Shown here: piece by piece, positions 1 to 59,093 of the stretch
How positions within the stretch are numbered: position 1 is the first letter of the stretch
Layout: the number at the start of each line of letters is the position of its first letter
DNA from: Modicisalibacter tunisiensis
GTDB taxonomy: Bacteria > Pseudomonadota > Gammaproteobacteria > Pseudomonadales > Halomonadaceae
Reading direction: 5' to 3'
Assembly: GCF_020148005.1 (NCBI RefSeq)
Contig: NZ_JAGXFD010000001.1
Location: 555,012-614,104, forward strand
Length of the DNA: 59,093 bases
The notes under the pieces: model-generated
The model's database searches: none
What the model saw: the letters and a program-made list of their open reading frames with translations, nothing else
Told to the model about the DNA's origin: nothing
Translations under genes and position numbers: made by a program

Positions 1-58
1 CCACTTGCTTCTCCTCTCCACCGCCGGTGACGTGTCCCGTCGTCGGCAGCGGATGCGT

Positions 59-87
59 ACTTTACGCCCCACCTTCGGCCCTGACAA
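59..87 (-). promoter_or_regulatory. Probable rRNA operon promoter
   Basis: Read on the minus strand there is TTGTCA (82-87), a 17-base spacer and TAAAGT (59-64). An A/T tract resembling an UP element lies just upstream (about 97-112). The start region that follows resembles the growth-rate-regulated rrn promoters of gammaproteobacteria. Transcription would run out of the window to the left, so a 16S gene just outside is inferred, not seen. Confidence 0.45.
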
Positions 88-190
88 GCCCTCGGCCGAA
101 AAAATTTTCGAGATCCTCCCAAACGCCCCGTTTCACCTGGCCACTCTCGCTCTCGCGAGACGCCGACAAACCGGGTGTGGATAAACCAGA

Positions 191-212
191 ACGCCCGCCA
201 GAAGGCGGGCGT
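191..212 (-). terminator. Terminator hairpin after pssA
   Basis: A perfect 9-bp inverted repeat (acgcccgcc / ggcgggcgt) with a 4-base loop lies about 30 bases beyond the pssA stop. On the minus strand it is followed by a short T-containing tract rather than a strong T run, so it is a moderate rho-independent terminator. Confidence 0.6.
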
Positions 213-241
213 CGGGGGACATTTCCGGCGAAGAGCCGCAC

Positions 242-1105
242 TCAATGCTCGACGTCGGTATTTACCCTGTCGGGAGCCGGCTGCCCCTTGAGCTTGCGCT
301 TGGCGGCCATCAGCGGCCCTGAAGCCACGTAGCAGCCGAACAATGCCAGCAGCATCACCGACGGCTCCAGCGAGATCACCACGAAGATCAGCACGATCGC
401 CAGCAGCGCCACGAAGGGCACCGGGCCCTTGAGGTCAATTTCCTTGAAGCTGTAGTAGCGGATATTGCTGACCATCAGCACGCCGGCGGCCACCACGATG
501 AAGGTCATCAGCAACTTGAAGGCGTAGGCCTCGATCTCGAAGCTGTGGAAGACCCACACGCAACCGGCCACCAGGGCCGCCGCCGACGGGCTCGGCAGGC
601 CGATGAACCACTTCTTGTCGGTGGAACCGAGCTGGACGTTGAAGCGCGCCAGCCGCAGGGCCGCACCGGCCACGTACACGAAGGCGGCGATCCAGCCGAT
701 CTTGCCGACATCCTGCAGAATCCACGAGAAGGCCACCACCGCCGGCGCCACGCCGAAGGAGAGCATGTCGGCCAGGCTGTCGTATTCCGCCCCGAAGGCG
801 CTCTGGGTGTTGGTGAGCCGTGCCACACGGCCATCCAGACCGTCGAGCACCATCGACACGAAGATGGCGATGGCCGCCGCGGCGAAGTCGCCGTTGATGG
901 CCGCCACCACGGCGAAGAATCCCGAGAACAGCGCCGAGGTCGTGAACAGGTTGGGCAGCAGGTAGATCCCGCGGCGCCTGACCTTCTTGCCATTCTCGAC
1001 GGTTTCCTCGACGACATCGGTCTCCCGGGCGAACTCGGAAAACTCGGACTCGGCCGAGGTCGGGGGCGTTGAAGCGTGCGTATCCTGTTGAGGCTCTTGG
1101 GTCAT
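242..1105 (-). CDS. pssA: CDP-diacylglycerol--serine O-phosphatidyltransferase
   Basis: Transfers a phosphatidyl group from CDP-diacylglycerol to L-serine, giving phosphatidylserine, the precursor of phosphatidylethanolamine, at the inner membrane. The CDP-alcohol phosphotransferase signature DG-x2-AR-x8-G-x3-D-x3-D is fully present (DGRVARLTNTQSAFGAEYD, then SLAD), followed by several hydrophobic helices. The protein is of the multi-helix membrane type, not the E. coli phospholipase-D-like PssA. The first 45 or so residues are polar and acidic and look disordered. The ATG at 1105 is chosen because a purine-rich stretch precedes it; an in-frame start at 1129 is possible. It is transcribed in the same direction as ilvC but separated from it by a hairpin. 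Confidence 0.9.
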   Translation of the reverse strand: MTQEPQQDTHASTPPTSAESEFSEFARETDVVEETVENGKKVRRRGIYLLPNLFTTSALFSGFFAVVAAINGDFAAAAIAIFVSMVLDGLDGRVARLTNTQSAFGAEYDSLADMLSFGVAPAVVAFSWILQDVGKIGWIAAFVYVAGAALRLARFNVQLGSTDKKWFIGLPSPSAAALVAGCVWVFHSFEIEAYAFKLLMTFIVVAAGVLMVSNIRYYSFKEIDLKGPVPFVALLAIVLIFVVISLEPSVMLLALFGCYVASGPLMAAKRKLKGQPAPDRVNTDVEH

Positions 1106-1207
1106 AAAGTCTCGTTCCGTTGCCAGCATCCGGCATGAGCGCGCATTCTACACCCTGCCGCCCCTAACGATAGGCTCACTCGCCCGCCCATCGCCACCCG
1201 GGAAACG

Positions 1208-1235
1208 CCAGAGGCGCGGAAATCCGCGCCTCTGG
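1208..1235 (-). terminator. Terminator hairpin after ilvC
   Basis: A 13-bp perfect inverted repeat (CCAGAGGCGCGGA / TCCGCGCCTCTGG) with a 2-base loop, 27 bases past the ilvC stop. On the minus strand it is followed by cgtttccc, a weak T tract. It separates ilvC from pssA. Confidence 0.7.
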
Positions 1236-1261
1236 AGATGCTGCCTGTCGTTCGGAAACGC

Positions 1262-2464
<1,203 letters not shown>

Positions 2465-2470
2465 TACGCC

Positions 2471-3421
2471 ATGGACCTGCGCCCCCTCAGGCACTTCCTC
2501 GCCCTGGCCGAGACCCTGCACTTCGGCCGCGCCAGCGACGCCTGCCACGTCAGCCCCTCGACGCTCAGCCGCACCATCGCCCAGCTCGAGGCCAGCCTCG
2601 GCGTGTCGCTGTTCGAGCGCGACAACCGTCGCGTGGCACTGACCCGCGAGGGCCGCCTCTTCCAGCAGTACGCCCGTGACACCCTGGAACAGTGGGCCCT
2701 GCTGCGCCAGACACTGATGGAGCAGAGCGGCGAACTGACCGGCGAGATCAGCATCTACTGCTCGGTCACCGCCAGCTACAGCTTCCTCTACGAGCTGCTC
2801 AGCGAGTTCCGCCTGCGCCACCCGCGCATCGAGCTCAAGCTGCACACTGGCGACCCGGCCGACGCCATCGGCCGGGTCATCGGCGGCGACGAGGACATGG
2901 CGATCACCGCCCGTCCCGAGGCGCTGCCCGGGTCGCTGGCCTTCAAGCCCATCGCCACCTCGCCCCTGGTGTTCATCGCCCCCAGCGAGCCCGCCGACTG
3001 GGTGCCCTCGCCGGACAGCCCGCCGGCGCAGTGGGCGACGACGCCGATGATCCTCTCCGAGTCGGGGCTGGCCCGGGATCGCACCGATGCCTGGTTTCGC
3101 CGCTTCGGCATCAAGCCGCGCATCTACGCCCAGGTCGCCGGCAACGAGGCGATCGTCAGCATGGTCGGGCTGGGCTTCGGCGTCGGCGTGGTGCCGCGGA
3201 TCGTGCTCGACAACAGCCCACTGGCCGATCGCGTGCGGATCCTCGAGGTCACGCCGCGCCTGGCGCCCTACGACGTCGGCCTGTGCGTGCTCGAGCGCAA
3301 GCTGCGCCACCCGCTGATTCACGCGCTCTGGCAGCAGATTCCCGACACCCCGGCAACAAAAAGCCGCCCCCGGAGGGACGGCTCGACGGACCACGGCGCA
3401 GGCGATGCACCTAGAGGCTGA
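2471..3421 (+). CDS. ilvY: LysR-family activator of ilvC, IlvY
   Basis: LysR-type transcriptional regulator that activates ilvC when acetolactate or acetohydroxybutyrate is bound. The N-terminal winged helix-turn-helix (about residues 1-60) has the IlvY-like opening MDLRPLRHFLALAETLHFGRA, shown here only as far as its first helix, and SPSTLSRTIAQLE as recognition helix. The rest is a periplasmic-binding-protein-like effector domain. The ATG at 2471 is chosen because the family begins with this helix; the frame is open further upstream without similarity. The last codons overlap the 3' end of ilvH on the other strand by 11 bp and also carry the ilvI-ilvH terminator. Confidence 0.9.
   Translation: MDLRPLRHFLALAETLHFGRASDACHVSPSTLSRTIAQLEASLGVSLFERDNRRVALTREGRLFQQYARDTLEQWALLRQTLMEQSGELTGEISIYCSVTASYSFLYELLSEFRLRHPRIELKLHTGDPADAIGRVIGGDEDMAITARPEALPGSLAFKPIATSPLVFIAPSEPADWVPSPDSPPAQWATTPMILSESGLARDRTDAWFRRFGIKPRIYAQVAGNEAIVSMVGLGFGVGVVPRIVLDNSPLADRVRILEVTPRLAPYDVGLCVLERKLRHPLIHALWQQIPDTPATKSRPRRDGSTDHGAGDAPRG
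3358..3383 (-). terminator. Terminator of ilvI-ilvH, inside the ilvY 3' end
   Basis: Read on the minus strand, agccgtccctccgggggcgg forms a GC-rich stem that closes with ct and is followed by five Ts. This is a textbook rho-independent terminator about 28 bases past the ilvH stop. It lies wholly inside the coding sequence of ilvY on the opposite strand. Confidence 0.8.
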
Positions 3422-3902
3422 GCACCTTGTCGCCCCGGGAGATTCCCGAGACGCCGGTGCGCGCCACTTCCAGCACACCGATCGGGCTCATGGCCTGCAG
3501 GAAGGCGTCCAGCTTGGCGGCATCGCCGGTGATCTGCACGGTGTAGACGCTCGGCGTGACGTCGACGATCTGCGCACGGAAGATGTCCACGGTACGCTTG
3601 ACCTCGTCACGCTGCGCGCCCAGCGCCTTGACCTTGACCAGCATCAGCTCGCGCTCGACGTGATTGCCCTCGGTCAGGTCGACCAGCTTGACCACGTCGA
3701 TCAGCTTGTTGAGGTGCTTGGTGATCTGCTCGATCACCCGATCGTCGCCCACGGTGGTCACCGTCAGGCGCGACAGGGTGGCATCGTCGGTCGGCGCCAC
3801 GTTCAGCGACTCGATGTTGAAGTTGCGCTGGGAGAACAGCCCCACCACGCGGGACAGGGCGCCGGGTTCGTTTTCCATCAGGATCGAGATGATATGGCGC
3901 AT
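3411..3902 (-). CDS. ilvH: Acetolactate synthase small (regulatory) subunit
   Basis: Regulatory subunit of acetohydroxyacid synthase; binds valine through an N-terminal ACT domain (MRHIISILMENEPGALSRVV) and activates the large subunit. Its 163 residues match the usual IlvH length. The ATG at 3902 overlaps the stop codon of ilvI (ATGA arrangement), so translation is probably coupled. It faces ilvY convergently with an 11-bp overlap. Confidence 0.95.
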   Translation of the reverse strand: MRHIISILMENEPGALSRVVGLFSQRNFNIESLNVAPTDDATLSRLTVTTVGDDRVIEQITKHLNKLIDVVKLVDLTEGNHVERELMLVKVKALGAQRDEVKRTVDIFRAQIVDVTPSVYTVQITGDAAKLDAFLQAMSPIGVLEVARTGVSGISRGDKVLSL

Positions 3903-5626
3903 CAGGTCCGCTCCGTCTTCGAAAGCAGCATGTCACGCATGGAGCCCAGGGGCACCTGCATCGGGTAGACGTGCTCGCGCGGGTCGACATAGACATCGAG
4001 GAACACCAGCTCGTCCTTGTCGGCGAACGCCCGCTCCAGCGCCGGCAGGAGATCCTCCTCGCGTTCCACGCGAATCGCGGTGAAGCCATAGGCCTCGATC
4101 AGCTTGCCGAAGTCGGGCAGCGACTCCATGTAGGAGTGCGCATGGCGCGACTTGTAGTTCAGATCCTGCCACTGGCGGACCATGCCCAGCGACTGGTTGT
4201 TGAGGTTGACGATCTTGACGCCGACCCCGTACTGCTTACAGGTCGACAGCTCCTGCATCATCATCTGGAAGCTGCCCTCGCCGGTGATGCAGACCACGTC
4301 ATCGTCCGGGTAGTTCTGCTTGATGCCCATCGCCGCGGGGAAGCCGAAGCCCATGGTGCCCAGCCCGCCCGAGGTGATGAAACGGTTGGGCTTGTCGAAC
4401 TTGTAGTACTGCGCGGCGAACATCTGGTGCTGGCCGACATCGGTGGTGACGAACGCCTCGCCGCGGGTGACCTCGCAGATCGCCTCGATCACCTGCTGCG
4501 GCTTGAGCGGCTCGCCCGGTGCGGCCGGCTCGTAGAGCTTGCCACGGCGCTCGTCGCGCCAGCCGTCGATGCGTTCCCACCACTCGGTCAGCGCCTCGGG
4601 ATTGGCCGGCTCGCGCCCCTGGACCAGGCTGATCATCTCGCTGATGACGCTCCCCGCCGGGCCGACGATCGGCACGTCGGCGCGCACGGTCTTGGAGATC
4701 GAGCTGGGATCGATGTCGACGTGGACGATCTTGGCCGTGGGGCAGAACTTGGAGGTATTGTTGGTCACCCGGTCATCGAAGCGCGCGCCGATGGCGACGA
4801 TCAGGTCGGCATGGTGCATGGCCATGTTGGCTTCGTAGGAGCCGTGCATGCCCAGCCAGCCCAGCGACTGGCGGTCGCGCTGCGGATAGGCGCCGATGCC
4901 CATCAGGGTGGTGGTGATCGGATAGCCCAGCCGCTGCACCAGATCGGTCAGCGCCTCGCTGGCGTCGCCGGTGACCACGCCGCCGCCGGTGTAGAACACC
5001 GGACGCCGAGCCTTGAGCATCAGCTCCACGGCCTTCTTGATCTGGCCGGTGTGCCCGCGGGTGACCGGGTTGTAGGAGCGCAGCTTGACCTTCTTCGGAT
5101 AGACGTACTCGTAGCGCTCGGTGGGCGCGGTCATGTCCTTGGGAATGTCCACCACCACCGGGCCCGGCCGCCCGGAGGCCGCCAGGTAGTAGGCCTTCTT
5201 GAGGACCGTCGGGATCTCGGTCGGGTGCTTGATGATGAAGCTGTGCTTCACGATCGGCCGGGTCACGCCGACGATGTCGGTTTCCTGGAAGGCATCCTCG
5301 CCGATCAGATGGCTGGCGACCTGCCCGCACAGCACCACCATGGGAATCGAGTCCATGTAGGCGGTGGCGATGCCGGTGACGGTGTTGGTCGCGCCGGGGC
5401 CGGAGGTCACCAGCACGGTGCCGGGCTTGCCGGACGCCCGCGCATAGCCGTCGGCGGCGTGGGTCGCGGCCTGTTCGTGGCGCACAAGGATGTGCTTGAC
5501 GGCATCCTGACGGAACAGCGCATCGTAGATGTGCAGCGCTGCCCCTCCCGGATAGCCATAGATGTATTCAACGCCCTCATCCTTAAGGAAGCGGGCGATC
5601 ATGTCGGCGCCGGAAAGCAATTCCAC
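3902..5626 (-). CDS. ilvI: Acetolactate synthase large (catalytic) subunit
   Basis: Thiamine-diphosphate enzyme condensing two pyruvates, or pyruvate and 2-oxobutyrate, in branched-chain amino-acid synthesis. Visible are the N-terminal TPP motif GYPGGAALHIYDAL, the catalytic glutamate in RHEQAATHAADGYARA, the FAD-binding central domain and the C-terminal metal/TPP motif TGEGSFQMMMQELST. The frame is open 51 codons further upstream, but a GTG at 5626 is chosen: AGGGGAG lies 8 bases before it and the resulting 574 residues match the family. The upstream extension looks non-coding. Confidence 0.93.
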   Translation of the reverse strand: MELLSGADMIARFLKDEGVEYIYGYPGGAALHIYDALFRQDAVKHILVRHEQAATHAADGYARASGKPGTVLVTSGPGATNTVTGIATAYMDSIPMVVLCGQVASHLIGEDAFQETDIVGVTRPIVKHSFIIKHPTEIPTVLKKAYYLAASGRPGPVVVDIPKDMTAPTERYEYVYPKKVKLRSYNPVTRGHTGQIKKAVELMLKARRPVFYTGGGVVTGDASEALTDLVQRLGYPITTTLMGIGAYPQRDRQSLGWLGMHGSYEANMAMHHADLIVAIGARFDDRVTNNTSKFCPTAKIVHVDIDPSSISKTVRADVPIVGPAGSVISEMISLVQGREPANPEALTEWWERIDGWRDERRGKLYEPAAPGEPLKPQQVIEAICEVTRGEAFVTTDVGQHQMFAAQYYKFDKPNRFITSGGLGTMGFGFPAAMGIKQNYPDDDVVCITGEGSFQMMMQELSTCKQYGVGVKIVNLNNQSLGMVRQWQDLNYKSRHAHSYMESLPDFGKLIEAYGFTAIRVEREEDLLPALERAFADKDELVFLDVYVDPREHVYPMQVPLGSMRDMLLSKTERT

Positions 5627-6007
5627 AGTGTATCTCCCCTGGAGGTCTCGAGTGCCTTGTCGCCACCCCGGCAAGGGTCGCGAAAGTCGAGTGCGGCGGT
5701 ATGCCGCTGCCGGCCCGCGGCCGGCACCTGATGCCAAACCCTGGCGTTCTTCGGCCCGGATGGGGCCTGCACTCTGCACCGCGACGGATCGCCGCGTCGG
5801 GGGTTGGGCCAGGCAAGGCGGTTAACCCGTGCCCGGAAGTCCTTACAGGGCGAGTAGAGGCCGAAACGCCTACCCGTCACGCGGCGTTGGGGGATCGCCC
5901 GCTGAAGCCACGTCCCTTGCTCAGGAACCGTCAAGATTCCAATAGCCGGATAACCATGTCAACCACGGCGGCCTTTGCGGTGGCGGATTGCCCGGCCCGG
6001 AACATGC
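5627..6007. other. Long leader region upstream of ilvI
   Basis: About 380 bases without a convincing gene. They contain a perfect GC-rich palindrome (tgccggcc-cg-ggccggca type, 5708-5726) and a TTGACA-like box on the minus strand (5957-5962) without a good -10. I looked for a leader peptide rich in Leu, Ile or Val, as in amino-acid attenuation, and did not find one. Presumably this is the promoter and 5' untranslated region of ilvI. Confidence 0.4.
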
Positions 6008-6041
6008 AAAGGCCCCGCCTTCCCTGGGGAAGACGGGGCCT
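6008..6041 (-). terminator. clpB terminator
   Basis: Inverted repeat aggccccg...cggggcct with an imperfect central stem; on the minus strand it ends in TTTG. It sits 25 bases past the clpB stop. Confidence 0.75.
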
Positions 6042-6065
6042 CGGTGCGACGCGCCGAATGAATGC

Positions 6066-8651
<2,586 letters not shown>

Positions 8652-8722
8652 CGAAAATCCTCCATTGGGGGCAATGGCGCGGTCGGACGCGCCACGCGGC
8701 CCTTGTCCGTGTTGACACTATC

Positions 8723-8750
8723 AATGGAGGTATGCTGGGCGAGTTTCAAG
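8723..8750 (-). promoter_or_regulatory. Sigma-32 (heat-shock) promoter of clpB
   Basis: On the minus strand: CTTGAAA (8744-8750), a 13-base spacer, then CCTCCATT (8723-8730). The established RpoH consensus is CTTGAAA, 11-16 bases, CCCCATNT. The -35 is perfect and the -10 differs at one or two positions. Confidence 0.75.
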
Positions 8751-8773
8751 TCACCGGCATGGCGATGCACGGC

Positions 8774-8795
8774 GGGCTTGATGCGGATCAAGCCC
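8774..8795 (-). terminator. Hairpin after pgeF
   Basis: GGGCTTGAT / ATCAAGCCC perfect 9-bp stem with a 4-base loop, 10 bases past the pgeF stop. There is no T run, so it may act as a weak terminator or only as an mRNA 3'-end stabiliser. Confidence 0.45.
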
Positions 8796-8804
8796 GGACG
8801 GGAT

Positions 8805-9560
8805 TCAGCGCAGCCAGATCACGCTGGCCATGCGACCGGTGACGCCGTCATCGCGGCGGTGGGAGTAGAAGCGCGATTCGCAGGCGGTGCAGAAGTGGCC
8901 ACCGCTGACCTGCGCGAGCCCCAGGCGCTCGAGGCGCAGCCGGGCGAGCTTGTAGAGGTCCGCCATGTAGTGGCCGAGCCGATAGGGGCTGGGCTCGAAG
9001 GCCTCCTCGGCCTCGGCCTGGAACGCCACGAAGGCGTCCCGGACCTCGTGGCCCACCTCGAACTGGGCATTGGAGATGGCCGGCCCCAGCCAGGCCATCA
9101 GCTCCGTGGGCGCAATGCCCAGCGCGGCCACGCTGGCTTCCAGCACGCCGCCGGCCAGCCCGCGCCACCCGGCGTGCGCCACGCCGACGCGGGTACCGCG
9201 CCGATCGCAGAAGAACACCGGCAGGCAGTCGGCGGTCAGCACCACGCAGGCATGGCCCGCGTCACCGGCGACCGCCGCATCGGCACGCGGTGCTCGCTCG
9301 GCATACGCGGGCCGATAATCCTGGACGACATTGGCGCCATGCACCTGGTCGAGCCACAGCAGCGCCCGCGCGTCGCCGATCTCCTCGGCCAGCAGCTCGC
9401 GGCAGCGCTGCACGTCCCGCGGGTCGTCGCCGACGTGCAGGGCCGGATTGAAGGCCGCGAACGGCCCGCGGCTGGGCCCGGTCTCGCGGGTGGTGACGAA
9501 GGCGCCGACGGTGGCCGGGGCCGGCCAGTCCGGCAACAGCAGGGTCGGACGCTCGCTCAT
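8805..9560 (-). CDS. pgeF: Purine nucleoside phosphorylase / polyphenol oxidase family protein (YfiH/PgeF)
   Basis: Multicopper-oxidase-like LACC1/YfiH family enzyme. Bacterial members act as purine nucleoside phosphorylase/adenosine deaminase, and E. coli PgeF edits misincorporated amino acids in peptidoglycan. The characteristic metal ligands are visible: DQVHGANV, TADCLPVFFCD and VGVAHAGWRGLAGGV. ATG at 9560 is preceded by AGGAGAG and gives a 251-residue protein; an upstream in-frame start is less likely. The start overlaps the rluD stop by 4 bp, so the two genes form an operon in the common rluD-pgeF order. Confidence 0.9.
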   Translation of the reverse strand: MSERPTLLLPDWPAPATVGAFVTTRETGPSRGPFAAFNPALHVGDDPRDVQRCRELLAEEIGDARALLWLDQVHGANVVQDYRPAYAERAPRADAAVAGDAGHACVVLTADCLPVFFCDRRGTRVGVAHAGWRGLAGGVLEASVAALGIAPTELMAWLGPAISNAQFEVGHEVRDAFVAFQAEAEEAFEPSPYRLGHYMADLYKLARLRLERLGLAQVSGGHFCTACESRFYSHRRDDGVTGRMASVIWLR

Positions 9561-10516
9561 GAACTCTCCTCCTGGTCGGCCCGCAGGCCATCCAGCAACA
9601 GCCACAGGTCATCCGGCAGCTCGGCGCGCAGGGTCAGCGTCTCGCCGCTGTCGGGATGCATGAAGGCCAGCTTGCGGGCATGCAGGGCCTGGCGCGGGAA
9701 ATGGCGCAGCAGCTCCTTGAGCGAATCACTGGCCCCCGCGGGCAGCTTGAGCCGCCCACCATAAAGCGCGTCCCCCACCAGCGGAAAGCGCTGATGGGCC
9801 AGGTGCACGCGAATCTGGTGGGTACGTCCGGTTTCCAGCTTGCAGCGCACATGGGTATGCCCGCGGAAGCGCTCCACCACCCGGTAGTGCGTCACCGCCG
9901 GCTTGCCGGAGACATGCACCGCCTGGCGCTTGCGGTCCCGCGGGTGGCGGCCGATGGGCGCATCGACCGTGCCCCCGGCGGTCATCACGCCGATCACCAC
10001 CGCGTCGTATTCCCGCGAGACCGTGCGCGCCTGGAGCTGCTCGACCAGCGCAGTCTGGGCGGCCAGGGTCTTGGCCACCACCATCAGCCCGGTGGTGTCC
10101 TTGTCCAGGCGGTGCACGATGCCCGCCCGAGGGATGGCGGCCAACGCCGGCCGATGGTGCAGCAGGGCGTTGAGCAGCGTGCCGTCGGGATTGCCGGCGG
10201 CCGGATGCACCACCAGCCCGGCGGGCTTGTTGACCACCAGCACCGAGTCATCCTCGTGGACGATGTCCAGCGCGATGGCCTGGGGCGTCCAGCGCACCTC
10301 GTCCTCGAGCACCGTGTCCAGTACCAACCGCTCGCCGCCGACCACCTTGTCCTTCGGCCGGGCCCGGGCGCCATCGACGGTCAGTTCGCCGCGCTTGATC
10401 CAGCTCTTGAGCCGCTCGCGGGAGAAGTCGGGCAGCAGCTCGGCGGCGGCCTGGTCCAGGCGCAGGCCGACCATCGTCTCGGGGATACGCGCGTCGCGGT
10501 GCAGAGTCTCTGACAT
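9557..10516 (-). CDS. rluD: 23S rRNA pseudouridine(1911/1915/1917) synthase
   Basis: Makes three pseudouridines in helix 69 of 23S rRNA, needed for normal ribosome assembly. An N-terminal S4-like domain (about residues 15-70) precedes the pseudouridine synthase domain. The catalytic aspartate motif is IVHRLDKDTTGLMVVAK, and the substrate-binding stretch LETGRTHQIRVHLA is present. ATG at 10516 gives the usual 319 residues; the frame stays open 92 codons further upstream without similarity. It is divergent from bamD, as in many gammaproteobacteria. Confidence 0.95.
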   Translation of the reverse strand: MSETLHRDARIPETMVGLRLDQAAAELLPDFSRERLKSWIKRGELTVDGARARPKDKVVGGERLVLDTVLEDEVRWTPQAIALDIVHEDDSVLVVNKPAGLVVHPAAGNPDGTLLNALLHHRPALAAIPRAGIVHRLDKDTTGLMVVAKTLAAQTALVEQLQARTVSREYDAVVIGVMTAGGTVDAPIGRHPRDRKRQAVHVSGKPAVTHYRVVERFRGHTHVRCKLETGRTHQIRVHLAHQRFPLVGDALYGGRLKLPAGASDSLKELLRHFPRQALHARKLAFMHPDSGETLTLRAELPDDLWLLLDGLRADQEESS

Positions 10517-10674
10517 AGCTTGCCGAATGCCTGTAGCGGGAGTGGACGTGGGGTTTTCCCGGCAAGGCCTGTCCCCGCCGGTGGCGTGTGCTTTATAGTG
10601 TGGTGCTTTGACTGGTGACCGAATTCGACCGATTCTACCACGGCCCCAGACGATTGCCCGAGACGAGGATGACG

Positions 10675-11466
10675 ATGCGTGTTGCTTCCCTGGCCGCCCT
10701 GGCCCTGACCGCCACCCTGCTGGCCGGCTGCGCCAGCACCGAGGTTTCCCCCAAGCTGCAGGAACAGGAGCTCTATCAGAAGGCGCAGTCATCGCTCGAC
10801 ACCCATCATTACAACGATGCCGTCAAGCAGCTCGAGGCGCTGGACACCCGCTACCCGTTCGGCCGCTACGCCGAGCAGGCCCAGCTCGAGTTGATCTACG
10901 CCTACTACAAGGTCGACAACTGGGAAGCCGCCCGGGCCGCCGCCAGCCGTTTCATCCGTCTGCATCCGGACCATCCGCAGGTCGACTACGCCTACTACCT
11001 GCGCGGCCTGGCCGCCTACGAAGCCGGCCGCTTCAGCCTCGAGGGGCTGGAGATGATCGACATCTCCAAGCGTGACCTGGGCGCCTCGCGGGATGCCTAC
11101 GTCGATTTCAGCGAACTGGCGCGTCGCTTCCCCGACAGCCCCTACGCCGCCGACGCCCGCCAGCGGGTGATCTACCTGCGCAACGTCCTCGCCCGCCACG
11201 AACTGCAGATCGCCGACTTCTACCTGCGCAAGGGCGCCTACGTCGCCGCCGTGGAGCGCGGCAAGTGGGTGCTGGAGCACTACCCGCGCACCCCGGCCAC
11301 CCGCGACGCCCTGGCCACCATGGTGGAGGGCTATCTGGGGCTCGACATGCGCGACCGCGCCCGCGAGGTCCTCAAGACGCTGATCGACAACGACCCGAAC
11401 AACGACCGGCTCGACGGCACCACCTTCGAACCGAAGTACGTCGACGCCAAGCCGCTGACGCTGTAA
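10675..11466 (+). CDS. bamD: Outer-membrane assembly lipoprotein BamD
   Basis: Essential lipoprotein of the BAM complex that inserts beta-barrels into the outer membrane. A lipoprotein signal peptide ends in the lipobox LLAGC, and the mature part consists of tetratricopeptide-like repeats (YNDAVKQLEALDTRYPFG, YYLRGLAAYEAGRF). Two ATGs lie two codons apart (10669 and 10675); the second is better spaced from GAGGA. Product about 263 residues. It is divergent from rluD. Confidence 0.93.
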   Translation: MRVASLAALALTATLLAGCASTEVSPKLQEQELYQKAQSSLDTHHYNDAVKQLEALDTRYPFGRYAEQAQLELIYAYYKVDNWEAARAAASRFIRLHPDHPQVDYAYYLRGLAAYEAGRFSLEGLEMIDISKRDLGASRDAYVDFSELARRFPDSPYAADARQRVIYLRNVLARHELQIADFYLRKGAYVAAVERGKWVLEHYPRTPATRDALATMVEGYLGLDMRDRAREVLKTLIDNDPNNDRLDGTTFEPKYVDAKPLTL

Positions 11467-11492
11467 GGGCTTCGGGCTTCGGGCTTCGGGCT
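11467..11492. repeat. 7-bp tandem repeat
   Basis: The unit gggcttc occurs three times plus a partial copy, directly after the bamD stop codon. No function is evident. Confidence 0.8.
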
Positions 11493-11513
11493 GCAAGACT
11501 AAGCTCCAAAACC

Positions 11514-11556
11514 CAGAACACCTCCCTGGACCATGCCAGTGGAGGTGTTCTGCGTT
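11514..11556. terminator. Bidirectional terminator between bamD and nadE
   Basis: CAGAACACCTCC and GGAGGTGTTCTG form a perfect 12-bp stem with a 15-base loop between two convergent genes. It is followed by cgtttcg on the plus strand and gggtttt on the minus strand, so it can serve both. Confidence 0.75.
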
Positions 11557-11601
11557 TCGTCGCCCGCGGCCCGAGGCCGGACTCTCTATTCGCCGGTCTG
11601 C

Positions 11602-13233
11602 TTATTCGCCGGGCTGCCAGCGATTGACGATCGGGTAGCGCCGGTCGCGGCCGAACCCGCGTGACGTCACCCGCACACCGACCGGCGCCTGACGGCGCTT
11701 GTACTCGTTGCGATCGACCAGCTTGACTACCTTGTAGACGGCCTCGCGGTCGAAGCCGGCGTCGATGATCGCCTCGGCACTCATGTCGCCCTCGATGTAG
11801 CGCTCGAGAATCGCATCCAGCACGTCGTAGCCGGGCAGCGAGTCGCTGTCCTGCTGATCTGGCGCCAGCTCGGCGGAGGGCGGGCGGGTGATGACCCGCT
11901 CGGGGATCACCGGCTCCTGCGCGTTGCGCCACGTCGCGAGGCGATAGACCCAGGTCTTGTAGACATCCTTGAGCGCGTTGTAGCCGCCGACCATGTCGCC
12001 GTAGAGCGTGGCGTAGCCCACCGCCATCTCGCTCTTGTTGCCGGTGGTCAGCACCATCAGGCCCTTCTTGTTGGAGATCGCCATCAGCAGCACGCCGCGA
12101 CAGCGTGACTGCAGATTCTCCTCGGTGGTGTCCTGCGGGGCGCCGGCGAAGCTCTGCGCGAGCGTCTCGTCGGCCGCCTCGACCATCGACACGATCGGCA
12201 GCACCTCGTAGTGCACGCCCAGCCGCCGGGCCTGCTCGGCGGCGTCCTCGCGGGAGATGTCGGCGGTGTAGTGATAGGGCATCATCACCGCCTGGACCCG
12301 GTCCGGGCCCAGCGCATCCACCGCGATGGCCAGCGACAGCGCCGAGTCGATGCCGCCCGACAGGCCCAGTACCACACCCTTGAAGCCGCTCTTGTTGACG
12401 TAGTCGCGCACCCCGGTGACCAGCGCGCAGTAGAGGCTCTCCTCGGCATCGAGCAGCGGCTCGATCTCGCCCGCCTCCGGCCGCCAGCCCTGTGCCTCGC
12501 CGAGAAAGCGCACCGGCATCAGGCCGGCCTGCCAGTGCGGGGCACGCACCTGCAGCTCGCCGGCGGCATCGACCACCAGCGAGCCGCCATCGAAGACCAG
12601 CTCGTCCTGACCGCCGACCTGGTTGGCGTACACCACCGGGCGCTGCACCTCGCGGGCCCGGTCGGCGAACAGCGACAGCCGCTCGGCCGGCTTGTCGCGG
12701 TGATAGGGCGAGGCGTTCAGGGTCACCAGGATGTCGGCGCCGGCATCCCGGGCACGCCGGACCGGCGCGCCGTCCCACAGGTCCTCGCAGATCAGGATCC
12801 CCAGGCGAGCCCCGCCATGCTCGATCACCAGCGGCGCATCGCCGGGCGTGAAGTAGCGGTGCTCGTCGAACACCAGGTAGTTGGGCAGCGACTGCTTGGC
12901 GTACTCGCCCAGCCACTCGCCGTTGTAGAGCACGCCGGCCAGATTGAAGTAGCCATCCTCGCGTCGGCCGGGATAGCCGATGATCACCATCACGTCGCGG
13001 GCGACCTTCTCGGCCATGCGCTCCCGGGCCGCCGCCAGCCGCGTCTCCATCGAGGGACGCAGCAGCAGGTCCTCGGGCGGGTAGCCGGTCAGGAACAGCT
13101 CGGGAAAGACCACCACATCCGCCTTGTGCTCGAGGCGGGCCTCGCGCACCGCCTCGATGGCCCGATCGGCGTTACCGGGTATATCGCCCACCAACGGGTC
13201 CAGCTGGGCCATTACCAGGGTCAAGTCTTGCAT
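11602..13233 (-). CDS. nadE: Glutamine-dependent NAD+ synthetase
   Basis: Amidates nicotinic acid adenine dinucleotide to NAD+, the last step of NAD synthesis. Two domains are visible. The N-terminal nitrilase-like glutaminase (about residues 1-250) has the Glu-Lys-Cys set: PELFLTGYPPEDLL, the lysine in KQSLPNY and the nucleophile in ILICEDLWDG. The C-terminal synthetase has the PP-loop LGLSGGIDSALSL. The 543 residues fit the short glutamine-dependent form of proteobacteria. It is a single gene convergent with bamD. Confidence 0.95.
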   Translation of the reverse strand: MQDLTLVMAQLDPLVGDIPGNADRAIEAVREARLEHKADVVVFPELFLTGYPPEDLLLRPSMETRLAAARERMAEKVARDVMVIIGYPGRREDGYFNLAGVLYNGEWLGEYAKQSLPNYLVFDEHRYFTPGDAPLVIEHGGARLGILICEDLWDGAPVRRARDAGADILVTLNASPYHRDKPAERLSLFADRAREVQRPVVYANQVGGQDELVFDGGSLVVDAAGELQVRAPHWQAGLMPVRFLGEAQGWRPEAGEIEPLLDAEESLYCALVTGVRDYVNKSGFKGVVLGLSGGIDSALSLAIAVDALGPDRVQAVMMPYHYTADISREDAAEQARRLGVHYEVLPIVSMVEAADETLAQSFAGAPQDTTEENLQSRCRGVLLMAISNKKGLMVLTTGNKSEMAVGYATLYGDMVGGYNALKDVYKTWVYRLATWRNAQEPVIPERVITRPPSAELAPDQQDSDSLPGYDVLDAILERYIEGDMSAEAIIDAGFDREAVYKVVKLVDRNEYKRRQAPVGVRVTSRGFGRDRRYPIVNRWQPGE

Positions 13234-13389
13234 GGCTGGGTCATTCCTCGAATCACGGTCATGGACGGACGGGGCAGGCTGCCCGATAGGCAGGCGCAGT
13301 CGCTTCCCTTACACTACCCCATTGACGCCATTGTCCCGCATGGATCGCCGCCTGCAAAGCACCGGCCCATCCGGCGGGGGAGCCACGGG

Positions 13390-13650
13390 ATGAACCTCTT
13401 GATCATACGCCTGATCATCTTCGCGGTCCTGTTCTGGGCCGGCCTCAAGCTCTATCGCCTGTACCGCCAGTGGCGGCTCGACCAGGACGACGCCAGCCGG
13501 CCGCGCACCATCGACGACGGCCGCATGGTGCGCTGCGCCTACTGCCGGGTGCACCTGCCCGAGTCCGACGCCATCCGCCGCGATGCCCTGTGGTTCTGCA
13601 ACGAGTCCCACCACGCGCGCTTCCTCGAGGAGCAGCAGCCCAAGGGCTGA
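13390..13650 (+). CDS. Small membrane-anchored zinc-ribbon-like protein (PP0621 type)
   Basis: An 86-residue protein with one N-terminal membrane helix (about residues 3-20), a short charged linker, and a C-terminal domain with CAYC (C-x2-C), a later Cys in FCNES and His residues, a plausible zinc site. It resembles the conserved small gammaproteobacterial family known as PP0621-like; function unknown. ATG at 13390 follows a GGG-rich stretch. It is convergent with thiO, with a 12-base gap between stops. Confidence 0.8.
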   Translation: MNLLIIRLIIFAVLFWAGLKLYRLYRQWRLDQDDASRPRTIDDGRMVRCAYCRVHLPESDAIRRDALWFCNESHHARFLEEQQPKG

Positions 13651-13662
13651 GCGACAAGCGGC

Positions 13663-14745
13663 TCAACCCAGCCGGTAAGGAGCGGGGTCGACGATCGGCT
13701 CCCGTCCCAGCAGCTCGTCCACCAGCAGGTGGGTCGACGCCGGCGCCAGCACCAGACCGTTGCGGAAATGGCCGGCGTTGACGTAGAGGTTGGCGAGCCC
13801 CGGCACCGCACCGATCATCGGCACCCCGTCCGGCGAGCCGGGACGCAGCCCCGCCCAGTGGTGCTCGACCTCGCAGTCGGCCAGCGCCGGAATGATGCGG
13901 ATCGCGCTGTCCCGCAGCGAGGCGCGCGCCGACTCGCTGGTCGAGGTATCGAAACCGGCTTCCTCGAGGGTCGAGCCGGCCAGCACCCGCCCGTCGCCCC
14001 GCGGGATCACGTAGCGCCCGTCGAGCAGCACCACCCGCTCCACCAACCCCGGCGGCGCCCTGAACAGGATCATCTGCCCCTTCACCGGACGCACCGGCAG
14101 CTCGACGCCCGCGCTCGCCAGCAGGCCGGCGCTCCACGCCCCGCCGCAGACGATGACCCGCTCGGCCGACCAGCGCCCCTGCTCGCTGTCCACCCCCGTG
14201 ACCCGCCCGTCGGCGACGCGCAGCCCGGTGACGGTCACGTCCTCCTCGAGCGTTACCCGCGGCATGGCCGCCAGCCGCGCCCGCAGCGCCTGGCCCAGCC
14301 GCGGGTTGCGGATGCTGCCGAGGGTCGGCATCCACAGCGCATCGCCAAAGCCCGGCGCCGCCTGCGGTTCCTTGCGATACAGGAAGTCGGCGTCGACCCG
14401 CTCCAGCGGCTTGCCGACCTCGCGCGCCCAGTCCATCGCCCGCGCCTCGTCCTCGACGCCCAGGTACAGCAGCCCCTTCTGGCGATACTCGGGATCGATG
14501 CCGGTCTCCTCCAGCAGCCGCAGCGCCAGCTCCGGGTAGAAGCCTTCCGACCAGCGCGACAGCGCCGAGATCGGCCGGGTGTAGCGCCAGGGATAGAGCG
14601 GCGAGACGATGCCGCCGCCCGCCCAGGAGGCCTCGCGACCACACCGGCCGCGCTCGAGCAGGGTTACCCCATGGCCGGCATCGGCCAGCTGCAGCGCCGT
14701 CATCATGCCGATGACACCGCCGCCGACGATCAGGAATTCATTCAC
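13663..14745 (-). CDS. thiO: Glycine oxidase ThiO
   Basis: FAD-dependent D-amino-acid oxidase-family enzyme that oxidises glycine to the imine used for the thiazole ring of thiamine. The N-terminal dinucleotide-binding motif is LIVGGGVIGMMTALQLADAG; further support is EASWAGGGIVSPLYPWRY and the C-terminal VNAGHFRNGLVLAPAS, typical of ThiO. GTG at 14745 is chosen (GAAGAG upstream, family-like N-terminus); a second GTG lies at 14778. About 360 residues. The neighbours are unrelated. Confidence 0.88.
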   Translation of the reverse strand: MNEFLIVGGGVIGMMTALQLADAGHGVTLLERGRCGREASWAGGGIVSPLYPWRYTRPISALSRWSEGFYPELALRLLEETGIDPEYRQKGLLYLGVEDEARAMDWAREVGKPLERVDADFLYRKEPQAAPGFGDALWMPTLGSIRNPRLGQALRARLAAMPRVTLEEDVTVTGLRVADGRVTGVDSEQGRWSAERVIVCGGAWSAGLLASAGVELPVRPVKGQMILFRAPPGLVERVVLLDGRYVIPRGDGRVLAGSTLEEAGFDTSTSESARASLRDSAIRIIPALADCEVEHHWAGLRPGSPDGVPMIGAVPGLANLYVNAGHFRNGLVLAPASTHLLVDELLGREPIVDPAPYRLG

Positions 14746-14813
14746 GATGGGACTCTTCGTTTCGTTGGCCAGACCCACAATCTACCATGCGTACCCGTCG
14801 CCGGCAGCGCGGC

Positions 14814-15191
14814 TCACCAGCACGCCGCCCCGCCCTCGGCGTCGCGACGCCCGGCGCTGTCCAGGGTCAGCTCGCCGCAGGCATCCTTGCGCTGCGCTCC
14901 CTGCGGCCGTGCCGCCAGCACGAAGCGGCGGTCATCCGCCTGGCGCAGCGAGAAGGCATAGTCGTCGCTCTCGGTCAGTGCCGACGGCAGTGCCTCGACG
15001 GCATAGCTGTCCTCGCGGGCGTAGTGGCGTTCCATCCAGTAGGCGAGCCGCATCAGCGTCGTCCGGGCGTCGTCGCGTCGCGCCTCGCGCAGATGCTGCG
15101 TGTAGGCCGGCACGGCAATCGCGGCGAGGATGCCGGCGATCGCCACCACGATGACCAGCTCGACCAGGGTGAAGCCTCGGGCTCGACGCAT
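14814..15191 (-). CDS. pilE: Type IV pilin-like minor pilin PilE (set 1)
   Basis: Minor pilin with a class III leader: the prepilin peptidase site is between G6 and F7 (MRRARG/FTLVE), Glu at +5 is present and a 20-residue hydrophobic helix follows. The 125-residue protein has two C-terminal cysteines (DACGEL and AACW) that could form the D-loop disulphide. An AGGAG lies upstream of ATG 15191. It is the last gene of the pilV-pilW-pilX-pilE order on this strand. Confidence 0.88.
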   Translation of the reverse strand: MRRARGFTLVELVIVVAIAGILAAIAVPAYTQHLREARRDDARTTLMRLAYWMERHYAREDSYAVEALPSALTESDDYAFSLRQADDRRFVLAARPQGAQRKDACGELTLDSAGRRDAEGGAACW

Positions 15192-15220
15192 GATGGCGCT
15201 CCTTCTCGGGGTAACAGGGA

Positions 15221-15793
15221 TCAGCGACGGGCCGGCCGCCAGGCCTCGCGAACGAGTGGGGAGGAGGCGTCGGTCGAGGCCCCTGCCGTCGCCGCCAGCG
15301 GCATGACGACACGGCGCTGAAGCGTGCTTCGCGTGGTCTCGCGCCGTCCCCAGGCATGCGCGACGATCACGAAGGTGGCCCGGCAGGCGGCGTCCGGGTC
15401 GGGGCACTCGCTGCGTCGGTAGTCGATGATCAGCCGCGGCGGCTCGGCCAGGTCGGGGAGTGCCGGAGCCCCGCTGGTACCGTAGGCGATGCCGTTCTTC
15501 CGCCACCGGGCATCGCGCCAGCTTGCCGGCGACGCCGGCGGCTCATGACAGCGCCCCGCCGGGCAGGCCGGTGCATAACGACCGGGATCGAAAGCCTCAT
15601 TCTGCAGCAGCCATTCGGCCTCGATCAGCGCCGCCGAGGCGGCCTGGAAGGCCGCCTGGCGATCCAGCTCGCTGTGGGCCATCCGTGCCTGCAGCGACGC
15701 ACCCTGCAAGGCGCTGACGCCCAGCAGCGACATCGCCATCAGCAGGATCAGGGCGATGAGCAGAGTCATGCCCTGCTGGCCCCGGCCGTTCAT
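15221..15793 (-). CDS. pilX: Minor pilin assembly protein PilX (set 1)
   Basis: A 190-residue PilX-like protein: short basic start, GQQGMTLLIALILLMAMSLLG membrane segment lacking the usual Glu+5 as PilX proteins often do, then a globular part with CPAGRC and CPDPDAAC cysteines. It primes pilus assembly with PilV, PilW and PilE at the inner membrane. The ATG overlaps the pilW stop by 4 bp. Confidence 0.82.
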   Translation of the reverse strand: MNGRGQQGMTLLIALILLMAMSLLGVSALQGASLQARMAHSELDRQAAFQAASAALIEAEWLLQNEAFDPGRYAPACPAGRCHEPPASPASWRDARWRKNGIAYGTSGAPALPDLAEPPRLIIDYRRSECPDPDAACRATFVIVAHAWGRRETTRSTLQRRVVMPLAATAGASTDASSPLVREAWRPARR

Positions 15794-16545
15794 GTGCCCG
15801 TCTCCGGGGGTACATTGCGCAGGCGCACGGTGGTGGCATAGACGCGCCGCAGGCGCCGATCCGTCGCCGTCACGGCCTTGCCATCGAAGCTGTAGGTCTG
15901 CGGCGCATCGAGCAGCCCGGCCTGTCGCGAGACCAGCAGCAGCTCGACGTGCACGCCGGTCACCGCGGCCCAGTCGCCCACCCCGGCGGCGCGGCGCCAG
16001 CGCCCTGCCGCGAAGTAGCGCACGGCCATCGCCGCCACATGGTGTTCCAGCGGCTGCGGCGAGTGATCGCCCACCGCACAACGCAGTCCCGGCTCGTCGC
16101 CCACCGTGAACCGCGTGACACCCGATGCATCGCGATCGACCCAGCCGCCCAGGCAGTTCTGCAGGGGCGCCCGAGTACTGCCGCGATAGCGCACGCGCAG
16201 CCTGTGGTCGTCGCCGGCGACACTGGCCGACGCCGCGAAGCCGTTTCCCGCCGGGAAGGCGTCCGGCGCGGTTCGCGGCGCATACCCGGCCTTGCGCAGC
16301 TCGCGATCGATCACGTCCAGCGCGAAGCGGCCGTCCTCCTGCATCCGCGACAGGGACGCCTGCAGCCGGTATATCCCCTGATACTCGATGAACAACCGGG
16401 TCATCCCGGCCATCACCAGCAGCCCGATGGCCAGCGCCACCATCAGCTCGACCAGGCTGACGCCCCGCTGCCGACCGCCAATGCCCGTTTCACAGCCGGG
16501 TCGACAGACTGACGTGTCGCGACTGCCGTGATTCGTTTCCCGCAT
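15790..16545 (-). CDS. pilW: Minor pilin PilW (set 1)
   Basis: PilW-family minor pilin of about 251 residues, with QRG/VSLVELMVALAIGLLVMAG as leader-peptidase site, Glu+5 and membrane helix. The large C-terminal domain contains PilW-typical NCLGGW and a late cysteine. ATG at 16545 has GGGAG 7 bases upstream; a GTG two codons earlier is also possible. It overlaps the end of pilV by 56 bp, an unusually long overlap. Confidence 0.85.
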   Translation of the reverse strand: MRETNHGSRDTSVCRPGCETGIGGRQRGVSLVELMVALAIGLLVMAGMTRLFIEYQGIYRLQASLSRMQEDGRFALDVIDRELRKAGYAPRTAPDAFPAGNGFAASASVAGDDHRLRVRYRGSTRAPLQNCLGGWVDRDASGVTRFTVGDEPGLRCAVGDHSPQPLEHHVAAMAVRYFAAGRWRRAAGVGDWAAVTGVHVELLLVSRQAGLLDAPQTYSFDGKAVTATDRRLRRVYATTVRLRNVPPETGT

Positions 16546-16954
16546 CGCCACGCTCCCGCCACTGTACTTCCACCCGGGCGGTGGCCAGCACCGTATCGCC
16601 GCTCACCGTCACGCAGCCCTTGCCATCCGGCAGGGTATCCGCCACCGCACGCCGCCAGGCCCGCAACCCCGACGCCCCACCGCCTCCACCCTCGCAGGTG
16701 CTGTCGAAGGCCCCCGCCAGGGCGTCCCGGCGGTCGAGACGCAGGCGTTCGAGCATGTTGGCGGCGTGGCGCACGGCCAGCGCTTCCGCCTCGGCGCGCC
16801 GCTGGGCATGCAGGGCATGGATCTGCGTGGTCGCCAGCCCCAGCAGGCCGAACGCCAGAATGAAGAGCGTGACCAGCACCTCGATCAGGCTGAAGCCGAG
16901 GCTGAGCCTCGCTGGCCCCGACCGCCCTCGGGCCGCATTGCGGATCGCGTTCAT
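16490..16954 (-). CDS. pilV: Minor pilin PilV (set 1)
   Basis: 154-residue PilV-type pseudopilin: leader ending in G before FSLIEVLVTLFILAFGLLG, with Glu+5 and the family's helix AFGLLGLATTQIHAL. First gene of the minus-strand set, divergent from a FimT-type gene across a very AT-rich 56-bp gap. Confidence 0.87.
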   Translation of the reverse strand: MNAIRNAARGRSGPARLSLGFSLIEVLVTLFILAFGLLGLATTQIHALHAQRRAEAEALAVRHAANMLERLRLDRRDALAGAFDSTCEGGGGGASGLRAWRRAVADTLPDGKGCVTVSGDTVLATARVEVQWRERGDAGNESRQSRHVSLSTRL

Positions 16955-17010
16955 CGGCAGACCCTGTTGCGGTTATTGAAATAACTACTTATAAAGAAAA
17001 GTACAATATA

Positions 17011-17571
17011 ATGAAAAGTGCAAATTCAATGTGCCGTTCGACACGCCGTCACATGCAGGGCATCACCCTGATCGAGCTGCTGGTGGTGCTGGCGATTCTG
17101 GTGGTCTGGGCCGGCATCGGCGGGCCGGCCATGGGACGGCTGCTGCAGACACAGCGGCTGCAGGCGGCCAGCCAGACGCTCTACCAGGCCCTGCATTACG
17201 CACGCAGCGAAGCCGTGCGCCGAGGCACGCCGGTGCTGGTGGAAAGTCGTGAGCCACGGGACTGGAATACCGGCTGGCGGATCTACGTGGACCGCAATGG
17301 CGATGGCGAGCGCTCGTCCGACGAGCCTATCCTGCGCGTGGAACCTTCACCGCCCGGCGATGTGGATGTTATCGCCAACCGGCCGGTGGCCCGGCAGGTA
17401 CGCTATGCACCCAACGGCTACTCGATGCGGGCGAGCGGGGCCTTCCAGATCGGCAGCTTCTACCTCTGCCCGCCGGGGCGAAAAGGCGATGCAAGGCGGC
17501 TGGTGCTGAGCCGGGGAGGACGATTGCGCATCGAGCGGATCGCTGCCGATGAGGGGAAGTGTGGCGGTTGA
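17011..17571 (+). CDS. GspH/FimT-type pseudopilin (set 1)
   Basis: 186-residue pseudopilin with leader MQG/ITLIELLVVLAILVVWAG (Glu+5 present) and a GspH-like C-terminal domain (YARSEAVRRGTPVLVE, then GWRIYVDRNGDG). Known FimT/FimU proteins are minor pilins that in some species bind DNA during natural uptake. It is the only pilin gene here on the plus strand, divergent from pilV. The start is uncertain: no good ribosome site precedes ATG 17011, and in-frame ATGs lie at 17029 and 17053. Confidence 0.8.
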   Translation: MKSANSMCRSTRRHMQGITLIELLVVLAILVVWAGIGGPAMGRLLQTQRLQAASQTLYQALHYARSEAVRRGTPVLVESREPRDWNTGWRIYVDRNGDGERSSDEPILRVEPSPPGDVDVIANRPVARQVRYAPNGYSMRASGAFQIGSFYLCPPGRKGDARRLVLSRGGRLRIERIAADEGKCGG

Positions 17572-17620
17572 AGCGGTAACCGCTCGAGCGTTGTCGCTGC
17601 GGCGACAGCAGGCAGCGAAA

Positions 17621-18628
17621 CTAGAATTCCTGCCAGGTTATGCCATTGTCTCCCGTCAGCATGTCGGTCTGATCCGCCCCTGTCAGATCCAAGCCGCCGT
17701 TGAAAGTAGCGGAACCACCTACCACGACACTGCCGTTCATGGCAAAGTTTCCGGTACCATTCATCATCAGAGCCCCACCCACCCAGACCAGGCCACCGAG
17801 CCGGGTCTTGCTCGCGCCATTGAATACCATGCTTCCCGATGAGACAAAAGAGGCACGAATATCTTGTTTGGTTTTCAGCTTAATTGTTGCCGCGCCGTCC
17901 ACAACAAAGGTCTTCTCTGAGTCAGAATCAGTAACCGTCAAGTCTCCATCAAATCCTTTTTGGGAATCACAGAATACGTACGAACCTCGGGCAGCACACC
18001 CCTGTAAATAGTCGGCACCATTCCCCATATAACGTCTAACAGCATCGATATATTCAAGCTCAGGAACCGGCGTATTGCTTACGCCATAATCACTTCTTTT
18101 CTCCCCTTCCACGTTATCCTGTCCATGAATCACCAGGGCCCCACCCGTGAGAATACTGAAATCGGAGAGTTCACTGGGCGGATCGAAGTCGGGCCCGCCG
18201 CCCGTGCCGGCCACGATGACCCGATGCCTCGCCAGAACCCCGCCCTCTGCATCGACAGCCTCACCGGCAATGGCGTAACCGGGCTCTCCCTCGAGCCTGC
18301 AGGCCGTGTAATAAGCCCGTTGATGGTTTTCTTCACTGCCCCCGGAAAGGGTCGCCTGCGTCCATGCTGAAAGCCTAGGGTCATCGTCCATGATCTCCCG
18401 GCAGGCCTGTTCGCCGGCGGATTCATCCAGGCGAGTGATCCGGGACGAAGCCACGGTTTCCGCCGCCATCTTCGCCAGCGCATCCGCACGATAGTTACCG
18501 GCCAGTTTTTCGTTGGTCACCCCACCCTGAAGCCCAGTGGTCGCCAGCATCGCGGCCATGACCATCAGGATCAGCACCACGATCAATGCAGCTCCATCCT
18601 GCCGATGGGAATAACACCTTGGTTTCAT
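17621..18628 (-). CDS. PilX-like minor pilin with long repeat-like tail (set 2)
   Basis: 335-residue protein with a PilX-like N-terminus (DGAALIVVLILMVMAAMLATTG). The middle carries cysteines, and the last 100 residues are short repeating units of the type V-x-G-x-A-x-x-N-G (SSGSMVFNG, VGGALMMNG, MNGSVVVGGSATFNGG). This pattern suggests a right-handed beta-helix such as seen in bactofilins and adhesin stalks. It is nearly twice as long as the PilX of set 1. ATG 18628 has AAGGAG upstream and overlaps the preceding pilW-like stop by 4 bp. Confidence 0.78.
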   Translation of the reverse strand: MKPRCYSHRQDGAALIVVLILMVMAAMLATTGLQGGVTNEKLAGNYRADALAKMAAETVASSRITRLDESAGEQACREIMDDDPRLSAWTQATLSGGSEENHQRAYYTACRLEGEPGYAIAGEAVDAEGGVLARHRVIVAGTGGGPDFDPPSELSDFSILTGGALVIHGQDNVEGEKRSDYGVSNTPVPELEYIDAVRRYMGNGADYLQGCAARGSYVFCDSQKGFDGDLTVTDSDSEKTFVVDGAATIKLKTKQDIRASFVSSGSMVFNGASKTRLGGLVWVGGALMMNGTGNFAMNGSVVVGGSATFNGGLDLTGADQTDMLTGDNGITWQEF

Positions 18629-19203
18629 TTGCACTCCTTGGGCTTCCCCCCTTTTCCCCACGGCGGTCCCTGACATATTGACCCATTGCCTCCCGATGAC
18701 CCGGGAGACCCACCCTGGCTATTGCCATTTTCCTGAGCGGCCTTGATCGCGGCAGCGCGGTTGGTTACCAGAAAAGTGAAGGTCGAGTGATCGGCATCGC
18801 CGGCGCCTCCGGGGTCGAGATTCAGAGTCACCTGGTAGGTCGAATCTCCGGCAGACGTCACGCCGAAAGCCCCTGCCTCATCGGCCAAGCCATCGAACAT
18901 GACCTCCCCGTTGCGCAGCAGCTGCTCGGTATCCGCGTCCACCCGATAGTCAACCGACTCGCCATCGATGCTCAGCGTCAGGGGATCGGTACCCGACACG
19001 TCGACACTGTCGGCGCGGCGAATATCCCCCAGCACCCGATTGGCAAAGAAACTCAGGTTCGCCTGACGTTGACTCAACTGACTGATGCGCTCGAACTGCC
19101 CCCGCACCAGCTGGAACACCTCGCCGGCACCCAGCAGAATCAGCGAACCGATCAGCAGGGCCACCATCAGCTCCACCAGCCCCAGCCCCGCCTGGCGTAT
19201 CAT
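18625..19203 (-). CDS. PilW-like minor pilin (set 2)
   Basis: 192 residues. QAG/LGLVELMVALLIGSLILLG gives a leader site (one residue unlike the usual F at +1), Glu+5 and the membrane helix; a compact C-terminal domain follows. The end is Gly/Ser/Asn-rich (SQGGSPGSSGGNG) and then Pro/Gly/Lys-rich. ATG/TGA overlaps with both neighbours show a tightly coupled operon. Confidence 0.8.
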   Translation of the reverse strand: MIRQAGLGLVELMVALLIGSLILLGAGEVFQLVRGQFERISQLSQRQANLSFFANRVLGDIRRADSVDVSGTDPLTLSIDGESVDYRVDADTEQLLRNGEVMFDGLADEAGAFGVTSAGDSTYQVTLNLDPGGAGDADHSTFTFLVTNRAAAIKAAQENGNSQGGSPGSSGGNGSICQGPPWGKGGKPKECK

Positions 19204-19664
19204 GCACCCTCCCCGAGGTTCGGCAGGCGTACCGTGTAATCAAAAGCCTGACGGTTGGATTCGTCGGGGGTAGCACGCCCTTCATCCCAGCTTACAGAGA
19301 TGTCATAAACGCAATTACCGCCTCCCAGGCTTACAGGGTTTTCACCAATTCCCGGAAGCCACTGTCCCCACTCAGGCGCCCACTTGTCCTTCATTTGCGC
19401 TTTCCAGTCCGTGGAGCTTGGATCTGGACACGCGGAATCATCGGCCAAACCTCGCCAGAGCCTTTCCTGCAGGTCCTGAGCAGCCAGCGTGGCAATGGTC
19501 CGTTGATAACCCATATGCGTGCTCTGCAGGGCCTTGAGCTGCATGCCCGCCACGCCCAGCAGGCCGATGGCGAGGATCAGCAGCGCCACCAGGGCCTCGA
19601 TCAGCGAGAAGCCTCTGACATGCCGGCCGGCTTTCTGTGCTATGGCCCCCTGAAAGCCCGTCAT
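19200..19664 (-). CDS. PilV-like minor pilin (set 2)
   Basis: 154 residues with leader VRG/FSLIEALVALLILAIGLLG, Glu+5 and the PilV-type GVAGMQLKALQ helix continuation. Start and stop overlap the neighbours by 4 bp each. It is paralogous to the PilV of set 1 but clearly different in the C-terminal half. Confidence 0.85.
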   Translation of the reverse strand: MTGFQGAIAQKAGRHVRGFSLIEALVALLILAIGLLGVAGMQLKALQSTHMGYQRTIATLAAQDLQERLWRGLADDSACPDPSSTDWKAQMKDKWAPEWGQWLPGIGENPVSLGGGNCVYDISVSWDEGRATPDESNRQAFDYTVRLPNLGEGA

Positions 19665-20140
19665 TGCGCGCTTATGCCCCCCGACTTCGAAATGGAAAAC
19701 CCGGCACTGTCCTGTGTCGCTTTATTCGTGACCACGAACTCGCAGGCCCCCGACGGGTCGCCGCAATTGGTGCGTTCGCCCAGCTTGCCGAACGTCACGC
19801 TCCCGCCGGACATGGAAAGGCCATTCAGAGAACCAATACGCGTCAACAGAGGATTTTCATCTCCGGCATCCTTTTCCCTGACGAATAGTTGCCAGCTCTG
19901 CGAGTCGGTCATCTCGAGCACCATGGAAACCTCCGTATGCCGCGTGATGGCCGCACTGCGCGCATAGCGCACGCCGGCGAGTATCTCGTTGTAGGTGCCC
20001 GCCAGGCGGTTGTCGCCCAGCAGCCGATCGAATCCCGGCACCGCGATGACGGCCAGAATGGCGGCGATGGCCAGCACCACGATCAGCTCGAGCAGCGTGA
20101 AGCCGCGCTCAATCCCCCTACTGCCAGTCACAGGAGGCAC
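19661..20140 (-). CDS. GspH/FimT-type minor pilin (set 2)
   Basis: 159 residues, leader ERG/FTLLELIVVLAIAAILAVIA with Glu+5 and a GspH domain (GVRYARSAAITRHTEVSMVLE region) with two C-terminal cysteines (TNCGDPSGACEF). The start is a GTG, either 20140 or 20131, overlapping the end of the pilE-like gene by about 20 bp. Neither has a clear ribosome site, so coupling to upstream translation is likely. Confidence 0.82.
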   Translation of the reverse strand: MPPVTGSRGIERGFTLLELIVVLAIAAILAVIAVPGFDRLLGDNRLAGTYNEILAGVRYARSAAITRHTEVSMVLEMTDSQSWQLFVREKDAGDENPLLTRIGSLNGLSMSGGSVTFGKLGERTNCGDPSGACEFVVTNKATQDSAGFSISKSGGISAQ

Positions 20141-20543
20141 CGTCCGCCATGTCGCTTGTATTCTCCAGGTCGCGCTGGCCGGTCTGGTTCAGCGTCAGGG
20201 TGCCGCAACGATCACCGGCCTGCGCCGACCCTGCCTTTGGTGATGCCTCGAGTCGGTACTTGGAAGCCGAGGGCGTGATGATGGTCAGCGTGTAATAGTC
20301 GCCCGCCGAAGTGCTGCCGCTTGGGCAACCATCCGCCTGGTAGCTGTAGTGTTCGGTAAAGCACCGCTCCAGCTGATTCGCCGTATCCAGCAGTGCGGTC
20401 TTGGCCTCGTTGCGCCGGGCGTCCTGAACGTGGCGGATGTAACTGGGATAGGCCACCGCCGCCAGGATGGCGACGATCACCATGGCGATCATCACTTCCA
20501 GCAGAGTGAACCCTCTGGCATTTCGCCGCATGACGTCACTCAT
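20118..20543 (-). CDS. PilE-like minor pilin (set 2)
   Basis: 141 residues, NARG/FTLLEVMIAMVIVAILAAVAY is a near-consensus type IV pilin N-terminus with Glu+5; cysteines at CFTEHYSYQADGC and DRCGTL, with a last one at SCDW. ATG 20543 or 20531 can start it. It is the first gene of the second pilin operon, 107 bp beyond the ispH stop, with the ispH terminator between them. Confidence 0.87.
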   Translation of the reverse strand: MSDVMRRNARGFTLLEVMIAMVIVAILAAVAYPSYIRHVQDARRNEAKTALLDTANQLERCFTEHYSYQADGCPSGSTSAGDYYTLTIITPSASKYRLEASPKAGSAQAGDRCGTLTLNQTGQRDLENTSDMADGASCDWQ

Positions 20544-20600
20544 CCGTTATCTAGCGTTTCATTATGTATCAATACTGCCAGACTGCCACCCGGCATCCAT

Positions 20601-20627
20601 AAAAAAGTCGGGCCTCGGCCCGACTTT
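20601..20627 (-). terminator. ispH terminator
   Basis: AAGTCGGGCC / GGCCCGACTT, a 10-bp stem with a 2-base loop, followed on the minus strand by six Ts in all. A strong rho-independent terminator 23 bases past the ispH stop; it separates ispH from the pilin operon. Confidence 0.9.
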
Positions 20628-20649
20628 CGACAGCTGGTAATGGTCGCGT

Positions 20650-21603
20650 TCAGCCGCTGGCGATGACCCGTTCGCGCAGCTCCCGGGGCATCGAGAAGGT
20701 GATCGTCTCCTCCTGGCCGACCAGCTCCTCGGGCGCCTCTGCCCCCAGCTCGCGCAGCCGGGCGACGACGCCTTCCACCAGCACCTCGGGGGCACTGGCA
20801 CCGGCGGTGATGCCCACGGTCTCGACGCCCTCGAGCCAGGTCGGATCAATCTGCCTGGCGTCGTCGATCAGGCGCGCCGTGCTGCCCATGCGCTCGGCCA
20901 GCTCGCGCAGGCGGTTGGAGTTGGAGCTGTTGACGCTGCCCACCACCAGCACCAGCTCGGCCGCCTCGGCCAGCTCGCGCACCGCGTCCTGGCGATTCTG
21001 GGTGGCGTAACAGATGTCGTCCTTGCGAGGCCCGTCGATGGCGGGAAACTTGTCGCGCAGGGCATCGATCACCCGGGCAGTGTCGTCCATGGACAGCGTG
21101 GTCTGGGTGACGAAGGCCAGCTTTTCGGGGTCGCGCACCTCGAGGGCCGCCACGTCCGCCTCGTCCTCGACCAGGTAGATCGCGCCGCCGTACGAGGTGT
21201 CGTAGCGGCCCATGGTGCCCTCCACCTCGGGATGGCCGGCATGGCCGATCAGGATGCACTCCTGGCCGCGCCGCGCGTAGCGCAGCACTTCCATGTGCAC
21301 CTTGGTGACCAGCGGGCAGGTGGCGTCGAAGACCTTGAGCCCGCGGCGCTCGGCCTCCTGCTGCACGGCGCGCGAGACACCGTGGGCGGAGAAGATCACG
21401 GTGACGTCGTCGGGCACCTCGTCGAGCTCGTCGACGAAGATGGCGCCCCGCTCGCGCAGGCTTTCCACCACGTAGCGGTTGTGCACCACCTCGTGGCGCA
21501 CGTAGATGGGCGGGCCGAGCACGTCGAGCGCCCGGTCGACGATGTCGATGGCGCGATCGACGCCGGCACAGAAGCCGCGGGGGTTGGCCAGCTTGATCTG
21601 CAT
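20650..21603 (-). CDS. ispH: 4-hydroxy-3-methylbut-2-enyl diphosphate reductase
   Basis: Last enzyme of the non-mevalonate isoprenoid pathway: an iron-sulphur protein reducing HMBPP to IPP and DMAPP. The three conserved cysteines are visible in [10 protein letters not shown] (near residue 12), [10 protein letters not shown] and [10 protein letters not shown]. Full length at 317 residues. It supplies precursors for the ispB product further on. Downstream of fkpB and lspA, the classical ileS-lspA-fkpB-ispH order. Confidence 0.97.
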
Positions 21604-21658
21604 GAAGGGCCTCGCTTGATACGCCGCGTATCGTGAAGAAATGGGACAGCGGGGATGG

Positions 21659-22108
21659 TCAATGAGTCGTGGCGGGACGCACGTCGATCACCTCCACCGC
21701 GAAGGTCAGGGTACGCCCCGCCAGCGGATGGTTGAAGTCGACCTCGACGCGCTTCTCGCCGATCTCGGCGATCACCCCCGGCAGCTCGCCGCCGGCCGGG
21801 TCGGCGAAGGACATCACCAGCCCTTCCTCCAGCTCGTCGGTGTCCTCGAAGCTGTCGCGAGGGATCGACTGCACGTTCTGCGGGTTGTGCTGGCCGAAAC
21901 CGTGCTCGGGGGTGATGGTGAAGCGCCCCGACTCGCCGGCGGCCATCCCCTGGATGGGCTGCTCGAAGCCCGGCGGCAGGTTGCCGTCGCCCACCTGGAA
22001 GGTGGCCGGCTGCTTGTCTCGGGTGGAATCAACCACCGTGCCGTCCTCGAGTTCGAGGGTGAAGTGCAGGGTGACTTCCATGCCGTCACCGATCCGATAG
22101 TCGCTCAT
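21659..22108 (-). CDS. fkpB: FKBP-type peptidyl-prolyl isomerase, SlpA/FkpB type
   Basis: 149-residue SlyD-like two-domain FKBP without the metal-binding tail: [18 protein letters not shown] opens the FKBP fold, the inserted chaperone domain includes [18 protein letters not shown] 22108 is the family start; an upstream open extension is ignored. It sits between lspA and ispH in the conserved operon. Confidence 0.92.
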
Positions 22109-22133
22109 GCTCGCAGACTCGCTATGCAGAATG

Positions 22134-22643
22134 TCACGCCCGGGCGCGCCGGGCGTCACGCAGGGATTCGACGATCAGCCCCAGCGCCCCCAGGGTGATC
22201 GCGGTATCGGCCAGGTTGAAGGCGGGGAAGTAGTGGCTTCCCCAGTGGAAGGACAGGAAGTCCACCACGTAGCCGTGCACCAGCCGGTCGTAGAGATTGC
22301 CCAGGGCGCCGCCGATGATCAGCGCCAGCGCGGCGGCCAGCCAGGTCTCGCCGCGCTTCAGGCGGGTCAGCCACACGGTCAGGCCCGCGCTGGCCCCGAC
22401 CGCGATCAGCGCGAACAGCCAGCGCTGCCAGCCGTCGTGGCCGGCCAGGAAGCTGAACGCCGCGCCGGGATTGTGCAGCAGGGTCAGGTTGAACACCGGC
22501 AGCACCTCGACCGGCCGGGCGTAGGTCAGCAGCGCACTGGCCAGCAGCTTGCTGCCCAGGTCGAGGATGATCACCAGCGCCGACAGCAGCAGCCAGCGCA
22601 ACGGTTGCCGCATGGGCACGGCCTCGCCTTCGCGACGCGTCAT
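22134..22643 (-). CDS. lspA: Lipoprotein signal peptidase (signal peptidase II)
   Basis: Inner-membrane aspartic protease that removes signal peptides from prolipoproteins such as BamD. Four hydrophobic segments are visible. Conserved motifs are DLGSKLLA, LLHNPGAAFSFLAG, the first catalytic Asp in GNLYDRLVHG and the second in FNLADTAI. ATG 22643 is chosen because AAGGAG lies 6 bases upstream; a GTG at 22658 overlaps that site. About 169 residues. Confidence 0.95.
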   Translation of the reverse strand: MTRREGEAVPMRQPLRWLLLSALVIILDLGSKLLASALLTYARPVEVLPVFNLTLLHNPGAAFSFLAGHDGWQRWLFALIAVGASAGLTVWLTRLKRGETWLAAALALIIGGALGNLYDRLVHGYVVDFLSFHWGSHYFPAFNLADTAITLGALGLIVESLRDARRARA

Positions 22644-22694
22644 CGCCTGCTCCTTCACGAGGAAATCCCCCTGGACTCGATTGCCGCGCCCGCC

Positions 22695-25529
22695 TCAGGC
22701 ATAGCGGCGAACCTCGCCGGGGCCGTCCGGCAGGTTGCTGATGCAGCGCCCGCACAGGTCCGGATGCTCGGCATGCGTGCCGACGTCCGGGCGATGGTGC
22801 CAGCAGCGCTCGCACTTGGCATGCGCGCTGGCCGCCACCGCCACGGCCAGCCCCTCCAGCTCGGTGGCCTCGGCGGCGTCGCCGGCGGCGTCCCGCGAGG
22901 CCAGATGCACCTCGCTGGTCAGCAGCACGAAGCGCAGCTCGTCGCCCAGCCGGCCCAGCGTCTCGCGCAGGTCGTCGGCGGCGTAGAGGGTGACCTCGGC
23001 GGACAGCCCGCTCTTGATGCGCTTGGCGTTGCGGGCGTCCTCCAGGCACTTGTTGACCGCCTGCTTGACCTGCAGCACCCGCTCCCAGAACTCGCGACCG
23101 AACGCGGCGCCGTCGTCGAGGGTCGCCAGGCCGGCGTAGAAGGTCTCGAGCAGCACGCTCTCGCGACGCTCGCCGGGGATGTGCTCGTAGATCTCCTCGC
23201 CGGTGAAGCTCAGGATCGGCGCCACCCAGCGCGCGAGCGCCTCGACCACGTGATACAGCGCGGTCTGGCAGCTGCGCCGTGCCAGCGAGTCGGCCTGGGT
23301 GGTGTACTGGCGATCCTTGATCACGTCCAGGTAGAAGCCGCCCAGCTCCCGCGAGCAGAAGGTATGCACCTGCTGGTAGACCTCGAGGAAGCGGTACTCG
23401 GCGTAGGCCGTCTCGATGCGTGACTGCAGCTGCGCGGCACGGTCGATCACCCACTGGTCCAGCGCCAGCAGATCGTCGAAGGCCACGGCGTCACGCGCCG
23501 GGTCGAAGCCGTTGAGGTTGGCGAGCAGGAAGCGCGCGGTGTTGCGGATGCGCCGGTAGGCATCGGCGGTGCGCTTGAGGATCTCGTCGGAGACCGCCAT
23601 CTCGCCCGAGTAGTCGGTGGAGGCCACCCACAGGCGCAGGATGTCGGCGCCCAGCTTGTCCATCACCTCCTGCGGGGCGATCACGTTGCCCACCGACTTG
23701 GACATCTTGCGGCCGTGGGCGTCGACGGTGAAGCCGTGGGTCAGCAGCCCCTTGTAGGGCGGATGGCCGTCGATCGCGCAGCCGGTGAGCAGCGAGGAGT
23801 GGAACCAGCCGCGATGCTGGTCGGAACCTTCCAGGTACAGGTCGGCCCGCGGCCCCCGGGCATGGCCGAGGGCGTGGGAGCCGCGCAGCACGTGCCAGTG
23901 GGTGGTGCCGGAGTCGAACCACACGTCGAGGGTGTCGGTGGTCTTCTCGTAGTCGGCGGCCTCGTCGCCGAGCAGCTCGGCGGCGTCGAGCCGGAACCAG
24001 GCGTCGATGCCCTCGGCCTCGATACGCTGTGCCACGGCCTCCATCAGTTCCAGCGTGCGCGGGTGCAGCTCGCCGGTGGCCTTGTGCAGGAAGAACGGGA
24101 TCGGCACGCCCCAGTTGCGCTGGCGCGAGATGCACCAGTCGGGCCGGTTGGCGATCATGCTGTGCAGCCGTGCCTTGCCCCAGGCCGGAATGAACTGGGT
24201 GGCCTCGATGCCTTCCAGGGCTCGCTCGCGCAGGGTCTTGCCGTCCTCGCCGCGAATGTCCATGCCCACGAACCACTGCGCGGTGGCGCGGTAGATCACC
24301 GGCGTCTTGTGGCGCCAGCAGTGCATGTAGCTGTGGGTGATCTTCTCGTGGGCGAGCAGCGCCCCGACTTCCTCCAGCTTGGCGACGATCTGCGGGTTGG
24401 CCTTCCAGATCAACTGGCCGCCGAAGAACGGCAGATCGTCGGCGTAGACGCCGTCACTCTGCACCGGGTTGCGGATCTCGTCGAACTCCATGCCGTAGGC
24501 ACGGCAGGTGACGAAGTCGTCCTCGCCGTAGGCCGGCGCCGAGTGGACGATGCCGGTCCCCGCGTCGGTGGCCACGTAGTCGCCCAGGTACACCGGCGAC
24601 AGGCGATCGTAGAACGGATGACGGAAACGCAGGTTCTCGAGGCGCGCCCCGGTGGTGGTGGCCAGCGTCTCGCCGCTCAGCCCGAAGCGCTCGAGGCTGC
24701 TGTCGACCAGGTCCTCGGCGAGCACCAGCAGCCGCTCGCCGGTATCGACCAGCGCGTAGTCCACCTCGGGGTGCACGTTGAGCGCCTGGTTGGCGGGGAT
24801 GGTCCAGGGCGTGGTGGTCCAGATCACCACCGCCGCCGGCTTGCTCAGGGCGTCGAGACCGAAGGCCTCGGCCAGCGCCGCGGGGTCATCGGCGGCGAAG
24901 GCCACGTCGATGGCGTCGGACTTCTTGTCGGCGTACTCGACCTCGGCCTCGGCCAGCGCCGAGCCGCAGTCGAAACACCAGTTGACCGGTTTCAGGCCCT
25001 TGAACACGTAGCCGTGGCGGACCATCTCGGCCAGCGCGCGTACCTCGCCCGCCTCGTTGGCGAAATCCATGGTGCGGTACGGATGCGCCCAGTCGCCCAC
25101 CACGCCCAGGCGCACGAAGTCCTTGCGCTGGCCGTCGATCTGCTCGGCGGCGTACTCGCGGCACAGCGCGCGCGCCTCGTCCGGCGGCAGGTGCTTGCCG
25201 TGCAGCGTCTCGATCTTGTGCTCGATGGGCAGCCCGTGGCAGTCCCAGCCCGGCACGTAGGGCGCGTCGAAACCGGCCAGCCCCTTGGCCTTGATGATGA
25301 TGTCCTTGAGGATCTTGTTGACGGCATGCCCGATGTGAATGCTGCCGTTGGCATACGGAGGGCCATCGTGCAGCACGAAGGACTGGCGATCCCGCCCCGC
25401 CTCGCGCAGGCGCTGGTAGAGATCGAGCTCCTGCCAGCGCTGGAGGCGCGCCGGTTCCCGCTTGGGCAGATTGCCGCGCATCGGGAAGTCGGTTTCTGGC
25501 AGGTTGAGAGTGTGCTTGTAGTCGCTCAT
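22695..25529 (-). CDS. ileS: Isoleucyl-tRNA synthetase
   Basis: Charges tRNA-Ile, with CP1 editing of valine. 944 residues as usual for the bacterial type. HIGH motif in [11 protein letters not shown] (about residue 65), KMSKS in [10 protein letters not shown] (about residue 610), and a C-terminal zinc finger CERCWHH...CGRC. It follows ribF with a 9-bp gap and precedes lspA, the standard operon. Confidence 0.98.
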
Positions 25530-25538
25530 AGCCTTGGG

Positions 25539-26588
25539 TCAGCCGTCATCGTTGTCGGCGGACGCATCCGCCGGGAAATCGGAAGTCGTGGAACCCGGCG
25601 CCAGCGGCGCCGAGGCCAGCTCGGAGAGACACGCCCCGCCGTCATGCCCCGAGGCGACGGCGTGTTGACGAAAGTAGGCCCGCGCGCGCGCCTGGTCGAG
25701 GGTGATCTGGTGCTTGAGCGCCTCGAGGCCGTCGAAGGTCAGCTCGCCGCGCAGCCGGGCGCAGGGCAGCACCTCGATCACCTGGCCGTAGAGGTCCTCG
25801 TCGACATCGAACAGATGCACCTCCAGCACCGGGCGCGAGGCCCCGACCGTGGGCCGCCAGCCGACGTTCGCCACCCCCGGCAGGCAGCGCCCGTCGGCGA
25901 GCCGGGTCAGCACCGCATAGACCCCGCGCAGGGCCAGCGGCCCGGGCAGCAGCGGCACGTTGGCGGTGGGCACGCCGATGGTGCGCCCCAGCTGGCGATC
26001 GGCGACGACCCGGCCGATGAAGCGATAGGGCCGCCCCAGCAGCCGTGCGGCCTGGTAGAAGTTGCCGCTGGCCAGCAGCGTGCGGATGCGGGTGCTGGAG
26101 ACCCGCTCGTCGTCGAGCAGGAAGGTCCGGGTGTGCTCGACCCCGAAGCCTTCCTGCTCGCCGATCTCGCGCAGCAGGGCGAAGTCCCCGCGCCGATCGC
26201 AGCCGAAGCGGAAGTCGTCGCCCACCACCAGATGGCGCACGCCCAGCCCCTCGAGCAGCACGCGATCGACAAAGGCCCGGGCGGTCAGGCTGCGCAGCGC
26301 CTCGTTGAAGGGCAGGCAGACGATGCGCTCGGCGCCGTGCTCGGCGAGCAGGCGCACCTTGTCGCGCAGCCGGGTCAGCCGCGGCGGCGCCTGGTCGCCG
26401 GCGAAGTACTCGCGTGGCTGCGGCTCGAAGATCACCACGGTCACCGGCAGCGCCAGCGCCCGCGCCCGGTCGCGCAGCTGGTCGAGGATCGCCTGATGAC
26501 CGCGATGCACGCCATCGAAGTTGCCGATGGTCGCCACGCATCCCCGGTGATGCGCTTTCAGATTGTGCAGACCGCGGATCAGTTGCAT
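25539..26588 (-). CDS. ribF: Bifunctional riboflavin kinase / FAD synthetase
   Basis: Converts riboflavin to FMN and FAD. The N-terminal nucleotidyltransferase domain has IGNFDGVHRGHQ, the C-terminal kinase domain has the GVPTANVP and GVYAV motifs. ATG 26588 gives 349 residues; the upstream in-frame ATGs lack similarity. The last 40 residues are low-complexity and may be disordered. Confidence 0.95.
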   Translation of the reverse strand: MQLIRGLHNLKAHHRGCVATIGNFDGVHRGHQAILDQLRDRARALALPVTVVIFEPQPREYFAGDQAPPRLTRLRDKVRLLAEHGAERIVCLPFNEALRSLTARAFVDRVLLEGLGVRHLVVGDDFRFGCDRRGDFALLREIGEQEGFGVEHTRTFLLDDERVSSTRIRTLLASGNFYQAARLLGRPYRFIGRVVADRQLGRTIGVPTANVPLLPGPLALRGVYAVLTRLADGRCLPGVANVGWRPTVGASRPVLEVHLFDVDEDLYGQVIEVLPCARLRGELTFDGLEALKHQITLDQARARAYFRQHAVASGHDGGACLSELASAPLAPGSTTSDFPADASADNDDG

Positions 26589-26651
26589 ACGTCGCTCGGG
26601 CATCATCAAATCGTCGATTATAACGAAGGGGATGGGGCTTGACAGCCGCCA

Positions 26652-28304
26652 TCACCCCTGCAGGCGAAAGTCACGCAGGCGCACCCCGGTCGCCCACAGC
26701 CAGGCAAAGTAGGTCGCGGCCCCGCCGACCACCAGGGCCGCGAGCCAGGCCGCGCGGCGCCAGACACTCCAGTCGAGCCACACATGCCAGTCCGGCGACA
26801 GCCACCACAGCCCGCCCACCATCAGGGCGCAACCGCCCGTCAGCTGCAAGGCATAGCGCCCCCAGCCGGGCTGGAAGACCAGCACGCCGCGCCGGCGCAA
26901 CCCCCGGGCCAGCAACCCGGCATTGACGAAGGCCGACGCCGAGGTGGCCAGCGCCAGCCCGGCATGCGCCAGCGGCAGGATCAGCGCCAGGTTGAAGGCC
27001 ATGTTGGCGACCATGGCGACGATGCCGATCTTCACCGGCGTGGCAGTGTCCTGGCGGGCGAAGTAGCCCGGCGCCAGGACCTTGATCAGCATGAAGGCCA
27101 CCAGCCCCAGCGCATAGGCGCGCAGGCTCCTCGACGCCATGACGATGTCGTGGTCGGTCATCGCCCCGTAGTGGAACAGGCTGACCAGCAGCGGCTCGGC
27201 GAGCACCACCAGCGCCAGCGCCGCCGGCAGGCCCAGCAGCAGCACGGCGCGCAGCGACCAGTCGAGCATCTTCGCGAAATGCTCGCGGGACTGCTCGGCA
27301 TGGCGCTTGGACAGCGCCGGCAGGATCACCGTGCCGATCGCCACACCGAACACCCCCAGCGGCAGCTCCACCAGGCGATCCGAATAGTAGAGCCACGACA
27401 CGCTCCCCGAGGCGAGCAGCGAGGCCAGCACGGTATCCAGCAGCAGATTGACCTGCGACACCGAGACCCCGAACAGGGCCGGCGCCATCAGCCACAGGAC
27501 GCGCCGCACGCCGGGATGGCGAAAGCGCGGCCAGGGCCGCGGCAGCAGCCCCTGACGCGCCAGGAACGGCACCTGAAAGGCCAGCTGGGCCGCCCCGGCG
27601 ATCAGCACCCCCCAGGCCAGGGCCATCGACGGCACCGCCATCCACGGGGTCAGCCACACCGCGGCGCCGATCAGCACCAGGTTGAGCAGCACCGGGGTGA
27701 AGGCCGGTACGGCGAAGCGATTCCAGGTATTGAGCACGCTGCCGGAAAACGCCGTCAGCGAGATCAGCAGCAGGTAGGGAAACGTCAGCCGCAGCATGTC
27801 GGCGGTCAGCGCCAGCTTCTCGGGATCGCGGCCGAAGCCCGGCGCGAACAGCCAGGCCAGCCAGGGCGCGGCCAGCATCGCCAGGGCGGTGAGCAGGGCC
27901 AGGACCAGCGTCAGGCTCCCCGAGACCGCATCGAGCAGTTCGCGCACCTCCTCGCGGGTACGCTGCGTGGCGTACTCGGAGAGCACCGGCACGAAGGCCT
28001 GGTTGAAGGCCCCCTCGGCGAACAGCCGGCGCATGAAGTTGGGGATCTTGAACGCCACGAAGAAGGCATCGGCGCCGCTGCCGGCCCCGAACAGCGCGGC
28101 GATGGTCACGTCGCGCACCAGCCCCATCACCCGCGAGATCATGGTCATCACGCTGACCACCAGCCCCGAGCGCAGCAGCCCCCCGCGACGCGATGCCGCC
28201 CTGCCCGGGGCCGACTCGGGGCCGCCGTCACCCGCGGCGGGCGAGACGCCGGTGACGTCATCGGCGGTCACGCGGCGACCGGACTGGGCTTGCTGCTCGG
28301 CCAT
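26652..28304 (-). CDS. murJ: Lipid II flippase MurJ
   Basis: MOP-superfamily membrane protein (MviN) that flips the peptidoglycan precursor lipid II. About 14 hydrophobic segments; family landmarks are SRVMGLVRDVTIAALFG and FAEGAFNQAFVPVL near the N-terminus. The first 45 residues form a polar extension rich in Gly, Ser and Pro, which is longer than usual. ATG 28304 lies 5 bases after AAGGAGG; a GTG one codon earlier is less well placed. Confidence 0.95.
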   Translation of the reverse strand: MAEQQAQSGRRVTADDVTGVSPAAGDGGPESAPGRAASRRGGLLRSGLVVSVMTMISRVMGLVRDVTIAALFGAGSGADAFFVAFKIPNFMRRLFAEGAFNQAFVPVLSEYATQRTREEVRELLDAVSGSLTLVLALLTALAMLAAPWLAWLFAPGFGRDPEKLALTADMLRLTFPYLLLISLTAFSGSVLNTWNRFAVPAFTPVLLNLVLIGAAVWLTPWMAVPSMALAWGVLIAGAAQLAFQVPFLARQGLLPRPWPRFRHPGVRRVLWLMAPALFGVSVSQVNLLLDTVLASLLASGSVSWLYYSDRLVELPLGVFGVAIGTVILPALSKRHAEQSREHFAKMLDWSLRAVLLLGLPAALALVVLAEPLLVSLFHYGAMTDHDIVMASRSLRAYALGLVAFMLIKVLAPGYFARQDTATPVKIGIVAMVANMAFNLALILPLAHAGLALATSASAFVNAGLLARGLRRRGVLVFQPGWGRYALQLTGGCALMVGGLWWLSPDWHVWLDWSVWRRAAWLAALVVGGAATYFAWLWATGVRLRDFRLQG

Positions 28305-28360
28305 CACGCCTCCTTGCTGACCCTCACGCCACCGGCGGCACGCACGCGGGTGGCACGCAC

Positions 28361-28387
28361 AAAAAAACCGGCCGTAGCCGGTTTTTC
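28361..28387 (-). terminator. rpsT terminator
   Basis: AAAAACCGGC / GCCGGTTTTT with a short loop, giving a seven-T run on the minus strand. It stands between rpsT and murJ; because of the A/T symmetry it could also work on the other strand. Confidence 0.88.
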
Positions 28388-28440
28388 GAGAACCCGTGAC
28401 CGTCGGGCGCGCCGACGGTCATCGGCTCAGCGACACCGGC

Positions 28441-28707
28441 TCAGGCCGCCAGCGCCTTGATCCGCTTGTTGAGACGGCTCTTGATGCGGGCCGCCTTCTT
28501 CTTGGACAGCGCGTCCTTGTCGGCGATGCGGTCGATGACCGGCTGCGCCGCCTTGAACGCGTCCATGGCCTGGGCGTGATCGCCGGTCTGGATCGCCTTG
28601 ATCACACGCTTGACGTAGGTCCGCACCATGCTGCGCTGGCTGGCGTTGTGCTTGCGACGCTGTTCCGCCTGGCGCGCGCGCTTCTGGGCTTGCTTGGTAT
28701 TCGCCAC
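28441..28707 (-). CDS. rpsT: 30S ribosomal protein S20
   Basis: 88-residue basic protein binding 16S rRNA early in 30S assembly; the typical MANTKQAQKRARQAEQRRKH opening is seen. The start codon is GTG, 7 or so bases after AAGGAG. Non-ATG starts are also known in E. coli rpsT, where S20 represses its own translation. Confidence 0.97.
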   Translation of the reverse strand: MANTKQAQKRARQAEQRRKHNASQRSMVRTYVKRVIKAIQTGDHAQAMDAFKAAQPVIDRIADKDALSKKKAARIKSRLNKRIKALAA

Positions 28708-28948
28708 CGTAATCTCCTTGGAGAATCGCTAAATTCGGTAGATAAGTCTTTGACCGGCTTCGACTCTTCGGATCCGCCGAAGCGGTTTGGCCGCTCAACA
28801 ACCACGGGCCATGTCTGAGAGGATGCGGCATTCTAGCACGGCGCCCCGGGGCTTGCCACAGCCCGCGCGGTGCCTGAGTCGAGTCCCGCGGCACACTTCC
28901 GGCCGGCGGGGCTATCCGAAAAGTCGGCGGGCGAGGGCCAGCCAGGCC

Positions 28949-29017
28949 GTGGGAGCGACTTCAGTCGCGATGAAGCCGCCACCGGGCCGCCGTTGTCGGG
29001 GATGAATCCCCTCCCAC
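28949..29017. repeat. REP-like inverted pair
   Basis: The 396-bp gap between proB and rpsT has no gene. It holds GTGGGAGCGACTTCAGTCGC (28949-28968), whose gcgact-tc-agtcgc core forms a hairpin, and about 45 bases on an inverted partner ending CTCCCAC (29011-29017). The unit resembles the GTGGGAGCGRCTTCAGYCGCGA repetitive extragenic palindromes known from Pseudomonas. The rest of the gap carries the rpsT promoter region at the left and nothing else I can identify. Confidence 0.6.
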
Positions 29018-29103
29018 AGACTACTCCGGCAGGCCGGCCAGCCTGGCTTGCTCCGACTGGCCGGAGGGAGCGCCCGTGAACACCTGATGGGGGGGGTATA
29101 CCG

Positions 29104-30246
29104 CTACAGCACCACCAGGTTGTCGCGATGGATCAGCTCCGGGGCTTCCATGTAGCCGAGGATCGCCTCGATCTGGTGGCTCGGCTGGCCGAGCAGGCGC
29201 GCCGCCGCATCGCTGCCGTAGTTGACCAGCCCCTTGGCCACCCGCTCGCCCTGCTCGTCGACACAGACCACCATGTCGCCGCGCACGAAATGCCCCTCGA
29301 CGGCCCGCACGCCCACCGGCAGCAGGCTCGAGCCGCGATCGCGCAGCACGCTCACCGCGCCGGCATCCAGGGTCAGGGTGCCGCGCACCTTCAACTGCCC
29401 GGCGAGCCAGCGCTTGCGCGCGGCCAGCGGCGCGTGCTCGGGCCGCAGCAGCGTGCCCAGCCGCTCGCCGTCGATCAGCCGGGTCAGCACGTCCGCCTGG
29501 CGGCCGCCGGCGATCGCCGTCACCGCCCCGGAGCGCGCCGCCAGCCGGGCCGCGCGGATCTTGGTGGTCATGCCGCCACGCCCCAGCACGCCGCCGCCGC
29601 CGGCCATCGCCGCCAGCCGCGGGTCGTCGGCGCGCCCCTCGGGAATCAGCGCGGCCTGCGGGTTGTGGCGCGGGTCGGCGTCGTAGAGCCCTTCCTGGTC
29701 GGTGAGGATGACCAGGGCATCGGCCTCGAGCAGGTTGGCCACCAGTGCGCCCAGGGTGTCGTTGTCGCCGAAGCGGATCTCGTCGGTGACCACGGTGTCG
29801 TTCTCGTTGACCACCGGGATCACCCGCAGGTCGACCAGGGTGCGCAGCGCGGAGCGCGCGTTGAGGTAGCGCTTGCGGTTGGACAGGTCGTCGTGGGTCA
29901 GCAGCACCTGGGCGCTGCGCAGCTCGTGACGGGCGAAGTGGCCCTGATAGCACTGCGCCAGGCCGGTCTGGCCCACCGCCGCGGCGGCCTGCAGCTCGTG
30001 GACCGCCGAGGGACGCACGCTCCAGCCGAGCTGCGCCATGCCCGCCGCCACCGCGCCGGAGGAGACCAGCACCACCTCGATGCCGCGTGCATGCAGCGCG
30101 GCGATCTGGTCGACCCAGCCGCCGATGGCCGGCTCGTCGAGGCCGCGACCGTCATCGGTCAGCAGCGCGCTGCCGATCTTCACCACCACGCGCCGCGCGC
30201 CGGTCAGCGCCTCGCGTCCCGGCGCCCGCTCGTCGTTGCTCTGCAT
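29104..30246 (-). CDS. proB: Glutamate 5-kinase
   Basis: First enzyme of proline synthesis (glutamate to glutamyl-5-phosphate), also relevant for osmotolerance. N-terminal amino-acid kinase domain ([30 protein letters not shown]) and C-terminal PUA domain (about residues 285-370). 380 residues, ATG preceded by GAGGAGAGG. Next to obgE as in many gammaproteobacteria. Confidence 0.96.
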
Positions 30247-30303
30247 CCTCTCCTCGACTCCACTGCTGTCCCGGCCCGGGGCGCCCGACAGGCACCCGTC
30301 GCC

Positions 30304-31500
30304 TCAGGGGGCGTACTCGACCTCGACATCGTAATCGTCGTCGTCGAAGTCGTCATCGTCGTCCACGTCCTCGCGGGCCGGCTTGCGCTTGCGGCTCAAC
30401 CGCGACTCGGCGCGCGCCACCGCCTCGGCCTCCATGCGTGCGCGCATCTCGCGCTCGCGCTCAGCGACCACCTCGTCCTCGGTCTCGAGGATGCGCTGGT
30501 CGGTCAGCCAGCGGTGCACCGCCTCCACCAGCGGCCGCGTCCCCTCGGCGGCGATCGCCGAGATGCGGAACACCGGTCCTTCCCAGGCCAGCGCCGCGAC
30601 GATCGCCTCGGCGCGTGCCTCGCGCTCGTCCTCGGGCAGCAGGTCGAGCTTGTTGAGCACCAGCCAGCGCGGCCGCTCGGCCAGGGCCGGCGAGAACTGC
30701 TCGAGCTCGCGGGCGATGGCCCGGGCCGACTCGACCGGGTCGGACTCGTCGAACGGCGCCACATCGACCACGTGCAGCAGCAGCCGCGTGCGGGTCAGGT
30801 GCTTGAGAAAGCGCAGCCCCAGCCCGGCGCCGTCGGAGGCGCCCTCGATCAGCCCCGGCACGTCGGCCATCACGAAGTGCTCATGGGTGCCCAGCTTGAC
30901 CACCCCGAGGTTGGGCACCAGCGTGGTGAACGGGTAGTTGGCGACCTTGGGCTTGGCGGCCGACACGGCGCGGATCAGCGTCGACTTGCCGGCATTGGGC
31001 ATGCCCAGCAGGCCGACATCGGCCATCACCTTCATTTCCAGACGCAGGTTGCGCCGCTCGCCCGGCGTGCCCGGCGTGGTCTTGCGCGGCGCGCGATTGG
31101 TCGAGGACTTGAAGTGGATATTGCCCAGCCCGCGACGCCCGCCCTGGGCGACCAGCACAACCTGACCGGACTCGGTGACATCGGCGATCACCTCGAGGGT
31201 ATCCTCGTCGATCACCGTGGTGCCCACCGGCACCTTGACGTGCAGGTCGTCGCCGGCCTTGCCGCTCATCTGGCGGCCCTGCCCCGGCTGACCGTTGGGG
31301 GCCTTGTAGAAGCGCTGATACTTGAAATCGATCAGGGTGTTCAGCGCGTCGTCGCCGATCAGGTAGACACTGCCGCCGTGGCCGCCGTCGCCGCCGTCCG
31401 GCCCGCCCTTGGGCACGAACTTCTCGCGGCGGAAGCTCAGGCAGCCCTTGCCGCCGTTGCCGGCCTCCACGATGATCGATGCTTCGTCGACGAATTGCAT
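30304..31500 (-). CDS. obgE: GTPase Obg/CgtA
   Basis: Ribosome-assembly GTPase that also responds to ppGpp. Glycine-rich Obg fold (residues 1-158), G domain with [10 protein letters not shown] and [13 protein letters not shown], and a strongly acidic Asp-rich tail at the C-terminus. ATG 31500 gives 398 residues; an upstream in-frame ATG gives only seven extra. It follows rplU-rpmA in the conserved cluster. Confidence 0.96.
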
Positions 31501-31538
31501 TGGACACTCTCCCGACGGCACAGGCCGTCATGATACAA

Positions 31539-31561
31539 GAAGGCCCCGCCATGGCGGGGCC
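31539..31561 (-). terminator. rpmA terminator / attenuator before obgE
   Basis: GGCCCCGCCATGGCGGGGCC, a fully palindromic stem followed on the minus strand by ttcttgt. It lies in the 98-bp gap between rpmA and obgE and probably reduces read-through from ribosomal genes into obgE. Confidence 0.75.
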
Positions 31562-31598
31562 GGATGGCGAGGCCTTCCTGCGTCGATTCGCGACGGTC

Positions 31599-31856
31599 TC
31601 AGGCGGAGACGACGCTCACGAACTTGCGGTTCTTCGGACCCTTGGTCTCGAACTTGACCACGCCTTCGTCCAGGGCGAACAAGGTGTGGTCCTTGCCGAT
31701 GCCGACGCCGGTACCGGCGTGGAACCGGGTGCCGCGCTGACGCACGATGATGTTGCCCGGCGCGACGGCCTGGCCACCGAACAGCTTGACACCCAGACGC
31801 TTGGATTCGGAGTCGCGGCCGTTGCGCGTACTACCGGCTGCCTTCTTGTGAGCCAT
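31599..31856 (-). CDS. rpmA: 50S ribosomal protein L27
   Basis: 85-residue L27 whose N-terminal tail reaches the peptidyl-transferase centre: [20 protein letters not shown]. There is no cleavable N-terminal extension of the Firmicute type. Directly after rplU. Confidence 0.98.
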
Positions 31857-31892
31857 TGCAAATACCTCGCTCGTTCGGGGGAGTACTGCCGC

Positions 31893-32204
31893 TTACGCGG
31901 AGATCCCGGTGATCTTGACTTCCGTGAACCACTGACGGTGGCCCTGACGACGCATGGAGTGCTTGCGACGACGGAACTTGAGGATGTTGACCTTCTCGCC
32001 ACGACCGTGGGACACGACTTCGGCGGTCACCTTGGCACCGTCGACCAGCGGCGCGCCGACCTTGACGTCGTCGCCGTCGGCGACCAGCAGCACCTGGTCG
32101 AAATCGAGGCTGTCGCCGGTGGCCACTTCAAGCTTCTCGAGCTTCAGGGTCTGGCCTTCCTGGACGCGGTACTGCTTACCGCCACTCTTGATAACAGCGT
32201 ACAT
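31893..32204 (-). CDS. rplU: 50S ribosomal protein L21
   Basis: 103-residue L21, complete, with [17 protein letters not shown] at the start and [14 protein letters not shown]-like basic region near the end. The frame stays open upstream but similarity begins at ATG 32204. First gene of rplU-rpmA-obgE. Confidence 0.98.
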
Positions 32205-32545
32205 GTTGCTCTCCAGACACTCATCGGGGGATGGGCTCTTCATCGACCTGCGGCGAGTGGCGCCCCTTCCGGCAGCCATCTGACAGGGAGCATGATGAGT
32301 AGGGTCGCGGATTATAACCGTCGCCGACCACGGCGGCAAGAGGCTCGATCGGGCGCCACGCCGCACGGCGCCTCGCCTTGACGCCCCCCACCCCCCCCTC
32401 ATAGCATAGCGACAAGCCTAGGCCGGCCCCGGGTTCGACTGCCGCACGCTTGCCGGGCGCTCAGAGCCTCGTCCGTTTCACGACGACGCCCTCGGCCAGC
32501 GCCCGGCGCTTGCCGGGCCCCAACTCCAGGACCACAGCCCACGAC
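32205..32545. other. Divergent intergenic region rplU / ispB
   Basis: 341 bases separating rplU and ispB, with no gene. It should carry both promoters. A homopolymeric C tract (about 32385-32397) stands out. No operator or hairpin that I can support. Confidence 0.5.
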
Positions 32546-33520
32546 ATGCAACCCAACGCATCGCCCATTCATGCCGCGGTGGCCGAGGATTTCGCCGCCG
32601 TCGATCGCACGGTCCTCGACCAGCTGCACTCGCGGGTACCGCTCGTCGAGACCATCGGCCAGTACATCATCGACAGCGGCGGCAAGCGCCTGCGCCCGCT
32701 GCTGGTACTCCTGTCCGCACGCGCGCTGGACTACGCCGGCGACGCCCACATCCGCCTGGCCACGCTGATCGAGTTCATGCACACCTCGACGCTGCTCCAC
32801 GACGACGTGGTCGACGAGTCGAGCCTGCGACGCGGCCGCACCACCGCCAACGAGAACTGGGGCAACGCCCCCTCGGTGCTGGTCGGCGACTTCCTCTACT
32901 CGCGCTCGTTCCAGATGATGGTCGAGATCGGCTCGATGCGGGTCATGCAGATCCTCTCCGCGGCCACCTGTACCATCGCCGAAGGCGAAGTCCTGCAGCT
33001 GACCAACGTCGGCAATCCCGACGTCGACGAGGCCGCCTACTTCGAGACCATCACCGGCAAGACGGCGATGCTCTTCGAGGCCGCCTCCCACAGCGGCGCC
33101 GTGCTCGCCGGCGCCACGCCGGAGCAGGAGGAGGCCCTGCGCCTCTACGGCCGCCATCTGGGCCTGGCCTTCCAGCTCATCGACGACCTGCTCGACTACC
33201 AGGGCGACGCCGGCACCATGGGCAAGAACGTCGGCGACGATCTCGCCGAGGGCAAGCCGACCCTGCCGCTGATCCACGCCATGCGCGAGGGCAACGCCGA
33301 ACAGGCCGCGCTGATCCGCAAGGCGATCCGCAAGGGCGGGCTCGATTCGCTCGACGAGGTGCTGGCGATCATCGACGAGACCGGCGCGCTGGACTACACC
33401 CGCCAGCGCGCCGAGGACATGGCCGCCAGGGCGCTGGCCCAGCTCGAGGCACTGCCCGCCAGCCGCTATCGCGACACCCTCGCGACCCTGGCGCACCTGG
33501 CCGTCGAACGCAAAGCCTGA
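32546..33520 (+). CDS. ispB: Octaprenyl (polyprenyl) diphosphate synthase
   Basis: Trans-prenyltransferase making the ubiquinone side chain. Both aspartate-rich motifs are present: LLHDDVVDESSLRRG and LIDDLLDYQGD. 324 residues from ATG 32546; an upstream open stretch has no similarity. Divergent from rplU as in E. coli. The chain length (C40 or C45) cannot be read from the sequence. Confidence 0.95.
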   Translation: MQPNASPIHAAVAEDFAAVDRTVLDQLHSRVPLVETIGQYIIDSGGKRLRPLLVLLSARALDYAGDAHIRLATLIEFMHTSTLLHDDVVDESSLRRGRTTANENWGNAPSVLVGDFLYSRSFQMMVEIGSMRVMQILSAATCTIAEGEVLQLTNVGNPDVDEAAYFETITGKTAMLFEAASHSGAVLAGATPEQEEALRLYGRHLGLAFQLIDDLLDYQGDAGTMGKNVGDDLAEGKPTLPLIHAMREGNAEQAALIRKAIRKGGLDSLDEVLAIIDETGALDYTRQRAEDMAARALAQLEALPASRYRDTLATLAHLAVERKA

Positions 33521-33529
33521 ATCAGGGGG

Positions 33530-33557
33530 TTGCCAAGTGCGCCGCGATGCGTATAAT
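33530..33557 (+). promoter_or_regulatory. tRNA-Pro promoter
   Basis: TTGCCA (33530-33535), 16-base spacer, consensus TATAAT (33552-33557), 31 bases before the mature tRNA 5' end. A G/C-rich stretch follows the -10, as in stringently controlled promoters. Confidence 0.8.
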
Positions 33558-33588
33558 GCAGCCCCGTTGAGGCACACGCCCAGCGACA

Positions 33589-33665
33589 CGGAGTATAGCT
33601 CAGCTTGGTAGAGCGCTGCCTTCGGGAGGCAGAGGTCGTAGGTTCGAATCCTGCTACTCCGACCA
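33589..33665 (+). tRNA. tRNA-Pro (anticodon CGG)
   Basis: A 77-nt cloverleaf: acceptor arms CGGAGTA / TACTCCG pair fully. The D arm is AGCTCAGCTTGGTAGAGC. The anticodon stem CTGCC/GGCAG encloses TTCGGGA, so the anticodon is CGG (reads CCG). T loop GGTTCGAATC; the ACCA end is encoded. It marks the edge between core genome and the accessory island. Confidence 0.97.
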
Positions 33666-33676
33666 AGAATACGAGC

Positions 33677-33716
33677 AAAAACGGCCACTTAGCTCATCGG
33701 AGCGGTGGCCGTTTTT
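33677..33716 (+). terminator. tRNA-Pro terminator
   Basis: AAAAACGGCCAC / GTGGCCGTTTTT, a 12-bp stem with a 16-base loop ending in five Ts, starting 11 bases past the tRNA. Confidence 0.9.
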
Positions 33717-34167
33717 CGTTGCCGAGCATTCAGGTAGCAAATAGGTAGCAAGCGGCGAAGCCTGTCTTCTGACCAGATCACCCTATACGGCACGATTCTG
33801 TAGCCTCACGACAGTGCTCAAGCAGCAGGCACTGCACCTGGGCACCGTCCGCCCTCCGCTCGAATGACGCACCCTCTTTCCTTGGCGGCGTGATGGACCC
33901 ACCGTTCACCATCGTCCCAGCCTACACGCCAAGGAGCGCTATGGCGGTTAAGGGCACGCTTCCACTTGGGGTGCTCCAGCTGCATGCCCGCAGGCACAGC
34001 AGGTTGGCCACGCCCTTTGGCCGCCGCTCGCTCATCTAAGCCCCTGATAAACTGGGCACCTTGTAGCCGGGCGGCAGCCTGATCGTCTTCTCCCGAAGAT
34101 CACGGAGAAATCCTTTCCCCTTGTTGCTGGGGCAGTTTTTCGTGAGACTTCAGGCTCTGCCAGCACA
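33717..34167. other. Island left border, no clear gene
   Basis: 450 bases between the tRNA terminator and the brx promoter. GGTAGCAA occurs twice within 20 bases (about 33732-33752). The only orderly reading frame is a 32-codon one at 33941-34039, preceded by AAGGAG, whose product (MAVKGTLPLGVLQ...) I do not recognise. No integrase, recombinase or brxR-type WYL regulator can be found. Possibly the eroded end of an integrative element. Confidence 0.4.
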
Positions 34168-34195
34168 TCTACAGACAGCTTTATTCCGTTACAAT
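34168..34195 (+). promoter_or_regulatory. Candidate promoter of the BREX operon
   Basis: TCTACA (34168-34173; 4 of 6 to TTGACA), 16-base spacer, TACAAT (34190-34195; 5 of 6 to TATAAT), in a locally AT-rich stretch about 50 bases before the first ribosome site. By position it would drive brxA through brxL. Confidence 0.4.
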
Positions 34196-34246
34196 CGCAC
34201 GAGCAAGGTTCCAATTACCCTCACCTGACTCATCGGAGCACTGCAT

Positions 34247-34366
34247 ATGAAGGAGAAGTGGCTTCATGCCCACGAAGTCGGTACCTCCTTCGGCAGAAAT
34301 AGCCGCGAGGTGAGCCCCAGGGCCCGCAACGGCAATACCAGCGAGGGCAGCAAGTCCGATGCGTGA
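34247..34366 (+). CDS. Possible 39-residue leader peptide before brxA
   Basis: ATG 34247 has GGAG well placed upstream, and the frame runs 39 codons (MKEKWLHAHEVGTSFGRNSR...) to a TGA that overlaps the brxA ATG by 8 bp in another frame. brxA itself has no strong ribosome site, so its translation may depend on reading this frame. The product resembles nothing I know; it is basic and hydrophilic. Confidence 0.35.
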   Translation: MKEKWLHAHEVGTSFGRNSREVSPRARNGNTSEGSKSDA

Positions 34367-35183
34367 TCAAGCGACACTCAAGCGCCTGGGATTCATGACC
34401 CAGCAGGGCAGCACTCACACGGCTCGCACCCTCATGCTCAGCGAGCTCAGCACCCTGTTCGACCATGTCGCCGAAGAGGCCGGCAAGGAGGAGTACCTGG
34501 ACGCCATCCGCGATGCCAACTGCCTCTCCAAGCGCTCCGGCCGCACCCGTCAGCTGACGGCCAGCCATCTGGCCTACCTCTATGGCCTCGACTCTGCCAA
34601 CCCGATTCACGCCGGCCTGCGCTACTTCTGGTCACGGGATGAGGCCGCACGCCCTCAGCTCGCTCTGCTGGCGGCAGCAGCCCGTGACTCCCTGCTCAGA
34701 GACCTCGCCCCCGCCATTCTCGCCAATCCGCTGGGTACATCGATAACCCGCGAATCGGTCGAGGAAGCCATCGAGCAGCGTTGGCCGGGCCGCTTCAGTC
34801 CGGCGACACGGAAATCCGTCGCCCAGAACATCAACAGCAGCCTGGTGCAGGTCGGCTACCTGCTTGGCCGTATAAAGAAGGTACGCGCCCGCCTGGAGCC
34901 TACGACAGGCACTGTCGCCTACGCCCTTTATCTTGCATGGTTGCAGGGCGGCCGAGGCGAACTGCTGCTGCAGAGCCCCTGGTGCAAGCTGCTCGACGCC
35001 AGCCAAGACCGCCTGCTGGAGTTGGCGGCACAGGCTTCGGCCAAGGGCTGGATAGTGATGCGCCGGGTCGACAACGTGATCGATATCGACTTCCCTGCCC
35101 TGGTTCCGGTGGTCACCCAGGCCCTGACGCCCACCGAACCCACGGCTGCCTCTCAGCAGGAGAACCTCCATGAGCAAGGTTAA
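34359..35183 (+). CDS. brxA: BREX protein BrxA (DUF1819)
   Basis: First core gene of the BREX phage-defence system. DUF1819 proteins are small helical proteins; the E. coli BrxA structure resembles the RNA-binding antiterminator NusB and some BrxA proteins bind DNA. This one has 274 residues, longer than the roughly 200 typical, the extra part being C-terminal. Assignment rests on position before BrxB and on the DUF1819-like stretch with LTASHLAYLYGLDSANPIH and FWSRDEAARPQLALLAA. It overlaps brxB by 14 bp. An in-frame stop shortly upstream fixes ATG 34359 as the start. Confidence 0.8.
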   Translation: MRDQATLKRLGFMTQQGSTHTARTLMLSELSTLFDHVAEEAGKEEYLDAIRDANCLSKRSGRTRQLTASHLAYLYGLDSANPIHAGLRYFWSRDEAARPQLALLAAAARDSLLRDLAPAILANPLGTSITRESVEEAIEQRWPGRFSPATRKSVAQNINSSLVQVGYLLGRIKKVRARLEPTTGTVAYALYLAWLQGGRGELLLQSPWCKLLDASQDRLLELAAQASAKGWIVMRRVDNVIDIDFPALVPVVTQALTPTEPTAASQQENLHEQG

Positions 35184-35721
35184 GCGCCTGATCGACTCCT
35201 ACGGCCGCTTTATCGCCCTGCCCTGGCGCGACGACGCCGCGGCGGCCCAACGTGTCGTCTTCTGCGTCTACCCGGAAACCGAGGAACTTCGCCTGCGTGC
35301 CAACCTGGGGGAATTCGAGCTGGTGACACGCCAGAACGACCATGAGTGGTTGGCGTTCGACCTGACCGATACCTTCGCCCTGTGGATGGCTGAGCAGAAA
35401 TATGCCAAAGGGTACTTCAGGTCTCCGGCCAAGCTGGCTACGGTGATCCATCGCTATCTGGACTGGCTGGAGGCCCGCTTCACCGCGGAGCTATCCGCCC
35501 AGGGTGTTGGCGACAACCACGTCGTCACCTTGTATGGCGTCGGCAGCCTGTTTGGCCTGCTGAAGGTCAAGGAGGTGGTGGACCGCCTGGCCCCCCGCGT
35601 CAGCGGTCGCTTGGCCGTGCTGTTCCCGGGCAGCTTCGAGAACAACAACTACCGGCTGCTGGACGGCTATGACGGCTGGAACTACCTGGCCACGCCCATC
35701 ACCGCCGATGGGGCCCGCTGA
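35170..35721 (+). CDS. brxB: BREX protein BrxB (DUF1788)
   Basis: 183-residue DUF1788 protein of unknown biochemical role, needed for BREX defence in E. coli. Family features: EELRLRANLGEFELVT near residue 36, LYGVGSLFGLLKVKEVVDRL, and the near-terminal LAVLFPGSFENNNYRLLDG. The start overlaps brxA, so translation is coupled. Confidence 0.9.
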   Translation: MSKVKRLIDSYGRFIALPWRDDAAAAQRVVFCVYPETEELRLRANLGEFELVTRQNDHEWLAFDLTDTFALWMAEQKYAKGYFRSPAKLATVIHRYLDWLEARFTAELSAQGVGDNHVVTLYGVGSLFGLLKVKEVVDRLAPRVSGRLAVLFPGSFENNNYRLLDGYDGWNYLATPITADGAR

Positions 35722-35771
35722 ACCAGCACCACGCAAGAATTCATACTTCGCTACCGCAGGGGAAAGGACGC

Positions 35772-38700
35772 ATGCGCAACCGCGATATCTACGCCAAGGA
35801 CCCATCCCAGCAGCGCCTGGTCAACGAGGGCGTCGCCTACGTCAACGACGACAGAAGCGACCGGGCCCAGAAGGTACTGCGCTACGAGCTGGAGACCTTC
35901 GTCTGCGACGGCCAGTACGCCAGAGGCATGCAGGATATTCTGGATACCTACCTGCGCAATCTGAGCGGCGGTGCCTCCCAGCAGCCCGGCGTGTGGATCA
36001 GCGGCTTCTTCGGTTCGGGCAAATCCCACATGGCTAAGATGCTGCGCAACCTGTGGGAAGACGTCACCCTCGACGATGGTGCCACCGCCCGCGGCCTCGT
36101 CCACCTGCCCCAGGAGATCCAGGACCTGTTCAAGGAACTCTCCACCCAGGGCAAACGCCATGGTGGCCTGTTCGCCGCCTCCGGCACTTTGGGAGCGAGT
36201 TCACGCGACAAGAGCGTGCGCCTGGCATTGCTCTCGGTGATCTTCCGCGCGGCCGGCTTGCCGCAGCAGTACCCTGTCGCCCGCTTCGTGATGTGGCTGC
36301 GTGACGAGGGCATCCTTGAGCAGGTACGCGACGACGTCGTCAGCCGCGGTGACGACTGGCAGGAGGAGCTCGATAACTTCTACGTCGCCGAGTCACTGCA
36401 CGAGGCCCTGGTCCAGGCCAAGCCGAGGATATTTAGCAGCGTGGAGTCCTGCGCCGAGACCCTCAGCCACCTCTACCCTCACGTCAACGACATCAGCAGC
36501 GACGAGATGCTCAAGGCCATCCGCCAGGCGCTGAGCCAGGACGGCAAGATGCCGCTCACCCTGGTGGTACTGGATGAGGTGCAGCAGTACATCGGCACCG
36601 ACGGGCAGCGTTCCATCGACGTGCAGGAAGCGGTGGAAGCCTGCTGCAAGGAGATCGGCAGCCGCCTGATGTTCATCGGCACCGGCCAGACCGCCATTAC
36701 CGGCACCAGCAACCTGGCACGCCTGCAGGGCCGTTTCACCACTCGCATCGAGCTCTCTGATGCCGACGTCGACGCCGTTATCCGCCAGGTGGTGCTGGCC
36801 AAGAAGCCCGAGGCCAAGGCGCCGGTCGCCGAGGTGATGGAGGGCAATCTCGGCGAGATCTCCCGCCACCTGGCCGAGACTTCCATTGCTCACCGCCAGG
36901 AGGATACCCGCCACTTCGCTCAGGACTACCCCATCCTGCCGGTGCGTCGTCGCTTCTGGGACGCCGCCCTGCGTGTGCTCGACCAGACCGGTACCGACAG
37001 CCAGCTGCGCAACCAGCTCAGCATGATCCACAAGGCGATCCAGACCAACCTGGACGCCCCGCTGGGCAACATCATCCCCGGCGACTACCTCTACTTTGAC
37101 GCCACCGACAAGCTGTTGCAGTTCCGTGCACTGCCGCGCAAGCTCCACGACGCCACCCAGCAGTGGCGTAACGGCAGTGAAGACGAGCAGCTGATGGCGC
37201 GAGCCTGTGCCGTGGTGTTCCTGATCAACAAGGTCGCCAGCACCAACACCGAGCTCGGCCTGCATCCTACCCTGGCCAACATCGCCGACCTGCTGGTCGA
37301 TGACCTCAAGGCCGGCAGCAGCTCGCTGCGCAGTCGCCTGCCGGATCTTCTCGATGAGTGCGAGTTCATCATCAAGGTGGGCGACGAGTATCGGATCCAG
37401 ACCGAGGAGAGCGCCGCCTGGAACGACGCCTTCCTCGCCCACAAGAGCACCCTGGGCAACGCCACCCACCAGATCGAGACCGAGCGCGACGACCTGATCC
37501 GCCAGCACTTCGCCAAGCAGGTCGGTAACCTCACGGTGAACCACGGCGAGTCCAAGGTGCCGCGCCCGCTCTCGCCGGTCTTCGACATGACGCTGCCCAA
37601 GGATGCCGCCGAGAGGCTCTATGTCTGGGTGCGCAACGGCTGGTCGGATGACATCAGCCAGGTGCGTGCCGATGCCCGCCAGGCGGGGTCGGAATCCCCC
37701 ACCCTGTTCGTGTTCATCCCCAAGCGCTCCGCTGACGAGCTACGCAACCAGCTGATCGAGTTCAAGGCCGCCAGCGCGACCCTGGAGACCCGCGGTACGC
37801 CCGGCACCCCTGAAGGGGAAGAGGCGCGAGCCGCCATGCAGACTACCCGCGATGCCGCCCAGCGGCGCATTCGCGAACTGCTCGACGAGGCCTTCAACGG
37901 CGCCCAGGTATTCCAAGGCGGCGGTAACGAGATCGTCGGTGCCACCCTGCGTGAGGCCATTCAGGAAGGCGCCGAGAACGCCCTGGCCCGCCTGCATCCC
38001 AAGTTCCATCAGGCCGACCACGCCGGTTGGGAGAAGGTCTATTCCAAGGCCAAGCAGGGCGCTCCCGATGCCCTCAAGGCCGTGGGCTACGATGGCGAGC
38101 CCCAGAGTCATCCGGTATGCAAGGCTGTTCTGAGTTTCCTCGGCGGCGGCAAGAAGGGTAGCGAGATACGCGACCATTTCGAGCACGGTGATTACGGCTG
38201 GTCCCAGGACGCCATCGATGGCGCCGTGCAGGTGCTACTGGTCGCCGGACAGATCCGCACCACCGATGGCACCTCTCCCCAGGAGTTGGACCGTCGCGCC
38301 ATCGGCAAGACCGAGTTCCGCGTGGAGGCCACGACCATCTCCGCGGGGGAGCGCATCAAGATCCGCAAGGTGATGCAGAAGCTCGGCGTGCAGGCCAAGT
38401 CTGGCGAGGAGTCCGCCAAGGCGCCGGATTTCGCCGACAAGCTCCGAACCCTGGCCGAACAGGCAGGTGGCGAACCGCCGGCTCCGGAGGCTCCCCGTCT
38501 GGATGCCCTGGAAGCCGTGCGTACCAGCAGCGGTAACGACCAGCTCAAGGCCATCGTCAGCAACCAGGGCGAGCTGCTTACCGCCATCGATGAGTGGAAG
38601 GCCACCGCCGAGAAGATCCAGCAGCGCCGACCCGCCTGGGGCACACTCAAGCGCCTGGCCGACCACGCCAGGAGCCTGCCCGACGCCGAGCCGTTGCTGG

Positions 38701-39206
38701 CCCAGGTCAGCCAGATCCGCGAGCACCGCTCGCTGCTGGACGACCCGGATCCCGTCCAGCCCCTGCTGGCCAACCTCACCCAGCAGTTCCGTGACACCTT
38801 CAACGACCTGCAGCAGCGCTATGCGGACGAGCATGCCGCCGGAATGCAGCGCCTGGAGGCGGATGACAACTGGCAGCAGCTCTCGCCGGACCAACGCCAC
38901 GACCTGCTCGCCGCCAAGCGCCTGACGGCTCACGACGCCCCCGAGATCACCCTCGGCGGCACCGACCAGGTCCTGGAAACCCTGAACCATGTGCGTCCCG
39001 ACGCCCTGGCCGACCGCATCGCCGCGCTATCCAGTCGCTTTGATGAGGTGCTGGTCAAGGCAGCCGAGGAGATGGAGCCCGAGGTGCAGTTCGTCAACCT
39101 GCCGCGCCGCACCCTCAAGAGTGAGGCCGATATCGATGCCTGGCTGGAGGACGTTCGTCGTGAGCTGCTCGAGGCCCTGCAGGACGGGCCGGTGATCACC
39201 CAGTAA
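35772..39206 (+). CDS. brxC: BREX ATPase BrxC
   Basis: Very large AAA-type P-loop ATPase of BREX type 1, 1144 residues (family about 1200). Walker A FGSGKSHMAK lies near residue 80 and Walker B LVVLDEVQQYIG near residue 264. A long helical region follows, with a coiled-coil-like segment near residues 660-700 (RAAMQTTRDAAQRRIRELLDE). BrxC, BrxB and PglZ are thought to form a complex with PglX. 50 bp after brxB, same strand. No frameshift or internal stop, so it appears intact. Confidence 0.95.
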   Translation: MRNRDIYAKDPSQQRLVNEGVAYVNDDRSDRAQKVLRYELETFVCDGQYARGMQDILDTYLRNLSGGASQQPGVWISGFFGSGKSHMAKMLRNLWEDVTLDDGATARGLVHLPQEIQDLFKELSTQGKRHGGLFAASGTLGASSRDKSVRLALLSVIFRAAGLPQQYPVARFVMWLRDEGILEQVRDDVVSRGDDWQEELDNFYVAESLHEALVQAKPRIFSSVESCAETLSHLYPHVNDISSDEMLKAIRQALSQDGKMPLTLVVLDEVQQYIGTDGQRSIDVQEAVEACCKEIGSRLMFIGTGQTAITGTSNLARLQGRFTTRIELSDADVDAVIRQVVLAKKPEAKAPVAEVMEGNLGEISRHLAETSIAHRQEDTRHFAQDYPILPVRRRFWDAALRVLDQTGTDSQLRNQLSMIHKAIQTNLDAPLGNIIPGDYLYFDATDKLLQFRALPRKLHDATQQWRNGSEDEQLMARACAVVFLINKVASTNTELGLHPTLANIADLLVDDLKAGSSSLRSRLPDLLDECEFIIKVGDEYRIQTEESAAWNDAFLAHKSTLGNATHQIETERDDLIRQHFAKQVGNLTVNHGESKVPRPLSPVFDMTLPKDAAERLYVWVRNGWSDDISQVRADARQAGSESPTLFVFIPKRSADELRNQLIEFKAASATLETRGTPGTPEGEEARAAMQTTRDAAQRRIRELLDEAFNGAQVFQGGGNEIVGATLREAIQEGAENALARLHPKFHQADHAGWEKVYSKAKQGAPDALKAVGYDGEPQSHPVCKAVLSFLGGGKKGSEIRDHFEHGDYGWSQDAIDGAVQVLLVAGQIRTTDGTSPQELDRRAIGKTEFRVEATTISAGERIKIRKVMQKLGVQAKSGEESAKAPDFADKLRTLAEQAGGEPPAPEAPRLDALEAVRTSSGNDQLKAIVSNQGELLTAIDEWKATAEKIQQRRPAWGTLKRLADHARSLPDAEPLLAQVSQIREHRSLLDDPDPVQPLLANLTQQFRDTFNDLQQRYADEHAAGMQRLEADDNWQQLSPDQRHDLLAAKRLTAHDAPEITLGGTDQVLETLNHVRPDALADRIAALSSRFDEVLVKAAEEMEPEVQFVNLPRRTLKSEADIDAWLEDVRRELLEALQDGPVITQ

Positions 39207-39220
39207 CCGAGGGCCATGCC

Positions 39221-40534
39221 ATGCTGACCTCCATTCAGCTGACCAATTTCAAGAGCTACCGGCAGGCCAGGCTGGACCTGGCACCGCTGACCTTCCTGAT
39301 CGGCCCCAACGCCTCGGGCAAGAGCAACGCCCTGGAGGGCATTCGATTGCTCAACTGGCTGGCCAAGGGGAAACGCCTGGACGATATCGAGCGCGATATC
39401 CAGGGCGGCGATACCGTGGTGCGTGGTCAGGCCCGTGATCTGTTCCGAATGGACGGCGAGCCCTTCACGCTGGAGGCGCACCTGGCCGATGCACCCGAGG
39501 GTTGGGGCGACTTCTCCATCACCATCGACCAGCTCAGCGACCAGCTGGTGGTGGCGGGCGAGCAGATCACCCATCCTGACCAGAAGGTGCCCCTCTACCG
39601 GGTGGACAGCGAGCCCAACGAGCACAGCGATGAGATCAGCATCGCCTATAACAACTTTCGGCGTGGGCGCACCAAGCCGCATATACCCTGTTCCAACCGT
39701 CAGGCAGTGTTCTATCAGCTGGAGACGCCCGGCCGCTTTCAGCAATCCCACACCGAGGCCCAGGAGCTGATTCCCGAGGTGACCCGCGCGCTGCGCGAGA
39801 CGCTGCGGAATATCGTCTTCCTCGACCCGCGCCCGGCGCAGATGCGCGACTACGAGTACGCCGGCGACAAGCACCTCAAGGAGGATGGCAGCAATCTCTC
39901 CGCGGTGCTCTACCAACTTTGTCAGATCCCGAGCAGTAAGCAGGCACTGCTCGATTTTATCCGCTCGCTTCCGGAACAGGACATCACCGATATCCAGTTT
40001 ATCGAGACGCCCCGCCAGGACGTCATGGTCAGCCTGGAAGAGACCTTCGGCGAACAGCAGCGCTTCATGGATGCTCCGCTCCTCTCCGACGGGACCCTGC
40101 GGGTGCTGGCCGTGGGCGCGGCACTGCTCTCGGCGCCCGAGGGTGCGCTGCTGATCATCGAGGAGGTCGACAACGGCGTGCATCCCAGCCGGGCCGATGT
40201 GCTGGTCAAGCAGATTCGCGATGTGGCCAGCCAACGGCAGCTGCGCGTGCTGATGACCTCCCACAACCCGGCCCTGCTGGATGCCTTGCCCGATGCGGCC
40301 CTGGCTCATGTGCTGTGCTGCTACCGAGACCCGCATCAGGGCGACAGCCGACTGGTAAGGCTGGGCGACATGGAGCGCTATAGCGAGCTGGTGGCCCAGG
40401 GGCCGCTGGGCCAGCTGATGACTCGCAAGGTGCTGGAGCGCTTCCTCAAGGACGACACCTCGCCGGAACAGCGCCGCGACGCGGCCCTGGCCTGGCTGGA
40501 GGAGCTCAAGCAGGACACGGAGTCTCAGGGATGA
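39221..40534 (+). CDS. RecF/OLD-like AAA ATPase, BREX accessory
   Basis: 437 residues of the AAA_15/AAA_21 ABC-like type. Opening LTNFKSYRQARLDL, Walker A GPNASGKS at 28-35, signature-like LLSDGTLRVLA from 287, Walker B LIIEEVDNGVHP from 311, and then TSHNPALLDALP with the switch His. No TOPRIM nuclease domain follows, unlike OLD proteins. Instead the stop codon overlaps (ATGA) a PIN-domain gene, suggesting a sensor ATPase plus separate nuclease. The pair sits between brxC and pglX, a known hotspot for extra genes in BREX loci. It resembles the layout of PARIS (AriA ATPase plus AriB), though the partner here is a different fold. Confidence 0.85.
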   Translation: MLTSIQLTNFKSYRQARLDLAPLTFLIGPNASGKSNALEGIRLLNWLAKGKRLDDIERDIQGGDTVVRGQARDLFRMDGEPFTLEAHLADAPEGWGDFSITIDQLSDQLVVAGEQITHPDQKVPLYRVDSEPNEHSDEISIAYNNFRRGRTKPHIPCSNRQAVFYQLETPGRFQQSHTEAQELIPEVTRALRETLRNIVFLDPRPAQMRDYEYAGDKHLKEDGSNLSAVLYQLCQIPSSKQALLDFIRSLPEQDITDIQFIETPRQDVMVSLEETFGEQQRFMDAPLLSDGTLRVLAVGAALLSAPEGALLIIEEVDNGVHPSRADVLVKQIRDVASQRQLRVLMTSHNPALLDALPDAALAHVLCCYRDPHQGDSRLVRLGDMERYSELVAQGPLGQLMTRKVLERFLKDDTSPEQRRDAALAWLEELKQDTESQG

Positions 40535-40989
40535 GCGCCATCTGTCTCGTTGATACCTCAGTATTCGTGGAGATCCTCAGGGTCCCCGGGATGGACAGTC
40601 AATACGTTGAGGTCGTCGCGGAGCTGGAAGACCGGCTCACCCGCCAGGAGTCCCTGTTTCTGCCCATGGCGACGATACTGGAAACCGGCAACCATATCGG
40701 CCAGCACGGCGACGGCCGTGAGCGCCGGGCCTGTGCCCAACGCTTCGTGCAGCAGGTCGGAGTGGCATTGAAAGGAGAGAGCCCCTTCAAGCCCATCAAC
40801 TTCCTGGAAGCCGAGCAGCTGCAGGCCTGGCTGGCGGAGTTTCCCGACCACGCCGGCCGGGGCAGTGGACTGGGTGATCTCTCCATCATCCACGACTGGC
40901 AACGGCTCTGTGAGCAGAACCCGCAGCGCCGCGTCACGATCTGGTCGTTGGATCAGCATCTTGCCGGCTACGACCGACCGGCGCCGTAA
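40531..40989 (+). CDS. PIN-domain protein, partner of the ATPase
   Basis: 152 residues showing the four acidic positions of PIN ribonucleases: D8 in LVDTSVFVE, E51 in TILETGNHI, D116 in GSGLGDLSIIHD and D141 in IWSLDQHLAGYD. VapC-type toxins share this fold and cut RNA. No antitoxin gene of the VapB type lies next to it; the ATPase gene it overlaps by 4 bp may provide control. A nuclease that is released on infection is an inference. Confidence 0.75.
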   Translation: MSAICLVDTSVFVEILRVPGMDSQYVEVVAELEDRLTRQESLFLPMATILETGNHIGQHGDGRERRACAQRFVQQVGVALKGESPFKPINFLEAEQLQAWLAEFPDHAGRGSGLGDLSIIHDWQRLCEQNPQRRVTIWSLDQHLAGYDRPAP

Positions 40990-41085
40990 TGCACACGGCT
41001 GAGCATTAACCGCCGATCAATGCGCACAGCAATGCTCACATGCAATAGAACACGCATTCGCAGGGATACCGTGGAAGGAAGCAAC

Positions 41086-42288
41086 ATGGATAGCAGCATG
41101 CAGCCACTCGACAAGACACTCCGCAACCAACTCGACCGCACCGTGCGCAAGGCGCGACCTGTCGCCGAACAGGCCGCCGAGGCTGCCCTGGAGCAGCTCG
41201 GCGTCGGCGAGGAGACCCCGCCCAGCTACCTGAGTGACAACCAGCGCGCCCTGCGCCGCCGGCTTCGCGCCCATGCCCGCAGCCTGGGCGACCCCCTCAA
41301 GGAGGGCGCCCAGGCGGTCACCCGGCTGATCGGCGAGATCGCCTACGAGCACTGGCACCGCATGCTGTTCGCCCGCTTCCTGGCCGAGAACGAGCTGTTG
41401 ATGTACGACGGCGTAGCCGTCACTCTGGAGGAGTGCGAGGAGCTGGCGGAAGAGGAAGCTGAACAAGGCGAGCGCACCAGCGGCTGGGCCCTGGCCGCTC
41501 GGCTGGCCAGCACCATGCTGCCCCAGGTGTTCCGCGTCGACAGCCCGGTGTTCGAGCTCACCCTGGCCGCCGAGTATCAGCGCGAACTGGAAGAACTGCT
41601 GGCCGGCCTGCCGGTGCAGGTCTTCCACGCCAGCGACAGCCTGGGCTGGGTGTACCAGTTCTGGCAGACCGACAACAAGGAGCGCATCAACCGCTCCGAG
41701 GTGAAAATCGGCGCCGACGAGCTGCCCGCCGTCACCCAGCTGTTCACCGAGCCCTACATGGTCAGCTTCCTACTGGATAACAGCCTGGGCGCCTGGTGGG
41801 CCGCTCGTCGCCTGTCGGAAGCCGATCTGGCCAGCGCCGAGAGCGAGCAGGCGCTGCGTGACAAGGCCAGCCTGCCCGGCGTGCCGCTGGAGTACCTGCG
41901 CTTCGTCAAGGACGAGGAGACCGGCCAATGGACGCCTGCCGCCGGCACCTTCGATGCCTGGCCGGAAAGCCTTGCCGAACTCAAGACCCTGGACCCCTGC
42001 TGCGGCAGCGGCCACTTCCTGGTCGCCGCCCTGCTGATGCTGGTGCCTATGCGCATGGAGCTGGAGGGCTTGAACGCCAGCGACGCCGTGGATGCGGTGC
42101 TGCGCGACAATCTGCACGGCCTGGAGATCGACCAGCGCTGCGTGGAGCTGGCTGCTTTCGCCCTGGCCCTCACCGCTTGGCGGTACCCCGGCACTGGTGG
42201 CTATCGCAAGTTGCCGGAGCTGCACCTAGCTTGCTCCGGCCTTCCAATAAATGCGAAAAAAAGCGAATGGCTAGCACTAGCTGAGGAT
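41086..42288 (+). pseudogene. pglX: pglX, 5' part (interrupted by IS30-type element)
   Basis: N-terminal 401 codons of the BREX adenine-specific DNA methyltransferase PglX, which marks host DNA and is required for both protection and defence. It has a helical N-terminal domain (LNRTVRKARP-like start, ARFLAENELLMYDG) and the SAM-binding motif I LDPCCGSGHFLVAALL near residue 303. ATG 41086 follows GGAAGGAAG. At 42289 an insertion sequence breaks the frame; read-through into it gives a stop six codons later. The last about 60 bases before the insertion are already AT-rich. Confidence 0.92.
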
Positions 42289-43390
42289 CCTGGATTCATA
42301 GAATAACCGCAGCACTTTGGACCGCACGGTGGAGGGAGGAGGGCCAGCGCCGGTACCCTCCCTGCTTTACCGACCAAAGTGAAGCAGAGCATGGGATACC
42401 GACAGCTGACCCAGACCCAACGATACCAGATCCACGCCCGCTATGACTTGGGCATCAGCCAGCGCCAGATCGGCAGGGAACTGAGCATCCACAGCAGCAC
42501 AATCAGCCGTGAGCTGCGCCGCAACGCCACTGCCAGCGGCTACGACCCCGAACAGGCCCAGGCCCGTAGTGATCACCGGCGGCGCACCGCCTGGAAGTGG
42601 ACGAAGCGCTTGCCCAGCATGATCACCGCCGTTGCCGACCGGCTGCGTGAGGAGTGGAGCCCGGAGCAGATCAGCGGCTTCATGGCGCCCTTGGTCGGCA
42701 TAGGCGTGAGTCACCAATGGATCTACTCCTTGATCTGGGATGACAAGGCCCGTGGTGGTGATCTCTGGCAATACCTCCGTCAGCCCAAGCGTCGCAGCAA
42801 GCACCGTGCCCAGGCCAAGAGCGCAGGGCTCGGCAAGATCCCCAACCGCGTGGGAATCGAACACCGTCCAACGGCGGTCAATGACCGGCGCTTCATCGGC
42901 CACTGGGAGGGCGACACCGTGATCCAGGGCCACAAACAATCGGGCTTAGTCACGCTGGTTGAGCGCCGCAGCGGCTATCTGCTGGCGGCGCGGCTGCCGA
43001 AAATTTCAGCGAAGCTGACGAAAGCCGCCATGATCCGCCTGCTGAAGCCTCGCCGGGGCGCTGTCCAGACCATCACGCTGGACAATGGCTCGGAATTCGC
43101 CGACCACGAAGCCGTGGCCAAGGCAGTGACAGCAGCGACGTACTTCTGTGATGCCTACTGCTCCGGTCAGCGGGGGACCAATGAGAACACGAATGGCCTG
43201 ATACGGCAGTACTTCCCCAAGGGAACGGACTTCCGTCAGGTCACCGATGCCGAGCTGCGCAGGGTGGTCAGAAAACTGAATGACCGTCCACGAAAACGGC
43301 TCGGCTATCTGACACCGGCACAGGTGTTCCTGGGAGAATACTCAGGAGCCCTGGATACCGCAGGTGCTGCGCTTATTGATTGAATTCAGG
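42289..43390 (+). mobile_element. IS30-family insertion sequence in pglX
   Basis: 1102 bp. The ends are imperfect inverted repeats: left CCTGGATTCATAGAATAACC then GCAGCAC, right (reverse complement) CCTGAATTCAATCAATAAGC then GCAGCAC. It is flanked by the direct repeat GAT (42286-42288 and 43391-43393), extendable to GGAT depending on where the end is drawn. One transposase gene fills it. Confidence 0.93.
42391..43383 (+). CDS. IS30-family transposase
   Basis: 330-residue DDE transposase. N-terminal helix-turn-helix (YRQLTQTQRYQIHARYDLG, QRQIGRELSIHSSTISRELR), catalytic residues in GHWEGDTVIQG, TLDNGSEF and the Glu in GTNENTNGLIRQYFPKGTDF. ATG 42391 is chosen; an in-frame GTG lies four codons upstream. 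Intact, so the element may still move. Confidence 0.95.
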   Translation: MGYRQLTQTQRYQIHARYDLGISQRQIGRELSIHSSTISRELRRNATASGYDPEQAQARSDHRRRTAWKWTKRLPSMITAVADRLREEWSPEQISGFMAPLVGIGVSHQWIYSLIWDDKARGGDLWQYLRQPKRRSKHRAQAKSAGLGKIPNRVGIEHRPTAVNDRRFIGHWEGDTVIQGHKQSGLVTLVERRSGYLLAARLPKISAKLTKAAMIRLLKPRRGAVQTITLDNGSEFADHEAVAKAVTAATYFCDAYCSGQRGTNENTNGLIRQYFPKGTDFRQVTDAELRRVVRKLNDRPRKRLGYLTPAQVFLGEYSGALDTAGAALID

Positions 43391-44594
43391 GATAATACTA
43401 ATTTACGTATAGCACTAGACGATCTCTATTCACAATTTAAAGAGGCTCCTGTTCTAGGTAGTCTGATCCAGCCTGAAAAAAGCTTGAGTAGTGAATCGTT
43501 GTTTGAAATAAAATGGAAAGATATTGAACCGCTCTTATCAAGAGCTCTCGCAGAAGAAGAAACCGAGACCACAGAAGTAAGGGTTATTGCAAAAGGTATT
43601 GCTAAAGCTGCTTCCATCTTATTCAATCAATACCATTTCTTACCAACCAACGTCCCTTATTTGTCGCAAGGAAAACAATCGCCTATATTATCCAGTTTCT
43701 GCAAAAACAGCTTCTACGACGCTCGCCACGACTTGGCAAATGTTTTCCTTGAGCGGATGCATGATCTTTTAAGAGACAACGGTGTTGCTCAAGTAGTAAT
43801 GCCTCAAAACTGGCTTTATCTAAAGCGTTATCAAAACCATAGAATTGGCTTATTGAGAAAATGGAAATGGAACCTCACTGCACGACTTGGAGAGGGAGGT
43901 TTTGATAGCGCATCTGCTGCAGGAGCATTCGTAGCACTCTACACTTTTACAAATAATGAATCTTCAGGAAGCAATATAATAAAGTTCATTGACTGTTCCA
44001 CGATATCAGGAGCCGAATATAAAGCGAGAGGACTAAAAAATCTCGAAATAAAAAAGATCGAACAAAAAACGCAATTCTCAAATCCCGGCGCAGCAGTAAC
44101 CTTTGAAAACCAAGGTGACATTCCATTACTTTCTAAGTATTGCAGCGCTCTATCCGGAATTTCCACTGGGGAGCTAAACCGATTTACTAAGAAACATTGG
44201 GAGGTTTTTCGATTTGGGGGGGAATGGGAGCTTTCTCAGACAAGCTCGATTCAAACTTGTCATTTCACAGGGCTTACGAATGCTGTTCTTTGGCAAAAAG
44301 GAGCGGGTGAGCTCTACGATTTAGTACAAAGCGTTAAGCACCTTAATCATGCTGCCCAAAACTGGCAGAGAGGCAAACCCAACTGGGGGAAGCCAGGCAT
44401 AAGCATAAGCAAAATGCGCGAACTAAAAGCAAGTATATACTCTGAGAGGATATACGACGAAAACTGCTGTGCAATTATCCCAGCCGATCCTAGCATAATG
44501 CCCGCGCTTTGGGAGTTCTGCAGAAGCCCTGAGTACAATCATGAGGTTAGAAAAATAAACCAGAGCATCTTGGTTCAAACCAAATATATGATAA
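43391..44594 (+). pseudogene. pglX: pglX, middle part (target-recognition region)
   Basis: Continues the pglX frame exactly: GAT repeat, then codons for NTNLRIALDDLYSQF. It contains methyltransferase motif IV in the PglX form NVPY (residues 487-490 of the restored protein) followed by LSQGKQ, and MPQNWLYLKRYQNHR downstream. This 1.2 kb is AT-rich (for example 22 G/C in the 60 bases from 43501) whereas the 5' part is GC-rich (45 of 60 from 41221). The segment ends at the IS3 element after codons for QTKYMI. Confidence 0.9.
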
Positions 44595-44656
44595 TGAATC
44601 GCCCCGGGTTTCGTAGACACCTCCAGACCTTATACTGAAGGCACCAAGGAGGTCCC

Positions 44657-44935
44657 ATGAGCCGCCAGCGATATACCGAAGAATTCAAGATCGAAGCCGT
44701 CAAGCAGGTGACGGAGCGCGGTCATCCCGTCACGGAGGTGGCCGCCCGGCTGGGGGTATCCGGCTACAGCCTCTATCAGTGGATGAAGCGCTACGCCAAG
44801 CCGGCGGAGCAGCGTCAGCAGGGCGCGGACCTCCAGGCGGAGAACCGGCGCTTGAAGGCCGAGCTGAAGCGTGTATCAGAAGAGCGGGATATATTAAAAA
44901 AGGCCACCGCGTACTTCGCCAGAGAGTCCGACTGA
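44657..44935 (+). CDS. IS3 transposase OrfA
   Basis: 92 residues: a helix-turn-helix (RYTEEFKIEAVKQVTERG, VTEVAARLGVSGYSLYQWMK) followed by a leucine-zipper-like coiled coil (ENRRLKAELKRVSEERDILKK). Preceded by AAGGAGG. It binds the element ends and, alone, regulates transposition. Confidence 0.95.
   Translation: MSRQRYTEEFKIEAVKQVTERGHPVTEVAARLGVSGYSLYQWMKRYAKPAEQRQQGADLQAENRRLKAELKRVSEERDILKKATAYFARESD
44896..44902 (+). promoter_or_regulatory. Programmed -1 frameshift site
   Basis: The heptamer A_AAA_AAG lies exactly in phase with orfA codons (TTA AAA AAG) inside the orfA/orfB overlap. Slippage by one base joins OrfA to OrfB, as known for IS3-family elements. Confidence 0.88.
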
Positions 44936-45807
44936 GGTACGCGTTTATCCATGACCATGCGGACCAATATCCGGTGCGGCGCCTGTGCCGCATCATGGCA
45001 GTGCACCCCAGCGGCTACTATGCCTGGCGCCGTAATGCCCTGTCTGAACGAGCGCAAGACGACCAGCGTCTGCTGGGGTTGATCAAGCATGCCTGGCTCG
45101 AGAGCGGCGGCGTTTACGGCTATCGCAAGATTCACCAGGATCTAAGAGAGGCCGGCGAAACCTGCGGCAAGCATCGCGTAGCCAGGCTGATGCGCCGGGA
45201 AGGGTTGCGCTCCCAAACCGGTTATCGGCCACGCCCTGGCGGCTATGGCGGCAAGCCGGCCGTGGTGACGCCCAATCGTCTGGATCGCCGATTCGACGTG
45301 ACAGCACCCAATGTCGCCTGGGTCACCGACATCACCTACATCCGCACCCACGAAGGCTGGCTCTACCTGTCGGTGGTCATCGACTTGTTCTCGCGTCAGG
45401 TCGTGGGTTGGTCGATGAAACCACGCATGACCACCGATCTGGCCCTGGATGCCTTGCTGGCAGCCGTCTGGCGACGGAAGCCCCAAGGGGTTGTCATGGT
45501 GCATTCGGACCAGGGCAGCCAGTTCAGCAGTGCGGACTGGCAGAGCTTTCTGAAGGCCAATCACCTGGAGGGCAGCATGAGCCGTCGAGGAAACTGCCAT
45601 GACAACGCCGTTGCCGAAAGCTTCTTCCAGCTGCTCAAGCGAGAACGCATCAAGCGCCGGATCTATTCGACTCGGGAAGCCGCCAGGAGCGATGTGTTCG
45701 ACTATATCGAGATGTTCTACAACCCAAGGCGCCGTCACAGCACGAGCGATAACTTGTCACCCGTCGAGTACGAACGGCGTTATACCCAGAGCCTGACGGG
45801 TGTCTAG
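44897..45807 (+). CDS. IS3 transposase OrfB (expressed as OrfAB)
   Basis: Catalytic part, in the -1 frame relative to orfA. It shows the HTH_21 region (SGGVYGYRKIHQDLREAG) and an rve integrase core with D in AWVTDITYI, D in MVHSDQGSQF and E in DNAVAESFFQLLKRE. No independent start codon with a ribosome site is obvious, so the fusion product made by frameshifting is expected. Intact. Confidence 0.93.
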
Positions 45808-45825
45808 AATACCTGGGGCGATTCA

Positions 45826-46877
45826 TAAATATTCCTTTTGATATCGATAAATGGGAAAAAGCTGCTGCTGAAAAATACCCTCATGGCCTCCCTAAGCCCT
45901 ACTCTGATGATCCCACACAATGGATCTTCCACGGCCACCCCTGCGGCTCGGTAACCTGGGACGAGGAAGCCAAATGGACCGCCCATGGCCCGCTGCGCAC
46001 CGACGATACCGTGCTGCAGGTCGCCATGGCCCGGCTGTTGGGCTACCGCTGGCCGGCGGAGCGGGACCCGGAGATGGAGCTGGCCGAGGAGCAGCGCGAG
46101 TGGGTCAAGCGCTGCGAGGCGCTACTCGGCCATGCAGATCGCGACGGCATCGTCTGCCTGCCTGCTGTGCGCGGCGAGCGGCGCGCCGTGGATCGCCTGG
46201 AGGCGCTGCTGGCCGACGCCTACGGCGACCAGTGGTCCGCCACCACCCGCGGCAAGCTGCTGGAGAGCGTCGATCACGCCGGCAAGGACCTGGAGAGCTG
46301 GCTGCGCGACAAGTTCTTCGCTCAGCACTGCAAGCTGTTCCAGAACCGCCCCTTCATCTGGCACATCTGGGACGGCCTCAAGGACGGCTTCTCGGCGCTG
46401 GTGAACTACCACAAGCTCGACTTCAAGGCCCTGGAAACCCTCACCTACACCTACCTGGGCGACTGGATCACCCAGCAGAAGAAGCAGATCAGCGAGGGTA
46501 TCGACGGCGCCGAAGCCCGCCTCGCCGCCGCCGAGGCGCTGCAGAAGAGCCTGGAGCTGATTCTCGAAGGCGAAGAGCCCTACGATATCTTCGTACGCTG
46601 GAAGCCCCTGGAAGAGCAGCCCATCGGCTGGCACCCCGACCTCAACGACGGCGTCCGCCTCAACATCCGCCCCTTCCTGTCCGTCCCCGACGTCAAGAAG
46701 AAGGGGGCCGGCGTGCTCGTCCACAAGCCCAACATCCACTGGAAGAAGGATCGGGGCAAGGACGTCGAATCCGCTCCCTGGTACCAGCTCGGCCCCCAGC
46801 TGGGCGGTGCCAAGGGCGACCGGATCAACGACTACCACCTCACGCTGGCGGCGAAGAAGGCAGCGAGAAAACCATAA
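45826..46877 (+). pseudogene. pglX: pglX, 3' part
   Basis: After the TAA repeat the frame continues as NIPFDIDKWEKAAAEKYP, with PSDDPTQWIFHGHP-like region and the C-terminal PglX domain (FIWHIWDGLKDGFSALVNYH, DGVRLNIRPF, GVLVHKPNIHW) and a normal stop. The first 70 or so bases are still AT-rich before GC-rich sequence resumes. Joining 41086-42288, 43394-44594 and 45829-46877 gives 3453 bases, 1151 codons including the stop and no internal stop, so only the insertions break the gene. Confidence 0.92.
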
Positions 46878-46908
46878 AAATGTGCAGTAACGCGCAGGGA
46901 GACTAACG

Positions 46909-48015
46909 ATGGCCAAGATCACCGATGCTGTGGACCCCGGCAACGCCGGGGGCAGCGTGCTGATCCCCGAGATTCCTACGATGCCCAACCGCCCCGTCAC
47001 CTTCCAATGTGACAAGTGCGGCGAGGTCTTCGCGGACCGCGAGGCACGGCGACAGCACGTCTTTGACCAGCACCCTTTCAAGCGCCCACAGTTGCTGGTG
47101 GGCAGTCGCATGGTCAAGGAGCGGGGCGAAGTGGTGGCCAGTCCGTTCCCTCCAGCGGACTGGGTGGTCCAGCAGGCAGAGCGGATCGAGATCGACCACC
47201 AGGAGGTGGCCAGTCGGCAGGCATGCCGCCAACTCAGCAAGATCACCTCGGGTTTTCACGAGGTTACCCTGACCAGCGCCGACTACTCGGTGAACTACCA
47301 TATCGAATTCGATATCCCCAAGGAGGCGCAACTAGCCACGGTGGAGCGGGCCTTCAACAACCTGATCGTCAACCAGCCGTTGGAAAGTGACCGTATCGCC
47401 CAGTTCATCACCGTAGCCAAAGAGGAGGACGGTGCCAGGTACTACCTGGAAGGCGTCAGCGACTTCCTCTACGGCGTGCTGGCCAAGGATCAGCGTGGCG
47501 GCACGAGTCTGAACCGAGATGACTACACGACCAAGTTCCACGCCGCCCGCGAGGCACTCCGCTTCCTCAACCGCCCGCTGGCCAACCTGATAAAGGCGCT
47601 GGTCAACTTCAACCACAACGCCTTCAGCGAAGCTGAAATACTCGCCCCCGGTGGTCAGGTCGCGATTGCCTGCCGGATGTTGAACGGCCTACGCTGCGGC
47701 AAACACTGCCCACCCCCTAAGATCAGGGCCGCTTCCGGACACAACCTGCCGGTGGACACCCTCACTGCCGAAATCATGCGCTTCTGCAGCCTGCCGTTGA
47801 CAGAACAGTGGGAGCGACTGCCTCAATTGGCGCACCTGGTCAGCAAGCGCCTGACCACCGACCATGATCGGGTCAAGATCCAGGCACTGGCCATGAATAC
47901 CTGCTGGGAGGCCGGCGATCATGAGCAGGCAGCCGGCTGGGCCAAAAAGCTGCGCCACAGCCCTCTATTCGAGGCCCTGGCCACCCGTATCATCGAGGAC
48001 GTAGAGCATGAGTGA
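46909..48015 (+). CDS. C2H2 zinc-finger protein, BREX accessory trio gene 1
   Basis: 368 residues, family not recognised. A classical C-x2-C-x12-H-x4-H zinc finger (C34, C37, H50, H55; CDKCGEVFADREARRQHV) lies near the N-terminus; such fingers are uncommon in bacteria. The centre has an alternating hydrophobic stretch (VTLTSADYSVNYHIEFDIPK). The C-terminal half is helical, with HEQAAGWAKKLRHSP suggestive of helical repeats, and includes an odd CGKHCPPP. 31 bases after pglX, and its stop region overlaps the next start by 8 bp. Co-transcription with the two following genes is very likely. Confidence 0.75.
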   Translation: MAKITDAVDPGNAGGSVLIPEIPTMPNRPVTFQCDKCGEVFADREARRQHVFDQHPFKRPQLLVGSRMVKERGEVVASPFPPADWVVQQAERIEIDHQEVASRQACRQLSKITSGFHEVTLTSADYSVNYHIEFDIPKEAQLATVERAFNNLIVNQPLESDRIAQFITVAKEEDGARYYLEGVSDFLYGVLAKDQRGGTSLNRDDYTTKFHAAREALRFLNRPLANLIKALVNFNHNAFSEAEILAPGGQVAIACRMLNGLRCGKHCPPPKIRAASGHNLPVDTLTAEIMRFCSLPLTEQWERLPQLAHLVSKRLTTDHDRVKIQALAMNTCWEAGDHEQAAGWAKKLRHSPLFEALATRIIEDVEHE

Positions 48016-49315
48016 CTCCCCAAGGGACGATAAAAAATTCGTCCCGATCTTCAACAAAACCACAGGTGCCGCTTCACAAGGCGAGGCCCAAGCTGGCAAA
48101 GCCCTTAACACCAATAAGCGGTCAGATACTAAGGCTCCGACACCTGCTGAGAACCCAGCGGTGTCTCGGGCACATCAAGATATTCGGCAAGGAGGGCAAA
48201 GTCACGCTAGCGACTCTGAGAGGAGTAGCGAGTCAGGTACCAGGTCCACCCAGGAACTGGATAAGAAGTCGGATACTTCCACTCAGTCGAAGAGCAGCAA
48301 GAACATTACATGCGTCTCCGATATTATCAAGCGTTTCTATGCCTCCTCGGGTACACCGAAGAGGATCACCGAGCCGGCGCTGAGAAAGCTGGAGGAGCGC
48401 ACGCTCTCAGCCGCCCAGCGTTCGGAGCTTCTCGACCTCGCCCAGCGTGAAGACGCCGCGCTTGCCCGTACCGTCAACCTGGCCTTCGCCGCTTTTGAGA
48501 TCTACAGCAACCACACCATCAGGGATCTGCTGCTGAAGTTCGCCATCGACGCTGGCCGGGAAACTTTCGATCTCGCCATGGAACCTGTGGATGACTGGCT
48601 CCCGCTCAGCGACGAGGACCGCAAGCCCGCCAAGGAGCTCTTCAGGCGCTATGTCAGCCGAGTGCAGCAGGTGGAAGGCAATAAGAAGGTGCCGGCCAAG
48701 GAGAAGAAGGAGCGTCTGACCAAGCTACGCAACCTGCTGTTCCTGAGCCTGATCTGGCAGGCCAACCAGGGGTGGGCCGGAGAAGAAGAGATCCTGCGCT
48801 TCCTGAGAGCAGAGGGCGTTTTCACCACTAGCACACACTACCCTACCCAGGCCAGGGAGGCGCTACTGAAGTCGGCCTATACCCAGGCGAGTGCCGACTT
48901 CTCCCCGCTGGGCTGGCTGTCGCGCCAGATCGAGAATACCAAGATCCGCCAGGCCAGCGACCTGGAACGACTGGAGAGAGACGTCAAGCGCCTCACCGCC
49001 GAGCGTGACCAGATACACCAGGAACATACAAGCCTACGTCACGAGCATGACGCCCTGATGGCCAGGGTCGAAGAGCTTGAGCAGGCGCTACACCAAGAGA
49101 AGGAGAGCGCGCAGACCACCAGCGTACATCTGGAAGATGACAAGCACCGACTGCGCGCCCAGGTCACCAAGGCGCTGAAGAACGAGGTACCACGCCTGGA
49201 GGAAGCGCTGATTGCACTTAGGCTTGACCCTCCCAAGCTGCACATCGTTTCCCACTACGTTGAAGATGCTCTCGACAATATTAAGAAGGTTCTACATAGA
49301 ACAGAAGGAGAGTGA
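48008..49315 (+). CDS. Coiled-coil protein, BREX accessory trio gene 2
   Basis: 435 residues, not recognised. Residues 1-100 are polar, rich in Ser, Thr, Lys and Gln, and probably disordered. Residues 110-310 are helical (LSAAQRSELLDLAQREDAAL; AFEIYSNHTIRDLLLKFAID). Residues 318-395 form a long coiled coil (RLERDVKRLTAERDQIHQEH, DALMARVEELEQALHQEKES). The last 50 residues contain VPRLEEALIALRLDPPKLHI. Overlaps gene 1 by 8 bp and is one base from gene 3. A scaffold or client-adaptor for the Hsp70-like protein is a guess from position only. Confidence 0.75.
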   Translation: MSDSPRDDKKFVPIFNKTTGAASQGEAQAGKALNTNKRSDTKAPTPAENPAVSRAHQDIRQGGQSHASDSERSSESGTRSTQELDKKSDTSTQSKSSKNITCVSDIIKRFYASSGTPKRITEPALRKLEERTLSAAQRSELLDLAQREDAALARTVNLAFAAFEIYSNHTIRDLLLKFAIDAGRETFDLAMEPVDDWLPLSDEDRKPAKELFRRYVSRVQQVEGNKKVPAKEKKERLTKLRNLLFLSLIWQANQGWAGEEEILRFLRAEGVFTTSTHYPTQAREALLKSAYTQASADFSPLGWLSRQIENTKIRQASDLERLERDVKRLTAERDQIHQEHTSLRHEHDALMARVEELEQALHQEKESAQTTSVHLEDDKHRLRAQVTKALKNEVPRLEEALIALRLDPPKLHIVSHYVEDALDNIKKVLHRTEGE

Positions 49316-49316
49316 T

Positions 49317-51191
49317 ATGGAAGTCTTCGGCTTCGACTTCGGCACCACCAACAGCCTGATTACCCAAGTAGTCGGCGGTAAAGCAATCGTATTGGGCCAA
49401 GGAACAGACAATGAACCCTATCCCTCGGTAGTTTGCTACGAGGGCGATAGTGTTATCTGCGGCAGCGAGGCCAAGAAGCGCCTCATGACCCACGAGATTG
49501 GCGTGATCGGCAACGTGGTGCGCTCACCCAAGATGCTCCTGAACCGGGAATATGTTCACGTCGACGGCATCCCGCGGCGTCCCCGCGATATGGTGGCGGA
49601 TGTCGTCAAGCACGTGGTGTCGAGCACCGAGAAAGACCCGCGCTACCAGCATGGCCAGGGTATCGGCCGGGCCGTCGTCACGATTCCCGTCGATATGGAC
49701 GGCAGGCAGCGCCGCGAGCTTCGCGAGGCCTTCCATCAGGCCGGCCTGGTTATCGAGCAGTTCGTCCATGAGCCCATGGCAGCACTCTACGGCTACCTGC
49801 GCACCAAGGAAGACCCGGAAAGCGAGATTCGCCGCCTGGAAGGGCAATACCTACTGGTAGTCGACTGGGGCGGCGGCACCCTCGACCTGACCTTGTGCCA
49901 GGTGCAGAACGGCATGCTCGTGCAAGTTCGTAATGATGGTACTGACGACCTGGGTGGCGATGTGATGGATGAGGCGATTCGCCGTGAGGTCGAGAAGCGC
50001 GCCGTCGAAGCGGCAGGGCTCGGCGCCGAGGAGGCAGACGTCAACTCGGATGCCAGGCTTCGACTGCTGGCTCGTGCCGAAGAGGCTAAGATCAAACTCT
50101 CGACTCGTGAGCAAGAACCAATATTCATTCATGACTATTTCCGTAATGAGCATCGAGATCCAAATATCGATGTTCTGCTGACTCGTAGCGAGCTTGAGGA
50201 GATTATCGGCCAGAAGGTCCGTCAGGGAATTAGGCGCGCTAAGACCCTGATCGAGGCTGCCGACCTGACCACCTCGGATATCTCGCTCTGCCTGGCTACC
50301 GGCGGCATCGTCAACATGCCGGCGGTCAAGTCCGGCCTCTATGAGATGTTTGGTGCCACGCGGGTGGAGATCTCCGATCGTGGCTTCTCCATCATCTCGG
50401 AGGGAGCCGCATGGATCGCCCATGACCGTGCCCGCCTGCGCCTGGCCAAGAACATCGAGGTCCATGTGGCACGTAACGCCTACTTCCCGGTCATTGGTGC
50501 AGGCTACGAGATGCCGACTGCCGGGGATGTCAGCGAGGCTGAGAGGTTGACGCTCTATTGCACCGATCCGCGAGACGGCGTCGGCAAGGTCAGCCTGCTC
50601 GCCCCCACCCGCCATGGGCGCCAGGTGCAGCCAAACGACTCTCGCCAGCCCCTGGCGTCACTAAACGTCAAGGTTGAGCCTACGATGGCCAAGCTCTTCG
50701 AGCGGATCATGCTCGACCTGGAGGTAGACGATAACCTGATCCTACACGCCACGGCGAAGTCGGCCATCAAGGGTGACAGCGACTACCGGCCCATTCACGA
50801 GCTGGAATTCGGCCTGGACATCATGCAGGGCATCACAGGCCGTTCGATGAATGGACCCCAAGAACAGACCGGTGGCGCCGAGGGAGCATCAAAAAAGCCT
50901 GAGGGTCGCAGCAGTCAGAGCGATCAGCCGGTAGGCGGTATCCTGCTGCGACCCAATGTAGCTAGGCAGGAGGACATCTCACTGGTACCCGGCGAGGCAT
51001 TGATGCAGAAGGAGATGGGCCGGCCAGGCGGGCACTTCCATCGAGCCAATGAACTTACCGACCTGCAACGGGATGAAAGGGCCTCCTACGCGCCCTGCAG
51101 TTACTGCGGGAGGCGCGCTGGGGATCCGAAATGCCGGTGTCTATCCGAACAGCGCGGAAAAGGCCTTGGCAGCTTCCGGGTGAGCCGCTGA
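49317..51191 (+). CDS. Hsp70-like ATPase with C-terminal cysteine cluster, trio gene 3
   Basis: 624 residues. The Hsp70 nucleotide-binding domain is clear: phosphate-1 motif GFDFGTTNSLI (residues 5-15), phosphate-2 VVDWGGGTLDL with D183, and the adenosine motif ATGGIVNMP from 327. Then a region like the DnaK substrate-binding beta domain (LDLEVDDNLILHATAKSA). The helical lid is missing; after about residue 545 comes a linker rich in Gly, Ser and Gln, then CSYC (594-597) and CRC (606-608), a likely zinc site. No DnaJ or GrpE gene is adjacent. ATG 49317 follows AAGGAGAG. Not a housekeeping DnaK. Confidence 0.88.
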   Translation: MEVFGFDFGTTNSLITQVVGGKAIVLGQGTDNEPYPSVVCYEGDSVICGSEAKKRLMTHEIGVIGNVVRSPKMLLNREYVHVDGIPRRPRDMVADVVKHVVSSTEKDPRYQHGQGIGRAVVTIPVDMDGRQRRELREAFHQAGLVIEQFVHEPMAALYGYLRTKEDPESEIRRLEGQYLLVVDWGGGTLDLTLCQVQNGMLVQVRNDGTDDLGGDVMDEAIRREVEKRAVEAAGLGAEEADVNSDARLRLLARAEEAKIKLSTREQEPIFIHDYFRNEHRDPNIDVLLTRSELEEIIGQKVRQGIRRAKTLIEAADLTTSDISLCLATGGIVNMPAVKSGLYEMFGATRVEISDRGFSIISEGAAWIAHDRARLRLAKNIEVHVARNAYFPVIGAGYEMPTAGDVSEAERLTLYCTDPRDGVGKVSLLAPTRHGRQVQPNDSRQPLASLNVKVEPTMAKLFERIMLDLEVDDNLILHATAKSAIKGDSDYRPIHELEFGLDIMQGITGRSMNGPQEQTGGAEGASKKPEGRSSQSDQPVGGILLRPNVARQEDISLVPGEALMQKEMGRPGGHFHRANELTDLQRDERASYAPCSYCGRRAGDPKCRCLSEQRGKGLGSFRVSR

Positions 51192-51246
51192 TTTCCGGTA
51201 AGCTATTGCGCTTAAAGCCATTTGCAGTGAGGAGATACGCCATCTC

Positions 51247-53580
51247 ATGGCTATCATGGAACAGCTCGTTAGAGCCATCCGCAGCGCCGCCGCCTACAAC
51301 CCAGATGTACAGGCGGCTCCTACCTGCATCTTGTGGCCGGACCGCGAGCGGCTATGGGAGCCGGTGATCACGCAGATCCAGGCCGAGCTGCCGGAGCTTC
51401 TGGTGCTGGGCGACTACGCCCCCGAGCAGCGCCGCGGCCCGGCGATCTGGCTACGCTGTGCCATCGCCGGCACCGTGGAAGGCATCAAGCTGGACGATGA
51501 GACACCTCCTATCCTTTACCTGCCCAGCGTAGGACGCCAGGATCTACGTGCCGTCAGCGAGTGCCCGGAAGCCCTGAAGCCCCTGGCAGAGCTGCAGTAC
51601 CGCGGCACGCTCTGGTCCCAGGTCAACGCCAAGGACTGGACGCCGCGGGCGTTCCTCTCCTCACAGCAGGGTGGGCTGGGCCTGGCCGTGGCCGGTGACG
51701 CTGCCACACGCCAGGCACTGCTGGCCGCCCTGCCTCGATTGCTCCGAGAGCCGCTCGCGGACTTGCAAGACCGTCACCTCGACGCCGAGGCCTTCAATAC
51801 CCTGCTCACCGGCGGCGACCCGGTGCGCGACCTGCTGGACTGGCTCAACCAGCCCGAAGCAATGAAAGCTAGCCGGCCTGACCATGAGTGGCAGGCCTTC
51901 TGTCAGGTATGTAACTCCCGCTACGGCATAAACCCTGAGAAACAGAGCGTGCTGGATGCCCTGGAGCGCTTCACCCAGCGCCAGGGCAACTGGAAAACGG
52001 TCTGGGCGCGATTTACGGAGGCCCCGAACCGCTATCCGGAGCTCATCGAACACCTGGCTCAGCTTACGCCACCGGATCTCGGCCTGTTTCCCGAGCCTGA
52101 CGACATGGCTGTATGGCCGCAGCTTAACCGTCAGGAGGAGGAGCGGCTCTATCACGACCTGTGCGCACTCGGCAGCCTGCCGGCCCATGAAGCCCGCGAA
52201 CGACTGGAAACACTGGAGAGCGAACATGGTGTGCGCCGCGATTGGGTGTGGGCGGAGCTGGGCGAAAGCCCGCTGACCATGGCCCTGGCACCGCTTGCCG
52301 AGCTGGCCAGGGTGACGCGACGCAGCCTGGCGGGTGGGCACGCCGAGGATATGCGCCAGGCGTATCTCAGCGAAGGCTGGAAGGCCGATGATGCCCTGCT
52401 CAGGGCGCTGGAGGAGATCACCGGCCAGCGCGAGCAGGAGGCAGTCTTTACCGCGGCCCGTACGGTGTATCTGCGCTGGGCCGACGAGGCGGCCCGCCAC
52501 CTCCAGAAGGTGTGGCAACCGGGTGTCGATGGCCTGAAGCGCGGCGAGGCATCCCCCCATACTCAGCTAGGCGAGTGCGTGCTGTTCGTGGATGGCCTGC
52601 GCCTGGACTGTGGCAAGCGCCTGACTCAGCGCCTTGTCGCCCAGGGGCTGGATGTCACCGAGCACAGTACCTGGGCGGCGCTGCCCAGCGTGACCGGCAC
52701 CGGCAAGTACGCGGTGGCGCCGATCCTCGGCAGCGATGGCATCCACGAGGAGCCTGACGGCTACCAGTTCACGCCCATCACCCGACATCTGTTCCAGAAG
52801 CTGCTGCGCGAGAATGGCTGGCAGGTGCTGGAGCGCCGCCAGGTGGAACAACTGCACAAGGAGACCCTGGATACCTCCAAGCCGGCCTGGTGCGAGTTCG
52901 GCGATATCGATCACGCTGGTCATGAGCGCGGCTGGAAGCTGGCCCAGCATGTGGATGACATGCTTGCCGAGGTTGCAGAGCGCATCCAAGCGCTGTTGGC
53001 CCAGGGCTGGTCGCAGGTCCGCGTGGTGACCGATCACGGCTGGCTGCTTTTGCCAGGAGAGCTACCCAAGACCGAGCTGCCGGCCAGCCTAGTGGAGACC
53101 AAGTGGGGGCGCTGTGCCGCGCTCAAGCCGGGAGCCCATACAGACGCAGCACGCTTCCCCTGGTACTGGAACGAACAGGTACACTTCGCCCTGGCGGAGA
53201 GCATTCACTGCTTCAAGGCGGGTGAGACCTACACCCATGGCGGTCTCAGCCTGCAGGAGTGTCTGACGCCGGAGCTGGTGGTCACCGGCAGCGCCGGCCC
53301 CAAGCCCTCGGTGCTGATCGATGGCCTGGTGTGGAAGGGACTGCGCTGTACCCTGGTGGTGGAAAGCGACAGCGAGGGGCTGACCCTGGATGTGCGTCGC
53401 CATGCCGGCGACCCGACCAGCAGCCTGGTGCTCTCGCCCAAGCCGTTCAAGGCCGGCGGCAAGGCCTCGGTGGTGGTCGAAGATGACGACCTAGAAGGCG
53501 ATACCGCCTACGCCGTGGTGCTGGATGACAAGGGCCAGGTGATCGCTCAGCGCTCCGCCACCATCGGCGGCAGTGCATAG
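51247..53580 (+). CDS. pglZ: BREX protein PglZ
   Basis: 777-residue BREX type 1 PglZ, alkaline-phosphatase superfamily. Metal-site candidates: D449 in LFVDGLRLDCG, D596 and H597 in VVTDHGWLLLP, H664 in YTHGGLSLQE. The known Streptomyces and type 1 PglZ proteins have this core and act as hydrolases; PglZ is essential for BREX. 55 bases after the trio, GAGGAG about 12 bases upstream of the ATG; another in-frame ATG lies three codons later. No disruption seen. Confidence 0.93.
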   Translation: MAIMEQLVRAIRSAAAYNPDVQAAPTCILWPDRERLWEPVITQIQAELPELLVLGDYAPEQRRGPAIWLRCAIAGTVEGIKLDDETPPILYLPSVGRQDLRAVSECPEALKPLAELQYRGTLWSQVNAKDWTPRAFLSSQQGGLGLAVAGDAATRQALLAALPRLLREPLADLQDRHLDAEAFNTLLTGGDPVRDLLDWLNQPEAMKASRPDHEWQAFCQVCNSRYGINPEKQSVLDALERFTQRQGNWKTVWARFTEAPNRYPELIEHLAQLTPPDLGLFPEPDDMAVWPQLNRQEEERLYHDLCALGSLPAHEARERLETLESEHGVRRDWVWAELGESPLTMALAPLAELARVTRRSLAGGHAEDMRQAYLSEGWKADDALLRALEEITGQREQEAVFTAARTVYLRWADEAARHLQKVWQPGVDGLKRGEASPHTQLGECVLFVDGLRLDCGKRLTQRLVAQGLDVTEHSTWAALPSVTGTGKYAVAPILGSDGIHEEPDGYQFTPITRHLFQKLLRENGWQVLERRQVEQLHKETLDTSKPAWCEFGDIDHAGHERGWKLAQHVDDMLAEVAERIQALLAQGWSQVRVVTDHGWLLLPGELPKTELPASLVETKWGRCAALKPGAHTDAARFPWYWNEQVHFALAESIHCFKAGETYTHGGLSLQECLTPELVVTGSAGPKPSVLIDGLVWKGLRCTLVVESDSEGLTLDVRRHAGDPTSSLVLSPKPFKAGGKASVVVEDDDLEGDTAYAVVLDDKGQVIAQRSATIGGSA

Positions 53581-53608
53581 CCCTTAATGACTGACACAGG
53601 GAGACGTC

Positions 53609-55669
53609 ATGGAACTCGATGATCTGGATCGCAAGGCGGCTGAGCTGCTGGATGGCTACCTGGTGCGCAAGGATCTGGTGCGCACCTTCGCCCGCCAGTT
53701 CCCGGTACCCACCTACGTGGTGGAGTTCCTGCTTGGGCGCTACTGTGCCAGCACCGATCCAGAGGAGATCGAGGAGGGTCTGGAGGTGGTGCAGCGGCAG
53801 CTCAAGTCGCGCACCATCAAGGCCGGTGAGGAGGAGCTGTTCAAGGCCCGCGCCCGCGAGAAGGGCGAGATCAAGATCATCGACCTGATCCAGGCGCGTC
53901 TGGATACCAAGAACGACACCTACATGGCCAGCCTGCCCAGCCTGCGCCTGAACGACGTGCGGATCCCGGATGATCTAGTCAGCGAGCACGAGCGCATGCT
54001 CACCGGCGGCTTCTACGCCGAGCTGACCCTGGAATACGACGCCAGCATCGCCCAGGAACAGGGCGGGCGCCCCTTCGGCATCCGCGCCCTGCGCGAGATC
54101 CAACTCTCCAAGCGCGACGTGCTCGACGAGCTGGCCCAGGCTCGACAGCACTTCACCACCGAGGAGTGGAAAGCCTTCCTGCTGCGCTCCACCGGCATCG
54201 AGCCGGCGGGCCTTACCGAACGCCAGAAGGACGCCATGCTGCTGCGCATGGTGCCCTTCGTGGAGCGCAACTATAACGTCGTCGAGCTCGGCCCCCGCGG
54301 CACCGGCAAAAGCCACCTGTTCCAGCAAGTCTCGCCCTACGCCCACCTGATCTCCGGCGGCAAGGCCACCGTGGCCAAGATGTTCGTCAACAACGCCAAC
54401 GGCCAGCGCGGCCTGGTGTGCCAATACGACGTGGTCTGCTTCGACGAGGTCTCCGGCATCTCGTTCGACAACAAGGACGGCGTCAACATCATGAAGGGGT
54501 ATATGGAGAGCGGCGAGTTCTCCCGCGGCAAGGAGAGCATCCGCGCCGACGGCTCCATCGTGCTGGTGGGCAACTTCGATGTGGACGTGGAATACCAGCA
54601 GCGCATCGGCCACCTGTTCGGCCCTCTGCCCGAGGAGATGCGCCACGATACCGCCTTCATGGATCGCATCCACGCCTTCCTGCCCGGGTGGGACGTGCCC
54701 AAGGTCAGCAAGGAGCTGCTCACCGATCACTTCGGCCTAGTCAGCGATTTTCTCTCGGAGTGCTGGAGCCAGCTGCGCAGCCAGAGCCGCGTTTCACAGT
54801 GGCAGGGGCGCGTCTTCTTCGGCGGCGCCCTCTCCGGTCGCGACACCAACGCCGTCAACAAGACCGCCAGCGGCCTGCTGAAGCTGCTCTACCCCGGCGA
54901 TGACCTCACGCCCAGCGACGACGATTTGGAGTGGGCGGTTCATATCGGCATGGAGGCGCGCCGGCGGGTCAAGGAGCAGCAGAAGCGCATCGGTGCCGCG
55001 GAGTTCCGCAACACTCACTTCAGCTACACCATGGGCGAAGACGGCGTGGAGAAGTTCGTCGCGACTCCGGAGCTGCAGAGCGACAACAGTATTGGTAACG
55101 ATCCCCTAGAGCCCGGCCAGGTCTGGACCATCAGCCCTGGCGGCCAGGCCAGCAACGGCCAGGAGGAGCACCCGGGTCTGTTCCGCATCGAGGTCAACGA
55201 AGGCCCCGGCTCGGGGGTGAAGATCCTCAACAAGCCGGTGCCCCCGGCCTTCCGTGAGAGCATCGGCTACGCCGAGCAGAACCTCTACACGCGCGCCGGG
55301 CAGCTAGTCGGCGACAAGGATCCGCGTCAGCACGAGTTCACCATTCAGCTGCGCGCCTTCGATGCCGCTAAGTCTGGCACCAAGTTGGGGGTCGCCGCGC
55401 TGATCGCCATGAGCTCATCCTTACTCAAGCGCAGCCTGCGTGGCGGCCTGATCGTGGTGGGTGAGATCAACCTCGGCGGCTCCATCGAGCCGATTCACAA
55501 CCCGGTCACCATGGTGGAAATTGCCGTGGAGAAAGGCGCCACGGCGATCCTGATGCCAGTCACCTGCCGCAAGCTGCTGTTCGACCTCTCCGACGAGATG
55601 GCCACCAAGGTGGACATCCAGTTCTACCTGGACGCCCGGGATGCGCTGCTGAAGGCGCTGGGAGAGTAA
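53609..55669 (+). CDS. brxL: BREX Lon-like AAA+ protein BrxL
   Basis: 686 residues. N-terminal domain, AAA+ module with Walker A GPRGTGKS (228-235) and CFDEVSG, and a C-terminal Lon-like fold (LGVAALIAMSSSLLKRSLRG, VVGEINLGGSIEPIHNP). BrxL forms DNA-translocating multimers and executes phage restriction. Where Lon has its catalytic DGPSAG, this protein reads SGTKLG (589-594), so the serine nucleophile appears absent. Last core gene, 28 bases after pglZ, GGGAG upstream. Confidence 0.94.
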   Translation: MELDDLDRKAAELLDGYLVRKDLVRTFARQFPVPTYVVEFLLGRYCASTDPEEIEEGLEVVQRQLKSRTIKAGEEELFKARAREKGEIKIIDLIQARLDTKNDTYMASLPSLRLNDVRIPDDLVSEHERMLTGGFYAELTLEYDASIAQEQGGRPFGIRALREIQLSKRDVLDELAQARQHFTTEEWKAFLLRSTGIEPAGLTERQKDAMLLRMVPFVERNYNVVELGPRGTGKSHLFQQVSPYAHLISGGKATVAKMFVNNANGQRGLVCQYDVVCFDEVSGISFDNKDGVNIMKGYMESGEFSRGKESIRADGSIVLVGNFDVDVEYQQRIGHLFGPLPEEMRHDTAFMDRIHAFLPGWDVPKVSKELLTDHFGLVSDFLSECWSQLRSQSRVSQWQGRVFFGGALSGRDTNAVNKTASGLLKLLYPGDDLTPSDDDLEWAVHIGMEARRRVKEQQKRIGAAEFRNTHFSYTMGEDGVEKFVATPELQSDNSIGNDPLEPGQVWTISPGGQASNGQEEHPGLFRIEVNEGPGSGVKILNKPVPPAFRESIGYAEQNLYTRAGQLVGDKDPRQHEFTIQLRAFDAAKSGTKLGVAALIAMSSSLLKRSLRGGLIVVGEINLGGSIEPIHNPVTMVEIAVEKGATAILMPVTCRKLLFDLSDEMATKVDIQFYLDARDALLKALGE

Positions 55670-55685
55670 GCAGGTTGAATCTGCA

Positions 55686-55706
55686 AAATACCCACAGTCG
55701 GTATTT
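55686..55706 (+). terminator. Possible terminator after brxL
   Basis: AAATACC / GGTATTT, a 7-bp stem with a 7-base loop, ending in TTT, 17 bases past the brxL stop. AT-rich and short, hence weak. Confidence 0.4.
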
Positions 55707-55765
55707 CGGATAATTTGGGAGACAATTGGCCGGACTCTCCATTTCGTTAATCTGGAGTTGACCTT

Positions 55766-56017
55766 CTGAATCGCAGCGCCCTCAGCCGTAGCGACCGCCT
55801 CCGCGCGGCCTCGACACAGCAGCGGTTGCGCCAGGTCGTGGAGATCCTCCAGCATATCAAGCCGTGGGCGGGATCGCTCAGTGGCGCCTGGCTCTGGTAT
55901 CGCACCTACCCGCTCGCGCCGCTGGGTGACCTGACGGCGGAGGAGCTGGTCCGCCGAGGCCGGGCCGATGATGTCCGAACCTATCTTTCCCACATTGCCG
56001 AGGGAGGCTATGCGTGA
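55766..56017 (+). pseudogene. Remnant of a DUF2384 (MbcA/ParS/Xre-type) antitoxin gene
   Basis: The frame encodes LRQVVEILQHIKPWAGSLSG and then LGDLTAEELVRRGRADDVRT before ending YLSHIAEGGYA, matching the C-terminal toxin-binding domain of RES-Xre type antitoxins. The N-terminal DNA-binding part is missing: the frame opens after a TAA at 55751-55753 and has no ATG or GTG in a sensible place. No RES-domain toxin follows; the overlapping ATG at 56010 runs only 18 codons. A leftover of a toxin-antitoxin pair. Confidence 0.6.
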
Positions 56018-56326
56018 GCCGGCGGGAGCCGGGGTTTCTAACAGCATGTCTGGCGGGACGGTCTGACGCACGGGAATGGCAACCAGAGAAACCTGTCTCG
56101 CTGAAGAAGGGCGGTCTCAATGACCAAGTGCAACACGTGACCCATCAGCCCGCCTCATTCACGAGGGTGCTGATTGAGCGGTCTGAAGGTACTGACTGGT
56201 GGCATCGCTTATCAGGATCGGCTTCTTCAGTGCGAATGGCCGTTGAGTAATGCCAAAACGCTGAAATTTTCCCGCTTTCTTATAGCTCTTTGGAATCAAT
56301 TGCGACCGTCCAAGCAGCCGTGATCG
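56018..56326. other. Non-coding scrap between antitoxin remnant and IS3 fragment
   Basis: About 300 bases with no frame I can support. A stretch gaaaatttcagcgtttt (minus strand, near 56250-56270) resembles gaaaattcagtgtgtt upstream of the IS1380 transposase gene at 57960-57980, in the same orientation, so part of this may be another transposon end. Confidence 0.3.
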
Positions 56327-56572
56327 CCGCCTGGAGGTCCGCGTCCTGCTGACGCTGCTCCGCCGGCTTGGCGTAGCGCTTCATCCACTGATAGAGACTG
56401 TAGCCGGATACCCCCAGCCGGGCGGCCACCTCCGTGACGGGATGACCGCGCTCCGTCACCTGCTTGACGGCTTCGATCTTGAATTCTTCGGTATATCGCT
56501 GGCGGCTCATGGGACCTCCTTGGTGCCTTCAGTATAAGGTCTGGAGGTGTCTACGAAACCCGGGGCGATTCA
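56327..56572 (-). mobile_element. Truncated IS3 copy (left end and start of orfA)
   Basis: 246 bases matching the first 246 bases of the IS3 element at 44595, with two differences that I can see. It has the intact TGAATCGCCCC end and the first 56 or so orfA codons, then stops abruptly after ctccaggcgg. The frame runs on for 20 unrelated codons (to 56280). The IS end abuts the IS1380 transposase gene, into which the element inserted. Confidence 0.9.
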
Positions 56573-57924
56573 CCCTTCAGCAGCGTCGGCCACCACTTGT
56601 CGGCGGCGGCACCCAGATGAACGGTGATTCGCCGAGCGTGCAGCCTCAGCGTGGCGGCGACCTTCAGCACCTGCTCGCGCATCCGGCTGAGGCTCCAGCC
56701 TTGCCGGGTCTGCCGCTCCAGCAGGCAGCGCAGGCCATGCAGGACCTGGTAGGCGTAGAGGCTGAGCAGCAGGCTCACCTCGTTGCGTGCCATCACGTCC
56801 TGAACGGTGGAGGCGCCGCGATCGGTCGACGAGAGGTGCACGTCGAGCGCCGACTTCACCTCGCCCATGTGCGCCTCGGCGCTGCCGCGCTTGCGGTAGA
56901 GCGCCAGGACCTTCTCCGGCGGCCAGTCGAACTTGCCGAGGTTGGTGACCAGGAAGAAGGCATGCAGCAGCAGGTCATCGGGGCGTTCCTGCACCACCAG
57001 CACCACGCGACGCGGTGCCGACCAAGAGCCCGCTTGATACTCCAGGTCATGGCACCACTCGCGAGGCTGCTCGGGTGGCCGGCCGGGTGGCCGCTTCAGG
57101 TGCGGTGCCGCCAGCTTCTGCAGACCGGTGTGACTGCGCAGCCGGCCCAGGTACTCGATGTCACACTCTTCCAGGGCCGCCAGCGTCGCGTTGTCGGTGA
57201 AACCGGCGTCGATGCGCACGCGAACCTGAGCCCCGGTGCTCTCGTTGAGTCGCCGCACCAGATGCGGGATCCAGGTGTCGGCGTTCTCGGCCGGGCCGGC
57301 GTTGCCCTCGCGCAGCAGGCCGCCCACCATGTCACCGGTCTCGGCCAGCGAGGCGACCAGCGGCGAGTAGATGCGGGCCCCGTAAAGGCCATGATAGGCC
57401 GACCCGCCCTGGTGGCCATGCACCTCGATCGGCAGGCCGTCGATGTCCAGCGTCAGCTGTTTGGGACGTTCACCGTTCTGCAGCGAGGTCAGGCGCCAGA
57501 CCACCAGCCGCAACAGGCCTTCGTGCACGGCATCGATATTGTCGTTACGACCGAGGCAGCTCAGCAGCCGCGACAGCGTGGCTTGAGACGGCCGGTCCTG
57601 GACCAGGGGCGTCATGCCGCGCGCATCGCTGCAGGCCAACTGCCAAAGCGGGTCACGGCGCAGCGTGTCGGTATCGCTGAGATCGATCCAGCCCATCGCA
57701 CGCTGCAGCACCAGGGTACGCAACTGGCTGGCCAGCGAATGACGGATGCGCAGCGGGTGGCGTCGATCGACCAGATTGTCTTCCAGCGCCTCGATCACGC
57801 CGCTGTTGTCGAGGGCCTCACGCAACAGCAGAGCGCCGCTGTCGCTGGTGGTGCGCTGGCCGCTCAGCTCAACACGGACAGCGCCGTTGCACGAGGGCGT
57901 CCAGGTGGATAGGCTTTCACCCAT
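56573..57924 (-). pseudogene. IS1380-family transposase, 3'-truncated
   Basis: About 450 codons of an IS1380-type DDE transposase: RTTSDSGALLLREALD near the N-terminus, LTLDIDGLPIEVHGHQ and RIDAGFTDNATLAALEE carrying catalytic aspartates, ALYRKRGSAEAHMGEVKSA the glutamate region, and ITVHLGAAADKWWPTLLKG at the end. The C-terminal few residues are replaced by the IS3 end. ATG 57924 is taken as start; a GTG at 57963 is possible. Confidence 0.85.
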
Positions 57925-58047
57925 AGCGGATGGCTCTCTTGGTTCAGGTTCTTGGCGGAACACACTGAATTTTCAAGAGAATACCATCCGCTATCTTCGT
58001 TTTCAGACCGACCTCATGAATAAGCCGGGATCAGGTACGGTGTTGCT

Positions 58048-59067
58048 ATGAATCACTGCTATCGCCACCTCTCTGCTGAAGACCGAGCCGCCATCATGAT
58101 GATGCGAGCCACTCATTCGATCCGGGCCATCGCCACTCACCTGGGCCGTGCACCGAGCACCGTGTCGCGAGAAATCGCTCGCCACACGGTTGATCCCATC
58201 AAGGGCTACGATGCCGGCCTGGCGGGCTATCGAGCTCGTCTGACGCGACAACAGCCACGTCAGCGTCCCAAGCTGCACCCCGACGGGGAGCTCTTCGAGG
58301 TGGTGGTCTACCTGCTGCGCAAGTACTGGTCACCGGAACAGATAGCCCGCACACTGAAGCGCATGTCTCCCAACGATTCACATCGACGGGTCTCACATGA
58401 GGCCATCTACAACGCGCTCTATGTGATGCCCCGCGGCAGCCTCAAAAAAGAGCTCATCGCCTGTCTTCGCCAGGGCAATGGCAAGCGCCGGCCGCGCAGC
58501 CGTGGCAAGGATCGACGCCAGCAGATTCCCGAGCTGGTCAGCATCCACATGCGGCCGCCTGAGATCGAAGATCGCCTGATGCCTGGCCACTGGGAAGGCG
58601 ATCTCATCATGGGCGCCAACAATCGCTCTGCCATCGGTACGCTGGTGGAGCGCACCACGCGCCTGGTGATCTTGGCGAAAGTGGATGGCACTACCGCCAC
58701 AGCGGCGGCCGTTGGCTTCAGCGACAAGCTCAATGAGGTGCCGCGAGCTCTGCGCCTGTCCATGACGTACGACCAAGGCAGAGAGATGGTGAAGCATGCC
58801 GAGATCACGCAGAAGACCGGTACGGCGATCTACTTCGCTGACCCGCATAGCCCATGGCAGCGAGGCTCCAATGAGAATACCAACGGGCTGTTGCGGCAGT
58901 ACCTGCCGAAGGGCACGGATCTGTCGGTCTACAGCCAGGAAGAACTCGACGAGATCGCTGACTCACTGAACACCCGGCCGCGCAAGACACTGGACTGGCG
59001 AACGCCGCTGGAAGTTTATGCCGAAGTGCTCAAGAAATCCGTCGCCGGTCCGAGCACCCTTCAATAG
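58048..59067 (+). CDS. IS30-family transposase (second type)
   Basis: 339 residues, intact: HTH (YRHLSAEDRAAIMMMRATHS, LGRAPSTVSREIARH), catalytic D in GHWEGDLIMGANN, D in MTYDQGREM, and E in GSNENTNGLLRQYLPKGTDL. It belongs to a different IS30 branch from the element in pglX. Terminal inverted repeats could not be matched with certainty: the right end is near 59090, cut by the window, and the left end may abut the IS1380 remnant. Confidence 0.93.
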   Translation: MNHCYRHLSAEDRAAIMMMRATHSIRAIATHLGRAPSTVSREIARHTVDPIKGYDAGLAGYRARLTRQQPRQRPKLHPDGELFEVVVYLLRKYWSPEQIARTLKRMSPNDSHRRVSHEAIYNALYVMPRGSLKKELIACLRQGNGKRRPRSRGKDRRQQIPELVSIHMRPPEIEDRLMPGHWEGDLIMGANNRSAIGTLVERTTRLVILAKVDGTTATAAAVGFSDKLNEVPRALRLSMTYDQGREMVKHAEITQKTGTAIYFADPHSPWQRGSNENTNGLLRQYLPKGTDLSVYSQEELDEIADSLNTRPRKTLDWRTPLEVYAEVLKKSVAGPSTLQ

Positions 59068-59093
59068 CGTTGCACTTGGAACTTGAGACCGCC

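What the first reader, a model, noticed from the sequence alone, without database searches (positions are those of the whole stretch)
46909..51191. Zinc-finger / coiled-coil / Hsp70-like trio embedded in a BREX locus
Three genes with 8-bp and 1-bp junctions sit between pglX and pglZ. None is a canonical BREX gene. They encode a C2H2 finger protein (C34, C37, H50, H55), a protein with disordered N-terminus and long coiled coil, and an Hsp70-type ATPase. Both outer proteins carry cysteine clusters. The tight packing argues for one complex. An Hsp70-like motor might remodel PglX/PglZ/BrxC or sense phage proteins; this is inference. I know of no described defence system with this composition, though I could not search.
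Basis: partly seen in the sequence, partly recalled or inferred. Interest (0 to 1): 0.9.

Follow-up and report, generated by a model that had tools for sequence, protein, structure and literature searches.

The report
Portable Hsp70–zinc-finger defence-island gene trio
Three neighbouring genes, one encoding a specialised relative of the Hsp70 chaperone, travel together as a fixed unit among the anti-virus gene islands of many bacterial groups, inside and outside BREX, and may be an undescribed defence system built around a chaperone motor.

Summary
Between pglX and pglZ of a type-1 BREX locus lie three open genes: a C2H2-finger protein (Z), a coiled-coil protein (C) and an Hsp70 (H), with an 8-bp overlap and a 1-bp gap. 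I read 83 loci: the window, a Halomonas-family relative, two plasmids and 79 of the 80 best genome hits (one duplicate). 81 of 83 keep the order Z-C-H, 79 uninterrupted. Z, C and H co-diverge. The trio is not a BREX component: 68 of 83 loci show no BREX gene in the DNA held, and the BREX label changes 12 times on the H tree. Other neighbours are restriction, Hma, McrBC, GmrSD and dynamin-like genes. H keeps the ATPase residues and, by profile, the substrate-binding beta-domain, ends in a four-cysteine motif, and differs where DnaJ is recalled to act on DnaK. Best reading: a self-contained candidate anti-phage module, an Hsp70 motor with two private partners that remodels nucleic-acid-bound phage proteins. 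Module and setting are shown; defence is inferred; the mechanism is conjecture. PADLOC-DB, Pfam, NCBIfam and ten searches of an open-access library gave no matching system.

The parts
46909..48015 (+). [not shown]
   Evidence: C34 C37 H50 H55 P60 Y179 D320 K323 invariant in 75 aligned; AF2 mean pLDDT 90.8; of 344 PDB sequences matched at E<=10, the 60 best shown lie at profile positions 13-66 and are nearly all named zinc-finger proteins; no PDB fold match at E<=0.001; TPR_4 in 2 of 75 members at E<=0.01
48008..49315 (+). C: coiled-coil protein, 435 aa; N-terminal beta-hairpin 12-25, low-confidence linker about 30-94, helical region 103-292, single helix 299-405, helix 411-434
   Evidence: AF2 mean pLDDT 79.4; no PDB fold match at E<=0.001; seed profile hits 64 of 84 locus files, iterated profile 84 of 84
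49317..51191 (+). H: Hsp70-like ATPase, 624 aa; nucleotide-binding domain, beta substrate-binding domain by profile, apparently no helical lid (not modelled), C-terminal four-cysteine motif
51247..53580 (+). pglZ type B (BREX-1), downstream neighbour, not part of the trio
   Evidence: NF033450, 907.1 bits
53609..55669 (+). brxL, neighbour
34359..39206 (+). brxA, brxB and brxC, neighbours
41020..46877 (+). pglX in three pieces, interrupted by two transposase-like genes (42379-43383 and 44779-45807)
   Evidence: (last piece only)

Best explanation
The trio is a self-contained, horizontally moving candidate anti-phage module that sits in defence islands and, in type-1 BREX loci, mostly takes the slot between pglX and pglZ. 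H is a working Hsp70 ATPase with a peptide-binding beta-domain and apparently no lid; the positions where J-proteins are recalled to touch DnaK are altered, so it likely answers to its own partners. Z, through its C2H2 finger and TPR-like surface, would bring H to a nucleic-acid-bound phage target, and C would be the scaffold and cofactor. ATP cycling would then pull apart or hold a phage nucleoprotein complex (replication or packaging), or act as a switch that commits the cell to a response. Shown: three conserved genes, fixed order, co-divergence, varied defence neighbours, kept ATPase residues. Inferred: defence function, one complex, mobility (from the scattered contexts). Conjecture: the target and the remodelling step.
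For: Order Z-C-H in 81 of 83 loci, uninterrupted in 79. Co-divergence in 79 loci: Z-H rho 0.843, C-H 0.827, Z-C 0.784, permutation maxima at most 0.179. Z and H searches of the same genome samples found the same genomes: 2 of 398 and 2 of 369, the window's own genome among them each time. Defence-panel genes in 53 of 83 trio loci against 1 of 60 control stretches; with six less certain families left out, 47 of 83 against 0 of 60, and 32 of the 68 loci without BREX. BREX label: 15 rows, 12 changes on a quick H tree, at least 10 forced by starred branches, shuffled mean 14.0, 37 of 500 shuffles as low. 22 of 78 assessable loci have no same-strand ORF within 100 bp on either side. ATPase residues D7, T10, T11 in 82 of 83 (one gap), K72, E152, D183, D190 in 83 of 83 (D183 is inside the pattern by which the loci were found). 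K378 in 83 of 83, where the aligned DnaK chain has the linker Asp. H151 in 83 of 83 and Q148 in 74 of 83, where the host's own DnaK reads RIINEP. That DnaK and a GrpE are separate genes elsewhere.
Against: No phage assay was run or found for any member. No nuclease, toxin or membrane effector was recognised in the three window proteins. 30 of 83 loci show no panel gene; their neighbours were mostly not annotated. The panel was built from trio neighbours, which inflates the contrast; the control stretches come from six genomes of one order, while the trio loci span ten named phyla, several known only from metagenome bins. C shows no detectable relation to GrpE, so a GrpE-like exchange role is not supported. 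No complex was modelled. H is split into two frames in L080 and L086 and Z in both plasmids, so not every copy looks working. Dynamin-PLD genes (8 loci) and the c7 gene (9 loci) suggest that further genes may be needed in some clades.
Confidence: 0.6

Rival explanations
1. The trio is a general helper of nuclease or methylase systems (BREX, type I/III restriction, Hma, McrBC): an Hsp70 that assembles, protects or recycles large restriction complexes, with no defence of its own.
For: The annotated neighbours are mostly large multi-subunit DNA-targeting systems; the trio lies inside the BREX operon in 11 of 11 loci where pglX and pglZ are both in view.
Against: No single partner system is constant; 22 of 78 loci have no close same-strand ORF on either side, and 30 of 83 show no panel gene in the DNA held.
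Confidence: 0.2
2. The trio is a BREX accessory that remodels PglX, PglZ or BrxC.
For: Repeated placement between pglX and pglZ.
Against: 68 of 83 loci have no BREX gene in the DNA held; H-PglZ rho 0.42 against Z-H 0.81 in the same 13 loci; two further BREX loci (L014, L065) have the trio after brxL; the same slot also holds GmrSD genes in L009, L011, L018 and L019, as expected of a slot for riders.
Confidence: 0.08
3. It is an RNA-targeting Hsp70 module like CnuD of CoCoNuTs: H binds RNA rather than remodelling protein.
For: CnuD is an Hsp70-like NBD/SBD protein predicted to bind RNA, and CoCoNuTs are described near BREX and type I restriction (PMC11090510, passages); McrB in 6 of 83 loci and McrC in 4.
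Against: CnuD motifs are reported as degenerate, whereas H keeps its ATPase residues. H is a separate gene without HEAT fusion. Pfam names no RNase in the window trio, nor among Z and C members at the limits used. No CnuD sequence was compared directly.
Confidence: 0.08
4. It is not defence but a stress or maintenance chaperone carried by genomic islands.
For: Integrases (7 loci) and recombinases (3 loci) occur near the trio; no phage assay exists here.
Against: Enrichment for defence genes. Rare on plasmids: 2 of 72,556 records, both Paenarthrobacter, hold an H relative over 80% of its length, and the same 2 are the only ones with a Z relative; phage records gave only matches over about half of H.
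Confidence: 0.04

Closest known systems
CoCoNuT CnuD / CnuCD (type III CoCoNuTs; PMC11090510, passages only)
   Same: Hsp70-like NBD/SBD protein in a defence setting, with coiled-coil proteins, described near BREX or restriction genes
   Different: CnuD goes with NxD McrB/McrC and HEAT repeats and has degenerate ATPase motifs. H keeps its ATPase residues, has its own Z and C genes and a four-cysteine tail, and McrBC was found in few loci. Sequences were not compared directly.
GTPase-centric conflict systems with Hsp70, GrpE and DnaJ (PMC7159879, passages only)
   Same: Hsp70 used inside a bacterial conflict system
   Different: Those centre on GTPases with GrpE or J-domain partners; no such domain was found in Z or C at the limits used.
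DnaK-DnaJ-GrpE (housekeeping Hsp70 machine)
   Same: Same nucleotide-binding fold and catalytic residues, beta substrate-binding domain by profile
   Different: Apparently no lid, added four-cysteine tail, Lys for the linker Asp, altered J-contact positions, different partners; 30% identity over residues 3-348 to the host DnaK-like gene.
BrxU / GmrSD in BREX loci (PMC8565348, title, start of abstract and a term search; PMC12839542, passages)
   Same: An extra defence gene carried with BREX
   Different: BrxU is a type IV restriction enzyme; the trio has no recognised nuclease.
bNACHT25 with host DnaJ (PMC12169576, passages)
   Same: Chaperone machinery tied to phage defence
   Different: It needs the host's DnaJ; the trio carries its own Hsp70.

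Membership tests
Hsp70 superfamily | NBD with catalytic residues D, T, K, E, D, D | tested here: met
   D7, T10, T11 in 82 of 83 (one gap); K72, E152, D183, D190 in 83 of 83; every H read carries LV[VF]DWGGG, one of the scan patterns, so D183 is partly selected; Pfam HSP70 2.6e-38
Hsp70 superfamily | beta substrate-binding domain | tested here: met
   Profile A7 aligns from position 2 to 520 on DnaK chain 2v7y_A, residues 3-497; sequence only, H was not modelled
Canonical DnaK | helical lid after the beta-domain | tested here: inconclusive
   Among the 60 best PDB matches shown, profile alignments end at or before position 554 of 598, and H then goes to a four-cysteine tail; H was not modelled
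Canonical DnaK | J-protein contact residues Arg167, Asn170 and linker Asp393 (identity and role recalled) | tested here: not met
   Q148 in 74 of 83 (Arg in 1), H151 in 83 of 83, K378 in 83 of 83; 65 of the 83 do not carry the scan pattern that includes Q148 and H151; host DnaK has RIINEP and VLLLD
BREX core component | occurs with BREX genes | tested here: not met
   15 of 83 loci have any BREX hit in the DNA held; flanks reach at most about 10 kb for scan loci, so distant BREX genes could be missed; how often BREX loci carry the trio was not tested
CoCoNuT | McrB GTPase and McrC partner | tested here: not met
   McrB panel hit in 6 and McrC in 4 of 83 loci; none in the window segment used (39001-59093)
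CoCoNuT | degenerate Hsp70 ATPase motifs | tested here: not met
   against the description seen
C2H2 zinc finger | CxxC and HxxxxH ligands | tested here: met
   Invariant in 75 aligned; Pfam hits are below cut-off in the window protein, and zf-C2H2 matches 18 of 75 members at E<=0.01; zinc binding itself untested
GrpE (for C) | profile similarity | tested here: not met
   hhalign probability 0.4 of 100 against the host's GrpE sequence
Anti-phage defence system | protects against phage | not testable with these tools
   needs an assay

The most novel reading that the evidence does not exclude
A new class of bacterial immunity in which a dedicated Hsp70 motor, steered by a C2H2/TPR-like adaptor and a coiled-coil cofactor, detects and dismantles phage nucleoprotein complexes without a nuclease: defence by disassembly.
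Probability: 0.25. Interest if true: 0.92.

Novelty: categorically new. Interest (0 to 1): 0.8.

Why it matters
If the trio protects against phage, it would add a chaperone motor with its own partners to the known kinds of bacterial immunity. Z and C matched no named whole-protein family in Pfam, NCBIfam or PADLOC. It would also give a name to a recurrent cargo of BREX and restriction islands found in ten named phyla, and it can be tested directly by moving three genes.

Tried and rejected

Limits. The genome scan found relatives by two patterns of H, and all 83 H proteins read carry one of them, LV[VF]DWGGG, so relatives without it are missed. 219 relatives were confirmed and the best 80 kept; 139 were not examined. 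L008 was dropped because it is the same record as L006. L003 and L004 are near-identical plasmids, and some Streptomyces and Arthrobacter rows are close kin; they stay in the counts, while one search left out L003 and L004. L079 starts inside the trio at a contig edge. L084 has no Z and a short C. H is in two frames in L080 and L086. C in distant members rests on a profile iterated on these same loci. Genes were called by a simple longest-ORF script, so some small neighbours are false. One search used the single window H at E<=1e-60. One listed paper with both Hsp70 and DefenseFinder (PMC12453123) was not opened; one search listed 30 of 366 papers and one search listed 12 of 1,122, none of the listed ones holding the Hsp70 term.

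Full report
What is there. The window holds a type-1 BREX locus: brxA, brxB, brxC, a PDC-M07A gene, pglX, pglZ (type B) and brxL. Between pglX and pglZ lie Z (46909-48015), C (48008-49315) and H (49317-51191), with an 8-bp overlap and a 1-bp gap. pglX is in three pieces: tblastn with an unbroken relative (G086) places its parts at about 41071-42282, 43400-44593 and 45822-46847, with two transposase-like genes between them. Inverted repeats at 44594-44621 and 45799-45826 flank the second. That these are IS30- and IS3-type elements is recalled from their look, not tested.

A fixed trio. A scan of one genome for each of 84,980 species with part of H gave 305 pattern matches, 219 confirmed relatives, best 80 kept. 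With the window, two plasmids (L003, L004) and G086 (L006), and L008 dropped as a duplicate of L006, 83 loci were read. 81 have Z, C and H in that order and 79 have them uninterrupted; the exceptions are L003 and L004 (Z split by a transposase gene), L079 (contig edge) and L084 (no Z, short C). The Z seed profile, without iteration, hits 82 of the 84 locus files. Genome samples searched for Z and for H gave the same genomes: 2 of 398 in the phylum and 2 of 369 in the class, the window's genome being one each time. So the trio is rare, and these few cases agree that its genes go together. In 79 loci the pairwise distances of Z, C and H correlate at 0.78-0.84 against permutation maxima of 0.18 or less. 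Shared ancestry of the hosts contributes to such a correlation; the PglZ comparison below is the internal control.

Not a BREX part. 15 of 83 loci show any of four BREX genes in the DNA held. On a quick H tree the label needs 12 changes, at least 10 forced by starred branches; 37 of 500 shuffles were as low, so there is little clustering. In the 13 loci with PglZ, H distance tracks Z (0.81) better than PglZ (0.42). Yet in 11 of 11 loci with both pglX and pglZ in view the trio lies between them, in some beside a GmrSD gene; in two more (L014, L065) it follows brxL. This reads as a preferred slot for riders. A BREX survey of January 2026 (PMC12839542, term searches and passages) has no occurrence of hsp70, chaperone, C2H2, TPR or dnaK in its main text; its supplements were not seen.

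Defence setting. Representatives of neighbour clusters match HmaB and HmaC, SNF2/DrmD helicases, type I and III restriction subunits, GmrSD, McrBC, a dynamin-like GTPase with a PLD-like tail, PDC-S37/Hhe and PDC-M16A. With profiles from these clusters, 53 of 83 trio loci and 1 of 60 control stretches of 20 kb carry at least one. Leaving out six less certain families (dynamin among them) the counts are 47 of 83 and 0 of 60, and 32 of the 68 loci without BREX still count. The panel was drawn from the neighbours and the controls come from six genomes of one order, so the contrast is overstated. The dynamin gene, 8 loci and only 2 changes on the tree, lies directly before Z in six of them. An unnamed gene of about 450 aa (cluster c7, 9 loci) follows H in actinobacterial loci.

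Anatomy. H keeps the ATPase residues and, by profile, the beta substrate-binding domain. After it comes a variable linker and a C-terminal CxxC...CxC (C594/C597 in 81 of 83, C606 in 62, C608 in 74). Lys378 stands where the aligned DnaK chain has the linker Asp, and Gln148 and His151 stand for Arg and Asn next to the catalytic Glu, while the host's own DnaK keeps RIINEP and VLLLD. Because the loci were found by patterns in H, conservation of D183 and W184 is partly selected; Q148 and H151 are outside the pattern carried by 65 of the 83. That these are J-protein contact sites is recalled, not tested. The host's dnaK-like and grpE genes lie about 4 kb before the window. Z has an invariant C2H2 finger and a confidently predicted helical, TPR-like body with no PDB match at E<=0.001. 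C has a short N-terminal hairpin, a linker, a helical region and a 107-residue helix, and is not detectably GrpE-like.

Mechanism. Most likely H is an ATP-driven remodeller run by Z and C instead of DnaJ and GrpE, aimed by the zinc-binding elements of Z and H. No nuclease was recognised in the window's three proteins, so either disassembly of a phage complex is the effector step or a neighbour supplies it. I put 0.6 on an autonomous defence module and about 0.25 on defence by disassembly.

Novelty. Nothing in PADLOC-DB or NCBIfam names the three proteins beyond Hsp70 and chance coiled-coil matches, and Pfam gives only Hsp70, C2H2 and weak coiled-coil or TPR matches. Ten searches of the open-access library turned up no description; their listings were capped and subscription papers are mostly not held. 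The nearest described relatives are CnuD of CoCoNuTs and the Hsp70-bearing GTPase systems (passages), which differ in partners, ATPase motifs or architecture as described there.

Noticed in passing
window 41020-46877: pglX is broken into three pieces by two transposase-like genes, one flanked by 28-nt inverted repeats; the middle piece is about 35% identical to the G086 PglX while the ends are about 90%.
   Followed up: partly
window 39221-40989: A PDC-M07A AAA ATPase gene and a small gene with a weak PIN match sit between brxC and pglX, a second rider slot.
   Followed up: partly
L014, L015, L019, L024, L025, L029, L031, L033: A dynamin-like GTPase of about 970 aa with a PLD-like MIT_C tail occurs in 8 trio loci, directly before Z in six of them; its tail also matches a BrxL model.
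   Followed up: partly
L003 15769-17109 and kin (cluster c7, 9 loci): An unnamed gene of about 450 aa follows H in actinobacterial loci; the representative has no family match above chance.
   Followed up: partly
[not shown]
   Followed up: no
window 48041-48082 (C residues 12-25): A short predicted beta-hairpin (pLDDT about 85 around residues 11-20) before the linker in C, with a TG-like motif in many members; it could be a binding peptide.
   Followed up: no
L047, L048, L050, L056 (cluster c18): A gene of about 235 aa with no family match in the representative follows the trio in four Streptomyces loci.
   Followed up: no
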